Assembly: GCA_032622095.1 (NCBI GenBank)
Contig: CP136066.1
Span: forward strand, 118,317,319-118,381,318
DNA: 64,000 nucleotides
Direction: 5' to 3'
Source: Siphonodentalium dalli
Taxonomy: Eukaryota > Mollusca > Scaphopoda > Gadilida > Siphonodentaliidae
Both the position numbers and the translations under genes were made by a program. Under the pieces are notes generated by a model that had not been told where the DNA came from, did not search any database, and worked only from the letters and a program-made list of their open reading frames with translations. Every line of letters begins with the position of its first letter. Within the stretch, counting starts at the first letter, position 1. This document shows positions 1 through 64,000 of the stretch, piece by piece.

Positions 1-1416
1 CACAAATTTTTCTAATTGATTTCAAGGCTTTATCACCACTATCAAAAAGTTCATTATATTTGGGGACTTCCGAGTCAAACGACGATTTATCTGGTATAAT
101 ACGATCTTCTGATATGTTAGCAGATTTGTATATAAGAGATTCTTGGTCTGTGGTCGATGACTTTATTGCAAATTTAACTGCACGAGATATGGCATCATAC
201 ACAATAGGATATCTACCAAGTTCTGCTCGCACCGCGTGATTCGATGCCATACGATTTACACCAAGTGCATATTTACAAAAGCGTATGTGAGTTGTTTCAC
301 ACGGCACGGTTTCAAGATTGTTCAGATTCATGTCGGATGCCCATACTTCACAACCATAAAGTGCAATTGGTTTGATGAGCTTATCGAAGAGCGTGTTCCA
401 AACGCTGATTGAATATATATAATTTTGTCTTAAAGATTTAATCAGTGCATACATTGCCTTCATGCTTTTATTATGGACATCAAGTTGCGCCTTTTTAAAT
501 GATCCATTGGCACAAAAAGTAATGCCCAGGTAAGTATATTCTTTGACAATACCGACCGATGAATCACCTATTTTGAATGAGATATCGTTTCGACTTTTTC
601 CGTTCTGAAATACTATGCACTTTGTCTTCTCCGTATTAATTGTTAACCTATTCCGATTTACATATTTGTGTATTTTTTGTAAACAGTTTTGCAAACCATG
701 CTGTGACTCTGATACCAAAACAAGATCATCGGCAAAGATAATGTGATTAATAAAGGTATCACCAACCTCTATAGGGGCACACGACTTGTCAAAACCATTT
801 GATACATCGTCTACAAAAATATTGAAAAGTGTGGGGGATAGAATTGGGGGATAGAATATATCCCTGTCATACCCCAATATTTGATAGCATTTTTGGCCTA
901 ACACCGTCTCGAGTCTGTGTCATATAATAGCTAGAATTGTACATTGACTTTAGTATATGGAGTTATTCCTATATTACTAACTTTCTGGAATAAAATATCC
1001 CTGTCCACGGAATCAAACGCCTTTCGGAAGTCTATAAATGCTGCGTAAAGTTGTTTTGATTGCTTTCGGTATCTGGTTATCATTGTTTTCAAAATGAAGG
1101 CGCTATCAACAGTACTTTTGTTTTTACGGAAGCAAAATTGGTTTTCACTGATCAAATTGTTTTCTTCTAAGAATGCCGTAATCCGTTTGTTAATTATTTT
1201 ATTGAACAATTTCCCAAGCGAGCTACTAAGAGCAATAGCTCTATAGTTATTGTGGTCGGTACGGTCCCCTTTCTTGTGGATCGGTTTGAGAACAGATTCG
1301 CTCCAAGAGACGGATAATGGGATGATTGGTACACAGCATTGAAGAGTCGTGTAACATCATCAATTAAGATTGGAATAATCGTTTTGAGTAATTCATTACG
1401 GATCCCGTCTTTACCC
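1..1416 (-). pseudogene. LINE reverse transcriptase, 3' part, broken
   Basis: Reading the minus strand from 1416 to 1 gives a non-LTR reverse transcriptase. Visible blocks are a GIRNELLK stretch near 1400, KPIHKKGD near 1275, FRKNKSTVDSAF near 1120, the first catalytic block AAFIDFRKAFDSVD near 1035, LSPTLFNIFVDDV near 815 and the catalytic FADD box near 735. A long open stretch typical of the RT thumb and C-terminal region then runs off the window. Breaks: a frameshift near 1335; a TGA in the GV-R-QG block near 865; and a 13-bp tandem duplication near 840-860 that shifts frame. The enzyme would copy its own RNA at a nicked target. This is the third part of one element also seen at 6770-7444 and 10852-11580. 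The family (CR1/L2/Jockey-like) is not resolved. Confidence 0.88.
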
Positions 1417-2859
1417 AGTCTGGAGTAAACTACATACCCACATATAAAAAATAGTGGGTCTGGCGACCTTTCGTTCAGTTTTCATTTCCCAAACCCGGGA
1501 TTCCTTGTAATTACCGCCAATCAAAACTTAGCTCTAAGAAATGTGTGCCCCAATAAAAAAAACTAGTAACATGTCACGAGCTCTTGGTGTGGAAATTCCG
1601 AAGGTGTGGCTAAACCCATATAAAAATCCCCCTTGGTGTCACCTTGGTGAAACCATGGCTTCACCAAGGTACCACCTTGGTTCACCATGTTGACATCTTG
1701 GTTCACCATGGTGGTAGCACAGTAAAGTGGCATCACGGTGAAAACACCACGGTGGTACCAAGTTTTTGCACCAAGGTGAAACCATGGTGGCACCAAGGTG
1801 GTACCACGGTGGTAGCACACTAAAGTTTTTGTACCAAGGTAAAACCATGGTGGGACCAAACCCGACCAAGGTATCACCATGATGGTAGCACAGTAAAGTT
1901 GTTCTACCAAGGTGACACCAATGTATCACCACGGTGGTAGCACAGTAATTTTTTTTTTACCAAGGTGAACCATGGTCTCACCAAGTATAACCACGGTGGT
2001 ATCACAGCACCAGTGAAGTTTTCAATCAAGGTACCACTATTACATTTCACTGTGACCTTCAACCACAATGCTATTTACCATGTTGTGGGTCTCGTGCATC
2101 TACAATGGTATTTACATGCTTCGATTAATTTATTATTTACAATATATACAATGGTATATGGTGAGTCATTAATTGTTTATAACATGCTGCCATATTGTAC
2201 CAATATACGTAGCTTGTCACAGCATACATGTAGCAGGTTTACATACTACAGCACATTACTATTCTACTGCATTGTCAATAGTTGTATATGTAATGCTGTA
2301 TCCCATAATATAAGAATGTTTAGATCGAGGTGAAGATATTATTAATTATTATAAATGATATCTCAGTTATAACTTTTAGCGAACAAACGTATATAATGTA
2401 ATAATTAATAGGAATATGTTTTAGTATGGAATAAATATATAAACTGAATGGAGTTGTTTGGAAGACTTTGTTTACCTTTAATACATCTTTTATAATGTTA
2501 TAATTTAGTACTGTTTGCTTCCAACACAACAGGCAATATTTATCAATATGTACAATTTACATCTCACAATTACGTATTTTAGATATTTCCACAATTATGA
2601 CTCTTTTCGGGGAAAAACAGCTCTGGTTTGAAAATCTAAGATGTACGGTACACAGATACGTTATTCATTTTCCGGAAGGTTTACATGGGCTCGCATTGTC
2701 CTCCTGGAGTCCATATCTGGTCTGGTACTTCGTGGAATACCTGTTTCAATAGTGATGATATAATATGCTCACTTTTTGTAAAATTCAACTTCGGTCAAAC
2801 TGGCCGAAATATATTTTAACAGTGTTTATTGGCGGTGCGTATATCCTTACATGCAATAG

Positions 2860-2975
2860 AGTCATATTCATTCATCATATTCATTCCGTCATATTCGTTC
2901 GTCATATTCATGCATCATATTCATTCCGTCACTCCGTTTGTCACATTTAGTCATCGTAATTTTTCATATTCATTC
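2860..2975. repeat. Short tandem repeat, TCATATTCATTC type
   Basis: Several degenerate units of 17-22 bp built from TCATATTCATTC and CGTCATA follow one another. No coding signal. Confidence 0.6.
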
Positions 2976-3644
2976 AAGTTCATGTTAATGTTCTTATGTT
3001 TTTATTCTTGTTATCAAAGAAATAAATAATTATCACTACTATACCCAACTATCCAATCTCTCTCATGGCCACCCTCAGAGAGAAATAGAGAGAAAGAGGG
3101 AGATAAAGAGAGAGAGAACGCAAGCAAAAAACACACCAAAGAAAAACAACTTAAATAAGGCATTATGGTACGAGGTTTATAGTACGAAATTGTGCTTCCG
3201 GTTTACGACCCATGTGCGTTTTGTTGTTCGAGTAAACTTTTCTTGTTTTAGATCGTTTTAGCAAATAATTGGACCTAACTTGCTTCTTAATAACCTGGAA
3301 TATTGTTAGCACTGTCTGGATTATGTTTGTATATGAAAGGGACAAGATGTTATAATTAGTTCAGTGCTACCTGGCTACTGCTAGTGGGATTACACTTGAC
3401 CAGTGTTGACATGCACGACAATGTTGAGAATTTCAAAAGACAGATACTTCACAAAATTATAAACCGTCCAATTAACTCACAAGACTGACAAGAGTCAACC
3501 ACTGGTGACTGCTTACGAGACATACAATTATGTAGAATTAGTCGGAATTATGACGTCACAGATCAGTCATGCATGACTCATGCGTCACAAGTTTGTTGGC
3601 TACTAGTACAACATACAAGTACATGTAAAAAGAACGATGGATCA

Positions 3645-4080
3645 TATTCTTCAATTTTCATCGAAACATGATTTGAGAACCATGTCGCCATGACATATCG
3701 CCCAGTTACGGAGTCTGCTATTATTTTGATCGGAACGCCGGTGATGCTGTGATATTGAAATTTGTTGAGATATATTTATGACGGATAATCTCGGAGATAC
3801 GGATCCAATCCTGGGACACACATTATCACTGAATCCATGACAAGATTTTAGTAACGTACTACAGCTATTTTTCAATTTTCCTGTTTGCAACGTGATTTGA
3901 GAACCATGCCGCATGACATATCGCCCAGTTACGGAGTCTGCTATTCTTATGACGCTGTGATATTGTTGAGATATATTTATGAAATGACGGATAATCTCGG
4001 AGATACGGATCTAATTCTGGGACACACATTACTAGTAATACTGAATCCATCACAAGCTTTTAGTAACGTGCTACAGCTAT
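3645..4080. repeat. Direct duplication, ~220-bp period, two copies
   Basis: The segment starting TTCAATTTTC at about 3651 returns at about 3871 with shared blocks (CCCAGTTACGGAGTCTGCTA, GATAATCTCGGAGATACGGA, TAGTAACGT.CTACAGCTAT). The copies differ by small deletions. No gene is recognised. Confidence 0.75.
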
Positions 4081-4212
4081 GTCATTTTATTGGTTTTAAA
4101 TTAAAAAAATCAATCTATTAAACGACCGACCGCAACTTAACCAAACTGTGTACACTTGTGGTTCCATTTGATCTGATTCGCCTCGCGAGATAAATGATAT
4201 CTTTGATATATT

Positions 4213-4401
4213 TATATATTTTGACGTGTATGGATAATTGTATAAACTTATAAAATATTCAGGTGTTTGACTGATGCCCAAACAAAAAACAATTATGCGC
4301 ACATCCGAATATTGTCCAAATATATATTTTTTTGTTTAGGTATCCGTCAAACACTTGAATATTTTATAAATTTAAGCAATAGGCAATACACGTCAAAAAC
4401 T
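4213..4401. repeat. Hairpin, ~70-bp arms
   Basis: TTTTGACGTGTATGGATAAT near 4219 and onwards is repeated inverted at about 4328-4401 with few mismatches, around a short centre near 4309. It is a small fold-back element or end of one. Confidence 0.65.
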
Positions 4402-4726
4402 ACATGTACAAACTGTCCTCTGCGCCACTCCGCAGTTCTGAAAGACAAGCATATAGTAGACGACATTGTGTTTTACTCGGAAATTTTGGTGACGAAATTA
4501 GCGGTCACGTGACGGAGTTTTCCGGCCCTGAAAACAATAGAGACAATTTCAGTGATGACGAAACTCCCTGAGAACACAGGTTTTTTCAAATAAATAATAA
4601 TGCTAATTGTTGCTGCCATTCTCAAGGTGTATACTCGCAATGTTAACAACTTTGCTCTAATAAGTCTAAGATCTGTTATCAATGATCTTTAATTGTTCAT
4701 TACATTTAACACGAACATGCTGATCC

Positions 4727-5098
4727 CCAGGAGCTTGTAACGCGCTCCGCTATACACCATCCCACACCATACGCTAAACCTCATACAGTAGAGAAGGAGC
4801 ATGATGGCTGAATTTTCTGAAATGCATAGCAACTGAATTTTGATAAATAAAAGTTACTCGGCTCACTGGGAGTAATGCCGATGGTTGTTATCGATGCAAT
4901 CCGGTATCATCTGAAAGAAAAATCATTTTCATATCGATCACAACCATCGACATTACCCCCGATGAGCCGATAGTAACTTTTCTTGATTAAAATTCAGTTG
5001 ATATGCATTTCAGAACGTTAGCCATCGTACTCATGCATTCTCAGCATGAGCTTAATATGTGGGTGGGGTGTATAGCGGAGAGCATTAGAAGCTCCTGT
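4727..5098. repeat. Fold-back element, ~370 bp
   Basis: CAGGAGCTTGTAACGCGCTC at 4728 and GCATTAGAAGCTCCTG ending at 5098 are the outer ends. Inner blocks such as AAAGTTACTCGGCTC near 4849 and GAGCCGATAGTAACTTT near 4964 pair as well. The whole sequence can fold into one imperfect hairpin, as in fold-back MITEs. Confidence 0.7.
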
Positions 5099-5942
5099 GT
5101 GCAGATCGAACCACAGAACATTTAATAATTTACATGGCTGTGGATGGAATCTCATGAAATGGTAACATGTAGCAATATTGCAGTAAACTGCCATGGTTAA
5201 CCACAGTAAATTACCATGGTTAACAAGTGTAATCCACCACGTTAAACCAAAGTATAGCACCATGGTAAACCACAGTATACCACCATGGTAACACCACAGT
5301 AAACCACAGTATACCATCATGGTAACACCACGGTAAACCAAAGTATACCACCATGGTAACACCACGGTAAACCACAGTATACCACCATGATAACACCACG
5401 GTAAACCACAGTATACCATCATGGTAACACCACGATATACCACAGTATACCACCATGGTAACACCGCGGTGAACCATGGTAACACGACGGTAAACCACAG
5501 TATACCATCATGGTAACACCACTGTAAACCACAGTATACCATCATGGTAACACCACGGTAAACCTCAGTATACCATCATGGTAACACCACGGTAAACCAC
5601 AGTATACCACCATGGTAACACCACGGTAAACCACAGTACACCATCACGGTAACACCATGGTAAACCAAAGTATACCACCATGGTAACACCATGGTAAAAG
5701 AAAACCGATATATTTTGTCCACCCATCGTGGTGTCACCATGGTGGTTTACCAAGGTGGTTTACCACGGTGGTTTACCACCATGGTAACACCTCGGTAAAC
5801 CACCACGGTATTACCACCACGGTAAAACCATGGTAAACCACCATGGTGACACCACGATGGGTGGCCAAAATATCTCGTTTTTTTTACCATGGTTTACCGT
5901 GGTGTTTTACCATGGTGGCACCAAGGGGGATTTTTATATGGG

Positions 5943-6748
5943 AAGGTTGTTAAAATAGTATATGTGACGTCATGTTATACCGGAAGAGAAATTCACAAAT
6001 CGACAAATAAAGTAGATTGTTGACGAGCGGTCGAAAGTTTAAAATCAAGAATCACCGGAATTTGGATTGCAGGCAACTGTAATTTGGGTACAACTGGTAC
6101 AATCTTTGGAGCTAATAATACGGCTGTGTTAGGTCGGATGGGTTTCGGTAGCGTTGGTGGTAGAATTGTGTTGCTCTTCGCTCGTTTTGGCTGCGGTGGT
6201 GCTACTGTCGGTACTGGGGAACTGATAGATCGTTTTGTTATGTCAAGGTACTTTTTTTTAGTTCTGTATTTATTTTATCAGATAGTCCCGACATTCATGT
6301 ATTTTTGATTCGTGGCCGTTGATTTGTGTTATTTTTTGACAACATGGGCGACAAATCGCCTGGCCAATCTAAAAAATAATTTGTTCTGAGTCCAAGAAAT
6401 CCACATAAATTGACATTTTTTATAATTTCAAGTTGATCTGTCTTAGTTATTGTACATTTTATTTTTGATCCCGGAAGCTGTTTCCCTTTATTGTCAGTAA
6501 AACAACCGCCGAATGAAAAGTCACAAACCCTGCAAATATTCATAGAATCGGCTTCACAGGGTTGAAGCGGCCATGACGGCACTGGCACGTGACCATGTTT
6601 ACACCAGTCCTGTCAATCACAACTAATTTCAGATTTATATTTAGCGCGGTGTGACGTAATTTGGGGGAAGCCCGCAACCGTTCAGAAATGAAAAGTTGAT
6701 GGAAATGCAATAGACTCAGTATATATCAGTATGAATCTGAGTCTATGT
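5943..6748. other. No gene seen
   Basis: Unique-looking AT-rich sequence inside the 1417-6760 insertion. Reading frames are short and resemble nothing I know. Confidence 0.5.
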
Positions 6749-6769
6749 TTACATAGACTGGTCTTTACC

Positions 6770-7444
6770 AGGAGATTTTATATTCTTAATTTCTCGTAGT
6801 GCATTGATAATTTCCTTGTGCGTTATTTCTTCGTTATTAAGGTTGTGCTTAATTATCGGACCATCTTTATTGGGTACTGGTCTATCGTCGGTGGTAGCAC
6901 CAGCCCTGCCGAATAAGTCATTACAAAATGTGACTGCGCAATCTGAGTTGAGACTGTCAGTCATATAAGGACTGTTTGGTTTCTCTCAAATTATGTATAA
7001 TCTTCCTGTATTCGCTCGGATCAGATGCTTCTAGTGTGTTTATTTTTTCTTGGAGGGTTTGGTGAAAAAGTTTACGTTTGTATTTTAGTTCCCTTTTATA
7101 TGCCTTCTTAGCGACAAAGAACTAATTAATCAAGGATTTGTCAAATGGATTAGTTTTCATGTCACATACTATTGCTCTCATATTACCTTTGAGGGTTTTA
7201 CATGTCTCATCATACCATTTTCGTTTCTTTTTCAACTTTTTCTTATTACAACTAACTCGCTTTGAAGCCATTTCGTTAATTTTTGTCATAATGGCTGTGA
7301 ATTTGTCGACGGCCCTTTCCGTTCCCTTTTCATTGTTTTCGTACGTTTCTAATCTGAACATCATAAATTTGTTTTGAATGTCACTGTTATTAAAAGCTGT
7401 AATAGCTTTATTTGGGCTTTCATTGGTCCATTTCGGCGCATAAT
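6770..7444 (-). pseudogene. LINE linker between endonuclease and reverse transcriptase
   Basis: The minus strand encodes two open pieces. One at 7444-7122 has a YNYAPKWTNE block and a lysine-rich tract with WYDETCK. The other, from about 6964 down, ends in ITHKEIINALREIKNIKSPG. These are the usual features between the endonuclease and RT domains of APE-type LINEs. A frameshift or stop separates them near 7000-7100. The 3' side stops at the 9-bp target duplication at 6761 and continues in the RT at 1416. The 5' side stops at another insertion near 7445. It is a dead fragment. Confidence 0.8.
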
Positions 7445-7448
7445 TATA

Positions 7449-9326
7449 CTTCCATGGTGTAACCAAGGAAGTATATTGTTTTTCTATTGGGGCCGTTTTC
7501 CGTTTTATTGAAAATACTCAGAAACTAATTGGAGGAGGACCGTGAAATCTCTAGGGAACGTAGGCATCTAAGGGATACTGAAAATGAAGGTATCGCGATG
7601 TCGCCAGAACGCTTCGCCATGGAATTAAATTTAAATAAAAAATATTTTTCACTATTATTATTATTAAAATACTCAACACTTTTATAATCACTATATTTCG
7701 GAAAGTATGAGCAGTAGAAAACTAAAAGTTGGTAAGTATGTTGGGGCAAATGAGTTGTATGCCTTAGTCGCATAACGAATATTGTCCGCGCTTTCTTCGC
7801 AGAGTTATCTCCCCTTATACGAAAACATGTCATTTTATTATCTCGGAAATTATAAGGAGCAGAGCATCGAAAATTGGACCGTATGCACAACTCGATATGC
7901 CCTACAGACCAACGGCATCAAAACTTGTGTCCGAGATTTTCCTGAGGAGTTACCGCCCATAAAAATGGACAAACTATACACCAGGATGAATAAACCAATG
8001 TATTTTATTTTTTTTATTTTTTTTATTTTTATAAGTACAGAGCTCAAAAAATTTTATTGCATATTCCGAATTGGACGATAGATTCGGACTCGAATATACC
8101 GCTGAAAAATGTTTTTACCCAGTACTTTCCGCGTTACGGGGTACGGAAATATTGCGACTACTTTTCCCGCCAAATCCAAACCGGCTGGTTAAAGAGCAAA
8201 ATAATGTCGTAGCATGTACGTTGACATACTTTATGTACTTCCCAGAAGTTTGACGGCTATACTATAAATGTAACATGCCCAACGGAGAATGCGTGTCAGA
8301 GTGGGTTGAGACTTTAGGAAAATTCCACGAAATTTGCAAAGGGGGGGAAATTCAAACATCGAGATAATTTTTTTTAACGAGTACATCTGATGGCTAGTGT
8401 TCACGCGCATTCAGAGGGCGATTTTCTCATTTTCAGATGGAACGGTTTACTCGTGACAACGCTATATATCATAAATATGTATACTTCTGTAGTCTATCAC
8501 TAGCCGATTTTTAGCCCCAAATCCAAACGGGCTAATGTAGGAGCGAGTTTAATGCGGTGGTACGTAAGCCGGTATACTGTAGGTATGCTTCCAAAATGTG
8601 ACCTCTCTAATATAAACGCAACCTGCTCAAGTGAGTGTTTGTGTCGGTGGCTTCAGATTTGGCAAATTCCACCGAAGATCAAATGGGGAAAATTACTCCG
8701 AAAATCATATATTGAGATAAAAACTTTTCGATGAGTGCATGGATGTGATAAGTAGTATCTAAACGCAAGATTAGTACACTTTTTAATTATTTATATTGAA
8801 CGGTTTAACCCTGGTAGCGTATAACGTTGTAACGGGTGATATATATTACTCAAATTCAAACCCTCTATTCATGACGCAAATTCAAACGGATTACTATATA
8901 GGTATACTATATAGATATACTATATAGGTATGTCCGCTCTACTGTAAAAGTAACCTGTTGTCACGATTTGACATGTCCAAAACACTTCCCGGACAAAAGT
9001 TTTCCTAGGTATAAAATTTCGTCGAAATCCGTTCGTTTTACCCGATTTGACATTGAACTGATCATTTCGAAGGTCAATGTCAGGTCGGGGCCTCGGGGGT
9101 CACGACTTGACCCGCCCAAAAGACTCCCCAGACAAAAGTACCCCTATGTATCGAATTTCGTGGAAATCCGTCTGTTTTACCCGATTTGACCTTCGATATA
9201 TATTAAATTTAGAAATATCAATGCAAGTCCAACATCGGATCGTAAGGCACCAATATGCATTCGCACGAAGAGGAACACACATATACGCATAACACTCACA
9301 TGGGATGGGATGGAATACCATGGAAG
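7449..9326. mobile_element. Candidate insertion with 10-bp inverted ends
   Basis: CTTCCATGGT at 7449 and ACCATGGAAG ending at 9326 are inverse to each other. TATA is present on both outer sides (7445-7448 and 9327-9330). The piece separates two parts of the same LINE. The ends are short and half palindromic, so boundaries are uncertain. The interior has no gene, but holds a degenerate copy of the repeat seen at 53,690-54,117. Confidence 0.4.
8955..9200 (-). repeat. Degenerate repeat of the 53.7-54.1 kb Helitron family
   Basis: Blocks such as CCGGACAAAAGT, ATTTCGTCGAAATCCGT and GGTCACGACTTGACCCG match, in inverted orientation, the units at 53,690-54,117. Two units of ~140 bp are visible. It is probably an old Helitron fragment. 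Confidence 0.6.
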
Positions 9327-9330
9327 TATA

Positions 9331-9439
9331 TCTGATTCCATGGAATCTGACCTCTTGTTCTTTTTGTTATGCTTATAAATGTGTTCCTTTTCGTGCACAT
9401 TTACTGTCGAATAATATAGGTGCAGAGCCAACTGACTAT
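9331..9439 (-). pseudogene. Small LINE piece between two insertions
   Basis: When the 9440-10851 element is removed, the endonuclease frame ending SPNEYSDH continues in frame as SQLALHLYYSTVNVHEKEH into this piece. That suggests it is the stretch after the last endonuclease motif. It is short and I recognise no motif inside it, so the assignment rests on position and frame. Confidence 0.45.
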
Positions 9440-10851
9440 GGGTCTATTCTCATTGCACACGCGCGTGCGATTAATCGCAGCGTTTTTTAAGGTGCGTGTT
9501 AACATAACACAGAGCGATTCGTGATCAATTACCTTCCTCAAACAACCACGTCCTATTCGTGACCAATCATCTTATGCAATCAACCTCGTCATCGAGATAG
9601 CCGTTACAGAGAATGGCATGGTTCACTTGGTCACATATACTATCCGGGTACAGTCATTCTCATAACTGATGGGTGATCAAATAATAAATGAAGTACGGAA
9701 AGGAAATGGCTTGGAAAGAAGTTTCCAACGTTTAGCTAGCATCAGTGGTGATTTTTATAGAATTCAGTCCAATTATATTATCTGTCAGTCTCGCGCAACA
9801 CTGTACCCAAGATTGTGAATATATAGATTGATAGTAATGTGCCGTTTAGCATGTGAGATCACTGATGATAAGCCGCCAATGGCGATCAAATTGAAATCAA
9901 TCGCTCATGCATGCGAACAGCGCCCTGGCGACAGAATTCGACCTGAAACGATGCGTGTGTGACTCTTAAGGTCGAATTCTGAGTCCCATCACTTATTCTA
10001 TTTGAATGGTGGTTCGTCAATTATAGTACCGCGTTGTCGCTGTTGCCAGCGGCTATACAAATGAGCACTCGATGATGGGGGAGGGTGTCTGGAAAAAAGA
10101 ACGTTCATACACAGGGTTGAACATAAAATCCATCCCAACCATGGGTCTACTATCCTCCCTACATGCAAATCTATTTGTTTTTCTCCAAACAAATTGGGGT
10201 CTCATCCCCTCTATCCCCATAATTTTTACTGGATATCATATGTTTGAGTACAAATGTTTTAAATGAGCTTTATTCAGAAAGACGATTTTTGACAGACCTA
10301 GCTAACTATAAGGTAAAATGTTGAAAGATCTAATTCAACCACTTGAATCGTACACTTTTGATAATCTTGAGTGATAATAACAATTATATACATAAAACTC
10401 CTGTTATCTGGGTTGTGATCGTACTATATAGTGTTATATACGTTTCAAGCTGTATTAAAATATGCATATTTATGCCCAACTATACATGGAATTGAACCCT
10501 CTATTTCTAATTATAATTAGCTAGATATAATTGTGTCATCAAAACTTATGTCATTTTGATGGCATGGCTCGTTATACTCAACTTATACCTGAGTAAATCT
10601 AACTGAGGAAAATTAAAGTTAATGTGTCAGCATATATAGGCCTGTATGTGGTCACCCCAACCGAAAGTACTTTATCATCCTCCAACCTACCCTAGACCTG
10701 TGTATGAATGTGTTCGTCAGACCCCCACCCCTATTGGGGGAACTCTTAGCAGTGGGGGAAGGAGTGCCATCGAACACTGCACATAGAGAGCCGCTCGACC
10801 TTAAAAAACGCTGCGATTAATCGCACGCGCGTGTGCAACGAGAATAGACCC
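9440..10851. mobile_element. DNA transposon with 54-bp inverted ends and TAT duplication
   Basis: The end GGGTCTATTCTC at 9440-9493 is repeated inverted at 10798-10851 with a single mismatch over 54 bp. TAT lies outside both ends (9437-9439 and 10852-10854), and removing the insert restores a LINE frame. A 3-bp duplication is what Harbinger-type or CACTA elements make. No transposase is visible in the 1.4-kb interior, so it is a non-autonomous element. Confidence 0.8.
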
Positions 10852-11580
10852 TATGATCTGAATATTCATTCGGTGATTTAATGCAAAAATAAGCAACGTC
10901 TGAATAATATCGTTCAGAAATTAGAACATAGTCAACAACGCTACATCCATTGTACTGATAGCTCGTGAAATTACCAAGAAGATCCCCCGTTGTTCTTCCA
11001 TTTACAATACGCAAAGATGAAGATTTGCATAGCGAGATAAGATGTCGACCAAACGAATTAGTCTGTGCATCCAAGTTTTCTCGAGGGATTACATCATCTA
11101 TTTTATAATCTTTTGGCAAAAGGACATATTTATCACTGTCATCTGCAACAAAGTCCATCATTTTTCCTGTTTGCGCATTGAAGTCACCACTAAAAATGAC
11201 CATGTCGCTTTGTTGATATCTACTCAACAATAGTTCAATAGACGTAAACGTTGTTTCTTGTTGTTCACTATTTTTCCAATATGATGAGTTTATTGGAGGA
11301 ATGTATGCTGAAATGAACACAACTTTATATTTTATATTGACGATTTCTCCATTGAATCAACTGCTATAGCATAATCGCCCAATCGATGTATTTTATCGAT
11401 TCATTTCATGTATTGTTGACGGCAGTAAAACGCGATACCACCTTTCACCAACTCATTGGAGTTTCTACTAGTTTCAATACAATGGTATCCTGATATTTGG
11501 ATCTCAGATGCATCTTTTGCTAACGCTGATCATTTTCTAACGCTGACATATTTGTGCAATACCAGATACAAAATAAACGC
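10852..11580 (-). pseudogene. LINE APE-type endonuclease domain
   Basis: The minus strand from about 11,545 gives EIQISGYHCIET and GGIAFYC, then FISAYIPPINSSY near 11,300, the metal-binding IFSGDFNAQTG near 11,190, NGRTTGDLLGNFTS near 11,000, SVVDYVLIS near 10,930 and the terminal SDH at 10,855. These are the ordered motifs of the apurinic-like endonuclease that nicks the target for a non-LTR retrotransposon. There are frame breaks near 11,325-11,400. The 5' end of the element is missing. It belongs with the pieces at 9331-9439, 6770-7444 and 1-1416. Confidence 0.85.
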
Positions 11581-12910
11581 TGCATGAAATAACTCAATAC
11601 AATATACAAATGTTATTTACTAAACGTCCGGTATGAAGCTTAGTGAGCGTTACCATCTATAATCGACAGCATTTAATTATATTTTAGGCTCTTAGATTTC
11701 TAATTTCGGCTGCGTGCATGTATAAATTTCTCGTAAACAATGAGCTTTGATAAACCTTAATTAAACTACACACATGTACTATTACTAAATATTAACATTT
11801 GATATCAATGACATGGAGTAACAATAATTACCAACAATAAATAACTATATACATATATATACATACTATGAAGTTCAACGACGCATATGCTTTGTATTTA
11901 TGTATCGCATTATTTCTGATAACTGCATGGTGTCTGCACATTTTCCGTTTGCACATTATAAAATAAAATATGTTTTTCATTTTACTTGGGCGTTCACCAT
12001 GTTCATGTATACAGAGATGGGGGTGTTTCATACCAACTTTAATACAAATATTCAAAAGCTGGAAATTTCATACCCGACACGACATTAGTTGGAAATTTGA
12101 CATCAACAATATGTTGAAATTGTTCTCGTAGTTTGATTTTCCAACAATTTATTAGTGGTGATTTTTTAGACCAACATTTGCTTATTATTTTGCCAAATTA
12201 TTGGACTGAAATGGCCATCAGTTGGAAATTATCCAACCTAAGAGGTGTGTCAAGTTTGGAAAATGTCCAACATTTGGAAATCTTAAGGCAAGCCTGCGGA
12301 TGCTAGGATTTTGCAATTTTCAGGCTTCAGATTAAAAAATGTTCTCACACCTGGCCATAACCATGGTCGGTTGATAATACTATGTCTTGTTCCCGCCCCC
12401 GTTGTCAGTTAAACAGCTATCTAATTTAACTGAATCAAATCGGGGTTGAAATTGCTTCACGTCAGACCACTAAACATGTTAGGATTGGGCAATTTCCAGG
12501 TCTAGACACAGGTTCAGATCTAAAGGAAATTGCTCAATACGGGGCCGCCTGGAGGATTACTGTGAGTGGAAAGTTAGAATCAAGCCCAACGTGGTGCGTA
12601 CATGGATTTGGTGAGATTCAAGGTTTGGTGCAGTTGGAAATTCCAAAGATGAACAGTCCCACACCTCCATATCACATATCAGGCCCTCTAGACCCGTCCC
12701 TGTGTATATATGTCCACGGCGCATTCAGATTTAGATTATTGAACTAATTGTCCATTAAGTTTGAATCCATTGAAACGTGCCATCCCATTTCTTCCATATA
12801 TATATGAACATACATGTCCATGAACAAGCACATTTAATTCCCTCGAATTCGCAACAAATGTACCATGCACATGCAGAGTACGTGTACCATCATCAGTTAG
12901 TATCTATCTA
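11581..12910. other. No gene seen
   Basis: AT-rich sequence containing the dispersed repeat at 12,105-12,300 and a TATCTATC stretch just before the Helitron array. No reading frame resembles a known protein. Confidence 0.5.
12105..12300. repeat. Dispersed repeat, copy 1
   Basis: Blocks such as TTGTTCTCGTAGTTTGATTT and TGGCCATCAGTTGGAAATT appear inverted at 36,080-36,305 with substitutions. It is an unclassified interspersed repeat with two opposed copies in this window. Confidence 0.6.
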
Positions 12911-14780
12911 TCTATATAAAACCCGCCGTCTGTGTGTGAGGGTGTAAGGGTGTGTGTGTATCTGTGTATAACTCGGTCACGCTTTTGGTGCGCTTATAAC
13001 TTTTCATCCATGAGTGCAATGTAGCTCAAAGTTGGATCACGGTCTATATTGTGTCGTAAAAGGTGACTCACAAAATTTCACGCCTATTGGTCAAAGCAAA
13101 CCTGAGATCTAACATGGTCCCCAGATGCAGTATTTGCACCCAGTAGACACTATTTCTTATGACGTTTGTCGAAATGACGTCATGTGACGTCGTACACAAA
13201 CCCACACTTGCGTTGCTATTGTATTGACGGAATTTCCATGCGCTCTACCGAAGCGTTGTTGAAAATGGGCGCTATAAATTAATTGTCAAATCAGGTTGAG
13301 TGTGAATATAATTAAATTTAATGCATGCTGCTTTTGCCATGGAAATGCATGGGGTGTAGAGTCGAGACAAGAACGGTCTATACCATCGTTGGAAATTGGT
13401 ACTAAATGGTCTTATAATATGCCACTTCAGTGTGAATATAAGTAATGGATTGTGTCTTTCTTATGGACGTTGTGGATTGTGTGTGGAATCGAAGAAGGGC
13501 TTAGGGCCTATACGAAAGACGGCAAATTGATAAATAACATTTTATACAATAAAAAAATGGGCGCGAAGTGGGCAAATGGACCGCAGTGAAAGGGCCTGTG
13601 GCATTATCTATATACGCTGCTGAATAAAAGCTCCCAAAGGGAGCCTGTTCTAAAAGATCCAGGCAATTCTTCAAGGATTGTCCACTTATAAATGGACAAT
13701 CGGTACCTAAAATGGTCATTAATAAATGGACAATCCAACCACGCGTGGCACGCGAGCTTGGGATTGTCCACTAAATGAAGACATGTTTTGTTAATCCTGC
13801 ATGAAGGGCAATAACTCTATAAATAATGTTAATTTGCTAAATAACGGTGATTTGTGTGAGAAGAAGTGTTTTTGACGAAATAACGGAGTGATTTGAAGAA
13901 GAGTTTTTGACGAAATGACGGAAATATTCGAAGAAGTGTTTTTAGGGAAGAATTTGACTTATATTTCATAAAAGTTTATCTGTTGTGGTGTTGCAAATTT
14001 CTCATACAAATCTCCGTCATTTAGTAAAACTACATTCTTTATCGAGTTATTACCCTTCAGATTTAATATGAAGCTAACATGCAGGATTATCGATATATGT
14101 CGTGATTTAGTGGACAATCGCAAGCTCGCGTGCCACGCGTGGTCGGATTGTCCATTTATTAATGACCATTTTAGGTACCGATTGTCCATTTATAAGTGGA
14201 CAATCTTATGCGCATTAGGTGAAAAGATCATACTGTATGTGCGCAAAGCGCACAAAGGGGCTGCAGTCCACTCGATCGCCGGATAAAGGCGCTCTGTTTC
14301 AGTTACTGGAATCTATATAATAGTGATACAGAACTATAAGTTGATTTTGTTGCATTCCATATGCGCATGCATATATGTGGGTGGTAGTAGAATCTACAGT
14401 TTTTCTGTGAAAAAATATTGTTCCCGAGCCAAAGGCTCATATATATAGCGCACAAACGGGCCGCAGGCCCCTCCGTCGCGGAATAAATGCTCCCAAATGG
14501 AGTCTATTTCAGTTAGTAAATACATTAATAAAATAGCATGTTGATTTTGTTGAGTTCCAAATGTGCATCACTCGCCAGTGCATGCATATATGTGGGGTAA
14601 GGTGGGGGTGCAAGATACAGTTTTAGTTCAATAAAGTTTTCCCACGCGCTTACGGTGAAAAAGAAGTATACGACCAGTCCATGCAATGCTAATATAGAAA
14701 TGATAAATGTGTTCATGGCCGAGACCAGAAAATAACGAAGAACATTTATATACCCGTCATTTTGACGGGCAATCCCCTAG
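12911..14780 (+). mobile_element. Helitron unit A, non-autonomous
   Basis: It starts TCTATATAAAACCCGCCG after an A, followed by a GT-rich microsatellite and the conserved TATAACTCGGTCACGC block. It ends with a CCCGTC...GACGGG hairpin and CTAG at 14,777-14,780. A 5' TC, a 3' hairpin and a CTAG end are the marks of Helitrons, which move by rolling-circle replication. No Rep/helicase is present. Confidence 0.8.
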
Positions 14781-16564
14781 TCTATATATATAAAACCCGT
14801 CGTCTGTGTGTGTGTGTGTGTATCTGTGTATAACTCGGTCACGCTTTTGGCGCGTTTATAACTTTTCAACCATGCGTCCAAGGTGGCCCAAATTTGTACC
14901 ACGACCTGTAGTGTGTCATAAAAGGTGACTCACCAAATTTCACGCCGATTGGTCAAAGCAAACCTGAGATCTAACATGGTCCCCAAATGCAGCATTTGCA
15001 CTCAAGTAGACACTATTTCTTATGACGTTTGTCGAAATGACGTCATTGACGTCGCACGCAAACCCACACTTGCTTTGCTGTTGTAGGCGAAACTTCCATG
15101 CGCTCTACCAAAGCGTTGTTGGAAATAGGCGCTAAATTAATGTGTCAGTTCAGGTTCAGTGTGAATTTAGGTAACGAATGTTGATTTTGTCGCGGAGTGC
15201 ATGTATAGTGGGGTGTTGAGTCAAGACTCGAACGTTTTACCGTCGTTGGGAATGGGTGGATGTAATGGGGTGCAGATTCAAGACTCGAACGTTCGTCGTT
15301 GGGAATGGGTGTTAATATGGTATTTAAATTTGCCAGTTGGGTTTGAACATAAGTAAAGAATGCTGTCTTTGATACGAAAGTTGTGCATTGAGTGTGGAAT
15401 GGAAGGAGTACCGGTATACACGGAAGATGGCGAATGGACACAGTCTGACCTCCCGACAGTGCATGCATGGGTACCGTGAACTCAGTAAATTCGCCGGAAC
15501 CCAGTTAGAAAAATCACATCCCGGAATCCCGGACCGGGACTAATAATATAGTGTAAACAATACTGCCGACGCTAATTAATGCTCTTTTAATCTTTCGGTT
15601 GAGTGCAAATCTGATAAAAGAATGTTCAAAAGATCAAAAGGTGCGGGAAGCGCTCGCAGTTTAAAATCAGATAATGTGCGCGAAGCTCACAAAGGAGCTG
15701 TACATAGGCCCCTCGCCCGCTAAATAAAGGTTCCGAATTGAGTCTGTTTCAGTTACTATAGATAAAGTAAAATATCTTGATTGTTGCGTTCCATATGTGC
15801 ATGCATAGGCCTATACATGGGTTGGGGAGATGGGGATGGGGGTAAAATACAGTTTTATTGAAATAAAGTGTTCATACAAATGGGCCGCGCAGTGCAGGGC
15901 GTGTGGTCATTAGGCTGCATGCTGAATACAGGTTCCAAAGGGGGTCCGTTCAAATTGTGCTGCAAACTCTCCATGTGTGCGCGAAGTGCACGCAGTTTAA
16001 TATCATATAATGTGCGCGAAGCGCAGAAAGGGGCTGTAGGCCCATCCCCCGCTAAATATAGGCTCCCGAATTGAGCCTGTTTCAGTATAGATAAAGCAAA
16101 ATATCTTGATTGTTGCGTTCCATATGTGCATGCATATACATGGGTTGGGGAGATGGGGGTATGGGTAAAAATACAATTTTATTGAAATAAAGTGTTCATA
16201 CAAATGGGCCGCGCAGTACATGCGTGTAATCATTAGGCGGCATGCTGAATACAGGAACCAAAGGGGTCCTTTCAAAATGTGCCACAACCTCCCGAATAAA
16301 GGCTCCTTAATTGAGTATGTTTCAGTTGGTGTATAGTAATATTTAAATAATATGCTGATTTTGTTTCGTTCAATATGTGCATGCACATATGAATATGTTG
16401 ACTGGGTGTGTAGAAATACAGTTTTTAGTGAAATAAAGTGTTCCAACCCGCATCCAGTAACAAAACAGAGAAGCATGACCATTCCATGTGTCCATGAATG
16501 CGGACACTAGAAAATAACAAAGAACATTTATATACCCGTCAATTTGTGACGGGCAACCCCCTAG
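14781..16564 (+). mobile_element. Helitron unit B
   Basis: Begins TCTATATATATAAAACCCG directly after the CTAG of unit A and ends with the GACGGG hairpin and CTAG at 16,561-16,564. Same interior as the other units: the CTCGGTCACGC block, a TTATGACGTTTGTC block and GCGCGAAGC repeats. No coding capacity. Confidence 0.8.
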
Positions 16565-17439
16565 TCTATATATATAAAACCCGTCGTCTGTGTGTGTGTG
16601 TATCTGTGTGTGTGTGTGTGTATAACTCGGTCACACTTTTGGCGCGCTTATAACTGTTTAACCATTCCTCCAATGTGGCCCAAATGTGTACCACGGCCTA
16701 TAGTGTGTCATAAAAGGTGACTCACCAAATTTCACGCCGATTGGTCCAAGCAAACCTGAGATCTAACATGATCCCCAAATGCAGTATCTGCACTCAAGTA
16801 GACACTATATACTTCTTATGACGTTTGTCCAAATGACGTCATTGACGTCGAACGCAGTACAACACTTACGTTGCTATTGTAGGCGAAATTTCCATGCGCT
16901 CAACCAAAGCGTTGTTGGAAATAAGCGCTAAATTAATGTGTCAGTTCAGGTTCATTGTGAATTTAGATAACGAATGTTGATTTTGTCGCGGAAGTGCATG
17001 TATAGTGGGGTGTATAGTCGAGACTCGAACGTTCTACCGTCGTTGGGAATGGGTGGATGTAGTGGGGTGCAGAGTCATGGGTGCTAATATGGTATTTTAA
17101 TTTGCCAGTTGGGTTTAAACAAAAGTAAATAATGCTGTCTTTGATACGAAAGTTGTGCCTTGAATGTAGTATCGAAGGAGTACCGGTATACACGGAAGAT
17201 GGCGAATGGACAGGGTGGCCTCCCGCCAGTGGGTACCGTGAACTCAGTAAATTCGCCAAATTGAGTTAGAAAAATCACATTCCCGGGACAGGCCTAATAA
17301 TAGGGCCTACAGTGTAAACAATACTGCGACGCTAATTAATGTTCTTTTAATATTTCGGTTGAGTGCAAATCTGATAAAAGAATAAATGTTTAAAAGATCA
17401 CAATGCGCGAAGCGCACGCAGTTTAAATTAATATAATGT

Positions 17440-18120
17440 GCGCGAAGCTCACTAAGGGGCTGCAGACCCCTCCCCCGCTAAATAAAGGTTCCGAATAGAG
17501 CCTGTTTCAGTCAGTAGGCCCTATAGATAAAGTAAAATATCTTGATTTTTGCGTTCCATATGTACATGCATATACGTGGTTGGGGAGATGATGGTGGGGG
17601 CAAAATTACAGTTTTATTGAAATAAAGTGCTCATACAAATGGGCCGCGTAGTGCAGGGCGTGTGATCATTAGGCTGCATGCTGAATACAGGTTCCAAGGG
17701 GGTCCGTTTAAGCGAAGCTCACTAAGGGGCTGCAGACCCCTCCCCCGCTAAATAAAGGTTCCGAATAGAGCCTGTTTCAGTCAGTAGGCCCTATAGATAA
17801 AGTAAAATATCTTGATTTTTGCGTTCCATATGTACATGCATAGGGCCTATACGTGGTTGGGGAGATGATGGTGGGGGCAAAATTACAGTTTTATTGAAAT
17901 AAAGTGTTCATACAAATGGGCCGCGTAGTGCAGGGCGTGTGATCATTAGGCTGCATGATGAATACAGGTTCCAAAGGGGTCCGTTTAAAATTAATATAAT
18001 GTGCGCGAAGCTCACTAAGGGGCTGCAGACCCCTCCCCCGCTAAATAAAGGTTCCGAATAGAGCCTGTTTCAGTCAGTAGTCCCTATAGATAAAGTAAAA
18101 TATCTTGATTTTTGCGTTCC
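17440..18120 (+). repeat. Internal triplication in unit C
   Basis: The segment GCGAAGCTCACTAAGGGGCT to GATTTTTGCGTTCC occurs at about 17,443, 17,713 and 18,006, a period of 270-290 bp. The copies are almost identical, so the duplication is recent. Confidence 0.75.
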
Positions 18121-18128
18121 AAGTGTAC

Positions 18129-18923
18129 ACTCTTATAACTAATGTGTAGAAACGATTACACATCAAATGTTTAAACCGGTTAATACACATAACAATGTGT
18201 AGTTTTACATACAAATACATTGACCAAGTGCCGTTCTACACATAATGTGCAAATTTTGTTACACACCATTGTGTAAGAACGTAGAGCATGCGCATTGCGG
18301 TGCCTTCAGTTTCACAGTCTGCTACGTGACGGCCATATTGTTTGAGCATATATTTTGGAATACAATCTACAGCGATCGTAGATAAGGAAGGTAAGTTCAG
18401 AATTCCAATTTGTGGGTTTAGTATTAATAGTATATGAGGATTTATTTGTTAAAACTTTCATGGCGATTACTGCCCTTAGACTCTTGTTATGATTGTTGTA
18501 ATAATACTAATATTATGCAATCACGCCTCGACCCTGGTTTGTTCAATCAAAACAAAAACTCACAGTACAGAACAAAATACTACATACCACTATGCGCCAT
18601 GAAAGTTTTAACATATAAATCTGCATATATCTTTAATACTATACCCACAGGTCGGACTACTGAACTTGCATTTCTTGTCTACGAACTGTGTGTGTAAGAA
18701 CATACACAAAATGTGTAAGGGATATGTGTTGAATTTATACACACAGTTGTGTATAAAGGTGTAAAAATTTACCCATTTATGTGTAAAAATTGTTACACAA
18801 TTTGTGTACGAATATGAAACTACACATATACTACACAAATATGATTAAGATCAAAATTGAATAATGATTGTGTAGCAGGGCTACACATTTTGTGTAGAAA
18901 ACCTACACATTAGTCATTAGAGT
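18129..18923. mobile_element. Inverted-repeat element with GTAC duplication
   Basis: The ends ACTCTTATAACTAATGTGTAG and the inverse of ACTCTAATGACTAATGTGTAG form imperfect inverted repeats. GTAC lies on both sides (18,125-18,128 and 18,924-18,927). The interior is rich in TACACA/TGTGTA motifs and shows no transposase. Confidence 0.65.
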
Positions 18924-18935
18924 GTACATGCATAT

Positions 18936-19948
18936 CATGAATTCCACGAAAAGGCGGCCATGGATACCGATAATGGGTATTTGCATCATTGTCATGTCAT
19001 CGGGGAATGTTGTTGCTTCTTCTGTATTTCATTATTACTATATATCCAATGAATATATTTTGGAATGGTCATTGCCCTCACTATACAATCTCTTAAACAC
19101 AAGATATTGTGTGACTGGGGATCAATGATGCGCGCATGCGCAGTCAACGCATATTTTCATGTTTTGCCAAATAAGGTAAAATTAACCAAAATATAATTTT
19201 CAAGCAGCTCAATGGTCATTCTAGGTTAATAGTGGGGCATGTGTGGAAATGTTATTTTTGTCACATTTCCCATATCACAATCTGCCTCAATTACCATAGT
19301 ATCCCCTTTTTGCACATATATTTTAGTAAAATGACGGTTTAATCCCTACCAACAACCCGTTTCTAAGGTAAAAACAGTCGCATAGCAACCGTTGCCATGG
19401 AAAGTATTTTAGTGATTGCCCCCATATCTGAAAATAATACGTGGGACCTAATATACAAATGTGCCAAGTTTTATGCTTTTATGACAATGTCCGCATTTGT
19501 TACACAAAATACTATACCTAAAAAAATCGCACGGTGATTCCGTCACGCCCGTTGTGTGATTCCGTCACGGCGAACAAACCGAGTTAACTAGTAATATACA
19601 CATAAGTGTGTGACAATGCGGATTTTTTCTGCAAGTATAATGTATCTAATCTACTAATTGGGAACTTTTTCCAGGTCAGCTTGGCTGAATGAGCAGGGTT
19701 CTTCAATAGTACGGACCTACCCTCATATTGATGGCACTTTTTTGGTGATTCCGTCACGGACACAATTTGACCCAGAGTGAGATGATACTTAAATACACAT
19801 ATAGTTGTATATAATCAAACAACTTTGTATAGTATGTACAATGTTTTTTATTTTAAGCGGTACCCTACTGGTCATAATTTTTGATTTTATAGGCCACAGA
19901 AAAGTGAAATTCCGTAAAATTTGGTGATTCCGTCACGCTGGAATTCAT
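18936..19948. mobile_element. Inverted-repeat element with ATAT-type duplication
   Basis: CATGAATTCCA near the left end and TGGAATTCATG near the right end are inverse. ATAT lies on both sides, where other Helitron units read GCATATACGTGG. The interior carries the motif TGATTCCGTCACG four times at about 19,534-19,935. No transposase is seen, and exact ends may be off by a few bases. Confidence 0.6.
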
Positions 19949-20692
19949 GATATACGTGGTTGGGGAGATGATGGTGAGGGCAAAATTACAGTTTTATTGA
20001 AATAAAGTGTTCATATACAAATGGGCCGCGTAGTGCAGGGCGTGTGATCATTAGGCTGCATGCTGAATACAGGTTCCAAAGGGGTCCGTTTAAAATGTGC
20101 TGCAAGCTCCCTGTTTCTGCGCGAAGCTCACGCAGTTTAAGATCATATAATGTGCGCGAAGCGCAGAAAGAGACTGTGGGCCCTTCCCCCGCTAAATAAA
20201 GTCTCCCGAATTTAGCCTGTTTCAGTATAGATAAAGTAAACTATTTTTGATTGTTGCGTTCCATATGTGCATGCATATACATGGGTTGGGGAGATGGGGG
20301 TGGGGGTAAAAATACAGTTTTATTGAAGTGTTCATACAAATGGGCCGCGCAGTGCAGGCGTGCATGTGCTCATTAGGCGGCATGCTGAATAGAGGTTACA
20401 AAGGGGGTCCGTTCAAAACGTGAAGCAAGCTCCCGAATGAAGGTTCCTGAATTGAGTATGTTTCAGTTGGGGCATAGTAGCATTTAAATAATATACTGAT
20501 TGTGTTACGTTCAATATGTGCATGCGCATATATGTGGACTGGGTATGTAGAAATAGTTTTAGTAAAATAAAGTGTTCCAACGCGCATCCAGTAACACAAA
20601 AGATAAGCATTACATGTGTCCATGAACGCGAACACTAGAAAATAACAAAGAACATTTATATACCCGTCATTTTGTGACGGGCAACCCCCTAG

Positions 20693-22852
20693 TCTATATA
20701 TATAAAACCCGTCGTCTGTGTGTGTGTGCGTGTGTGTATCTGTGTATAACTCGGTCACGCTTTTGGCGCGTTTATAACTTTTCAACCATGCGTCCAAGGT
20801 GGCCCAAATTTGTACCACGACCTATAGTGTGTCATAAAAGGTGACTCACCAAATTTCACGCCGATTGGTCAAAGCAAACCTGAGATCTAACATGGTCCCC
20901 AAATGCAGCATTTGCACTCAAGTAGACACTATTTCTTATGACGTTTGTCGAAATGACGTCATGTGACGTCGAACGCAAACCCAACCTTGCTTTGCTATTG
21001 TATTGACGGAATTTCCAAGCGCTCTACCGAAGTGTTGTTGAAAGTGGGCGCTATAAATTAATTGTCAGATAAGGTTGAGTGTGAATATAATTATGCCGTG
21101 GAAATGCATGGGGTGTAGAGTCGAGACTATATATATCTAGAGCATTTTATACCGTCGTTGGAAATTGGTGCTAAATGGTCTTATAATATGCCACTTCAGT
21201 GTGAATATAAGTAATGGATTGTGTCTTTGTTATGAAAGTTGTGCATTGTGTGTGGAATCGAATGAGTATACATATACGGAAGACGGCAAATTGATAAATA
21301 ACGTTTTAAACAATATAAAATGGGCGCGAAATCGGCAAATGGGCCGCAGTGGAAGGGCCTTTGGCCTTAGGCCTATATACGCTGCTGAATAGAAGCTCCC
21401 AAAGGGAGCCTGTTTAAAAAAATTCATAATGTATGTGCGCGAAGCGCACGAAGGGGCTGTAGTCCACTCGGTCGCTGAATAAAGCTCTATTTCAGTTACT
21501 GGAATATATAAAATAGTAATACTGAACTGTAAGTTGATTTTGTTTCATTCCATATGCGCATGCATAGGCCTATATGTGGGTGGTAGTAGAATCTACAGTT
21601 TTTCTGTGAAAAAAATAATGTTCCCGAGCCATAGGCTCAGATATAGCGCATTAAGGGGCCGCAGGTGCCTCCGCCGGTGAATAAATGCTCCCAAAAGGTA
21701 TTTTAATTTGCCAGTTGAGTTTGAACATAAGTAAAGAATGCTGTCTTTGATACGAACGTTGTGCATTGAATGTGGAATCGAAGGAGTACCGGTATACACG
21801 GAAGATGGCGAATGGACACAGTCTGACCTCCCACCAGTGGGTACCGTGAACTCAGTAAATTCGCCGGAACTCAGTTGGAAAAAACACATTCCCGGGACAG
21901 GCCTAATAATAGGGCCTACAATGTAAACAATACTGCCGACGCGAATTAATGCTCTTTTAATCTTTCGATTGAGTGCAAATCTGATACAAGAATAAATGTA
22001 TAAAAGATCACAATGCGCAAAGCGCACGCAGTTTAAAATTTAAATTCATGTAATGTGCGCGAAGCTCACAAAGGGGATGCAGGCCCCTCCCCCGCTAAAT
22101 AAAGGTTCCGAATTGAGCCTGTTTCAGTTAGTATAGATTAAGTAAAATATCTTGATTGTTGCGTTCCATATATGTGCATGCATATACGTGGGTTGCGGAT
22201 ATGATGGTGGGGGCAAAAATACAGTTTTATTGAAATAAAGTGTTCATACAAATGAGCCACGCAGTGCAGGGCGTGTGATCAATAGGCTGCATGCTGAATA
22301 CAGGTTCCAAAGGGGTCCGTTTAAAATGTGCTGCAAGCTCCCTAGATGTGCGCGAAGCTCACGCAGATTAAGATCGTATAATGTGCGAGAAGCGCAGAAA
22401 GGGGCTGTTGGCCCCTCCCCGCTAAATAAAGTATCCCGAATTGAGCCTGTCTCAGTATAGATGAAGTAAAATATTTTGATTGTTGCGTTCCATATGTGCA
22501 TGCATATACATGGGTTGGGGAGACGGGGGTGGGGGTAAAAATACAGTTGTATTGATATAAAGTGTTCATACAAATGGGCCCCAAAGGGGGGTCCGTTCAA
22601 AATGTGCAGCAAGCTCCCGAAAGCAGGCTCCTGAATTGAGTATGTTTTAGTTGGCGCATAGTAGTATTTATATGCATGCGCATATATGGACTGGGTGTGT
22701 AGAAATACAGTTTTAGTGAAATAAAGTGTTCCACCGCGCATCCAGTAAAAAAAAAGAGAAGCATGACCATTCCATGTGTCCATGAACGCGGACACTAGAA
22801 AATAACAAAGAAAATTTATATACCCGTCATTTTGTGACGGGCAACCCCCTAG
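20693..22852 (+). mobile_element. Helitron unit D
   Basis: Begins TCTATATATATAAAACCCG straight after the CTAG of unit C and ends with the hairpin and CTAG at 22,849-22,852. The interior resembles units A and E. No Rep/helicase gene. Confidence 0.8.
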
Positions 22853-24994
22853 TCTATATATATAAAACCCGTCGTCTGTGTGTGTGTGTATCTGTCTGTG
22901 TGTGTATAACTCGGTCACGCTTTTGGCGCGTTTATAACTTTTCAACCATGCGTCCTATGTGGCCCAAATTTGTACCCCGACCTATAGTGTGTCATAAAAG
23001 GTGACTCACCAAATTTCACGCCGATTGGTTAAAGCAAACCTGAGATCTAACATGGTCCCCAAATGCAGCATTTGCACTCAAGTAGACACTATTTCTTATG
23101 ACGTTTGTCGAAATGACGTCATTGACGTCGAACACAAACCAATACTTGCTTTGCTATTGTAGGCGAAACTTCCATGCGCTCTACCAAAGCGTTGTTGGAA
23201 ATTAATGTGTCAGTTCAGGTTCAGTGTGAATTTAGGTAACGAATGTTGATTTTGTCGCGGAAGTGCATGTATAGTGGGGTGTAGAGTCAAAACTCGAACG
23301 TTCTACCGTCGTTGGGAATGGGTGGATGTAGTGGTTTGCAGAGCCAAGACTCGAACGTTCGTCGTTGGGAATTGGTGCTGATATGGTATATTTTAATTTG
23401 CCAGTTGGGTTTGAACATAAGTAAAGAAAGCTGTCTTTGATACGAAAGTTGTGCATTGAGTGTGGAATCGACGGAGTACCGGTATACACGGAAGATGGCG
23501 AATGGACACAGTCTGACCTCCCGCCAGTGGGTACCGTGAACTCAGTAAATTCGCCGGAACTCAGTTGGAAAAAGCACATTCCCGGGACAGGCATAATAAT
23601 AGGGCCTATACAGTGTAAACACTATACTGCCGACGCTAATTAATGCTCTTTTAATCTTTCGGTTGAGTGCAAATCTGATACAAGAATAAATGTTTAAAAG
23701 ATCACAATGCGCAAAGCGCACGCAGTTTAAATTCATATAATGTGCGCGAAGCTCACAAAGGGGCTGCAGGCCCCTCTCCTGCTAAATAAAGGTTCCGAAT
23801 TGAGCCTGTTTCAGTTATATGTAGTATAGATTAAGTAAAATATCTTGATTGTTGCGTTCCATATGCGCGCGTGCATGCATATACGTGGGTTAGGGAGATG
23901 GTGGTGGGGGCAAAAATACAGTTTTATTGAAATAAAGTGTTCATACAAATGGGCCACGCCTAATAATAGGGCCTACAGTGTAAACACTATACTGCCGACG
24001 CTAATTAATGCTCTTTTAATCTTTCGGTTGAGTGCAAATCTGATACAAGAATAAATGTTTAAAAGATCACAATGCGCAAAGCGCACGCAGTTTAAATTCA
24101 TATAATGTGCGCGAAGCTCACAAAGGGGCTGCAGGCCCCTCCCCTGCTAAATAAAGGTTCCGAATTGAGCCTGTTTCAGTTAGTACCGGTATACCGGTAT
24201 AGATTAAGTAAAATATCTTGATTGTTGCGTTCCATATGCGTGCATGCATATATATACGTGGGTTAGGGAGATGATGGTGGGGGCAAAAATACAGTTTTAT
24301 TGAAATAAAGTGTTCATACAAATGGGCCACGCAGTGCAGAGCGTGTGATCAATAGGCTACATGTTGAATAAAGGGTCCGTTTAAAATGTGCTGCAAGCTC
24401 CCTATATGTGCGCGAAGCTCACGCAGTTTAAGATCATATAATGTGCGCGAAGCGCAGAAAGGGGTTGTAGGCCCCTCCCCCTCTAAATAAAGATTCCGAA
24501 TTGAGCCTGTTTCAGTTAGTATAGATAAAGTAAAATATTTTGATTGTTGCGTTCCATATGTGCATGCATATACATGGTTGGGGAGATGGGGGTGGGGGTA
24601 AAAATACAGTTTTATTGCAATAAAGTGTTCATACAAACGGGCCGCGCAGTGCAGGCGTGTGATCATTAGGCGACATGCATGCCGAATACAGGTTCCAAAG
24701 GGCGTCCGTTCAAAATGTGCAGCAAGCTCCCGAATGTAGGCTCCTGAATTGAGTATGTTTCAGTTGGTGCATAGTATTTAAATAATATACTGATTTTGTT
24801 TCGTTCAATATGTGCATGCGCACATGTGTGGACTGGGTGTGTAGAAATACAGTTGTAGTGAAATCAAGTGTTCCAACGCGTATTCAGTAACAAAAAGGAG
24901 AAGCATGACCATTCCATGTGTCCATGAACGCGGACACTAGAAAATAACAAAGACAATTTATATACCCGTCATTTTGTGACGGGCAACCCCCTAG
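22853..24994 (+). mobile_element. Helitron unit E
   Basis: Same 5' end, interior blocks and 3' hairpin-CTAG (24,991-24,994). It contains an internal direct duplication: the segment TAATAATAGGGCCTA to AAATGGGCCACGC recurs at about 23,595 and 23,968. Confidence 0.8.
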
Positions 24995-25318
24995 TATATA
25001 TATATAACCCGTCGTCTGTGTGTGTGTGTGTATCTGTGTGTGTGTCTGTGTATAACTCGGTCACGCTTTTGGCGCGTTTATAACTTTTCAACCATGCGTC
25101 CAATGTGGCCCAAATTTGTACCACGGCATATAGTGTGTCATAGAAGGTGACTCACCAAATTTCACGCCGATTGGTCAAAGCAAACCTGAGATCTAACATG
25201 GTCCCTCAAGTAGACACTATTTCTTATGACGTTTGTCGAAATGACGTCATTGACGTCGAACGCAAACCAACACTTGTTTTGCTATTGTAGGCGAAACTTC
25301 CATGCGCTCTACCAAAGC
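24995..25318 (+). mobile_element. Helitron unit F, truncated
   Basis: Follows unit E directly but has lost its first bases (TATATATATAACCCGTCG). It runs to CTACCAAAGC and then stops matching the other units. The remaining ~1.7 kb of the unit is missing. Confidence 0.75.
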
Positions 25319-27905
25319 CAGGGCCACTAAACTCGGTCACGTGATGGGTAACGAAACACTCATACAAAATAGCTAATTCTCGCTTCCGATGCTTATTTCG
25401 CGAAAGCAACAAATATTCGTGTTGTGCCATAATAGCGAAAGAAGAACTATATATTTCTTGTGTCCATTGAACAAAGCCGCTTTTAGAAATATAGTCCCGT
25501 ATAAAGCTGATGCCTCACACAAATTTCAATCTCTTACTTTTCACCCATTTTCGCGCTGGTGGCTTTTATTGATAACGCCAACACATTTATCCCAATTTCA
25601 CCAGTAAGAAGCATCTGAGCTTTATTTAGAGCATTTGTCCATCCGGTATAATATACAAAAATTGAAAAACATATTCCTGCATGATTTTCAAAATATATCT
25701 TGCAAATTTGCGCATCTATCCCCTCTCTGTGCCTTCAAATGCAATATTGGTAACGCTCGGACAACAGACGAGGCATGATAACGCACACACAGTAATATAA
25801 TATCAACTAGCTTTATTCATATGGAACAATTAAAGCCGAGAACGCCTACGAGCAATGCACGATTCTACTATCGGACAATATAACATGGATAGCCTACACA
25901 TGGAACAGATAAATTTTTACGATCTATTATATCTACTAGCTTACAGTAGAAACAAAGGAACGAATTCCCCGTTATATACAAACATAATTTGTGAAACATG
26001 TCATTGTTAGAGCTGTGGGAAATCAGTATTATAATGCAATCCAAACCTAATTGTGTCCAGAAAAAACTTATTTGTTATGGAGCACAATCGGGACCAATAC
26101 ATGTTTTTCGAGGCACTGATTGTTGGTCTTTTTTCGGCAAGGGGAGATGGTCAAAGTTGTAATTTCCAATTTCACCTCGCAGATAAAAATACTCCATTTG
26201 TACCCCTCTAGTTGTAGTTATCCACCTAATCCCCCACGTTTCACAATAGGTGGAAAAGTCCACGTCACAATCGAAACTTTAAGAACATATTCTAATCTAT
26301 ATATCTCAAACCACATAATAATATTATACTATAAAGAATAGCGGAAACTCAAACTATCGGTGCAATCTCAACACATATTCGGTCTGAAGTATCTGGCTGC
26401 TGCTGCCTCTTATATCACCACGACCCTACGGTACATTTGACTCCTCACCACAGATCAGAGTTACAATTGTTGCACGTTCGTTCACATATACATTCCACAC
26501 CATTTTATTGAATAACAAAATTACCATAGGTCGTTTGTTGAACTTGGTATCTGAACATTTCCCACCAATGATAAATTCAATTCCTGTAATTTCCTCTAGA
26601 ATATAGTCTAAAATGCACCCAAGGAACATAAAGTCAAACCTGTCGCTCAACAGAACTAAAAGATGTAAACTAGTATGCATAAAGATCAGGACTGCCATAT
26701 GCACACCTCCCAGAAAGAGATTAAGGGCGTGTATAATTTCACCGCACCCTACACCGATAACGCAGAAAAACACCGACGTCCTAAAAAAAAAAGACAAGGG
26801 ATAGATGTTATTGTTAATATGACGAACATATTGTCTACACCGTCAAAGATATATGCGGACTCCAGAAAAAGCCAACTAAGTCAAAGCTAGGGGGAAACTT
26901 GTTCAATGATATCATTCGAACTATTTGGCATTCGGGGTATTCGTAAGTATATCAGAACTTTGATATAATTTTGGACCAAATGAATTTATATTTCGAAACT
27001 CTGTAACCAGGTCTGGCACATCCTGAAATGATTAAGTATAGTTATATTTATCGATAAGAGTTGAATGTGGATATCGCCGTTTCGTGAATTTGATAGAAGG
27101 TGCATAACGAACATAACGTATTTTACAAAAATGAACCAAACAGCGTCGCAGAAGATGGTACCATGCATGTTTGTTTCTCCGTGCATTTGAATGATTAATC
27201 ATGGTGTCATATGTCATGGTAAGGAAGTCAATTAGCACTCGCATTGGTATAGATATTGCAATTGTATTGGGTATAAAATAATATATATTAATTGAAGACC
27301 AGTGTCCGAAAACGCTTCTATCAATTAATATTGAATTTATTTCGAATAATTTATTATAAAATGAGATGATTTGATGGGACACTTTATTGTTCTATTTTAG
27401 AACGGACCATTCAGGCCATACCATATAGCGATATATATATTTAGGGTGTTCCCATAGCTATGCTCCGAACGTCAACTGACCCAGATTTAATGTTTGTATT
27501 GTTTTATTACATAGTTATAAGCGATAATGAGTCTAATAAACGTTTATTTGTGACAAAATTACACAATACTATTTCTGGTCTTTGTTAACAGTAACCACTG
27601 TTGTTCGTTAGCTAAACGACCACACGTTTTTAGTCCAGAACATATTCTAAATATAATCAATATTAATCGATAGAAGAATTTCTTGACAGGGGTCTGTGAT
27701 CATATATATTTTTTTTAAACCGGTAACTATATAACACATGTTTACAAAGAGAGACCATCTTTAATGTCACTTAGAAAGGCTTAGTTGTGCGATTATTGAA
27801 TAAAAAAGCTTGCGCAAAAGGCTGAACAGAATTGTATATGGATAACGTTCATTTGCTGCCGTATTGTTGAGATTGCAACATGACTGTGTGTAAGCGAGAT
27901 CACTG
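25319..27905. other. No recognised gene
   Basis: AT-rich sequence without repeats shared elsewhere in the window. The longest frame is a 123-codon minus-strand stretch at 26,426-26,797 with two hydrophobic segments. I do not recognise it and its start and exon context are unsupported, so it is not called as a gene. Confidence 0.5.
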
Positions 27906-28121
27906 AGTCGCGGCTATATTGAATTCGTGCAGCCCCCTCCCCATTCCGCGGTTTAAGTGCTACATGTCAAAGTTCTGGAGGTGCATTCGATGTATATGGA
28001 ATCAGGAATATTCCATATAACTTATAAGTTCCATATATGGAATGCACCTCCAGAACTTTGACCTGTAGCACTTAAACCGCGGAATAGTGGCTGGATGAAT
28101 CCAATATGGCCGCGACTTGTC
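27906..28121. repeat. Fold-back element, ~216 bp
   Basis: ATTCCGCGGTTTAAGTGCTA at 27,943 is repeated inverted up to 28,085 almost perfectly (inner ~65-bp arms). Weaker pairing continues outward through GAGTCGCGGC and GGCCGCGACT. It is a hairpin MITE. Confidence 0.75.
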
Positions 28122-28430
28122 AAATTTAACAATACCACTTGAATATAACTATAATAGTTGAACGTAGGATTCGCCAAACCTGATAATACTTTGCCTTATT
28201 AATTAGATTGACATTTTTGTCCAGAACGGCCTGTTATCGAACTATGTGAATATCGCTTCAATTTGCCCTTAAACCGAGTAATATCATTTTATCACACATC
28301 CGAGTAATATAGTTTTCACGACATGCGATAATTTATCTAGTTCACTACTAAATAACGTGTAGATATCGATTTGGTGACGTCACTCATATGAAAGAGTTGT
28401 CAGTTACTAAGGCACTATAATTAATAATTA

Positions 28431-28576
28431 GGATATTACTTGGTTGGTTTGATAGTTTTGGCCTGATATCAACCATCGATAACCTCATTCCAGTCTTCGG
28501 CCTTCGATCTCAGGCTGATATGAGGTTACCTCGGGATGGTATGCGGCCTAATATCAAACCAACAAGTAATATCCTC
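28431..28576. repeat. Fold-back element, ~145 bp
   Basis: AGGATATTACTTGGTTGGTT near 28,430 and AACCAACAAGTAATATCCT near 28,575 are inverse, with further pairing inward through ATATCA/TGATAT and GAGGTT/AACCTC. Confidence 0.65.
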
Positions 28577-30952
28577 TAAATAGTCCCTGATGGACAAGCA
28601 TCGCATTTGCACGGAGAAGTGTATTATATGTACATCAATAATGTACTGATATTTCAGTCTTCTGACGTTTGATTATCACTTGGATAGTATCGGTATTAGA
28701 ATTGGAATGAAGCTTTCATCAGATGCACACGCATGTGTACTTCAAAATGTATAAAAACAGTCCCCATGCAATACATTAAATGGGTATGATTGTATGCACA
28801 CATTTGGGTTCCTTCAGACGCATATATATAGTTATGCATGTTGTTAATAATAAACACATCCCTGGGCATATCATCTAGAAATTATAATAAAGAATGATTG
28901 TGTAACTTAATAAGATACTTTAATCTGTTAAATGAAGAACTGTCGATCGTTTGATAACATGCATGAGTATGAAACTGGCAACGTTTCGTTCCATTTATTC
29001 GCTTCCACACACTTTCCTGAGTAGATTGTTCGTAGGACACCATATGCACACTTCTTTTAAGAATTTGGTAGTGATGACTGTCATTGCGACATATATAACC
29101 TGTGGAAGATATAAAAATCATTCTCAAGTATTTTCTGCAATATATTACTTTACTCCGTTCGAGACTGTATATGTATATCATGCAAACCATCCAGTTGTAT
29201 TGAGCTACGACCTCGATATGCTGTTTAGATTGTCAATCACTGTACTCGTCGTCGTGAATCACGAGCTTCCCGCGAAATAAGATCGCTATTCACAACGGAT
29301 AGCCATCGCTGGCTGTGACAGAAAACTTTACAGTAAGAGGAGTGCACTATGAAACCAGTCGCTAAAAATACAGTATATAGTGTGCGATGCATGGGGAGTT
29401 TTGAGTGATTATTATGTGCAAGATAGAAGGCCAACACAATATATAGTGAAATTCAACAATTATTTAATTCAACAACCCATGCATGGTGGTGTCCTAACGT
29501 GTGCAGTTATAGAATGCCTCAGGAAAGCCTAAATAATGGCATAACCCTATTAATGAACAGTGAAAGATTTTGTGTTCTCTTCCCCTTTCCCGAATTGAAT
29601 AGTTCATTCAATTTAATAATATTCCGTTTTTGGTAGAAGTTGGGTTTTATATATCTCTCTCGTAGAGTCTGTAATGCAGGGCATTTTAAAATTACATGGA
29701 ATTCATAACCGATTTAAAAATTACATGGAATTCATAACCGAGTTCTAAGTTACATAAAGTACTCTGTCTGAGTAATCTGAACCTACCCTGGATCCCGATT
29801 CAACTGGTAAGTATAGCGACTTCTGCTCCTGAACCGTAACTAAAAGAATATTTGGCACACCCACCGACATCACCAGAGCTCAGCGGTCTCTGTCATGTTT
29901 GTTCTTTGCATTTATTTTTAATTTAAAAAACACGAACAAATGCGGCATTTAAAGGTAATCAATCCGATTAGATGTCCCCATTTCATCAGATTTTTTTTAA
30001 ATACCGCTTCTGTTATCAGAATCGAGTAATTGCTCAAAATTAATGCTAACCACAGTCAACTATATTATAAAATTTCCCAAAACCTGTAATTTATCAACAT
30101 TTTGTTCAACGAAATTTTGCCGGTTTGTCAAATATCTGACAAAAAAGCAACTTGATGCACATCGCTTCTACCGTGTCGACTTTGTTTCGATTTGGTAGTA
30201 ACAAATCAGAAGTGATGCACATCAGCGAGCTCACCAACCTTATGTCGGATTTCCTAAACCCAAAGAGGTGAAGCCGAAATCGCATTGAAATCAACTCGCG
30301 GACTTGAAGGGGCTTGAACGATGGCGTCGTGGTTGATGTGAGGTCCAAATTCAGGAACCCCTCTTCTCCATCAACATAACGTCTATCTGGTCATCCATGC
30401 TAACACCGAACTGAATTTCCACCACATATGACCTGGCATTTATACCTGTATTGCCACAATATATCACGAGAATCCCGGGTCGTACGTTGTGACTGGTCGA
30501 ATTATTGACAATATTAACAGGTCATGATTATCGCATTGTTGCAAATGAGACGATAAGTGAAGTATTAAGGGACTGTACACCAAACACACGCTTTGAGTTG
30601 TAAAAGTTGTACGAAATAATGATCGTACGTGTTCGTCGAAACTCTTACGCGTAATCGTTTTGCGAAAGGACTTTTTGGCCATACGGATAGACTTACGTCT
30701 ACGAATAGCTATCCGTATTCGTAATCGTAAACGTGAGGATGCGAAAGGTCTCTAATAGCTTAACATCAAGGTGTGTGACCACCGACGGACAGCTGATTAG
30801 AGACAATCAAACTGGCACACTGACCCATATATACACAGGTGAAAAGCGGGCTGGTCTATCAGCGATTGCACAATAATATTGTGTTCATGTATTCATGTTC
30901 AAAATTATTTTGCTTGTATTCAAATCTCGTAATAACATGTCACCATTGTATA
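28577..30952. other. No recognised gene
   Basis: No protein or RNA gene seen. A short duplication (AAAATTACATGGAATTCATA, twice) lies at about 29,687-29,740. A fragment AAAGGTAATCAATCCGAT at about 29,952 matches the end of the fold-back element at 33,969-34,408. Confidence 0.5.
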
Positions 30953-33547
30953 TCTATATCTATATTTGCGAATGTCTGTCTATCTGTCTGTCTGTCTGTG
31001 TTCTATAGAAATTCACAGGGGACTATCTAGATGATGCCAAATGGGTCTACTAGGAGTAGCTTTTCACGAGAAAGATAATGGTCGGGGTTAGAATTTTCTA
31101 AAGTGACGCCGTTGTTGTCAGGGGCAGAAAAAGGGGAGGGGCAGAAAAAAAAGTTGTCGCCGATTGCCACCAAACTTATATATAATCATCCCCATAATAT
31201 GAGGAATCTAATGGCGTGGTTTAAATATGGCAAAAGTCTCGCCGTTCGTGTCAGGGGTGCCCGGAAGTAGGGGCAGATTTTTTTCTTCTGTCGCCGATTG
31301 CCACGAAACTTACATATAATCATCCCCATGATATGAAGAATCCAACGGTGTGGTTTAAATATGTCAAAAGTGGCGTCGTTTGAGTCAGGGATGAACGGAA
31401 GGAGAGAGGGGCCCCAAAATTGATAAAACTAATTTTAGCGCCCATTTCCACCAAATTGATATATATTCTTCTTCATGATACAAGGAATCTAATTGTGCGA
31501 TTTAACAACGCCAAATTGTTGTTTTTGTATGAGAGATTGGGAGGGGTGGGCACTAAATTTGATAATAAGTCGCCGATTGCCACCACACTTATACAAAATC
31601 ATCCCCATGGTATGAGGAGTCTAATGGTGTGGCTTTTATCTGTCAAATGTGGCCTCATTCGAGTGAGGGTTGCATTGAAAGGGACAGGGGCACCAAAATT
31701 GATGCACAATTTGTTAGCGCCAATTTCCACCAAATTGATACACGTTCTTATCCATGATACGAGGAATCTAATCGTGATTTAAAGACGCCATAGTGGTGCT
31801 GTTTGGGTGAGAGATGGCGAGGGGAGGGATTGGCACCAAATTTGATAAAAAAAAATTAGTTTAGTCGCCGATTATCACCAACTTATAAACAATCATCTCC
31901 ATGATATCAGGAGTGTAATCGTGTGGTTTAAGGATGTCACAAGTGGGGCCATTCGAGTTAGTGGTGTAGAGGTGAGATGGACCCAACAAATGATATCAAT
32001 ATGTTTAGCGCCGTGGTGTTTAGGTGAGAGAAGGGGAGGGAGGGATTGGCACCAAATTTGATAAAAAAATTGTATATAGAGATGAGAGGGACACAACAAA
32101 TTATATCTATATGTTTAATGCCGATTTCCACCAGATTGATACATATTCTTCTCCGTGATACGAGGAATCTTACCATGTGGTTTAGATACACCAAATTGGT
32201 GCCCTATGGGAGAGAGATATGGGGACCTTAAATTTGATACGAATTTGTATACTCGCCAAAATATTTTTAGTACCAATTACAATCAAATCCATACATGTTC
32301 TTCTCAAATGATACAAGACATAAAATCGTGCTATCTGTCTGTCTTTTTGTCTGTATGTGTGCGTTCTATATATAACTTCACGCGGTACAATCAAGATGGC
32401 ACAAGGCGTTCTAAGAGGGGTAACTTTTTACAAGGAAGATAATGGTGCGGGTTAAAATTTTCTAAAATGACGCTGTTGGTGGGAGGGGGAATTTAAAAAA
32501 TATGGTGAAATAGTTTTGTCGCTGATTTCCACCAAACGAATACATAATCACCTTCGCAATATGGCATTGTTCGAGTCAGCGTTGCATCAACAATTGATTT
32601 AATAAACCAAAATTCCACCAAATTCATACACGTTTTTCTCTAATGATATACCATGAATTAAATCACATTTGGTGTCGTTTGTGTCACGATGGCGAGCGGA
32701 TATACACTATCATTGATAAGATTGCTATTAGCCGATATCCACATATAAGTTATATATATATGCAGTCACCAGGCCATCTCCATATCATTTTAAGTAGTTG
32801 GGCGTTCACATTTCACAATCCCGACATATGGTGACCCACATAAGTCACTTGAACAATTATATCTTTTTTGTCAGGAGATATGGAAGGCCTGTTCAAAAAT
32901 AGTAGTCACAGTGTGCAGTCAAATATAGTTTCTTCTGATATACAAGAAAATGCAGTTAGTATCACAAGACTTTTCAGGATCCTACCAATACTGACATCTG
33001 ACAGGGGTTTTAGAACAGACTCATCGACTGACATAAACAACTCAAAATCCCGCTCTGTGTCTGGCACATGCAGCTGATATATAGGCGCAACAACATTTCG
33101 TTTAAACTAAGAATATTCAGCCAATATATAGCACCCTGAACAGAGGAGCACCTGGAAATTTCTTTGAAAAATATGTATCTTCATGGAGATATCATAGCCA
33201 GGTGTCCTCGAGATCTTAGTCCAACCCACTAGATTGATTGATACATCTCAATATGTAAAACCCAATTATCATCTTTTATCGAACTAATGTATTTATGATG
33301 TTCACGTATCATATTATAACGTCTAATGTATACGCAGTTGTAAATAAAGAAATCGCGATAAACAGAATGACAATTGACAAGGTGAGCCACTACTTATATT
33401 CCATGACTGTAATAGTCATGTTTTGTGATGCTATTTGAATATACAATTTATGAGAAAACGTATAACACTTTAAGCAAGAGCATTCTCTATTTCCAACAAA
33501 TATCCACAGCATACATTAACCTGGGCAACGCCGGGCAACCCTGCTAG
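30953..33547 (+). mobile_element. Helitron-like element with internal tandem array
   Basis: It begins TCTATATCTATATTTGCG after an A and continues into a TCTGTCTATC microsatellite. It ends GGGCAACGCCGGGCAACCCT-GCTAG (CTAG at 33,544-33,547) followed by T. A TC start, a GC-rich hairpin near the 3' end, CTAG and the A/T target fit a non-autonomous Helitron. No Rep/helicase frame is present. The exact 5' base is less sure than the 3' end. Confidence 0.6.
31130..32640 (+). repeat. Tandem array, ~130-150-bp degenerate units
   Basis: Units begin near GTCGCCGATTGCCACC or GCGCCAATTTCCACC and contain AATCATCCCCAT.ATATGAGG and CTAATGGCGTGGTTTAAATA. They recur at about 31,155, 31,289, 31,438, 31,568, 31,716 and 31,865, then decay. 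Non-coding. Confidence 0.7.
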
Positions 33548-33555
33548 TACAGGAT

Positions 33556-33900
33556 ATGATCAAAGACAGAAATGTGTGTACATATGGATTACGATCTGAT
33601 AGCAGTATGCTTTTGTACATTCCTTTCAACAAACAGAAAACGTTTGGCGATAGGGCATTTTCATTTGCAGGTCCACATCTATGGAATAGCATTCCACCTC
33701 ACTTGAAAATATTCACTGATTTAAATAAGTTTAAGACCGGCCTCAAAACATATCTCTTTGATGTAGCATTTAATTCCTAGATATATGTGCATGTACATGT
33801 ATTATGCTGATTAGGCAATGAGCTCGATGTAATGTAAAGCGCCGTTGAATATGTACTCATAATATTGAGCGCTATACAAATTAATTATTGTATTGTATTG
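33556..33900 (+). pseudogene. LINE 3' end: C-terminal coding tail and 3' UTR
   Basis: 33,556-33,780 encodes the usual last block of many invertebrate LINE polyproteins: TFGDRAFSFAGPHLWNSIPP followed by LKIFTDLNKFKTGLKTYLF. It ends at TAG. The following sequence holds the typical 3' UTR element GTAAAGCGCCGTTGA...GAGCGCTATACAAATTAA and ends in an ATTGT repeat tail, the hallmark of CR1/L2-like LINEs. Everything 5' of the last ~75 codons is absent; a Helitron end abuts it. Confidence 0.75.
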
Positions 33901-33968
33901 TTCGAGTTAATTGTTGAAAGGAAATCACCCATGACGGCATGACCCCAGATAAACATTTAACTTAAAGG

Positions 33969-34408
33969 TACTCAATCCGATCAGACGTTCCTATATTACT
34001 ATTTATTCAAATTTGGGGGTAAACAATATTTGAGTCGAGTCGAGGCACCCACCCATCAAAGCTCTGAGTGATTAGATATCGATTTTTGAAGTATTTAATT
34101 TTTGAAGATATGGACCACAAGTTAGCAGAACCACGTGCTCAAAACGCGGGTGCAAGATGGATAACTCTAAAATCAAGTGGTTATTATTGTTAATAGTAAC
34201 TACTTGATTTTAGTGTTATCCATCTTACACCCGCAATTTGTCCGTTTTGAGCTAACTTGTCGTCCACATCTCCAAAAATTAAATACTTAAAAAATCGATA
34301 TCTAATCACTCTGAGCTTTGATGGGTGGGTTCCTCGACTCGAATCAAATATTTTTTACCCCCAAAGCCAAAGAAATAGTAATATAGGAGCGTCTGATCGG
34401 ATTGAGTA
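33969..34408. repeat. Fold-back element, 440 bp, near-perfect
   Basis: TACTCAATCCGATCAGACG at the left pairs with CGTCTGATCGGATTGAGTA at the right. Pairing continues nearly to the centre at ~34,190 with few mismatches. A related end lies near 29,952. Confidence 0.85.
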
Positions 34409-34991
34409 TAAGTTGAAAACCGTATAGCTGAGTATCCGGATAGCCGTAATTCTTATCCGGCGAAGTATAAACACTCTACTGTTATCGCTACCGGCTAAAG
34501 CGAATACGATCTTCGTCGGGTAATGTATAAACACCCCCTTAATATGCTCGTTAATTTTTGACCATTCATTGTATGTGCGTCATAGCATTGCATGTATGTG
34601 CTGTCAGAACATGACAGCGTATTTGATTTACCAGGCTGCTTCCTGGCAGGTGGTTGCTCCCTGTTCCTCTTTCAATCCGAAGAACAGGTATAGCCGTTGA
34701 TAAGATGGGGTTTTTCATAACTGATGGTATCGATGTTTTTTAGAAGCATTTTCAATTTCCTCAAGCTATATTCGGTTCTTGAAAAATACTAGGAATAATA
34801 ATTCTCTTAACTGGTTAAGACACGGGCAATATGGGCATGTCAACAATGTGGAAAACCAAGCCAACAACTTGTAGACATATATAATTAAAAACGAATGTGT
34901 GTGCATATACAATGTGATGCGGTTTGATCGTGTATTAGCAATATCGATTTAGATAGACGTATTTTATTTTCTAGACTATAATCGGTGTATC

Positions 34992-35079
34992 ATGAAGATA
35001 AGACGATGGATTTGTGCAGTTGTTGTGCTGAGTGTGTTGTTATGTGTGCTGAATTTCGGGTATATTGAACGTTCCCAAG
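34992..35079 (+). CDS. Carbohydrate sulfotransferase, first coding exon (partial gene)
   Basis: This encodes MKIRRWICAVVVLSVLLCVL followed by NFGYIERSQ: a short basic cytoplasmic tail and one hydrophobic segment (about residues 6-20), the signal anchor expected for a type II Golgi enzyme. The exon ends in CCCAAG|GTATTA, a good splice donor, after one base of a codon. A likely acceptor (ATTTTATTTTCTAG) at 34,961-34,974 suggests an upstream 5' UTR intron. The next exon at 52,170 starts with two bases that complete the codon (G|GA) and stays in frame, which is the evidence for joining them. The function comes from that second exon. No transcript evidence is available here. Confidence 0.6.
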
Positions 35080-36079
35080 GTATTATATATTCTTTATTAC
35101 CATCTATTAATTGACAATATGTTTAAATCAATAAAATGTATGCTACGCGTCGCGCGAGCAAACGTGGTTTTAACGACATAGACACTCGTACAATACATCA
35201 GACCATACTATTACCGGATACCAAATGCCCACAAGCTAGCAACACTATTTAATAGTCGCAAAAAATTACGAAGAATCTCTCAATCTTTATGAAAAAGGTC
35301 ATCGCGGATATCTTCCGGAACTCTTGAGGCTACATTTTGGAACAAGCAAGTATATATACCGACATAATATACATGTTCTTTACACATGTACCAAATATAT
35401 ATATAAAGTATGACCCCAAAACGCCAATATAATAGTTTATGCCTATAGCTGCGTTCTATAAGGCAGCACCATATAAGTTCAAAATCACTTACCACACATG
35501 TCCAATGTCGCAATGCATAGCTCCTTAAGGGCCAGACGCACGTATTATTGTCAAAATTTCCTGGTATTTCAAAATGTCTTTGTGAAATTTTGGTGCAAGC
35601 GATGTTTGTGACACAATATTTAAGAACCATTGACCAATTGTTTTGCAAACCGCATGTGTTTCGGTGAAACGTCCAGAATTCCACGAATTTCATGGATTTG
35701 AAAGCTGATTTGTTAAATTTTCCCGCGTGCGTTGCCCGCCATATTGAAAGTTGCTTGGATTTTTCGGATTTAACTTCGATTTAAACAATTCACAAGTTAA
35801 ATACCTTTTTGAAAATGACTATATATCACTTCAAATATGCCTAATAAGAGAAACAAGAGAGTCAATGGCTGTGGAGTCGCTCACCTGACTGCAAAGGCTG
35901 AAACTACTGGGATTCTCAAGACTACAACAGTCAGTACTTGTCAAAATAACTTAAGACAAGCGGTTCCAAATAGGGACATAACTGGAGGTTCTTCGTTGAG
36001 CAGGGGTCTTCACCTTGAAATTTCTAATTGAATACCACTGCCAAACCCCTACTCTTTTTAAACAAGACAACCAGATCAC
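35080..36079. other. First part of the sulfotransferase intron, no gene seen
   Basis: No repeat or coding family recognised. A 64-codon plus-strand frame at 35,837-36,031 has no similarity I know. Confidence 0.5.
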
Positions 36080-36305
36080 AGTCCTAAGTTCACAAAATTC
36101 CTTTTGCACATCCCACTTAGGTTGGAATTTTACTACTGGTTCTTGAAGCTCTCCAACTTTTGGAAATTTCCAACCTGTCATCGGCCCACCTGACACACCC
36201 CATAAAGTTTTAAAATGTGGCCATTTCCAATTTCGGTCTAAGAGTTTAACTGGAAGTATGTCTAAAAACATACTGGTTGGAAAATCAAACTGTGAGAACA
36301 ATTCA
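36080..36305. repeat. Dispersed repeat, copy 2 (inverted)
   Basis: GGTTGGAAAATCAAACTGTG near 36,280 and GGAAATTTCCAACCTGTCAT near 36,160 match the inverse of 12,105-12,300 with differences. Confidence 0.6.
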
Positions 36306-37607
36306 AGCCTATGTCGTTTGGTGTGAAAATCAAATTTACAACTAATGTTATATCAGGCATGAACTTTATAACTGTTGACCATTTTGACCCCAACCCCCAT
36401 CTAAACTCCCTTCCCATTGTCCCAAACATTGCCTTCATATACCCCCATGCACCATGTCAGCTTAGAAATAATTAGTAATCTATATATTATTATAACAGTA
36501 CGCAACTTGAATTTACAGCATAGATACATACAGGGTGGGTGGAGGAGTGTTAAATCTCTTATATCTGTTCTATTCTGCCCCTATTTGAACCAAGATAAAT
36601 CCCAATTTATGATATCCATTCATTTAGTAATTTCAAACAGCATATTTTAAGAGTTGAAGTGAATTAATTTTCCTCAAAAGTAGTTACAAAATGTTGGGAA
36701 GGGTTATCACCCATGATGGCACCACTGCCACATTTTCCATAAAATTATCAGCGTAATAGATCAACACCGCATTGAAGGTTGTTACCTCCCGCATCAGAAA
36801 ATACATGTTGCAAGGCTGGCAAAGTGTCCAAACATGGCTAAAAATTACTCAAGTGTGAACCACCGCCTGCGGTGGCAGTCAATGAAGGACAACTGATCTA
36901 AAATTGGTATATGTCGTTCAAAATATGATAATCTCGCAAACGATTGACTACACTACTAATTTATATTCTTTTTTTTCTTTTTTTTCTTTCTTTTTTTACT
37001 TTTTTTTATTGATAAAGAAGAATAATAACAAAAGAAAGAGACAAAATACATTCACTCATTCATACTCTCTGTCCAAAACATGGAAGAGTTTCACTAATTT
37101 ATATTCTAATAAAAAATATGATCATGGATTTACAAACTGTGGCAATTAGGCAATACATTATTAAAATATCTGTTATTGACAAATAATTGTTTTGTTTTTA
37201 TTTTTGGTTGGAATATGTTGCAATGCAATCTCAGAGTAAAGAATAAGCTAAGTCTCACTGAGACCCGGTTCACATTGGTTTGTCAGCAAAGTCTCTGTGA
37301 CACTCAGCTTACTCTGCCCCTAGAATATCGCAGGCTCCACGTTTAACCATATGAGTGCTAACAGTTACTTCGACTGGGTAGTATAGGATACTTTAGAAAG
37401 TTAGTGTAAAGGGATAAATTTCAAGAGTATATATCCGACTCTGTAAAATCATTTTTAAAAGTTGGATGCTTTTTGTGTGTATGGAGTGTAATAGTGTAAC
37501 CGAAGTTAACCATTTGCGTTGAAAAAATACTAATGTGGCATTGTTTTTGGCAATAAATATTAAAATTAATTGACATTCTAGTTATATGGGGAGATATGTA
37601 ATAAATA
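36306..37607. other. No gene seen; poly-pyrimidine tract
   Basis: Contains a T/C-rich tract at about 36,968-37,010 (TTCTTTTTTTTC type). Otherwise plain AT-rich sequence. Confidence 0.5.
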
Positions 37608-37764
37608 TAGAACCGTGTTTGTTTTTTGTAAATGATTACCGCACTCGATAGCCGCCGGCGGAGTGATACCACTCATGTCGTTCTGGTCCGCGTGTTGTAA
37701 CTCCACCGGCTATCTCGTGCGGTAATCATGCATTTACAAAAACAAACACGAAGACGGTTCTATG
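37608..37764. repeat. Hairpin element, ~157 bp
   Basis: TTTGTAAATGATTACCGCAC near 37,626 pairs with GTGCGGTAATCATGCATTTA near 37,717; the outer ATAGAACCG/CGGTTCTAT also pair. Confidence 0.75.
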
Positions 37765-39851
37765 CGGTTCACACCTTCTTAATGCGCCATCAAAATTTTG
37801 ACAAAAACCTGTGACCTTTTGACCTTCAGCAAGGTCAACATTGAAAATATGTGCAAGCTCCTCCTTTATTTGAATATAGTAGTCTAATACGAACAAAATG
37901 ATACCAAAAACCTTACCATAAGTTGATTAGAAACCGATTTGTGATGGTTTATGTTTTCCCTACCCCTAAATTGTGAAAAAACGTCAAAAACAGGTCGAAA
38001 TATTTTTTCCTAAAATATGACAAAAATAACATATATTGAAGCTGTTAACAAGGTAATTTCAATAAGGGATATCCTTCTGGCTATCCAGAGGGGTAAATAA
38101 ATGGCTTATATCTGTTTTTTTGTATCAGCCACGAAACTATCTGGTATGATATGGACGGAAATTCGAGTTTTCACCCAAGTCACATGACCTCTTGACCTCT
38201 CATGGCGACATCAATGATGACATGTCTATTTTTGTCTTCTTATTGTGGTGTAATAGTGTATTACTAACAGAAAGACACATAGAAAACAAGAATATGTGTA
38301 TTAGAACCTGAGTTGTGATGATTTATATTTCCCCTACCCCATATAAAAAAATGCAGATTTCCGAGAGGGTATGGTTGAACTTTGTGTCAGTAGGTACACC
38401 GGGACCCAAAATATTTGCTGTTAACATCGATTTTCTAACCCGCCATACCCCAGGGCACACCACAATACCAAAGAAGTTTAATAGTGGGGGGGGGGTGCAT
38501 GGTGACCCCTATCAGCCCATGGACTATTTGTGTTTCAGTTCCCATTTACCAGTACGATGAATATTAAACAGCTGTTTGAAAACATGCTTTATTATTGAAC
38601 GCAGTATTTGGTGACAAATCGGATTGGATATGCAGAACGGGGGTTTGAGAACGGGGGGGGGGGTATATGTCAGGGACTTGGACAGAGAACTTGAAATTAG
38701 CTAACCCCATAATAATGACTAAATAGTTCAACAGTTAGCATTCCATGGCTGCCACGATATTCATTAGATATTTGAAAATGTAAACTATCGATTGAGTATC
38801 GAAATTATCTCAAGCAGTTTTTGCCTAAGATATTTAACTTATGAAGTTATCGAAAATTCAAAATGTTGAAAGTTTGCGGGGGAGGGGTGATACCTCATCA
38901 ATGTTGCGACCACCCTAATTATTTGTTCTAAGCCACATCCTCCTAGACAAGGCAATCATTACAGCCAGAGACATGCGGCCAAGGTTGTCCCACACTTTTA
39001 CCAAAATGTTCAAAAGTTAGGCATGTCATGGCTGACACGACAGTAATTTAAAGTGATGTGAAACACTCCAGTATGCTGATCAAATAGGAATGGAGAATAA
39101 TTTTGTTCAAAGTAGTAATTTTGACAAATAGTATATCCAAATTGACAATACACACCGTCATTAACAACTTATATATTAATCAAATACAATGACCCTCGAT
39201 GGCGAAATCGTTAGTTTATCGCCGATAGATGCGTCCCGAATCGAGTAGTAAATATTTACAATTGAGCGTAGTTCTGACGATGTCTTCTATGGAGTGGTAC
39301 GGTCGATTTGCTTCAATTTTTCGGAGATGTTAGTAGAATGTTAAATGCCCCAAGTTGGCATAGCGCCTGAATACTAACTTATCAGTTTCACGGACCCGAA
39401 CAAGTACATACTATGTCTTTAAGTTATTGAGAATTCCAGAATGTTAAACAGTTTGAGAAAAATTGGGGAGGGGTGGTAACACCTCAAAGTTCAAACCCCT
39501 GTCGCCACGTCCATTTTTTTTTTACACATATTACCATATTTATTCCAACCCACATTGCCACAGACCTGAAATCCGTACTGTCGGGGGCTTGCGGGTGAGG
39601 ACTTGACAACATCATGTTGATAGCAGCCCGCCCTTCTGCCAAACTGCTCTAAGTGTACTGGTTAGAAGTTAGAACAACAAACTATTTTAGTTGGTAGCTT
39701 GGTGAGCCCTAATCCAACTAACTAATTAATTGATAGGAATACCTCAGACAAAGTATGGGATGGGTAATATATATGTATATTGGTTAAAAATGCCAAAAGC
39801 TGTGCATGTCGCCAGAAGTTAAAATTACCCACTCAATAATGCTGAAATGGT
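37765..39851. other. No gene seen; weak internal duplication
   Basis: Two loosely similar stretches end in GGGGGAGGGGTGATACCTCA (about 38,878) and GGGGAGGGGTGGTAACACCTCA (about 39,464). There are G runs at 38,485 and 38,653. No protein similarity. Confidence 0.45.
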
Positions 39852-40195
39852 CATTGTCATCCCCTTTCGTTCAGTCGGCTACCCAGCTTTTTAATTTTCA
39901 GTTGGGTACCCAGCTTTATGAAATCTCTAACAGAGCGTGATTTAATTAGTGATCGACGTCAGTTGATTGTGAAATGAACCTGTTAAATTTGTTATTACTT
40001 GTTATAAATATGATATTTGTCACGATGCTTGAAAATAATAGCGGAGAAGAAATATAGGCAAAGTCATATGGGTAGGCCTACTGCAGTCTGCTTGAACAAA
40101 GCTGGGTACCCAAATGTAAATGTTACAAAAGCTGGGAACACAACTGATAGTTTTAAAAAGCTGGGTAATCAACTAAACGAAAGGGGGTGACAATG
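39852..40195. repeat. Fold-back element, ~344 bp
   Basis: CATTGTCATCCCCTTTCGTT at the left pairs with AACGAAAGGGGGTGACAATG at the right. Repeated AGCTGGGTACCCA-type blocks lie inside both arms. Confidence 0.75.
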
Positions 40196-40538
40196 AACTT
40201 TTCAACCCCAATAATTAATAATCAATATTAATCATGTCTATTATTATTGGGGCGTGTTCAATTTTATGTTTTTGGAACAAGTAGCGTTTAATACAGTGGC
40301 AACGTCCCTGTAGTCATTTGTCGTTTGTGGGGGAGGCATCAATACAAAAATTTACCCCAACCAAATACATAAATCCATTATCCTATTATTGGAGGAAATA
40401 AAGATATATATAGGGCCTATAGTTCGTCCTATTATTGTATAGTACCAGTACTAATTTATGTTATTACTACATTGTAATCCACTTTGAGAAATGGATTGTA
40501 TATTCACCAATAGTATCCTTACTATAGTAAGTACTGCT

Positions 40539-41097
40539 TTACTCGTACTTAAATTCGCGCAGTACTATTTTTCGCTCAGTTTTGAATTCGCGCACTTAAA
40601 TTTCGCGCACATAGCTGCGCGAATTCAAAACTGCCAAAAGTACATTCATAATTTCTGTGATATTTTCGTATATCTTGGAGCTGATGACAGTTTCTGTTCT
40701 TAGTAATTGCTGGAGATAGTATCGCGGCGTATTTACATCGTGTAGACAATAAACTAGTAACTACATACATCATAATTTTGTGGCGACCTGGAATATTAGT
40801 ATTCCTTATACAAGCATTTCAGCAATGTCTATGTTACCATGATTTGTCGCTTGGCATTGTGAGCAATGGTCTTGATAGCGGTTGGCCGAATGCAAATATA
40901 TGCATACATGTATATAGGCGTAATTGTCTATTCAACCGTTCATAATATATGTAAACTCAGCAACATAGTCCCCTTGTATTTCGTATGGAGTGTGGTTTAG
41001 ATTAAACTTGGGAGTCGTACTATTTTTCGCTCAGTTTTAAATTCGCGCACCGATCGGTGCGCGAAAAATAGTACTGCGCGAATTTAAATACGAGTAA
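40539..41097. repeat. Inverted-repeat element, 559 bp
   Basis: TTACTCGTACTTAAATTCGC at the left and GCGAATTTAAATACGAGTAA at the right are inverse with one difference. The arms go on with GCAGTACTATTTTTCGC. Extra copies of the TATTTTTCGCTCAGTTTT block suggest a nested or partly duplicated hairpin. Confidence 0.7.
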
Positions 41098-42639
41098 GGT
41101 AGTACTAATACTAAATACATTTGGGGATCCAAGGATATATATACTACTAGTAGTATGTTTTTGTAGATACTTTAACATATACAAAAATCACCCACTAATA
41201 CTACCAGTGGGAAGGCAGACCCCTAACCGATTTTGGTTCAGCCTTAATACTATATAGTCGGGGAGCCAATAAGGTCCACCTGCACCCCCCCCCCCGATGA
41301 TTACAAATAACCTTATTTTTATTGTTCCCTATGGTATCCAGATCAAGAATCCGGATTTCACCGAAAAATAAAGGTGGCCCTACTAGGTGCTAGAGCCATT
41401 TGAATCCAAGATGGCCGCCATTTCCTCTAATTCCGACCAGCTGTATTTTATAATCGTTGTAATAGATCGGTTGTTAGCAAAAGACACACAACATGTATGC
41501 CATTTTGTTGGTATGATGTCCTTCTTCAAAATGACGGCAAATAACTTCGAGAAAAAAATCAAAATGGTCGCCGGAAAATGACGTTATATGCACGAAAATA
41601 GGAAATTTAATTAATATTTCACCATATCTTCCATTTTTCTTCACATTAATCATTAGTAAATGGCAATGTTTTTGAGACAGTCATCAAGCGTGATATTATA
41701 GCGGTCATTGTAAGACATTTGCCATTGACGAGGATTCCGTAATAGATACAGAAAGAGGATTTGAAAAAGAGGGGTGAAATTTTCGATTTTTTTTGCAAGA
41801 CGATTTTGATAGTCATTTTATCGACAAACCACACAGGATGTTAATAGAATGTCAACAACCATGTGCTTTATTTTATTGGACGGATGTTTTACTTCAATGG
41901 GAATGAAATTGGTGTAGAAAATTTCCAAAATGGCCGCCGAAAATATGAAAAATGGTAAATATTGCCCCAGGGTGTCCTGCAATGGCTTACAAGTTGTGGT
42001 TGATATATATAATTGGCTAATCTGTATTATATACATTGAATACTAACATGTCTGATGCACCATGGATCGTTGTTTCTATTGTCACCACTGACATCACCAG
42101 AAATATTGGATTTTTCTCTCACAATCTTGACATAAATATCGGCAAAAAATCACTTTTCAGGGTTGGACAATTGTTTTAAGTAAAATGAAACTATCATTGG
42201 TATCAATGGTATTTATTGTTTTGGTCTATCTTAAATGTGTCACACTACGGTGTTTATAGACCAAATTGCTCAAGATGGCTTCCAAAATGGCAACCAAATT
42301 TGTAAAAAGTTAATTTTTTACATATATCCCGAACATTATTCTCTGCGTTATCTGACAAGGTAGTAAATTGTGACTCACTTGGTTATTATACGTGTTAGTT
42401 AATTAACTGACAACTACGTTCTATTCTGTTTGTCCCAGTTCCGTATGGGGCATGACAAATTCATTTTAAAGTTGCAGTATGGAATTTTGCGGAGAACCTC
42501 TTTTGTGATTCTTGCCATATTATTGAAAGGAAATGGGCAGAACTTTGAGACGGAACTGAGATGAACCATAATATGTGGCTATTCTGGCCCATTATGATAA
42601 AGAGTGATCAACTGGATAAAAATTGGATGCCAAGATGGC

Positions 42640-43760
42640 AGCCAGGGAGTTACTGTATGATCATAGGTGATGTGAATAGGTATACAAGGAGTTACTGTAT
42701 GGTCATGAATGATGTGAATAGGTATACAAGGAGTGACTATATGGTTATGAGTGGAGTGTCCATGGTGAGATGCATTGGAATATAAGGAGTGGCTGTATGG
42801 GCATGTGTGAGGTGAATCGGTATACATGTAGTGACTGTACGGTGTATTGTATTGTGTGTGGCCGATGTGACCGTATGGGCATTGCTGTGGTGTATAGATA
42901 TAACGCGAGTAGCTACATGGTCATCCGTGTGTTGTTTATGTATATATGGAGTGATTGTAAGGTCGTGGTGGGATGTATATGTGTACCGTGTGTGGCTGTA
43001 TTGTGACATGTGGGTGTATATGTATATTTGTGCTGTCTGTATGATCATGGATGGAGTGCGTATATAAATAGGGAGTGATTTTATGGTTATGGGTAATACG
43101 TATAGGTGCACATGGTATGCCTGTACGGTCAAGATTGAAGTTATATGCATACCTGGAATAAGTTGGATGGTCATTGACGAGCGTGTGGCTATATAGGGAG
43201 TGCCCTTTTGGTAACGGGTGGGTCGTATATTTATATATGTTGTGGATGTATTATCATCGGTGGTGTATAGGGTGTAGATGAATGATCATGGATGGCGTGT
43301 ATGAGTATACAGTGAGTTGCTGAATTGTCATGTGTGAGGTGTATATGTAAGTATGAAACTTATGAGTGGTCGTTTGTGCGGGTATTTGTATATTTGGAAG
43401 GGCTCACCATTGGTGAGGTGTATATGTATATCTGGATTGACTCTATGGTCATGGGTATGGCGAATAGATATACATGTAGTGGCTGTTTGGTCCATGTTGA
43501 GGTGAATAGGTATACAATGAGTGACTGTATTATCGTGAATGTAATGAATATGTATACATAGAGTGACTATATGGTCAGGTGTAGGAGTATACCTGGTGTT
43601 CATGCATTGTGACTCATGGCTGTATCGTCATTTGTGGCATGTACCGGTATAACCAAATATGGCTGTATGGTCAGGTGTACGTGTATAGAGTGGGTGACTA
43701 TATTGCCATTTGTGTGGTGTTTATGTACATATGAGGTCATGGGTGGGTTGTACATGTGTA
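42640..43760 (+). repeat. Minisatellite, GTATGGTCATG.GTG unit, left half
   Basis: Degenerate 40-60-bp units such as GGAGTGACTGTATGGTCATG and AGGTGAATAGGTATACA repeat about twenty times. Confidence 0.75.
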
Positions 43761-43879
43761 ATTTGGGTGGCTATCGCTTTCCACAATGACTCAAGGATAT
43801 GTTAATCAATAGAGAGGTCATGTCAAAGATTTCTCCACCTTGATAGTGTTTATGTATATGGGGGAACTTTAAACGTGAA

Positions 43880-44830
43880 AAGCGATAGCCACCCATTACC
43901 ACACAGTCATTCCATATATACATACACACCACAGACATAACAATATAGTGACCAACTGTATAAACGTACACCTGACCCATGATCATGGATGGCCATACAG
44001 CTATGAGTCACAATGCAGGCACACCGGGTATAATCCTAAACATGACCCATAACCATAGTCACTCCTTGTATACCCATTCACCTCACCATTGGCCATACGG
44101 TCATCACATGTATACATATTCTCCACACACACACGGTCAAATAAACATTCAATATATACGTCAACACCACAACAATGACCATAGAGTCACCCTGGGTATA
44201 CATATCCACCTCACCAATGGTCATATAGCCACTCGCTTCATACATATACCCTCACCCATGGCACCTGGTATACTCCTTCATCTGACCTATGGCAATATAG
44301 TCACCCCGTGTGTACTTATTCAAAACATTCATACATGATCATGGTCAATCATTGTATATATATTCACCTCACCCTTGGCCATGTCACTCCCTGTATCCCT
44401 ATTTGTCACACCATAGCAGGATAGCCACTCAAGATATACTAATACTCCCCAGCCATGTCAGTATATTCACTCCATGTATGCATATGCACATCATCCATGG
44501 CCATATAGCCGCTCGCTATATACACATACCCCTCGCCCATGACCATATAGCAACACATGTGTATACCCGTATAACCTACACATGACCATACCGCCACGAG
44601 TTACCAAGCAGGAACACCGGGTATACTCATACACCTGACACATGACCATTTAGTCACTCCCTGTATGGCTATTCATTACATTTATGATCATACAGTCACT
44701 CATTGTATACATACATGTACTCATCTCACCATTGACCATGCAATAACTCCCTGTATAGTGTATACCTATTCACCTCACCATGATCATATAGTAACTCCCT
44801 GGCTACCATCTTGGCATCCACCCTGTATCC
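43880..44830 (-). repeat. Minisatellite, right half, opposite orientation
   Basis: The same units as at 42,640-43,760 on the other strand (CATGACCATATAGTCACTCC, TATACCCATTCACCTCACC). The unit order differs from the left half, so the two arrays evolved separately after the inversion. Confidence 0.75.
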
Positions 44831-46184
44831 AGTTGATATGTTTATCATAATGGACCAGAATAGCCACATATTATGGTTCATCTCAGTTCCGTTTCAAAGT
44901 TCTGCCCATTTCCTTTCAATAATATGGCAAGAATCACAAAAGAGGTTCTCCGCAAAATTCCATACTGCAACTTTAAAATGAATTTGTCATGCCCCATGCG
45001 GAACTGGGACAAACAGAATAGAACGTAGTTGTCAGTTAATTAACTAACACGTATAATAACCAAGTGGGTCACAATTTACTACCTTGTCAGATAACGCAGA
45101 GAAAAATGTTCGGGATATATGTAAAAAATAAACTTTTTACAAATTTGGTTGCCATTTTGGAAGCCATCTTGAGCAATTTGGTCTATAAACACCGTAGTGT
45201 GACACATTTAAGATAGACCAAAACAATAAATACCATTGATACCAATGATAGTTGCATTTTACTTAAAACAATTGTCCAACCCTGAAAAGTGAATTTTTGC
45301 CGATATTTATGTCAAGATTGTGAGAGAAAAATCCAATATTTCTGGTGATGTCAGTGGTGACAATAGAAACAATGATCCATGGTGCATCAGACATGTTAGT
45401 ATGCAATGTATATAATACAGATTAGCCAATTATATATATCAACCACAACTTGTAAGCCATTGCAGGACACCCTGGGGCAATATTTACCATTTTTCATATT
45501 TTCGGCGGCCATTTTGGAAATTTTCTACACCAATTTCATTCCCATTGAAGTAAAACATCCGTCCAATAAAATAAAGCACATGGTTGTTGACATTCTATTA
45601 ACATCCTGTGTGGTTTATCGATAAAATGACTATCAAAATCGTCTTGCAAAAAAAATCGAAAATTTCACCCCTCTTTTTCAAATCCTCTTTCTGTATCTAT
45701 TACGGAACCCTCGTCAATGGCAAATGTCTTAAAATGACCGCTATAATATCACGCTTGATGACTGTCTCAAAAACATTGCCATTTACTAATGATTAATGTG
45801 AAGAAAAATGGAAGATATGGTGAAATATTAATTAAATTTCCTATTTTCGTGCATATGACGTCATTTTTCGGCGGCCATTTTGATTTTTTTTCGAAATTAT
45901 TTGCCGTCATTTTGAAGAAGGACATCATACCAACAAAATGGCATACATTTTGTCTGTGTCTTTTGCTAACAACCGATCTATTACAACGATTAAATACAGC
46001 TGGTCGGAATTAGAGGAAATGGCGGCCATCTTGGATTCAAATGGCTCTAGCACCTAGTAGGGCCACCTTTAGTTTTCGGTGAAATCCGGATTCTTTATCT
46101 GGATACCATAGGGAACAATAAAAATAAGGTTATTTGTAATCATCGGGGGGGGGGTGCATGTGGACCTTATTGGCTCCCCGACTA

Positions 46185-46262
46185 CACGTTATCCTGAAGT
46201 GTACAGAATTAAATGAACTCAGATCGACCTATTTGAAACCATATTTCTATAGAAGACCGAAT
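46185..46262 (+). pseudogene. LINE fragment next to the long element
   Basis: Identical or nearly so to 47,897-47,976: encodes HVILKCTELNELRSTYLKP and stops abruptly at CGAAT, where a copy of the 45,561-45,600 sequence follows. It is a rearranged duplicate of the LINE tail. Confidence 0.7.
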
Positions 46263-47137
46263 CCGTCCAATAAAATAAAGCACATGGTTGTTGACATTCT
46301 ATTCTAATGCACTTTGGCCAATATACCACCGGAAACACCACATATTTGCGGGGGGTTATTCATTCAATAACCGGTCGCAATGTATAGTCCGGTTCATCGC
46401 TTCAATGTTAGATATTCCTACGCGCCAATATTGCCGTTAGCTGAATTCCTAACATCGGCCATGCCAAATCCAGCCCCGCTCACTGTTCCGTTTCACTCCA
46501 TGACGTCACCCTTACGCAGTACATGTCGGCGACGTTACAGAGTAGATTATAGAGTTGGCGCCCTTGCTACTGACTTCCGTTACTAACTCGTTGCTATATA
46601 AACAAACCAGCGATGTCGTTTTTGTCGAAAATTGAGTCAGTAGATTCAGTACGGTACATTCGCCCTGTATATATGTACCTTCATAAAATACAAAACACCA
46701 CACCGTTATATCCCACAAATGTCAGTGTCTCGATAACATTTGACCAAATTTCTTGACATGAAACCGCGAGACACGGCGTGAAATACATCGAATCTCCCAT
46801 TCGGGTCATTGTTTCAATTCAATTTCAACTTCAAGTTTGCGGTAAAATCAAAACCGCAATTTGTAAGTGGTAACCATCTGAAAAAGACATCAGGTACATG
46901 CAGAAACTAATTGTTGTGCATATTTATTTCTATTTGAGGTGGCAATTTTTCATGTTTATCAGCATTTTTAACAATAAGAGCAATGGTAATTGAGGGACTA
47001 TATTTTATCTAGCGCATTAAATTTAAAATAAAAAGTCGTGAATTGGCTGAGTGTTTTCTATGGCCGCACATTTCGTTGATAATTACGAGGCATTTGTTTG
47101 TCTAAATAACGTTTTTAAGTTCGAAGAGCATTAGAAT
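46263..47137. other. No gene seen; decayed hairpin copy
   Basis: Begins with a 40-bp repeat of 45,561-45,600. ACAAAACACCACACCGTTAT at about 46,690 resembles the arm of the hairpin at 47,138-47,305. Confidence 0.5.
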
Positions 47138-47305
47138 GGGGATAACAGTGTGGTGTTTTGTGATTTCGGAAAGGTACATGGCGAATATACTGTGGCAAAT
47201 ACCCGTTAATGGGCTCCGGCTCCGCCGTCGCCCATTAACTAAATTTGCCACAGTATATTCGCCATGTACCTTTCCGAAATCACAAAACACCACACTGTTA
47301 TCCCC
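47138..47305. repeat. Hairpin element, 168 bp, near-perfect
   Basis: GGGGATAACAGTGTGGTG at the left pairs with CACCACACTGTTATCCCC at the right and pairing runs on to GTTAATGGGC/GCCCATTAAC around a short GC-rich loop. Confidence 0.85.
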
Positions 47306-47308
47306 TAA

Positions 47309-47896
47309 TTAACATCCTGTGTGGTTTATCGATAAAATGACTATCAAAATCGTCTTGCAAAAAAAATCGAAAATTTCACGCCTCTTTTTCAAATCCTCTT
47401 TCTGTATCTATTACGGAACCCTCGTCAATGGCAAATGTCTTAAAATGACCGCTATAATATCACGCTTGATGACTGTCTCAAAAACATTGCCATTTACTAA
47501 TGATTAATGTGAAGAAAAATGGAAGATATGGTGAAATATTAATTAAATTTCCTATTTTCGTGCATATGACGTCATTTTTCGGCGGCCATTTTGATTTTTT
47601 TTCGAAATTATTTGCCGTCATTTTGAAGAAGGACATCATACCAACAAAATGGCATACATTTTGTCTGTGTCTTTTGCTAACAACCGATCTATTACAACGA
47701 TTAAATACAGCTGGTCGGAATTAGAGGAAATGGCGGCCATCTTGGATTCAAATGGCTCTAGCACCTAGTAGGGCCACCTTTAGTTTTCGGTGAAATCCGG
47801 ATTCTTTATCTGGATACCATAGGGAACAATAAAAATAAGGTTATTTGTAATCATCGGGGGGGGGGGGGTGCATGTGGACCTTATTGGCTCCCCGAC
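47309..47896 (+). repeat. Partial second copy of the long element's right end
   Basis: Matches 45,597-46,184 in direct orientation almost base for base, including the terminal GGCTCCCCGACTA, and is followed by the same LINE sequence. The G run is longer here. Confidence 0.85.
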
Positions 47897-48350
47897 TACA
47901 CGTTATCCTGAAGTGTACAGAATTAAATGAACTCAGATCGACCTATTTGAAACCATATTTCTATAGAAGACCGAATGCACACAAACTCTCAGAACTCTTT
48001 AAGACTAGAAATAGAAAGACAATTAGGAATCTGTCAACTTTCATAAGGAAAGTCCATGATATTTTCGGCAAGTCCACTTGAGACTATAACATTGATATTC
48101 CATGAACCCACCCCGATTTCTAAAAGACCTATATACATCACTGTCTATAAAGACCCCTCACACAGTACATGAAATCATCACCCGAATTCCGAGTGAATTA
48201 CCAAATATCTAATCATGCACTCATGTATTCCTCGTGTGAAATTTATTGTTATTATATCTCATAATTGAATATCTTGATGTCATAAATATTTTGTCTGTAA
48301 TATCCACATATCGATTAACAGAGTAAACTGAATCTGAATCTGAATCTAAA
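47897..48350 (+). pseudogene. LINE C-terminal tail and 3' UTR
   Basis: 47,897-48,081 encodes HVILKCTELNEL, YLKPYFYRRPNAHKLSELF and TIRNLSTFIRKV, then TGA. This is the region after the C-terminal cysteine motif of an invertebrate LINE. The same family lies on the minus strand at 63,588-64,000 (YLKSYYCTRPNAHKLNAVF). A ~270-bp 3' UTR ends in a short TGAATC repeat (48,329-48,350). The 5' part is replaced by the long inverted-repeat element's end. Confidence 0.7.
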
Positions 48351-49524
48351 TCTGCACACTAGTCTAACTAGTGATGCGCCTTCCAACTGGGCTCATCTTT
48401 TTTGACAAAATATTAAACGTGCCTAGTTTTCAACTAGACTGATGTCATTTTTATTTTCCACAAGCCATGATATACCTCATACTGGAAAACTTACAAAACT
48501 AACAAACAGGCTAGCTATTGACTGTTGTCGTTGTTGGTGGTAATTAAGGTAGGTTTTATGAATTGCTGGCTTTGCCAAATTGTGCAGCACAGATGCAGTT
48601 TGTTCCACAGCAAATTATTTCTTCCTATTTAATACATTTCCTGTGCAAAAGTGCACGTATTGTTCTGGTCAACAGCAGTGTAATGGTTCAATTCAGACGG
48701 GAGAGTACTTTCTGCATGCTGATCAGTGTCAATTTGGCCATTGAAAATTCCCCTTATAATGTCACATAGTGTGGCTTCTTGGTCCACCTGTATATGCATG
48801 GCCACTGTCTCGGTGTTTGATTCTTGTGAACAATTGAAATTGATATAAGCATTTTATAGGAACAATTTGAGTAAATACTTCTTTAAATTTTTGCATTCGG
48901 TTTCGAATTCAGTTTCGTTTTAATTTCCGGTGGTGGTGTTGACAACAAAAAAACTAACTTTGAGAATCGGAACCGGAACATTTATTGTAAACTTAAAGTC
49001 ATTCGATGTTTTCAATACCAAATTTGCAAATATAGAATTATTTTAGAGTTCCAAACAAGTAGAACGTGATTTAGGTTAGTATTCTGGTACATGGCCCAGC
49101 TCAAATGTATGAAATGGAGTGCTATGTCGTTTTTGTCATGTACCATTTCATCCAGAAAATTGATTCCAACTTTTTAAGCAACCAATCGATCGATCCAACT
49201 TTTTTGCATATAAATAAACTCTCCTTTTCTGGCAATTTCTCCGGATTTGTTTGTGGAATACTTACACTCTGAATCCAGTTGTATGACACCTTTACATAGG
49301 TAATAATCAAGACAGAATATTAAAGCTTACTTGATGTAAAATCGCGAGTTGTATTTGCTGTTACCTATTTTCGTGGTATTTCGTGGAATTAGGTCTATTT
49401 TATATTTTCTGGGGTCAAAATACCAATAAAAAGCACTGACGCGGGGGTTAAAAGTCGACGCGCCGGTGCCCGTGAAACAAAACCCTTCGTCCGTGTGTCC
49501 GTGTGTGCGTGTGTCCGTCAACAA
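48351..49524. other. No gene seen
   Basis: No protein similarity recognised. The last ~80 bp (CCTTCGTCCGTGTGTCCGTG) resemble a Helitron-type GT-rich start leading into the satellite. Confidence 0.5.
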
Positions 49525-51445
49525 TATCCTTTGGCGCGGGCTACAGGTCGTACCTTTGGTCTTATCTTTATGAATTTTGCATGAATGTTGACATTGACAT
49601 GTAGATGGGAACGAGTCATTTTGGGGTCATTCGGCCAAAAAACATGGCCGCTGGTGGCCATCTTGGATTTCAAAATTCAATCCATTGGCGCGGGCTACAG
49701 GTCGTACTGTTCGTTTGATCATCATGAAATTTGTCATGGATGTTAATATTGACATGTAGATGGGAACGAGACATTTTGGGGTCGTTCGGCCAAAAACATG
49801 GCTGTCAGCAGCCATCTTGGATTTTACTCTTTGCATGACTAAATCCTTTGGCGCGGGCTACAGGTCGTACCTTTGGTCTGATCTTTATGAAATTTGTCAT
49901 GAATGTTGACATTGACATGTAGATGGGAACGAGTCATTTTGGGGTCATTCGGCCAAAAAACATGGCCGCTGGTGGCCATTTTGGATTTCAAAATTCAATC
50001 CATTGGCGCGGGCTACAGGTCGTACTGTTCGTCTGATCATTATGAAATTTGTCATGGATGTTAATATTGACATGTAGATGGGAACGAGTCATTTTGGGGT
50101 CGTTCGGCCAAAAAACATGGCCGCTGGCAGCCATCTTGGATTTTACTCTTTGCATGACTAAATCCTTTGGCGCAGGCTACAGGTCGTAGTTTTGATCGGA
50201 ACTTCATGAAATTTGTCATGGATGTTAACAATGACATGTAGATGGGAACGAGTGATTTTGGGGTTGTTCGGCCAAAAAACATGGCCGCCAGCAGCCATCT
50301 TGGATTTTACTCTTTGCATGACTAAATCCTTTGGCGCGGGCTACAGGTCCTACCTATGGTCTGATCTTTATGAATTTTGTCATGAATGTTGACATTGCCA
50401 TGTATATGGGAACGAGTCATTTTGGGGTCATTCGGCCAAAAAACATGGCCGCTGGTGGCCATTTTGGATTTCAAAATTCAATCCATTGGCGCGGGCTACA
50501 GGTCGTGCTGTTCGTCTGATCATCATGAAATTTGTCATGGATGTTAATATTGACATGTAGATGGGAACGAGTGATTTTGGGGTCGTTCAGCCAAAAGACA
50601 TGGCCGCCAGCAGCCATCTTGGATTTTACTCTTTGCATGACTAAATTCTTTGGCGCGGGCTACAGGTCGTAGCTTTGGTCAGAACTTCATGAAATTTGTC
50701 ATGGATGTTAACAATGACATGTAGATGGGAATGAGTGATTTTGGGGTCGTTCGGCCAAAAAACATGGCCGCCAGCAGCTATCTTGGATTTTACTCTTTGC
50801 ATGACTAAATCCTTTGGCCTGACCTTTGGTCTGACCTTTATGAAATTTGTCATGAATATTGATATTGACATGTATATGGGAACGAGTCATTTTGGGGTCA
50901 TACGGCCAAAAAAACATGGCCGCTGGCAGCCATCTTGGATTTCAAAATTCAGTCCATTGGCACGGGCTACAGGTCGTACTGTTTGTCTGATCATCATGAT
51001 ATTTATCATGGATGTTAATATTAACATGTAGATGGGAACGAGTCATTTTGGGTTCGTTTGGCTAAAAAACATGTCCGCCAGCAGCCATATTGGATTTTAC
51101 TCTTTGCATGAATAAATCCTTTGGTGCGGGCTACAGGTCGTAGCTTTGGTCGGAACTTCATGAAATTTGTCATGTATGTTAACAATGACATGTAGATGGG
51201 AAACGAGTCATTTTGGGGTCGTTCAGCCAAAAAACATGGCCACCAGCAGCCATCTTGGATTTTACTCTTTGCATGACTAAATCCATTGGCACAGGCTACA
51301 GGTCATACCTTTGATCAGATCATTATGAGATTTGTAAAGGTTGTAGATGGGAACAAGTCATTTTGGGGTAATTCGGAAAAAAACATGGCTGCCGGTGGAC
51401 ATTTTAGAATTTACTCTTTGCATCAATAAATCCTTTGGCACACCA
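49525..51445 (+). repeat. Satellite array, ~155-bp units, about 12 copies
   Basis: Units start near ATCCTTTGGCGCGGGCTACA or ATCCATTGGCGCGGGCTACA at about 49,525, 49,680, 49,851, 50,002, 50,163, 50,325, 50,483, 50,645, 50,810, 50,953, 51,115, 51,281 and 51,427. Each contains GACATGTAGATGGGAACGAG and CGGCCAAAAAACATGGCCGC. Different unit types alternate, so a two- or three-unit higher-order repeat is likely. The open frames are a by-product of the period. Confidence 0.85.
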
Positions 51446-51627
51446 TAATCACCACATCCCTGATCCGATCATTATGAAACCTGTTATGAATGTTGATATT
51501 GACATGTACATCTAGTCTTACTTAGAATTTCAATTAGCACTTTTCCTATTCCTCCATTTACTGTCGACCATTAAATTATTCCCCTACCTAAGTTGAGCTG
51601 CAGTGGCATTGACACTTTCATTTGGGC

Positions 51628-51662
51628 CTAATCCTCGGGTATTTTCGTGGAGTTACGTCATT
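51628..51662 (+). pseudogene. Stray copy of the sulfotransferase binding-loop sequence
   Basis: CTAATCCTCGGGTATTTTCG and the next ~15 bases match the exon at 52,301 with a few changes, including one that alters the glycine pair of the loop. It is too short to code and is a remnant of a local duplication. Confidence 0.6.
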
Positions 51663-52018
51663 TTACATAACTCAATATTTTCATTGGTTTCTTATTTTAT
51701 AAATCGTGGGTTTGTAAATTTCAAACGACAAGCACTTTTTAACAAATCTAAATAATATCTAACATAAAAGTAAACAACTTAACTAGAAATAAAAAAACAG
51801 TATTAAAAATTAACAACAATAAATCAATAAAAAAAAAAAAAATAATAATATATATATATAAACCTTAACCGAAATAAAGAAAATAAGAATTAAGAAATGA
51901 TGTTCGACTTTTGACACTTTTGAAATTATGACGGCAGGTGGCGCTGAGATCGTCGGTATTCTAAAAAATAAATGGGCACAACTAACGTAAGTAAACATAA
52001 CCAAACCATGATAATTAA
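51661..52018 (+). repeat. Direct repeat flanking the sulfotransferase exon, copy 1
   Basis: Shares TTTTACATAACTCAATATTT, GGCAGGTGGCGCTGAGATCG and ACCAAACCATGATAATTAA with 53,177-53,538, with small indels in A-rich tracts. Confidence 0.85.
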
Positions 52019-52169
52019 TGAACGGTGTAACTATACATTATGGCACCGCAGTGTATTATGCTTCTCACAATGTCTTTCATATTGTCTCGAAAGACAACAC
52101 AGAGACACCTCGGAATTTACCCAATTACTATGCAAGTGTCTCAGTCATTTGCCATGATTCTTTTCACAG

Positions 52170-52464
52170 GAAGCAATTCTTGGAACAAGATATATCTCAA
52201 GAGGCATATGCATTCATCTCGTGTGGGACAGCATCAGGCCTTAAACTATATATCACAGAAGGTGTTGCCGTCTTTACCGAAAGAGAAACTAACTAGGGTG
52301 CTAATCCTCGGGTATTTTCGCGGAGGAACGTCATTGGTCGGCGACATCCTGCAGCAGAACCCGGACGTGTTTTATGGATTCGAACCCATTCGGTTATTGT
52401 GGTGGTTCTACTTCAATAAGCCCAACCCGAAAAAGAAACTGCAACTCACCGATGGGACTTCAAG
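52170..52464 (+). CDS. Carbohydrate sulfotransferase, exon with PAPS-binding loop (partial gene)
   Basis: The exon opens after CTTTTCACAG and closes before GTACAC. It encodes a stalk segment, then RVLILGYFRGGTSLVGDILQ and QNPDVFYGFEPIRLLWW. The RGGTS loop after a short hydrophobic strand, then NPDVFYGFEP, is the 5'-phosphosulfate binding region of membrane sulfotransferases acting on sugars (galactose/GlcNAc-6-O type), which transfer sulfate from PAPS in the Golgi. The frame joins the membrane-anchor exon at 34,992-35,079 in phase. The exon ends in phase 2; the part with the 3'-phosphate-binding site is not in the window. If the donor is not used, the frame reads 16 more codons to a stop at 52,513 inside a fold-back element. 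Confidence 0.75.
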
Positions 52465-52505
52465 GTACACGTATCACCGTTTTAAAAGAATAATATCACT
52501 TAAAG

Positions 52506-52821
52506 GGGACTGACTGTACACTAAATCCGGCCATTTATGGGAAAACCTATTGTACTCAACAGAATATATGCAATGAATTTGAGTCATGGATGAGTGCAGA
52601 ATACAGGTATGTGCTCTATGAACGATGCAAACAACATGTTAATTATAATGACTCGAGCCATAAACTCATTTTCATTATACTTCATTATACTTATTCACAA
52701 CGCAAATGAGTGTATTTTGCACTCGTCCATGGCTCAAATTCATTCATTTCTTTCATATATTATGTTGAGTTTAATAGGAGATTGTCCCATAAATGGCCGG
52801 ATTATGTGTACAGTCAGTCCC
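52506..52821. repeat. Fold-back element, 316 bp
   Basis: GGGACTGACTGTACACTAAA at the left and GTGTACAGTCAGTCCC at the right are inverse, as are CCGGCCATTTATGGGA and TCCCATAAATGGCCGG. It lies about 40 bp after the predicted sulfotransferase splice donor. Confidence 0.8.
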
Positions 52822-53176
52822 ATGTGAGTAATCTTATTGTTACAAAACCTTACATAACAAAAAAGACAAAAACATTTACGATTATAAATAAAGTCGTGAA
52901 TGTGGTCAAAATGTGAAAGTGTCTAAAACTTCTGTTTGTTACTATATCTCATTAATGATTTTGTAAGTTAAGTAAGTAATGCTTTATTCTCAGCCAATTG
53001 GTAATTTGGAACAAGTCCGGGATTCGTGCTGAAAATTATGAAGGGTAATATGGGTCATAAATATAATTTAATATTCCTATTCTTCATTTATCTTGGAATT
53101 TTGTTCTTATGCAGTTTACTTTTTCAGAAATAGTTCAATATTTTAATTTTAATTTTGCTATTTTAGTCTTATACAT

Positions 53177-53538
53177 TTTACATAACTCAATATTTTCATA
53201 TTGATCTGCTATAGCATTCTTATTTTATAAATCGTGGTTTGTAAATTTCAAACGACAAGCGCTTTTTAACAAATCTAAATAATATCTAACATAAAACAAA
53301 ACAACTTAACTAGAAATAAAAAAACAGTATTAAGAATTAAAAATCATCAATCAATCAATAAAAATAAAAATAAAAAAATATAACCTAAACTGAAATAAAG
53401 AAAATAAGAATTAAGAAATGATGTCCGACTTTTGACCCTTTTGAAATTATGACGGCAGGTGGCGCTGAGATCGTCGGTATTCTAAAAAAAAATGGGCACA
53501 ACTAACGTAAGTTAACATAACCAAACCATGATAATTAA
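53177..53538 (+). repeat. Direct repeat flanking the sulfotransferase exon, copy 2
   Basis: Second copy of 51,661-52,018, about 1.5 kb downstream. Together they suggest a tandem segmental duplication. Confidence 0.85.
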
Positions 53539-53644
53539 ATTATGCAAGGCGTAGCATAGTGGAATGACTATTTGTAACACATTTAATAAACACATTGGAG
53601 ACAAAATAGTTGGAAAATCAAATATATATTTTGGGACTTCTGTT

Positions 53645-53674
53645 TTGTTTGTTTGTTTGTTTGTTTGTTTGTTA
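53645..53674 (+). repeat. (GTTT)n microsatellite
   Basis: About seven GTTT units directly before the repeats at 53,690. Confidence 0.9.
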
Positions 53675-53689
53675 GCAATGGCCGGGAAA

Positions 53690-54117
53690 ACTGGCAGACG
53701 GATTTCGACGAAATTTGATACCTAGCGGTACTTTTGTCCGGGGAGTGTTTTGGACGGGTCAAATCGTGACCCCGACCTTGACCTTCAAAATGGTAAATTC
53801 AAGGTCAAATCGCGCGTTTCGAACGGATTTCGACGAAATTTGATACCTAGGGGTACTTTTTTCGACGGGTCAAATCATGACCCCGACCTGACCTTGACCT
53901 TGAAAATGAATTCAAGGTCAAATTGCGCCTTTAGAATGGATTTCGACAAAATTAGATACATAGGGTTACTTTTGTCCAGGGAGTGTTTTGGACTGGTCAA
54001 ATCGTGACCCCGACCTGACCTTGACCTTCAAAATGGTCCATTCAAGGTCAAATCGCGCCTTTCGACGGATGAGAGCAGAGGGGAAACAGCCCAGACGAAG
54101 TCGGGTCACCCTGCTAG
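53690..54117 (+). mobile_element. Helitron 3' region with ~130-bp repeats
   Basis: Three degenerate units contain CGGATTTCGACGAAATTTGA, TACTTTTGTCCGGGGAGTG and GTGACCCCGACCTTGACCTT. The element ends CCCAGACGAAGTCGGG, a short hairpin, then TCACCCTGCTAG (CTAG at 54,114-54,117) and T. That is a Helitron 3' terminus. The 5' end is not identified. An older inverted relative lies at 8955-9200. Confidence 0.65.
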
Positions 54118-54440
54118 TATGATATATTTTAACGCTATGTGCAAGAACAAATCGGGTTTTCGAGAATAGTTTTCATACACTGGTAAGTTGGCCTTTTACC
54201 AAGTAAGCTGGTCGATTATATAAAGGTGACATTTTTGCCTGCGGCCGATTGCAGGTGTTTAATGTCCAGGGATGTGGCGACTGGGTCGTCGGGCTATCTA
54301 ACACCACCCAACTTTGGCCAGAATTTTTCTTCAGAATTTGTTATTCTCAAATCGCCGGACGTGTCCGGTATAACAGAGTATAGTTATGAATACACATCAA
54401 TATTATACATACAGATAATAGTGCAAATGAAAACAATATA
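54118..54440. other. Left flank of the virus-like element
   Basis: No gene seen. It ends in AATATA, the presumed target duplication. A 177-codon frame beginning here runs into the element and its A-tract array and is not credible as a protein. Confidence 0.5.
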
Positions 54441-54450
54441 TGATGATAAC

Positions 54451-54466
54451 GCCCCCAGTTGGGGGC
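54451..54466. repeat. Terminal mini-hairpin GCCCCCA/TGGGGGC
   Basis: A 16-bp near-palindrome ten bases inside the left end; mirror at 63,436-63,451. It could be part of the integrase recognition site. Confidence 0.6.
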
Positions 54467-54478
54467 AGTCTAGACAGG

Positions 54479-54526
54479 TTGACCTACATTCTCTGCAGTA
54501 CATGGAGTTTGACCTATATTCTCCGC
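54479..54526 (+). repeat. Subterminal direct repeats, 30-bp spacing
   Basis: TTGACCTACATTCTCTGC (54,479-54,496) and TTGACCTATATTCTCCGC (54,509-54,526) differ at two bases. Mirror copies are at 63,406-63,423 and 63,376-63,393. Their place near the tip suggests protein binding, for example by the integrase (inference). Confidence 0.6.
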
Positions 54527-54563
54527 CCACGCGTCGGTCTATTTGTATACCGGTTGGGCATGT

Positions 54564-54769
54564 CCAAAAAATTTCGAAAACTTCAAAAATTTCAAAAACT
54601 TCAAAAACATCAAATATTTCAAAAAACTTCAAAAACTTCAAAAATTTCGAAAACTTCAAAATGTTAAAAAAATTCAAAAAATTCAAAAATTTCAAAAATT
54701 TCAAAAATTTCAAAAAAATTCAAAAACTTCACAAATTTCACAAATTTCAAAAAACTTAAAAAAAAATTC
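54564..54769. repeat. A-tract array, ~9-10-bp period, left
   Basis: About twenty units of AAAAACTTC or AAAAATTTC follow one another. A-tracts repeated near the helical pitch are known to bend DNA. The 9-bp period keeps several frames open on both strands (KFKNF- or FLKFLKF-type peptides), which are unlikely to be proteins. It separates the element tip from the first gene. Confidence 0.8.
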
Positions 54770-54830
54770 CACATCACGTGATGGCTATTGTTATAAGGGT
54801 TGTGAATGTACTAAGTTATAATATTTTATT

Positions 54831-55061
54831 ATGGAGAGTGATGGTTCTTCAGAAAAGTGGTATTGGCTCGGCCAGAAAGTACCTAGATCCGAGATTGTAT
54901 ATTTCTGTCAAATTATTATTATTTATACGATAGTAATCACATCTATCGTTAATTTGTCAATAGGTCACGAGGCCTCGACATTATGGACGAGTCTATTGAG
55001 TTCGTCTGTTGGGTACCTACTTCCGGCCCCTACTATAAATAGAAGAAGCGTCGTGGTATAA
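54831..55061 (+). CDS. Small membrane protein, 76 aa (left copy)
   Basis: The N-terminus is polar with a WYWLGQKVPRSE stretch. A hydrophobic segment of ~24 residues (about 22-45, IVYFCQIIIIYTIVITSIVN) is followed by a second moderately hydrophobic stretch (LWTSLLSSSVGYLLP, about 51-65). One or two membrane spans are expected. I recall similar small proteins (PRSEIV..., GYLLP) in invertebrate F54H12.2-type loci, but their function is unknown to me. It is the first gene of the cluster; its stop codon overlaps the TATA box of the TBP gene. A role in virion membrane or cell exit would be a guess. Confidence 0.7.
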   Translation: MESDGSSEKWYWLGQKVPRSEIVYFCQIIIIYTIVITSIVNLSIGHEASTLWTSLLSSSVGYLLPAPTINRRSVVV

Positions 55062-55065
55062 AAGG
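55034..55065 (+). promoter_or_regulatory. TATA boxes before the TBP-like gene
   Basis: TATAAATAG at 55,034-55,042 and TATAAAAGG at 55,057-55,065. The second matches the classical strong Pol II TATA box and lies 36 bp before the TBP ATG, so the 5' leader would be only a few bases. Confidence 0.6.
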
Positions 55066-55092
55066 TAATGTGTATATCATAATGTTGTCACT

Positions 55093-55605
55093 ATGGTACG
55101 CGTAACTAATGTAGTATGTTCCAGTCAGTTAGGATGTCCTGTGGATGTGATATATTTGGCTAATGCACTACGTAACGTCGTATGTAAGAGGGGTTTCTTA
55201 ATTTGGAGGAATCGTTCTATAGGCGGATCATGCTGGCTCTATAAGACGGGTAAACTTATGTGTGCGGGAGCCTCTAGTCACGCGGAAGATGGAATTCGAA
55301 GACTGCGAAAGTATGCCAGAATAATTCAAAAGATCGGATACCCAGTATGCCTGTCCAGAGTTCGTATAATTACCATGTCAGCCGTTCATAAATGCAGCCC
55401 ATTATCATTAAGGTTATTGGTCGAATATCTCGGTGGTAACTATTATCCAGAAATTTTTCCTGCTGTGACATTCTACACTGAGGGTATCCACTTCGCTTGT
55501 CACCTGAGTGGATCTATTTTAATAACGGGTATAAAGAATCAACGACAGATCGTACGTGAGGTGCTACCGAAAATTCTAGAACTCGAAATCTGCAGTAATG
55601 GATGA
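55093..55605 (+). CDS. TATA-box-binding protein-like factor, 170 aa (left copy)
   Basis: The length equals the TBP core, and both direct repeats of the saddle fold can be followed. Repeat 1: NVVCSSQLGCPVDVIYLA, TGKLMCAGA (residues 52-60), KYARIIQKIGYPV (73-85). Repeat 2: YYPEIFPAVTFY (117-128), LSGSILITG (138-146). These line up with host TBP blocks of the SGK-(M/V)V-(C/L)TG, KYARVVQKLGFP and YEPELFPG type. Of the four DNA-kinking phenylalanines, the ELFPG one is kept (F122), one is Tyr (Y50), one is displaced (near F35) and one is His (H137). TBP recruits RNA polymerases to promoters; this divergent copy probably recognises the element's own promoters. The 3' end overlaps the integrase start by 8 bp. 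No N-terminal extension as in host TBP. Confidence 0.85.
   Translation: MVRVTNVVCSSQLGCPVDVIYLANALRNVVCKRGFLIWRNRSIGGSCWLYKTGKLMCAGASSHAEDGIRRLRKYARIIQKIGYPVCLSRVRIITMSAVHKCSPLSLRLLVEYLGGNYYPEIFPAVTFYTEGIHFACHLSGSILITGIKNQRQIVREVLPKILELEICSNG
55530..55537 (+). promoter_or_regulatory. TATA-like motif before the integrase gene
   Basis: TATAAAGA inside the TBP coding region, 68 bp before the integrase ATG. Weak evidence, by position only. Confidence 0.35.
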
Positions 55606-56671
55606 ATATCTACATTCTCTGTATTATGACCCGAGTAAACCAGGTAGTTTCGGAGGAGTTGAAAAACTATATCAGGCTGTTAAAGCTGAAGGATCACACG
55701 TTATCAGCAGGAAGAAAATTCGAGATTGGTTCAGTTCTCAAGAGACCTATACGCTAATTAAACCATCTAGACACAAATTTCCTAGAAGTAGAGTCGTGGT
55801 TGAAGGCTTAGACTCGTTGTGGGACTGTGATTTGGCAGACTTGACTGCTTCAGGAAGTCGTTATAAATACATTTTGGTTATAATCGATGTATTTTCAAGA
55901 TACGCTTGGTGTCGTGCCTTGATAAAGAAAGATGCGAAACACGTAAGTGAAGCTTTCGAAGATGTGTTTCTTCACGAAACACGTAGACCATCCATACTGA
56001 GAACGGACAAGGGGACGGACTTTAATTCAAGACCCGTTCAGAGGTTATTCAAGCGGGAAGGAATCAAATACCTGTCGACCGAAAATGAAACTAAAGCCAA
56101 TTACGCGGAGAGATTAATAAAGACCCTGAAGACGAGGTTATATAGATATCTCGTTCACAATAGTATTCAAGAATATTCCAGTGTATTGCAGGATATTGTG
56201 GAAAGCTACAATAACACGGTACACCGTTCCACCGGTTACACACCGACGTCAGTTAATAAAGGCAACGAATCTGAGGTGCGCTATCAACAGAAACTACTTC
56301 TTCGAGAGGGTAGTGTCAAATTAAAAAAGTACGAGTTCAAGGTCGGTGACAGAGTGAGGATATCACACATCAAAGGAGTTTATGACAAAGAATTTTATAA
56401 GAAGTGGACGGGTGAAATTTTCACGGTGGTACTGCGATATAGAAGAGGAGGTGTGAACGTTTACAAGTTGAAAGATTGGGACGAGGAAGAAGTCACAGGC
56501 TCATTTTACGCGCAAGAATTACAAGCAATTAAAGTGGACCCTGATGCAGTTTACAGAATCGAGAAAATACTAAAAAGGAGCGGGAACACAGTTTTAGTTC
56601 GTTGGCTGAATTGGGGTTCTAAATACGACTCTTGGATATCGAGAACTGATCTAGTGAAATACGGAAAGTGA
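55598..56671 (+). CDS. Polinton/Maverick-type integrase with chromodomain, 357 aa (left copy)
   Basis: The N-terminal ~65 residues have the block YYDPSKPGSFGGVEKLY and SRKKIRDWFSSQETYTL common to Polinton integrases. The catalytic rve core follows, with D78 (WDCDLADL), D137 (LRTDKGTDF) and E171 (NYAERLIKTLK), a D-D-x33-E arrangement. An SH3-like part (KVGDRVRISH, GEIFTV) and a C-terminal chromodomain (about 318-352, YRIEKILKRSGNTVLVRWLN) come next. It would cut and join the element's TG...CA ends into host DNA with a 6-bp stagger; the chromodomain may guide it to modified histones. It starts inside the end of the TBP gene (ATGGATGA) and ends TGATG with the next gene. Length is normal and all catalytic residues are present. 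Confidence 0.95.
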   Translation: MDEYLHSLYYDPSKPGSFGGVEKLYQAVKAEGSHVISRKKIRDWFSSQETYTLIKPSRHKFPRSRVVVEGLDSLWDCDLADLTASGSRYKYILVIIDVFSRYAWCRALIKKDAKHVSEAFEDVFLHETRRPSILRTDKGTDFNSRPVQRLFKREGIKYLSTENETKANYAERLIKTLKTRLYRYLVHNSIQEYSSVLQDIVESYNNTVHRSTGYTPTSVNKGNESEVRYQQKLLLREGSVKLKKYEFKVGDRVRISHIKGVYDKEFYKKWTGEIFTVVLRYRRGGVNVYKLKDWDEEEVTGSFYAQELQAIKVDPDAVYRIEKILKRSGNTVLVRWLNWGSKYDSWISRTDLVKYGK

Positions 56672-57078
56672 TGAGATTATACTTATCTAGCCGTCATAGT
56701 GACGATTCTTTTCCCGGAAATGAAGCGGGTGATTTCACAACGCCACTACCCGCTGATTGGTTACTAGATTCACGATGGACGTGTTGCCTGGAACAATTTT
56801 CTATAAAACCCGAGGACCCGCATGACGTTATGTACGTATGTTGTGACGTATGCGAACATTCATTCGTTTATAATAAAATGGCACCCGTACTAAGAGTTAT
56901 TTATAGAGGCAGTAAATCAACTTATAAGTACGGTAAGAGTCATGACGTGCGCGTTACTAGGACTGACCCGCAGTTTATAAGGGTATACGTCTTGGATGGT
57001 AATTTGGCGCCTATAAAAATTACTACTTCAGAGTACACGTTGAACTTTAGCCATAATGGGGACTCCGTACTATTATGA
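56671..57078 (+). CDS. Candidate minor capsid (penton-like) protein, 135 aa (left copy)
   Basis: The start used is the ATG within TGATG at the integrase stop; a GTG one codon earlier is less likely. The sequence runs MRLYLSSRHSDDSFPGN, EAGDFTTPLPADWLL, WTCCLEQFSI, YVCCDVCEHSFV, PVLRVIYRG and ends with strand-like VRVTRTDPQFIRVYVLDG and YTLNFSHNG. This pattern of alternating strands resembles small proteins I recall beside F54H12.2-type genes, thought to be single jelly-roll vertex proteins. I have no direct proof. It overlaps the next gene by 23 bp. The four close cysteines (CC, CCDVC) are conspicuous. Otherwise it could be another virion protein. Confidence 0.6.
   Translation: MRLYLSSRHSDDSFPGNEAGDFTTPLPADWLLDSRWTCCLEQFSIKPEDPHDVMYVCCDVCEHSFVYNKMAPVLRVIYRGSKSTYKYGKSHDVRVTRTDPQFIRVYVLDGNLAPIKITTSEYTLNFSHNGDSVLL
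57012..57019 (+). promoter_or_regulatory. TATA-like motif before the basic protein gene
   Basis: TATAAAAA, 44 bp before the ATG at 57,056 and inside the upstream gene. Confidence 0.4.
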
Positions 57079-57277
57079 CTTTGATCTTAAAAAATATGTA
57101 CCCTATGATGACTCGAAGTACCTACCCGAGACTGAAGCGAAACCTGAAAAACTTATAAGGAAAGCCGCAGCTAAGAAGATAAAAGTTAAAAAGATAAAAG
57201 CAGGAAAAGCGAAGAAGACAAACATTGGAAAAGTTAAAACGGAACCCGCAAACGACATATTCTCCTCACCAAAATGA
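57056..57277 (+). CDS. Lysine-rich core-like protein, 73 aa (left copy)
   Basis: An acidic/aromatic start (MGTPYYYDFDLKKYVPYDD) is followed by a lysine-rich tail (KKIKVKKIKAGKAKKTNIGK). It lies between the two capsid candidates, overlapping the first by 23 bp and the second by 4 bp (ATGA). Small basic proteins at such places in adenovirus-like genomes condense DNA in the particle; that role is an inference. I recognise no family. Confidence 0.65.
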   Translation: MGTPYYYDFDLKKYVPYDDSKYLPETEAKPEKLIRKAAAKKIKVKKIKAGKAKKTNIGKVKTEPANDIFSSPK

Positions 57278-58518
57278 GTAACTTACCTACATTTTCGAAG
57301 GCTACTGAAAGGCCGGAAGTTATGCAAAGGGAATGGATGGAATACAACCCCGTTAACCAGATAGTAGATGGTGCTCCTATAGAGTTCAACGTACCATCGA
57401 CGTCTCAGAAATATATTGATTTTCGAAACAGTTTTCTAAACTTGACTTTGAAAATTGTGAAAGGTGATGGAAGCGCTTTGAAAAAAACTTCAAAAGTAGG
57501 AATTATTAACGCACCAGTCCACTCATTGTTCTCGTCAGTCGACATCGAGCTTCAGCAAACTACGGTATCAACATTAGGACCGTTTTATCCTTACAAGTCT
57601 TATCTGGACGTGCTATTGAGCGCGGATGAAAATGTTATCAACAATGGTCTACAACAGCGGATGTGGTACAAAGACCCGCCCAACGAATTCGACGATACAA
57701 CACCCATCGGAGGCAATCTAGGTTTTTATGAAAGAGTGAAGCTCACGGCGGAAAGCAAAGAAATAAAAGTTTCCGGACCGATACTACATGATCTGTGCCA
57801 ACAGGATAGATATATTATCAACGGTGTGCCCGTCCGCATTAAATTATGGCCCGTGAAGAATGCTTTCGCACTAATGAATGGCGAAGAGAATGAAAATTAC
57901 AAAGTTAAAATAACCGGTGCTAGTATCAGAGTTTGCTTTTGCAAAATGATTCCTAGTGTTACCAAAGAAATCGAAGAACGGTTGAAAAAATCTGATGCCA
58001 TTTATCCCTACCTGAGATCCGCAGTGAAGGCTTTCTCTATCGCCAAAGGGTCTTTCAATTTCACAGCCACTGACTTGTTTCAAGGAGATATACCTCGGCG
58101 TATCATAGCGGTTATGATTGATGCTGCGGGATTTAATGGAAATTACAAGAAAAATCCACTGAACTTTCAACATTTCAATTGCAGTAGCGTGGCTTTCACA
58201 GTGAATGGACAGTCATTACCTAGCCGACCACTGAGCATGAATTACGGGAAGGAAGATTATCTCGAAGCTTACAGTAACTTGGTACGAGCGTATCCCGGAA
58301 CGTCCATATCACGAGAGGATTTTGACGGTGGTTATGCTATTTACTGTATTGACCCGACTGGATCTATCGAAGACGGACAACCGGTGGTCAAGGGATTGAC
58401 GCAAATGGATATTAAGTTCACAGAAGCATTGTCGCAGACTATAGTGTTATTGGTATACGGGACTTTTCCATCACACTTCAGCATAAACGAGGCTCGCAAT
58501 GTGTCATCTCCCAACTAA
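57274..58518 (+). CDS. Candidate major capsid protein, F54H12.2-like, 414 aa (left copy)
   Basis: The protein has the family's early block HSLFSSVDIELQQTTVS and YPYKSYLDVLLS (about residues 89-119), then QQRMWYKD and NLGFYERVKL, the typical layout of invertebrate proteins similar to C. elegans F54H12.2. In worms that gene lies next to a Polinton-type integrase (F54H12.3), and the family is taken to be the double-jelly-roll capsid protein of Polinton-like elements. Later blocks with many strands (PVRIKLWPVKNAFALM, GDIPRRIIAVMIDAAGFNGN, TEALSQTIVLLVYGTFPS) fit that. It is about 60-80 residues shorter than some relatives as I recall them. The start overlaps the upstream stop (ATGA). Two AATAAA signals follow the stop. 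Codon 135 is CCG (Pro) here and ACG (Thr) in the right copy. Confidence 0.8.
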   Translation: MSNLPTFSKATERPEVMQREWMEYNPVNQIVDGAPIEFNVPSTSQKYIDFRNSFLNLTLKIVKGDGSALKKTSKVGIINAPVHSLFSSVDIELQQTTVSTLGPFYPYKSYLDVLLSADENVINNGLQQRMWYKDPPNEFDDTTPIGGNLGFYERVKLTAESKEIKVSGPILHDLCQQDRYIINGVPVRIKLWPVKNAFALMNGEENENYKVKITGASIRVCFCKMIPSVTKEIEERLKKSDAIYPYLRSAVKAFSIAKGSFNFTATDLFQGDIPRRIIAVMIDAAGFNGNYKKNPLNFQHFNCSSVAFTVNGQSLPSRPLSMNYGKEDYLEAYSNLVRAYPGTSISREDFDGGYAIYCIDPTGSIEDGQPVVKGLTQMDIKFTEALSQTIVLLVYGTFPSHFSINEARNVSSPN

Positions 58519-58546
58519 TATTTTTGTGTATATTATTAGTGTTGAA

Positions 58547-58567
58547 AATAAAAATTTTGAAAATAAA
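58547..58567 (+). terminator. Poly(A) signals after the left capsid gene
   Basis: AATAAA at 58,547-58,552 and 58,562-58,567, 29 and 44 bp after the stop codon; the first such signals after the whole six-gene run. Confidence 0.65.
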
Positions 58568-58656
58568 ACATAAGTTTCGTCTCGTTATTTCAGGGACCCC
58601 CTCCCCACCGAAGGTATAGAAAAACAACAACAATGAATTATAATACAAATATAAGT

Positions 58657-58662
58657 TTTATT
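58657..58662 (-). terminator. Mirror poly(A) signal in the left arm
   Basis: Mirror of the signal at 59,240-59,245. It belongs to the antisense fragment of the 66-aa gene and probably has no gene to serve here. Confidence 0.5.
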
Positions 58663-58707
58663 TTGACATAGTTATCCATTTCTTATTCAATAATCTTTCC
58701 CCCGGTG

Positions 58708-59194
58708 AATATCCTATAATATACAAATCTTTATAAGGATGAGTGCCAGGATCTCTAGAAATGCAGCGTTCTTGTCACTACTCGCATCCTGTTCTAGGAA
58801 GCAGTTAATATCTCTGTTGAAGACGGCTACTACGGACCAGATAAACGCATTATCGGAAATATGTTTGAATGTGTTGCAGGGTGTTTTGACTGTTACGAAT
58901 ATACAAACATTAGTGCCTTACAAGAAGTTTTATAGACTCATGGCTGACGAGAAATATAGCGTGCTTAGGAAGAGACAAAATTTGCTTAAAAATTTGAAAG
59001 CAGTGCCTCTGTTACTCAAGGACGTACCGATTGAACATTTATAATGTCGACATATTCAAAAAATGTGGTCATACCTTATGACAAATATGAACGTTTACTG
59101 AAAAATACCATCAAGAAAACGGCTGTAAAGACTCAATCACCTACAACGTCCTCAGCAATTCGGAAACCATCGATGATGAAGAAGATAGATAAAC
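58708..59194. other. Unique loop of the palindrome (487 bp)
   Basis: The only part of the element present once. It contains the 101-aa gene and the first 50 codons of the 66-aa gene. TATAATATAC at 58,715-58,724 lies shortly before the first ATG. Confidence 0.9.
58739..59044 (+). CDS. Small helical protein of Polinton-type loci, 101 aa
   Basis: Basic N-terminus (MSARISRNAAFLSLLASCSR), then KQLISLLKTATTDQINALSE and ICLNVLQGVLTV, and a basic C-terminal half (YKKFYRLMADEKYSVLRKRQ) ending in a hydrophobic stretch (AVPLLLKDVP). The ALSE...N-VL-G pattern followed by a K/R-rich segment matches a small protein I recall near F54H12.2-type capsid and integrase genes in many invertebrates; its role is unknown, possibly virion-associated. 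Its stop overlaps the next start (TAATG). It occurs once, since it sits in the loop. Confidence 0.7.
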   Translation: MSARISRNAAFLSLLASCSRKQLISLLKTATTDQINALSEICLNVLQGVLTVTNIQTLVPYKKFYRLMADEKYSVLRKRQNLLKNLKAVPLLLKDVPIEHL

Positions 59195-59244
59195 CACCGG
59201 GGGAAAGATTATTGAATAAGAAATGGATAACTATGTCAAAATAA
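59044..59244 (+). CDS. Basic protein, 66 aa, crossing the loop/arm border
   Basis: MSTYSKNVVIPYDKYERLLK followed by a Lys/Ser/Thr-rich region and a basic end (ERLLNKKWITMSK). It starts in the TAATG overlap with the 101-aa gene. The first 50 codons lie in the loop and the rest in the right arm, so the same end sequence is present antisense in the left arm at 58,658-58,707. The opening resembles short proteins carrying a V-P-Y-D-K/R-Y-x-x-L motif, but I cannot name a function. The stop codon sits inside an AATAAA signal. Confidence 0.65.
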   Translation: MSTYSKNVVIPYDKYERLLKNTIKKTAVKTQSPTTSSAIRKPSMMKKIDKPPGERLLNKKWITMSK

Positions 59245-59245
59245 A
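59240..59245 (+). terminator. Poly(A) signal overlapping the 66-aa gene's stop
   Basis: AATAAA whose TAA is the stop codon; it faces the signals of the right capsid gene about 90 bp away. Confidence 0.6.
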
Positions 59246-59334
59246 ACTTATATTTGTATTATAATTCATTGTTGTTGTTTTTCTATACCTTCGGTGGGGA
59301 GGGGGTCCCTGAAATAACGAGACGAAACTTATGT

Positions 59335-59355
59335 TTTATTTTCAAAATTTTTATT
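59335..59355 (-). terminator. Poly(A) signals after the right capsid gene
   Basis: Mirror of 58,547-58,567; TTTATT at 59,335-59,340 and 59,350-59,355 on the plus strand. Confidence 0.65.
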
Positions 59356-59383
59356 TTCAACACTAATAATATACACAAAAATA

Positions 59384-60628
59384 TTAGTTGGGAGATGACA
59401 CATTGCGAGCCTCGTTTATGCTGAAGTGTGATGGAAAAGTCCCGTATACCAATAACACTATAGTCTGCGACAATGCTTCTGTGAACTTAATATCCATTTG
59501 CGTCAATCCCTTGACCACCGGTTGTCCGTCTTCGATAGATCCAGTCGGGTCAATACAGTAAATAGCATAACCACCGTCAAAATCCTCTCGTGATATGGAC
59601 GTTCCGGGATACGCTCGTACCAAGTTACTGTAAGCTTCGAGATAATCTTCCTTCCCGTAATTCATGCTCAGTGGTCGGCTAGGTAATGACTGTCCATTCA
59701 CTGTGAAAGCCACGCTACTGCAATTGAAATGTTGAAAGTTCAGTGGATTTTTCTTGTAATTTCCATTAAATCCCGCAGCATCAATCATAACCGCTATGAT
59801 ACGCCGAGGTATATCTCCTTGAAACAAGTCAGTGGCTGTGAAATTGAAAGACCCTTTGGCGATAGAGAAAGCCTTCACTGCGGATCTCAGGTAGGGATAA
59901 ATGGCATCAGATTTTTTCAACCGTTCTTCGATTTCTTTGGTAACACTAGGAATCATTTTGCAAAAGCAAACTCTGATACTAGCACCGGTTATTTTAACTT
60001 TGTAATTTTCATTCTCTTCGCCATTCATTAGTGCGAAAGCATTCTTCACGGGCCATAATTTAATGCGGACGGGCACACCGTTGATAATATATCTATCCTG
60101 TTGGCACAGATCATGTAGTATCGGTCCGGAAACTTTTATTTCTTTGCTTTCCGCCGTGAGCTTCACTCTTTCATAAAAACCTAGATTGCCTCCGATGGGT
60201 GTTGTATCGTCGAATTCGTTGGGCGTGTCTTTGTACCACATCCGCTGTTGTAGACCATTGTTGATAACATTTTCATCCGCGCTCAATAGCACGTCCAGAT
60301 AAGACTTGTAAGGATAAAACGGTCCTAATGTTGATACCGTAGTTTGCTGAAGCTCGATGTCGACTGACGAGAACAATGAGTGGACTGGTGCGTTAATAAT
60401 TCCTACTTTTGAAGTTTTTTTCAAAGCGCTTCCATCACCTTTCACAATTTTCAAAGTCAAGTTTAGAAAACTGTTTCGAAAATCAATATATTTCTGAGAC
60501 GTCGATGGTACGTTGAACTCTATAGGAGCACCATCTACTATCTGGTTAACGGGGTTGTATTCCATCCATTCCCTTTGCATAACTTCCGGCCTTTCAGTAG
60601 CCTTCGAAAATGTAGGTAAGTTACTCAT
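59384..60628 (-). CDS. Candidate major capsid protein, F54H12.2-like (right copy)
   Basis: Mirror of the left copy and identical apart from Thr instead of Pro at residue 135 (YKDTPNEF; base 60,226). In this half the gene converges on the 66-aa gene. An intact frame in both arms means both copies are either still used or very young. Confidence 0.8.
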   Translation of the reverse strand: MSNLPTFSKATERPEVMQREWMEYNPVNQIVDGAPIEFNVPSTSQKYIDFRNSFLNLTLKIVKGDGSALKKTSKVGIINAPVHSLFSSVDIELQQTTVSTLGPFYPYKSYLDVLLSADENVINNGLQQRMWYKDTPNEFDDTTPIGGNLGFYERVKLTAESKEIKVSGPILHDLCQQDRYIINGVPVRIKLWPVKNAFALMNGEENENYKVKITGASIRVCFCKMIPSVTKEIEERLKKSDAIYPYLRSAVKAFSIAKGSFNFTATDLFQGDIPRRIIAVMIDAAGFNGNYKKNPLNFQHFNCSSVAFTVNGQSLPSRPLSMNYGKEDYLEAYSNLVRAYPGTSISREDFDGGYAIYCIDPTGSIEDGQPVVKGLTQMDIKFTEALSQTIVLLVYGTFPSHFSINEARNVSSPN

Positions 60629-60846
60629 TTTGGTGAGGAGAATATGTCGTTTGCGGGTTCCGTTTTAACTTTTCCAATGTTTGTCTTCTTCGCTTTTCCT
60701 GCTTTTATCTTTTTAACTTTTATCTTCTTAGCTGCGGCTTTCCTTATAAGTTTTTCAGGTTTCGCTTCAGTCTCGGGTAGGTACTTCGAGTCATCATAGG
60801 GTACATATTTTTTAAGATCAAAGTCATAATAGTACGGAGTCCCCAT
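60625..60846 (-). CDS. Lysine-rich core-like protein (right copy)
   Basis: Identical to the copy at 57,056-57,277; same 4-bp and 23-bp overlaps with its neighbours. Confidence 0.65.
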   Translation of the reverse strand: MGTPYYYDFDLKKYVPYDDSKYLPETEAKPEKLIRKAAAKKIKVKKIKAGKAKKTNIGKVKTEPANDIFSSPK

Positions 60847-61231
60847 TATGGCTAAAGTTCAACGTGTACTCTGAAGTAGTAATTTTTATAGGCGCCAAAT
60901 TACCATCCAAGACGTATACCCTTATAAACTGCGGGTCAGTCCTAGTAACGCGCACGTCATGACTCTTACCGTACTTATAAGTTGATTTACTGCCTCTATA
61001 AATAACTCTTAGTACGGGTGCCATTTTATTATAAACGAATGAATGTTCGCATACGTCACAACATACGTACATAACGTCATGCGGGTCCTCGGGTTTTATA
61101 GAAAATTGTTCCAGGCAACACGTCCATCGTGAATCTAGTAACCAATCAGCGGGTAGTGGCGTTGTGAAATCACCCGCTTCATTTCCGGGAAAAGAATCGT
61201 CACTATGACGGCTAGATAAGTATAATCTCAT
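60824..61231 (-). CDS. Candidate minor capsid (penton-like) protein (right copy)
   Basis: Identical to 56,671-57,078; begins at the ATG of TGATG at the integrase stop. Confidence 0.6.
   Translation of the reverse strand: MRLYLSSRHSDDSFPGNEAGDFTTPLPADWLLDSRWTCCLEQFSIKPEDPHDVMYVCCDVCEHSFVYNKMAPVLRVIYRGSKSTYKYGKSHDVRVTRTDPQFIRVYVLDGNLAPIKITTSEYTLNFSHNGDSVLL
60883..60890 (-). promoter_or_regulatory. TATA-like motif before the right basic protein gene
   Basis: Mirror of 57,012-57,019. Confidence 0.4.
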
Positions 61232-62304
61232 CACTTTCCGTATTTCACTAGATCAGTTCTCGATATCCAAGAGTCGTATTTAGAACCCCAATTCAGCCAA
61301 CGAACTAAAACTGTGTTCCCGCTCCTTTTTAGTATTTTCTCGATTCTGTAAACTGCATCAGGGTCCACTTTAATTGCTTGTAATTCTTGCGCGTAAAATG
61401 AGCCTGTGACTTCTTCCTCGTCCCAATCTTTCAACTTGTAAACGTTCACACCTCCTCTTCTATATCGCAGTACCACCGTGAAAATTTCACCCGTCCACTT
61501 CTTATAAAATTCTTTGTCATAAACTCCTTTGATGTGTGATATCCTCACTCTGTCACCGACCTTGAACTCGTACTTTTTTAATTTGACACTACCCTCTCGA
61601 AGAAGTAGTTTCTGTTGATAGCGCACCTCAGATTCGTTGCCTTTATTAACTGACGTCGGTGTGTAACCGGTGGAACGGTGTACCGTGTTATTGTAGCTTT
61701 CCACAATATCCTGCAATACACTGGAATATTCTTGAATACTATTGTGAACGAGATATCTATATAACCTCGTCTTCAGGGTCTTTATTAATCTCTCCGCGTA
61801 ATTGGCTTTAGTTTCATTTTCGGTCGACAGGTATTTGATTCCTTCCCGCTTGAATAACCTCTGAACGGGTCTTGAATTAAAGTCCGTCCCCTTGTCCGTT
61901 CTCAGTATGGATGGTCTACGTGTTTCGTGAAGAAACACATCTTCGAAAGCTTCACTTACGTGTTTCGCATCTTTCTTTATCAAGGCACGACACCAAGCGT
62001 ATCTTGAAAATACATCGATTATAACCAAAATGTATTTATAACGACTTCCTGAAGCAGTCAAGTCTGCCAAATCACAGTCCCACAACGAGTCTAAGCCTTC
62101 AACCACGACTCTACTTCTAGGAAATTTGTGTCTAGATGGTTTAATTAGCGTATAGGTCTCTTGAGAACTGAACCAATCTCGAATTTTCTTCCTGCTGATA
62201 ACGTGTGATCCTTCAGCTTTAACAGCCTGATATAGTTTTTCAACTCCTCCGAAACTACCTGGTTTACTCGGGTCATAATACAGAGAATGTAGATATTCAT
62301 CCAT
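61231..62304 (-). CDS. Polinton/Maverick-type integrase with chromodomain (right copy)
   Basis: Protein identical to the left copy, with D78, D137, E171 and the chromodomain intact. Having the integrase in both arms means either half alone could supply it. Confidence 0.95.
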   Translation of the reverse strand: MDEYLHSLYYDPSKPGSFGGVEKLYQAVKAEGSHVISRKKIRDWFSSQETYTLIKPSRHKFPRSRVVVEGLDSLWDCDLADLTASGSRYKYILVIIDVFSRYAWCRALIKKDAKHVSEAFEDVFLHETRRPSILRTDKGTDFNSRPVQRLFKREGIKYLSTENETKANYAERLIKTLKTRLYRYLVHNSIQEYSSVLQDIVESYNNTVHRSTGYTPTSVNKGNESEVRYQQKLLLREGSVKLKKYEFKVGDRVRISHIKGVYDKEFYKKWTGEIFTVVLRYRRGGVNVYKLKDWDEEEVTGSFYAQELQAIKVDPDAVYRIEKILKRSGNTVLVRWLNWGSKYDSWISRTDLVKYGK

Positions 62305-62809
62305 TACTGCAGATTTCGAGTTCTAGAATTTTCGGTAGCACCTCACGTACGATCTGTCGTTGATTCTTTATACCCGTTATTAAAATAGATCCACTCAGGT
62401 GACAAGCGAAGTGGATACCCTCAGTGTAGAATGTCACAGCAGGAAAAATTTCTGGATAATAGTTACCACCGAGATATTCGACCAATAACCTTAATGATAA
62501 TGGGCTGCATTTATGAACGGCTGACATGGTAATTATACGAACTCTGGACAGGCATACTGGGTATCCGATCTTTTGAATTATTCTGGCATACTTTCGCAGT
62601 CTTCGAATTCCATCTTCCGCGTGACTAGAGGCTCCCGCACACATAAGTTTACCCGTCTTATAGAGCCAGCATGATCCGCCTATAGAACGATTCCTCCAAA
62701 TTAAGAAACCCCTCTTACATACGACGTTACGTAGTGCATTAGCCAAATATATCACATCCACAGGACATCCTAACTGACTGGAACATACTACATTAGTTAC
62801 GCGTACCAT
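62297..62809 (-). CDS. TATA-box-binding protein-like factor (right copy)
   Basis: Identical to the copy at 55,093-55,605, with both TBP repeats intact; overlaps the integrase start by 8 bp. Confidence 0.85.
   Translation of the reverse strand: MVRVTNVVCSSQLGCPVDVIYLANALRNVVCKRGFLIWRNRSIGGSCWLYKTGKLMCAGASSHAEDGIRRLRKYARIIQKIGYPVCLSRVRIITMSAVHKCSPLSLRLLVEYLGGNYYPEIFPAVTFYTEGIHFACHLSGSILITGIKNQRQIVREVLPKILELEICSNG
62365..62372 (-). promoter_or_regulatory. TATA-like motif before the right integrase gene
   Basis: Mirror of 55,530-55,537. Confidence 0.35.
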
Positions 62810-62836
62810 AGTGACAACATTATGATATACACATTA

Positions 62837-62868
62837 CCTTTTATACCACGACGCTTCTTCTATTTATA
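62837..62868 (-). promoter_or_regulatory. TATA boxes before the right TBP-like gene
   Basis: Mirror of 55,034-55,065; CCTTTTATA at 62,837-62,845 on the plus strand. Confidence 0.6.
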
Positions 62869-63071
62869 GTAGGGGCCGGAAGTAGGTACCCAACAGACGA
62901 ACTCAATAGACTCGTCCATAATGTCGAGGCCTCGTGACCTATTGACAAATTAACGATAGATGTGATTACTATCGTATAAATAATAATAATTTGACAGAAA
63001 TATACAATCTCGGATCTAGGTACTTTCTGGCCGAGCCAATACCACTTTTCTGAAGAACCATCACTCTCCAT
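62841..63071 (-). CDS. Small membrane protein, 76 aa (right copy)
   Basis: Identical to 54,831-55,061, with the same hydrophobic segment. Confidence 0.7.
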   Translation of the reverse strand: MESDGSSEKWYWLGQKVPRSEIVYFCQIIIIYTIVITSIVNLSIGHEASTLWTSLLSSSVGYLLPAPTINRRSVVV

Positions 63072-63132
63072 AATAAAATATTATAACTTAGTACATTCAC
63101 AACCCTTATAACAATAGCCATCACGTGATGTG

Positions 63133-63338
63133 GAATTTTTTTTTAAGTTTTTTGAAATTTGTGAAATTTGTGAAGTTTTTGAATTTTTTTGAAATTTTTG
63201 AAATTTTTGAAATTTTTGAATTTTTTGAATTTTTTTAACATTTTGAAGTTTTCGAAATTTTTGAAGTTTTTGAAGTTTTTTGAAATATTTGATGTTTTTG
63301 AAGTTTTTGAAATTTTTGAAGTTTTCGAAATTTTTTGG
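63133..63338. repeat. A-tract array, ~9-10-bp period, right
   Basis: Mirror of 54,564-54,769 (GAAGTTTTT/GAAATTTTT units on this strand). Confidence 0.8.
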
Positions 63339-63587
63339 ACATGCCCAACCGGTATACAAATAGACCGACGCGTGGGCGGAGAATATAGGTCAAACTCCAT
63401 GTACTGCAGAGAATGTAGGTCAACCTGTCTAGACTGCCCCCAACTGGGGGCGTTATCATCAAATATATAGGTCAATAATCGTGTACACGTGCGGAGAGAG
63501 TGGGGTTTGAATTAGGTGTGTGTATAGGGAACTAACATCGGGTCTGGCATAAATCATTGGGGTAAGGTGACAATCGTGCACTGTTGA

Positions 63588-64000
63588 TCATATTTGCCAG
63601 CCTCCCGTATAATTTCGCTGGATATGGACGTACGTGAGGTGATTTACGTGGGGGTGCTTCAAGGTTCGCGTAGTTATGCCACATGCAGGAGGCTCCATTA
63701 GGCGAAGGGTGTCTCCGCCGTCTCGGGTGAACATGCTAAGATTGGTGAGGATTATTTGATTTGTGCACATGAAGACGGCATTGAGTTTGTGGGCATTGGG
63801 ACGCGTGCAATAGTATGATTTAAGATATTTTCGTCTCAAATCGCGGAGTTTTTCACATTTGAGTATGATACGGTATTCATCACAAAGTTCAACGTCGCAT
63901 AGCGTGCACTTTCGATCGGAGTAGTCTTTTTTTGCCCACGATCCGGATTCGATCGGTAAGTTATGATTTCTTGTAGGAAATTTAATCAGACACGTTACTA
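63588..64000 (-). pseudogene. LINE C-terminal end with cysteine motif
   Basis: Minus strand from ~63,945: KKDYSDRKCTLCDVELCDEY, IILKCEKLRDLRRKYLKSYY, RPNAHKLNAVF. C-x2-C followed by DE(Y/F) and LKC is the CCHC-like motif after the RT domain of many invertebrate LINEs. The same family is at 47,897-48,081. The reading frame goes on to ~63,588 but the last part no longer resembles the family. The 5' part lies beyond the window. The 63,468-63,587 stretch is probably its 3' UTR, so the virus-like element may have landed in or next to a LINE tail. Confidence 0.7.

Follow-up and report, generated by a model that had tools for sequence, protein, structure and literature searches.

Polintons/Mavericks (Polintoviricetes) combine an rve integrase, a double-jelly-roll (DJR) capsid protein, DNA polymerase B (PolB), terminal inverted repeats and 6-bp target-site duplications, according to the available text of the published accounts (PMC11071308, PMC8097293). 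We identified all of these, with PolB in pieces, in an integrating element of the scaphopod Siphonodentalium dalli, which in addition encodes a TATA-binding protein (TBP) and PC4 and has palindromic derivatives. Its ends read TGATGATA, whereas vertebrate Mavericks are described as having (AG)3 or (AGT)2 at their ends (PMC8097293). Adintoviruses also bring together an rve integrase and capsid genes in animals. The available text describes a C-terminal chromodomain in their integrases (PMC11071296), a feature weakly seen in the S. dalli integrase, and TATA and TBP are absent from the main text of that paper.

Viral TBPs have been reported, in the extracts available, for large DNA viruses including mirusviruses, Megavirus chilensis and Chrysochromulina parva virus (PMC10132985, PMC11464507, PMC12085832), and for mirusvirus-like integrated elements (PMC10675990). 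The large viruses, which we liken to our element by gene presence, have much larger genomes, whereas the S. dalli TBP lies within a 14-kb integrating element. The endogenous viral elements of Cymbomonas are likewise integrated and sporadically carry TBP genes, but they differ in their HK97-type, mirusvirus-like capsid genes, and in the available portion of that study no DNA polymerase or DJR capsid gene was identified (PMC10675990). In the available portions of the literature on Polintons with a TATA-binding protein or TBP, we came across no published Polinton that encodes one.

Sequence comparison across a 64-kb stretch of S. dalli DNA (hereafter the window) identified a near-perfect palindrome spanning 54441–63461. 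It is composed of a left arm (54441–58707, + strand, element end TGATGATAAC), a unique centre of 487 bp (58708–59194, + strand) and a right arm that is the left arm inverted (59195–63461, − strand), each arm being 4267 bp long. The bounds and TG...CA ends given in the original prediction are exact, as is the AATATA duplication on both sides (54435–54440 and 63462–63467), for which the probability of a chance 6-mer match is ~3e-4. The arms differ at a single position (57676/60226), corresponding to Pro/Thr in the capsid protein, and one mismatch between 4.3-kb arms suggests that this copy is recent in origin. The sequences flanking the palindrome differ and lack mirror symmetry; it is therefore not a simple fold-back read. 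The palindrome, with its genes doubled in inverted orientation, is the main feature of the locus and was absent from the original prediction.

All genes outside the centre occur twice, in inverted orientation, and their frames are open on both arms. On the left arm (+ strand), a subterminal array of AT-rich 9-bp repeats (AAAAATTTC; 54567–54765, mirrored at 63138–63335) is followed by a 76-aa ORF (MESDGSSEKWYW...; 54831–55061) with a hydrophobic stretch and without a Pfam family, and then by genes for a 170-aa TBP homologue (55093–55605; right arm, − strand, 62297–62809) and a 357-aa integrase (55598–56671; 61231–62304). Next are a 135-aa ORF proposed as a penton or minor-capsid candidate (56671–57078; 60824–61231), a 73-aa basic ORF (57056–57277) and the capsid protein gene (57274–58518; 59384–60628). 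The centre contains a 101-aa ORF (58739–59044, + strand), the stop of which is overlapped by a complete 66-aa basic ORF (59044–59244, + strand) that extends into the right arm. Truncation of the gene at 59044 at the border between centre and arm was considered and rejected, as comparison with ordinary copies places the normal junction at 59194/59195 and the fold-back at 58707/58708. An Rfam scan of the whole window gave no match.

The original prediction of a DDE integrase with a chromodomain holds for the rve core, which scores above the Pfam cut-off (PF00665, 5.8e-11) and in which we take D78, D137 and E171 to be the DDE residues, chosen according to the family alignment. The C-terminal chromodomain falls below its cut-off (17.2 versus 25.1 bits) and has weak chromodomain hits in the PDB (E 0.19–0.51). 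For the capsid candidate, the AF2 model (pLDDT 85.3) matched the capsid proteins of PBCV-1, SGIV, Sputnik and mavirus in Foldseek (best E 2.4e-16), confirming it, at the level of a predicted structure, as a DJR capsid protein; a profile search against PDB sequences returned nothing credible, whereas the fold search did find matches. Its relative in Mytilus trossulus (28% identity) is named “F54H12.2-like”, so that the likeness to F54H12.2-like Polinton relics of invertebrates is one of database annotation. We take F54H12.2 to be a Polinton relic, and found no mention of it in the literature searched. As a candidate for the single-jelly-roll penton of Polintons, the 135-aa ORF was not confirmed: it had no homologue and no Pfam match, PDB hits at chance level only, and a single-sequence model with pLDDT 33. 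As for the proposed basic core-like protein, the ORF at 57056–57277 is present and belongs to no Pfam family.

Searching the host genome (2.23 Gb in 9 contigs), we identified at least 60 matches to the integrase at ≥97% identity, and further insertions share the TBP–integrase order. The six full-length copies whose two ends could be matched through a shared duplication measure 14.0–14.4 kb. In the nine ordinary copies fetched, the sequence continues beyond the centre, and in seven of these nine right halves the right terminal repeat sequence lies 9.4–9.6 kb past it. The centre sequence itself occurs at 40 places in the genome, 38 of which adjoin an opposite-strand integrase within set limits. 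One of the remaining two (C9:183088695) also lies beside an opposite-strand integrase (93%), by direct reading of that locus, and the other (C1:109990935) does likewise, at a distance of 3362 bp that falls just past the limit.

Two right halves, L013 and L019, were included in the Pfam scan. Both contain PolB pieces (PF03175) above the cut-off (1.3e-12 and 6.8e-9 in L013; 3.6e-7 in L019), which the window copy lacks. No terminal-protein or OTU part was recognised in these pieces. In the right halves read, PolB is spread across several frames, and thus none of the copies examined is shown to be autonomous. For the FtsK/A32-type packaging ATPase of Polintons, matches to Pox_A32 were below the cut-off (0.0073 in L019; 0.013 in L013), and no Ulp1-type cysteine protease was matched among the seven ORFs of L019 and six of L013 scanned. 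Based on these copies, the left half of a full element comprises the left terminal inverted repeat, the small ORF, TBP, the integrase, the penton-like ORF, the basic ORF and the DJR capsid gene. On the opposite strand, converging on the capsid gene, lie the 66-aa ORF, the 101-aa ORF, a weakly matched A32-like ATPase, a 168-aa ORF, the PolB pieces and a 562-aa ORF, with PC4 on the first strand followed by the right terminal repeat at the right end. These results support the prediction in so far as the element is of Polinton type, integrates, encodes a capsid protein and has a TBP gene.

Exact 6-bp duplications, the proposed check at other insertions, bracket six of seven full-length copies and five of seven palindromic copies (four of six without the window). 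The 11 duplications are AATATA, ACCAGG, ACCTTG, ATCTTT, CTCACA, TCGCAT, GTTGAC, ACCAGT, GATATT, CATCAC and GCCATC. No matching duplication was found at palindromes L021 and L023, the expected right end of L021 not being found in the stretch fetched, or at the right-end palindrome L053.

The window copy is a fold-back derivative in which the left end is duplicated and the right half lost, with the fold-back junction at 58707/58708 formed at a 7-bp microhomology (CCCGGTG). This was identified by comparing the arm end with the sequence ahead of the centre in the ordinary arrangement, the latter read from L020; the microhomology is also 7 bp in L023 and is 2 bp in L020. Such palindromes recur: among 59 counted of the at least 60 integrase matches at ≥97% identity, eight +/− pairs and no −/+ pairs were present, and the seven palindromic copies inspected, including the window, have seven distinct fold-back points. 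In L020, L021 and L025, the spacer consists of right-half sequence of the ordinary kind. The 5248-bp spacer of L022 and the 859-bp spacer of L024 found no match in the L019 right half, so a simple history does not apply to all palindromes.

We conclude that 54441–63461 is very probably a palindrome derived from a ~14-kb Polinton/adintovirus-type integrating element, young and non-autonomous, and we propose the following origin. PolB would copy the linear genome from its ends. During this extrachromosomal replication, the growing strand would switch template at a short microhomology and copy back through the left half as far as its outer end, so that both ends of the resulting molecule would be identical left ends. 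Integrase, which any copy could probably supply, would then insert the symmetric molecule with a 6-bp duplication, as it would the ordinary genome. Incomplete particles of adenoviruses contain symmetric left-end genomes with an inverted left-end duplication; the S. dalli symmetric form differs in being integrated in a nuclear genome.

Alternatively, the palindrome could have formed after integration, through repair of a break in the right half of an inserted 14-kb element, with the left arm serving as template via the matching terminal repeat and closure at a microhomology. Such repair would yield an identical structure with the original duplication kept, the terminal repeats supply the homology needed, and the differing fold-back points of the seven copies fit independent events. 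We nevertheless regard it as unlikely, on two arguments drawn from pair spacing and orientation. Related PC4-bearing lineages contain 18 inverted pairs, 14 of them spaced 4.97–5.18 kb, and another nine spaced 8.8–9.3 kb, a recurrence hard to obtain unless palindromic molecules move. The element's own family also has four −/+ pairs of PC4, that is, right-end pairs, as predicted by replication fold-back from either end.

The predicted TBP homologue was confirmed by Pfam (PF00352, 7e-15) and by a match to human TBP across both repeats (2.5e-14). In the L019 right half, PC4, which Pfam names a coactivator, scored 5.8e-13. Seven TATA-like sequences, by consensus match only, occur on both strands of 54441–59194, two of them just upstream of the TBP gene (TATAAATA at 55034 and TATAAAAG at 55057; 55034–55064, + strand). 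Small integrating animal viruses are generally taken to depend on host RNA polymerase II factors; TBP together with PC4 may take over the host basal machinery at the element's TATA promoters, and an integrating virus equipped with both could set its own promoter choice. It is unlikely that this TBP is a decoy that squelches transcription of the host instead of initiating that of element genes. In favour of a decoy, it deviates from cellular TBP at a conserved position, P0001, P0002 and the window protein all having His where human IFVSG has Phe. Against this, the human motif SYEPELFP, which we take to be the TFIIB side, is retained in P0001 and almost intact in the window protein (YYPEIFP), TATA-like sites precede the TBP gene itself, and a coactivator by name is also carried. 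We also considered that TBP might aim integration at TATA sequences, which is unsupported, as the 11 duplications are not TATA-like as a set.

An assembly artefact, whether a fold-back read or a mis-joined repeat, is very improbable: long inverted repeats with nearly identical arms are known to mislead assembly, but the flanks differ without mirror symmetry, a duplication brackets the unit, the contigs are chromosome-sized, and the genome has comparable palindromes with different spacers at other places, four of the six lying within duplications of their own. The compact new lineage of the original prediction, here given a 9-kb unit with very long terminal repeats as its native genome, accords with the open frames and clean bounds but is extremely improbable and, for the window's family, already refuted by the full-length copies, in which the right half holds PolB pieces (both scanned), an ATPase candidate and PC4 and ends in the terminal repeat (seven of nine), the window's fold-back point being common to none of the six other palindromes.

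The inverted pairs at 18 and nine places in related lineages indicate that palindromic forms may spread. More broadly, we judge the chances evenly balanced that Polinton-type viruses in this host regularly take on a symmetric, mobile form: symmetric genomes would arise by template switching during replication, be packaged and reintegrated like defective-interfering satellites and, in some lineages, have become stable palindromic families of even build; the full viruses would bring a basal transcription pair of their own, TBP and PC4, one or the other recurring across several related lineages. The near-identical palindromic copies document the folding back of linear viral genomes and lend themselves to comparison of their junctions.

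Neither the element proteins nor the end sequence matched IMG/VR viral contigs, P0001 had no match in the assembled genome contigs searched, and tblastn of phage records with TBP, capsid and integrase gave none. Codon-usage scoring was uninformative, as known genes were not set apart by it either (TBP z 0.3). PHROGs returned transposase-like matches for the integrase and weak matches of unknown function for the capsid and the 101-aa ORF.

The unit at 54441–63461 has the bounds given in the original prediction, with TG...CA ends and AATATA flanking both sides, and is a near-perfect palindrome. Its arms (54441–58707 and 59195–63461) are 4267 bp each with 1 mismatch between them and enclose a centre of 487 bp. 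The arms mirror each other, and therefore the arm genes occur twice in inverted orientation; the reading frames are open in both arms. The outer flanks are not mirror images (local score 8 versus a mean of 9 for shuffles).

Each arm encodes an ORF of 76 aa that includes a hydrophobic stretch, a TATA-binding protein (TBP, 170 aa), an integrase (357 aa), a penton-like candidate ORF (135 aa), a basic ORF (73 aa) and a capsid protein (414 aa). Within 54441–59244, five borders between adjacent frames show overlaps of 1 to 23 bases (TBP/integrase, integrase/penton-like, penton-like/basic, basic/capsid and, in the centre, 101-aa/66-aa ORF), which may point to coupled translation or a shared transcript. 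The proposed TBP homologue was confirmed above the Pfam cut-off (55.1 versus 22.9 bits) and aligns with human TBP across both repeats (2.5e-14, 30% identity). Its relatives in a collection of 5.8 billion proteins were two of 18 candidates, both 168 aa long, their contigs no longer than 6820 bp. A profile of the window TBP and these two relatives placed eukaryotic TBPs at the top (105.7 bits), and the archaeal chains reached 77.6 bits or less. Seven TATA-like octamers (TATAWAWR, consensus matches) lie on both strands of 54441–59194, two of them in the 60 bp that precede the TBP start. In the integrase, we located residues D78, D137 and E171, the last chosen by family alignment; the chromodomain match is weak. 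The capsid assignment is supported by the predicted model (pLDDT 85.3), for which double-jelly-roll capsid proteins from PBCV-1, Singapore grouper iridovirus, Sputnik and mavirus were matches. Among 2879 database candidates, 12 were capsid relatives; the four best show 36–38% identity, partial relatives up to 42%, and a Mytilus trossulus protein named F54H12.2-like 28%. This Mytilus relative and the non-LTR reverse transcriptase domains in the window point to a eukaryotic host, probably an animal.

We searched the host genome (2.23 Gb, 9 contigs; the window is C6:118317319–118381318) and identified at least 115 integrase matches, at least 60 of which, counting partial matches, reach 97% identity or above. 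Integrase counts used 59 of 60 rows at this level, the fragment at C6:86422011 being left out. The TBP search returned at least 151 matches, and the centre is present at whole length at 40 places. At 38 of these 40, one of the 59 integrases lies nearby on the opposite strand, with the two starts about 2.5 or 3.1 kb apart (limit 3300 bp). The centre at C9:183088695, read directly in a further copy, is likewise arranged (integrase 93%), and that at C1:109990935 is otherwise alike, with its integrase 3362 bp off, beyond the limit. The ordinary order is therefore arm, then centre reversed. It follows that the right-hand junction of the window (59194/59195) is the normal one and that the capsid gene faces the 66-aa and 101-aa ORFs in convergent orientation. 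At the other junction, the arm end ...CCCCCGGTG meets the centre; the ordinary arrangement, read in the palindromic copy L020, has ...TTTCCCGGTG before the centre, with 7 bases common to both.

Right halves were examined in nine copies, and the right terminal repeat sequence lies 9.4–9.6 kb past the centre in seven (not found in L012 or L017). Six full-length copies (L013–L016, L019, L027), each with an exact duplication pairing its two ends, measure 14.0–14.4 kb. PolB pieces and an A32-like ATPase candidate, the latter below the cut-off, were identified in both right halves whose ORFs were scanned (L013, L019). The right half of L019 also encodes a PC4-like coactivator (6554–7063, +; 5.8e-13). 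PolB is split across several frames at about the same places in L013–L019 and L027 (about 1986–4615); the shared splits may reflect introns or a defect passed on by inheritance. The PolB family search (PF03175) gave at least 149 matches in the host genome and no match across 14 control genomes. Separately, L017 carries a very long open frame at 5537–10000 (1488 aa), and one of 16011 aa at C8:189091157 of the host genome (G000) lies near a run of N in L003; these frames perhaps reflect tandem-repeat insertions or gaps.

Palindromes recur in the element's family. Among the 59 copies, integrase pairs within 16 kb were found eight times in + then − order and never in − then + order; an extra +/− pair (96% identity, C6:86405842/86420802) falls outside the eight. 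Seven palindromes including the window were inspected, the eighth pair (C2:120784805/120790770) being left out, and their fold-back points all differ. In the window this point is 58707. L022, L023 and L024 fold back within the capsid gene, L020 does so in the first bases of that gene on one side, and in L021 and L025 the point lies past the centre or in the 3′ part of the capsid gene. Ordinary right-half sequence makes up the spacers of L020, L021 and L025. The L022 and L024 spacers gave no match when compared with L019. Junction microhomology spans 7 bases in L023 and two in L020.

Element ends were located by pattern matches with one to three candidates per side; a stricter earlier pattern had located ends only in L019 of 13 copies. 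An exact 6-bp duplication flanks six of seven full-length copies and four of six other palindromes (five of seven counting the window). No duplication pairing was obtained for L018 or L021, the second end of each not being found in the stretch examined, and the flanks of L023 differ, with no matching duplication. The L027 stretch begins 13 bases from the element end; the duplication itself matches.

In our best reading, the 14-kb form would be a Polinton-type integrating virus that encodes TBP and PC4 itself. During replication the linear genome would occasionally fold back at a short match, giving a symmetric product in which both ends are left ends. This product would retain both ends required for integration and could be inserted. 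Protein priming, packaging and enzyme supply in trans are inferred by analogy with the element's family. Adenovirus reviews describe incomplete particles that favour the left end and AT-rich packaging repeats that adjoin the left terminal repeat. The AT-rich 9-bp array at 54567–54765 is similarly placed, as a parallel and not a test.

Similar arrangements occur in other lineages. The host genome has at least 150 PC4 matches, 68 at 81–100% identity and 82 at 43–54%. The 82 include 18 + then − pairs (14 spaced 4.97–5.18 kb, the rest 3.2–7.2 kb) and nine − then + pairs (8.8–9.3 kb). The four examples examined are all long inverted repeats, in L049 and L050 (arms at least 4.0 kb, 98–99% identical) and in L051 and L052 (at least 4.4 kb, 99.96–100%), the stretch ends cutting the arms. 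L049 has PC4 in its arm and an A32-like ORF above the cut-off in its middle; the palindromic PC4-bearing L051 has in its arm PC4 and a BIR plus RING ORF of inhibitor-of-apoptosis type (1253–1984, −; PF00653, 1.4e-16). For the own-lineage PC4, 14 of 68 places were picked by eye as neighbours and form four − then + and three + then − pairs; one, L053, is a right-end palindrome of 6.8 kb with no matching duplication at its ends. TBP precedes integrase with an equal short overlap in more distant lineages also, for example at C5:224730979/224729913 (TBP 64%, integrase 76%) and C3:30802840/30803348 (42%, 65%). In a further TBP lineage (41–42%), PolB lies within 6 kb at at least seven of 26 places, among the matches listed.

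Polintons are described with protein-primed PolB, rve integrase, Ulp1 protease, ATPase and capsid proteins (PMC11071308), and adintoviruses with OTU-PolB, hexon and chromodomain integrase (PMC11071296). TBP is reported in 59% of mirusvirus genomes (PMC10132985), in Megavirus chilensis (PMC11464507), in a Chrysochromulina virus (PMC12085832) and sporadically in Cymbomonas endogenous elements, the capsid genes of which are HK97-type, not double-jelly-roll (PMC10675990). Our literature search found no report of a Polinton TBP, most subscription papers being outside it. The element end TGATGATA is unlike the vertebrate Maverick end motifs given in PMC8097293.

Elsewhere in the window, a second long inverted repeat at 41255–46184 has arms that are about 1.57 kb long and share 94% identity. 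The mirrored ends read TAGTCGGGGAGCC, with no clear duplication beside them, and the right end occurs again, together with its flank, at 47308–47898. Satellite-like tandem arrays occupy 49526–51335, 15641–18129 and 53748–53973, with units near 164, 277–323 and 113 bp. Reverse transcriptase and endonuclease fragments (RVT_1, Exo_endo_phos_2) lie at 2–1356 and 10817–11356 (−).
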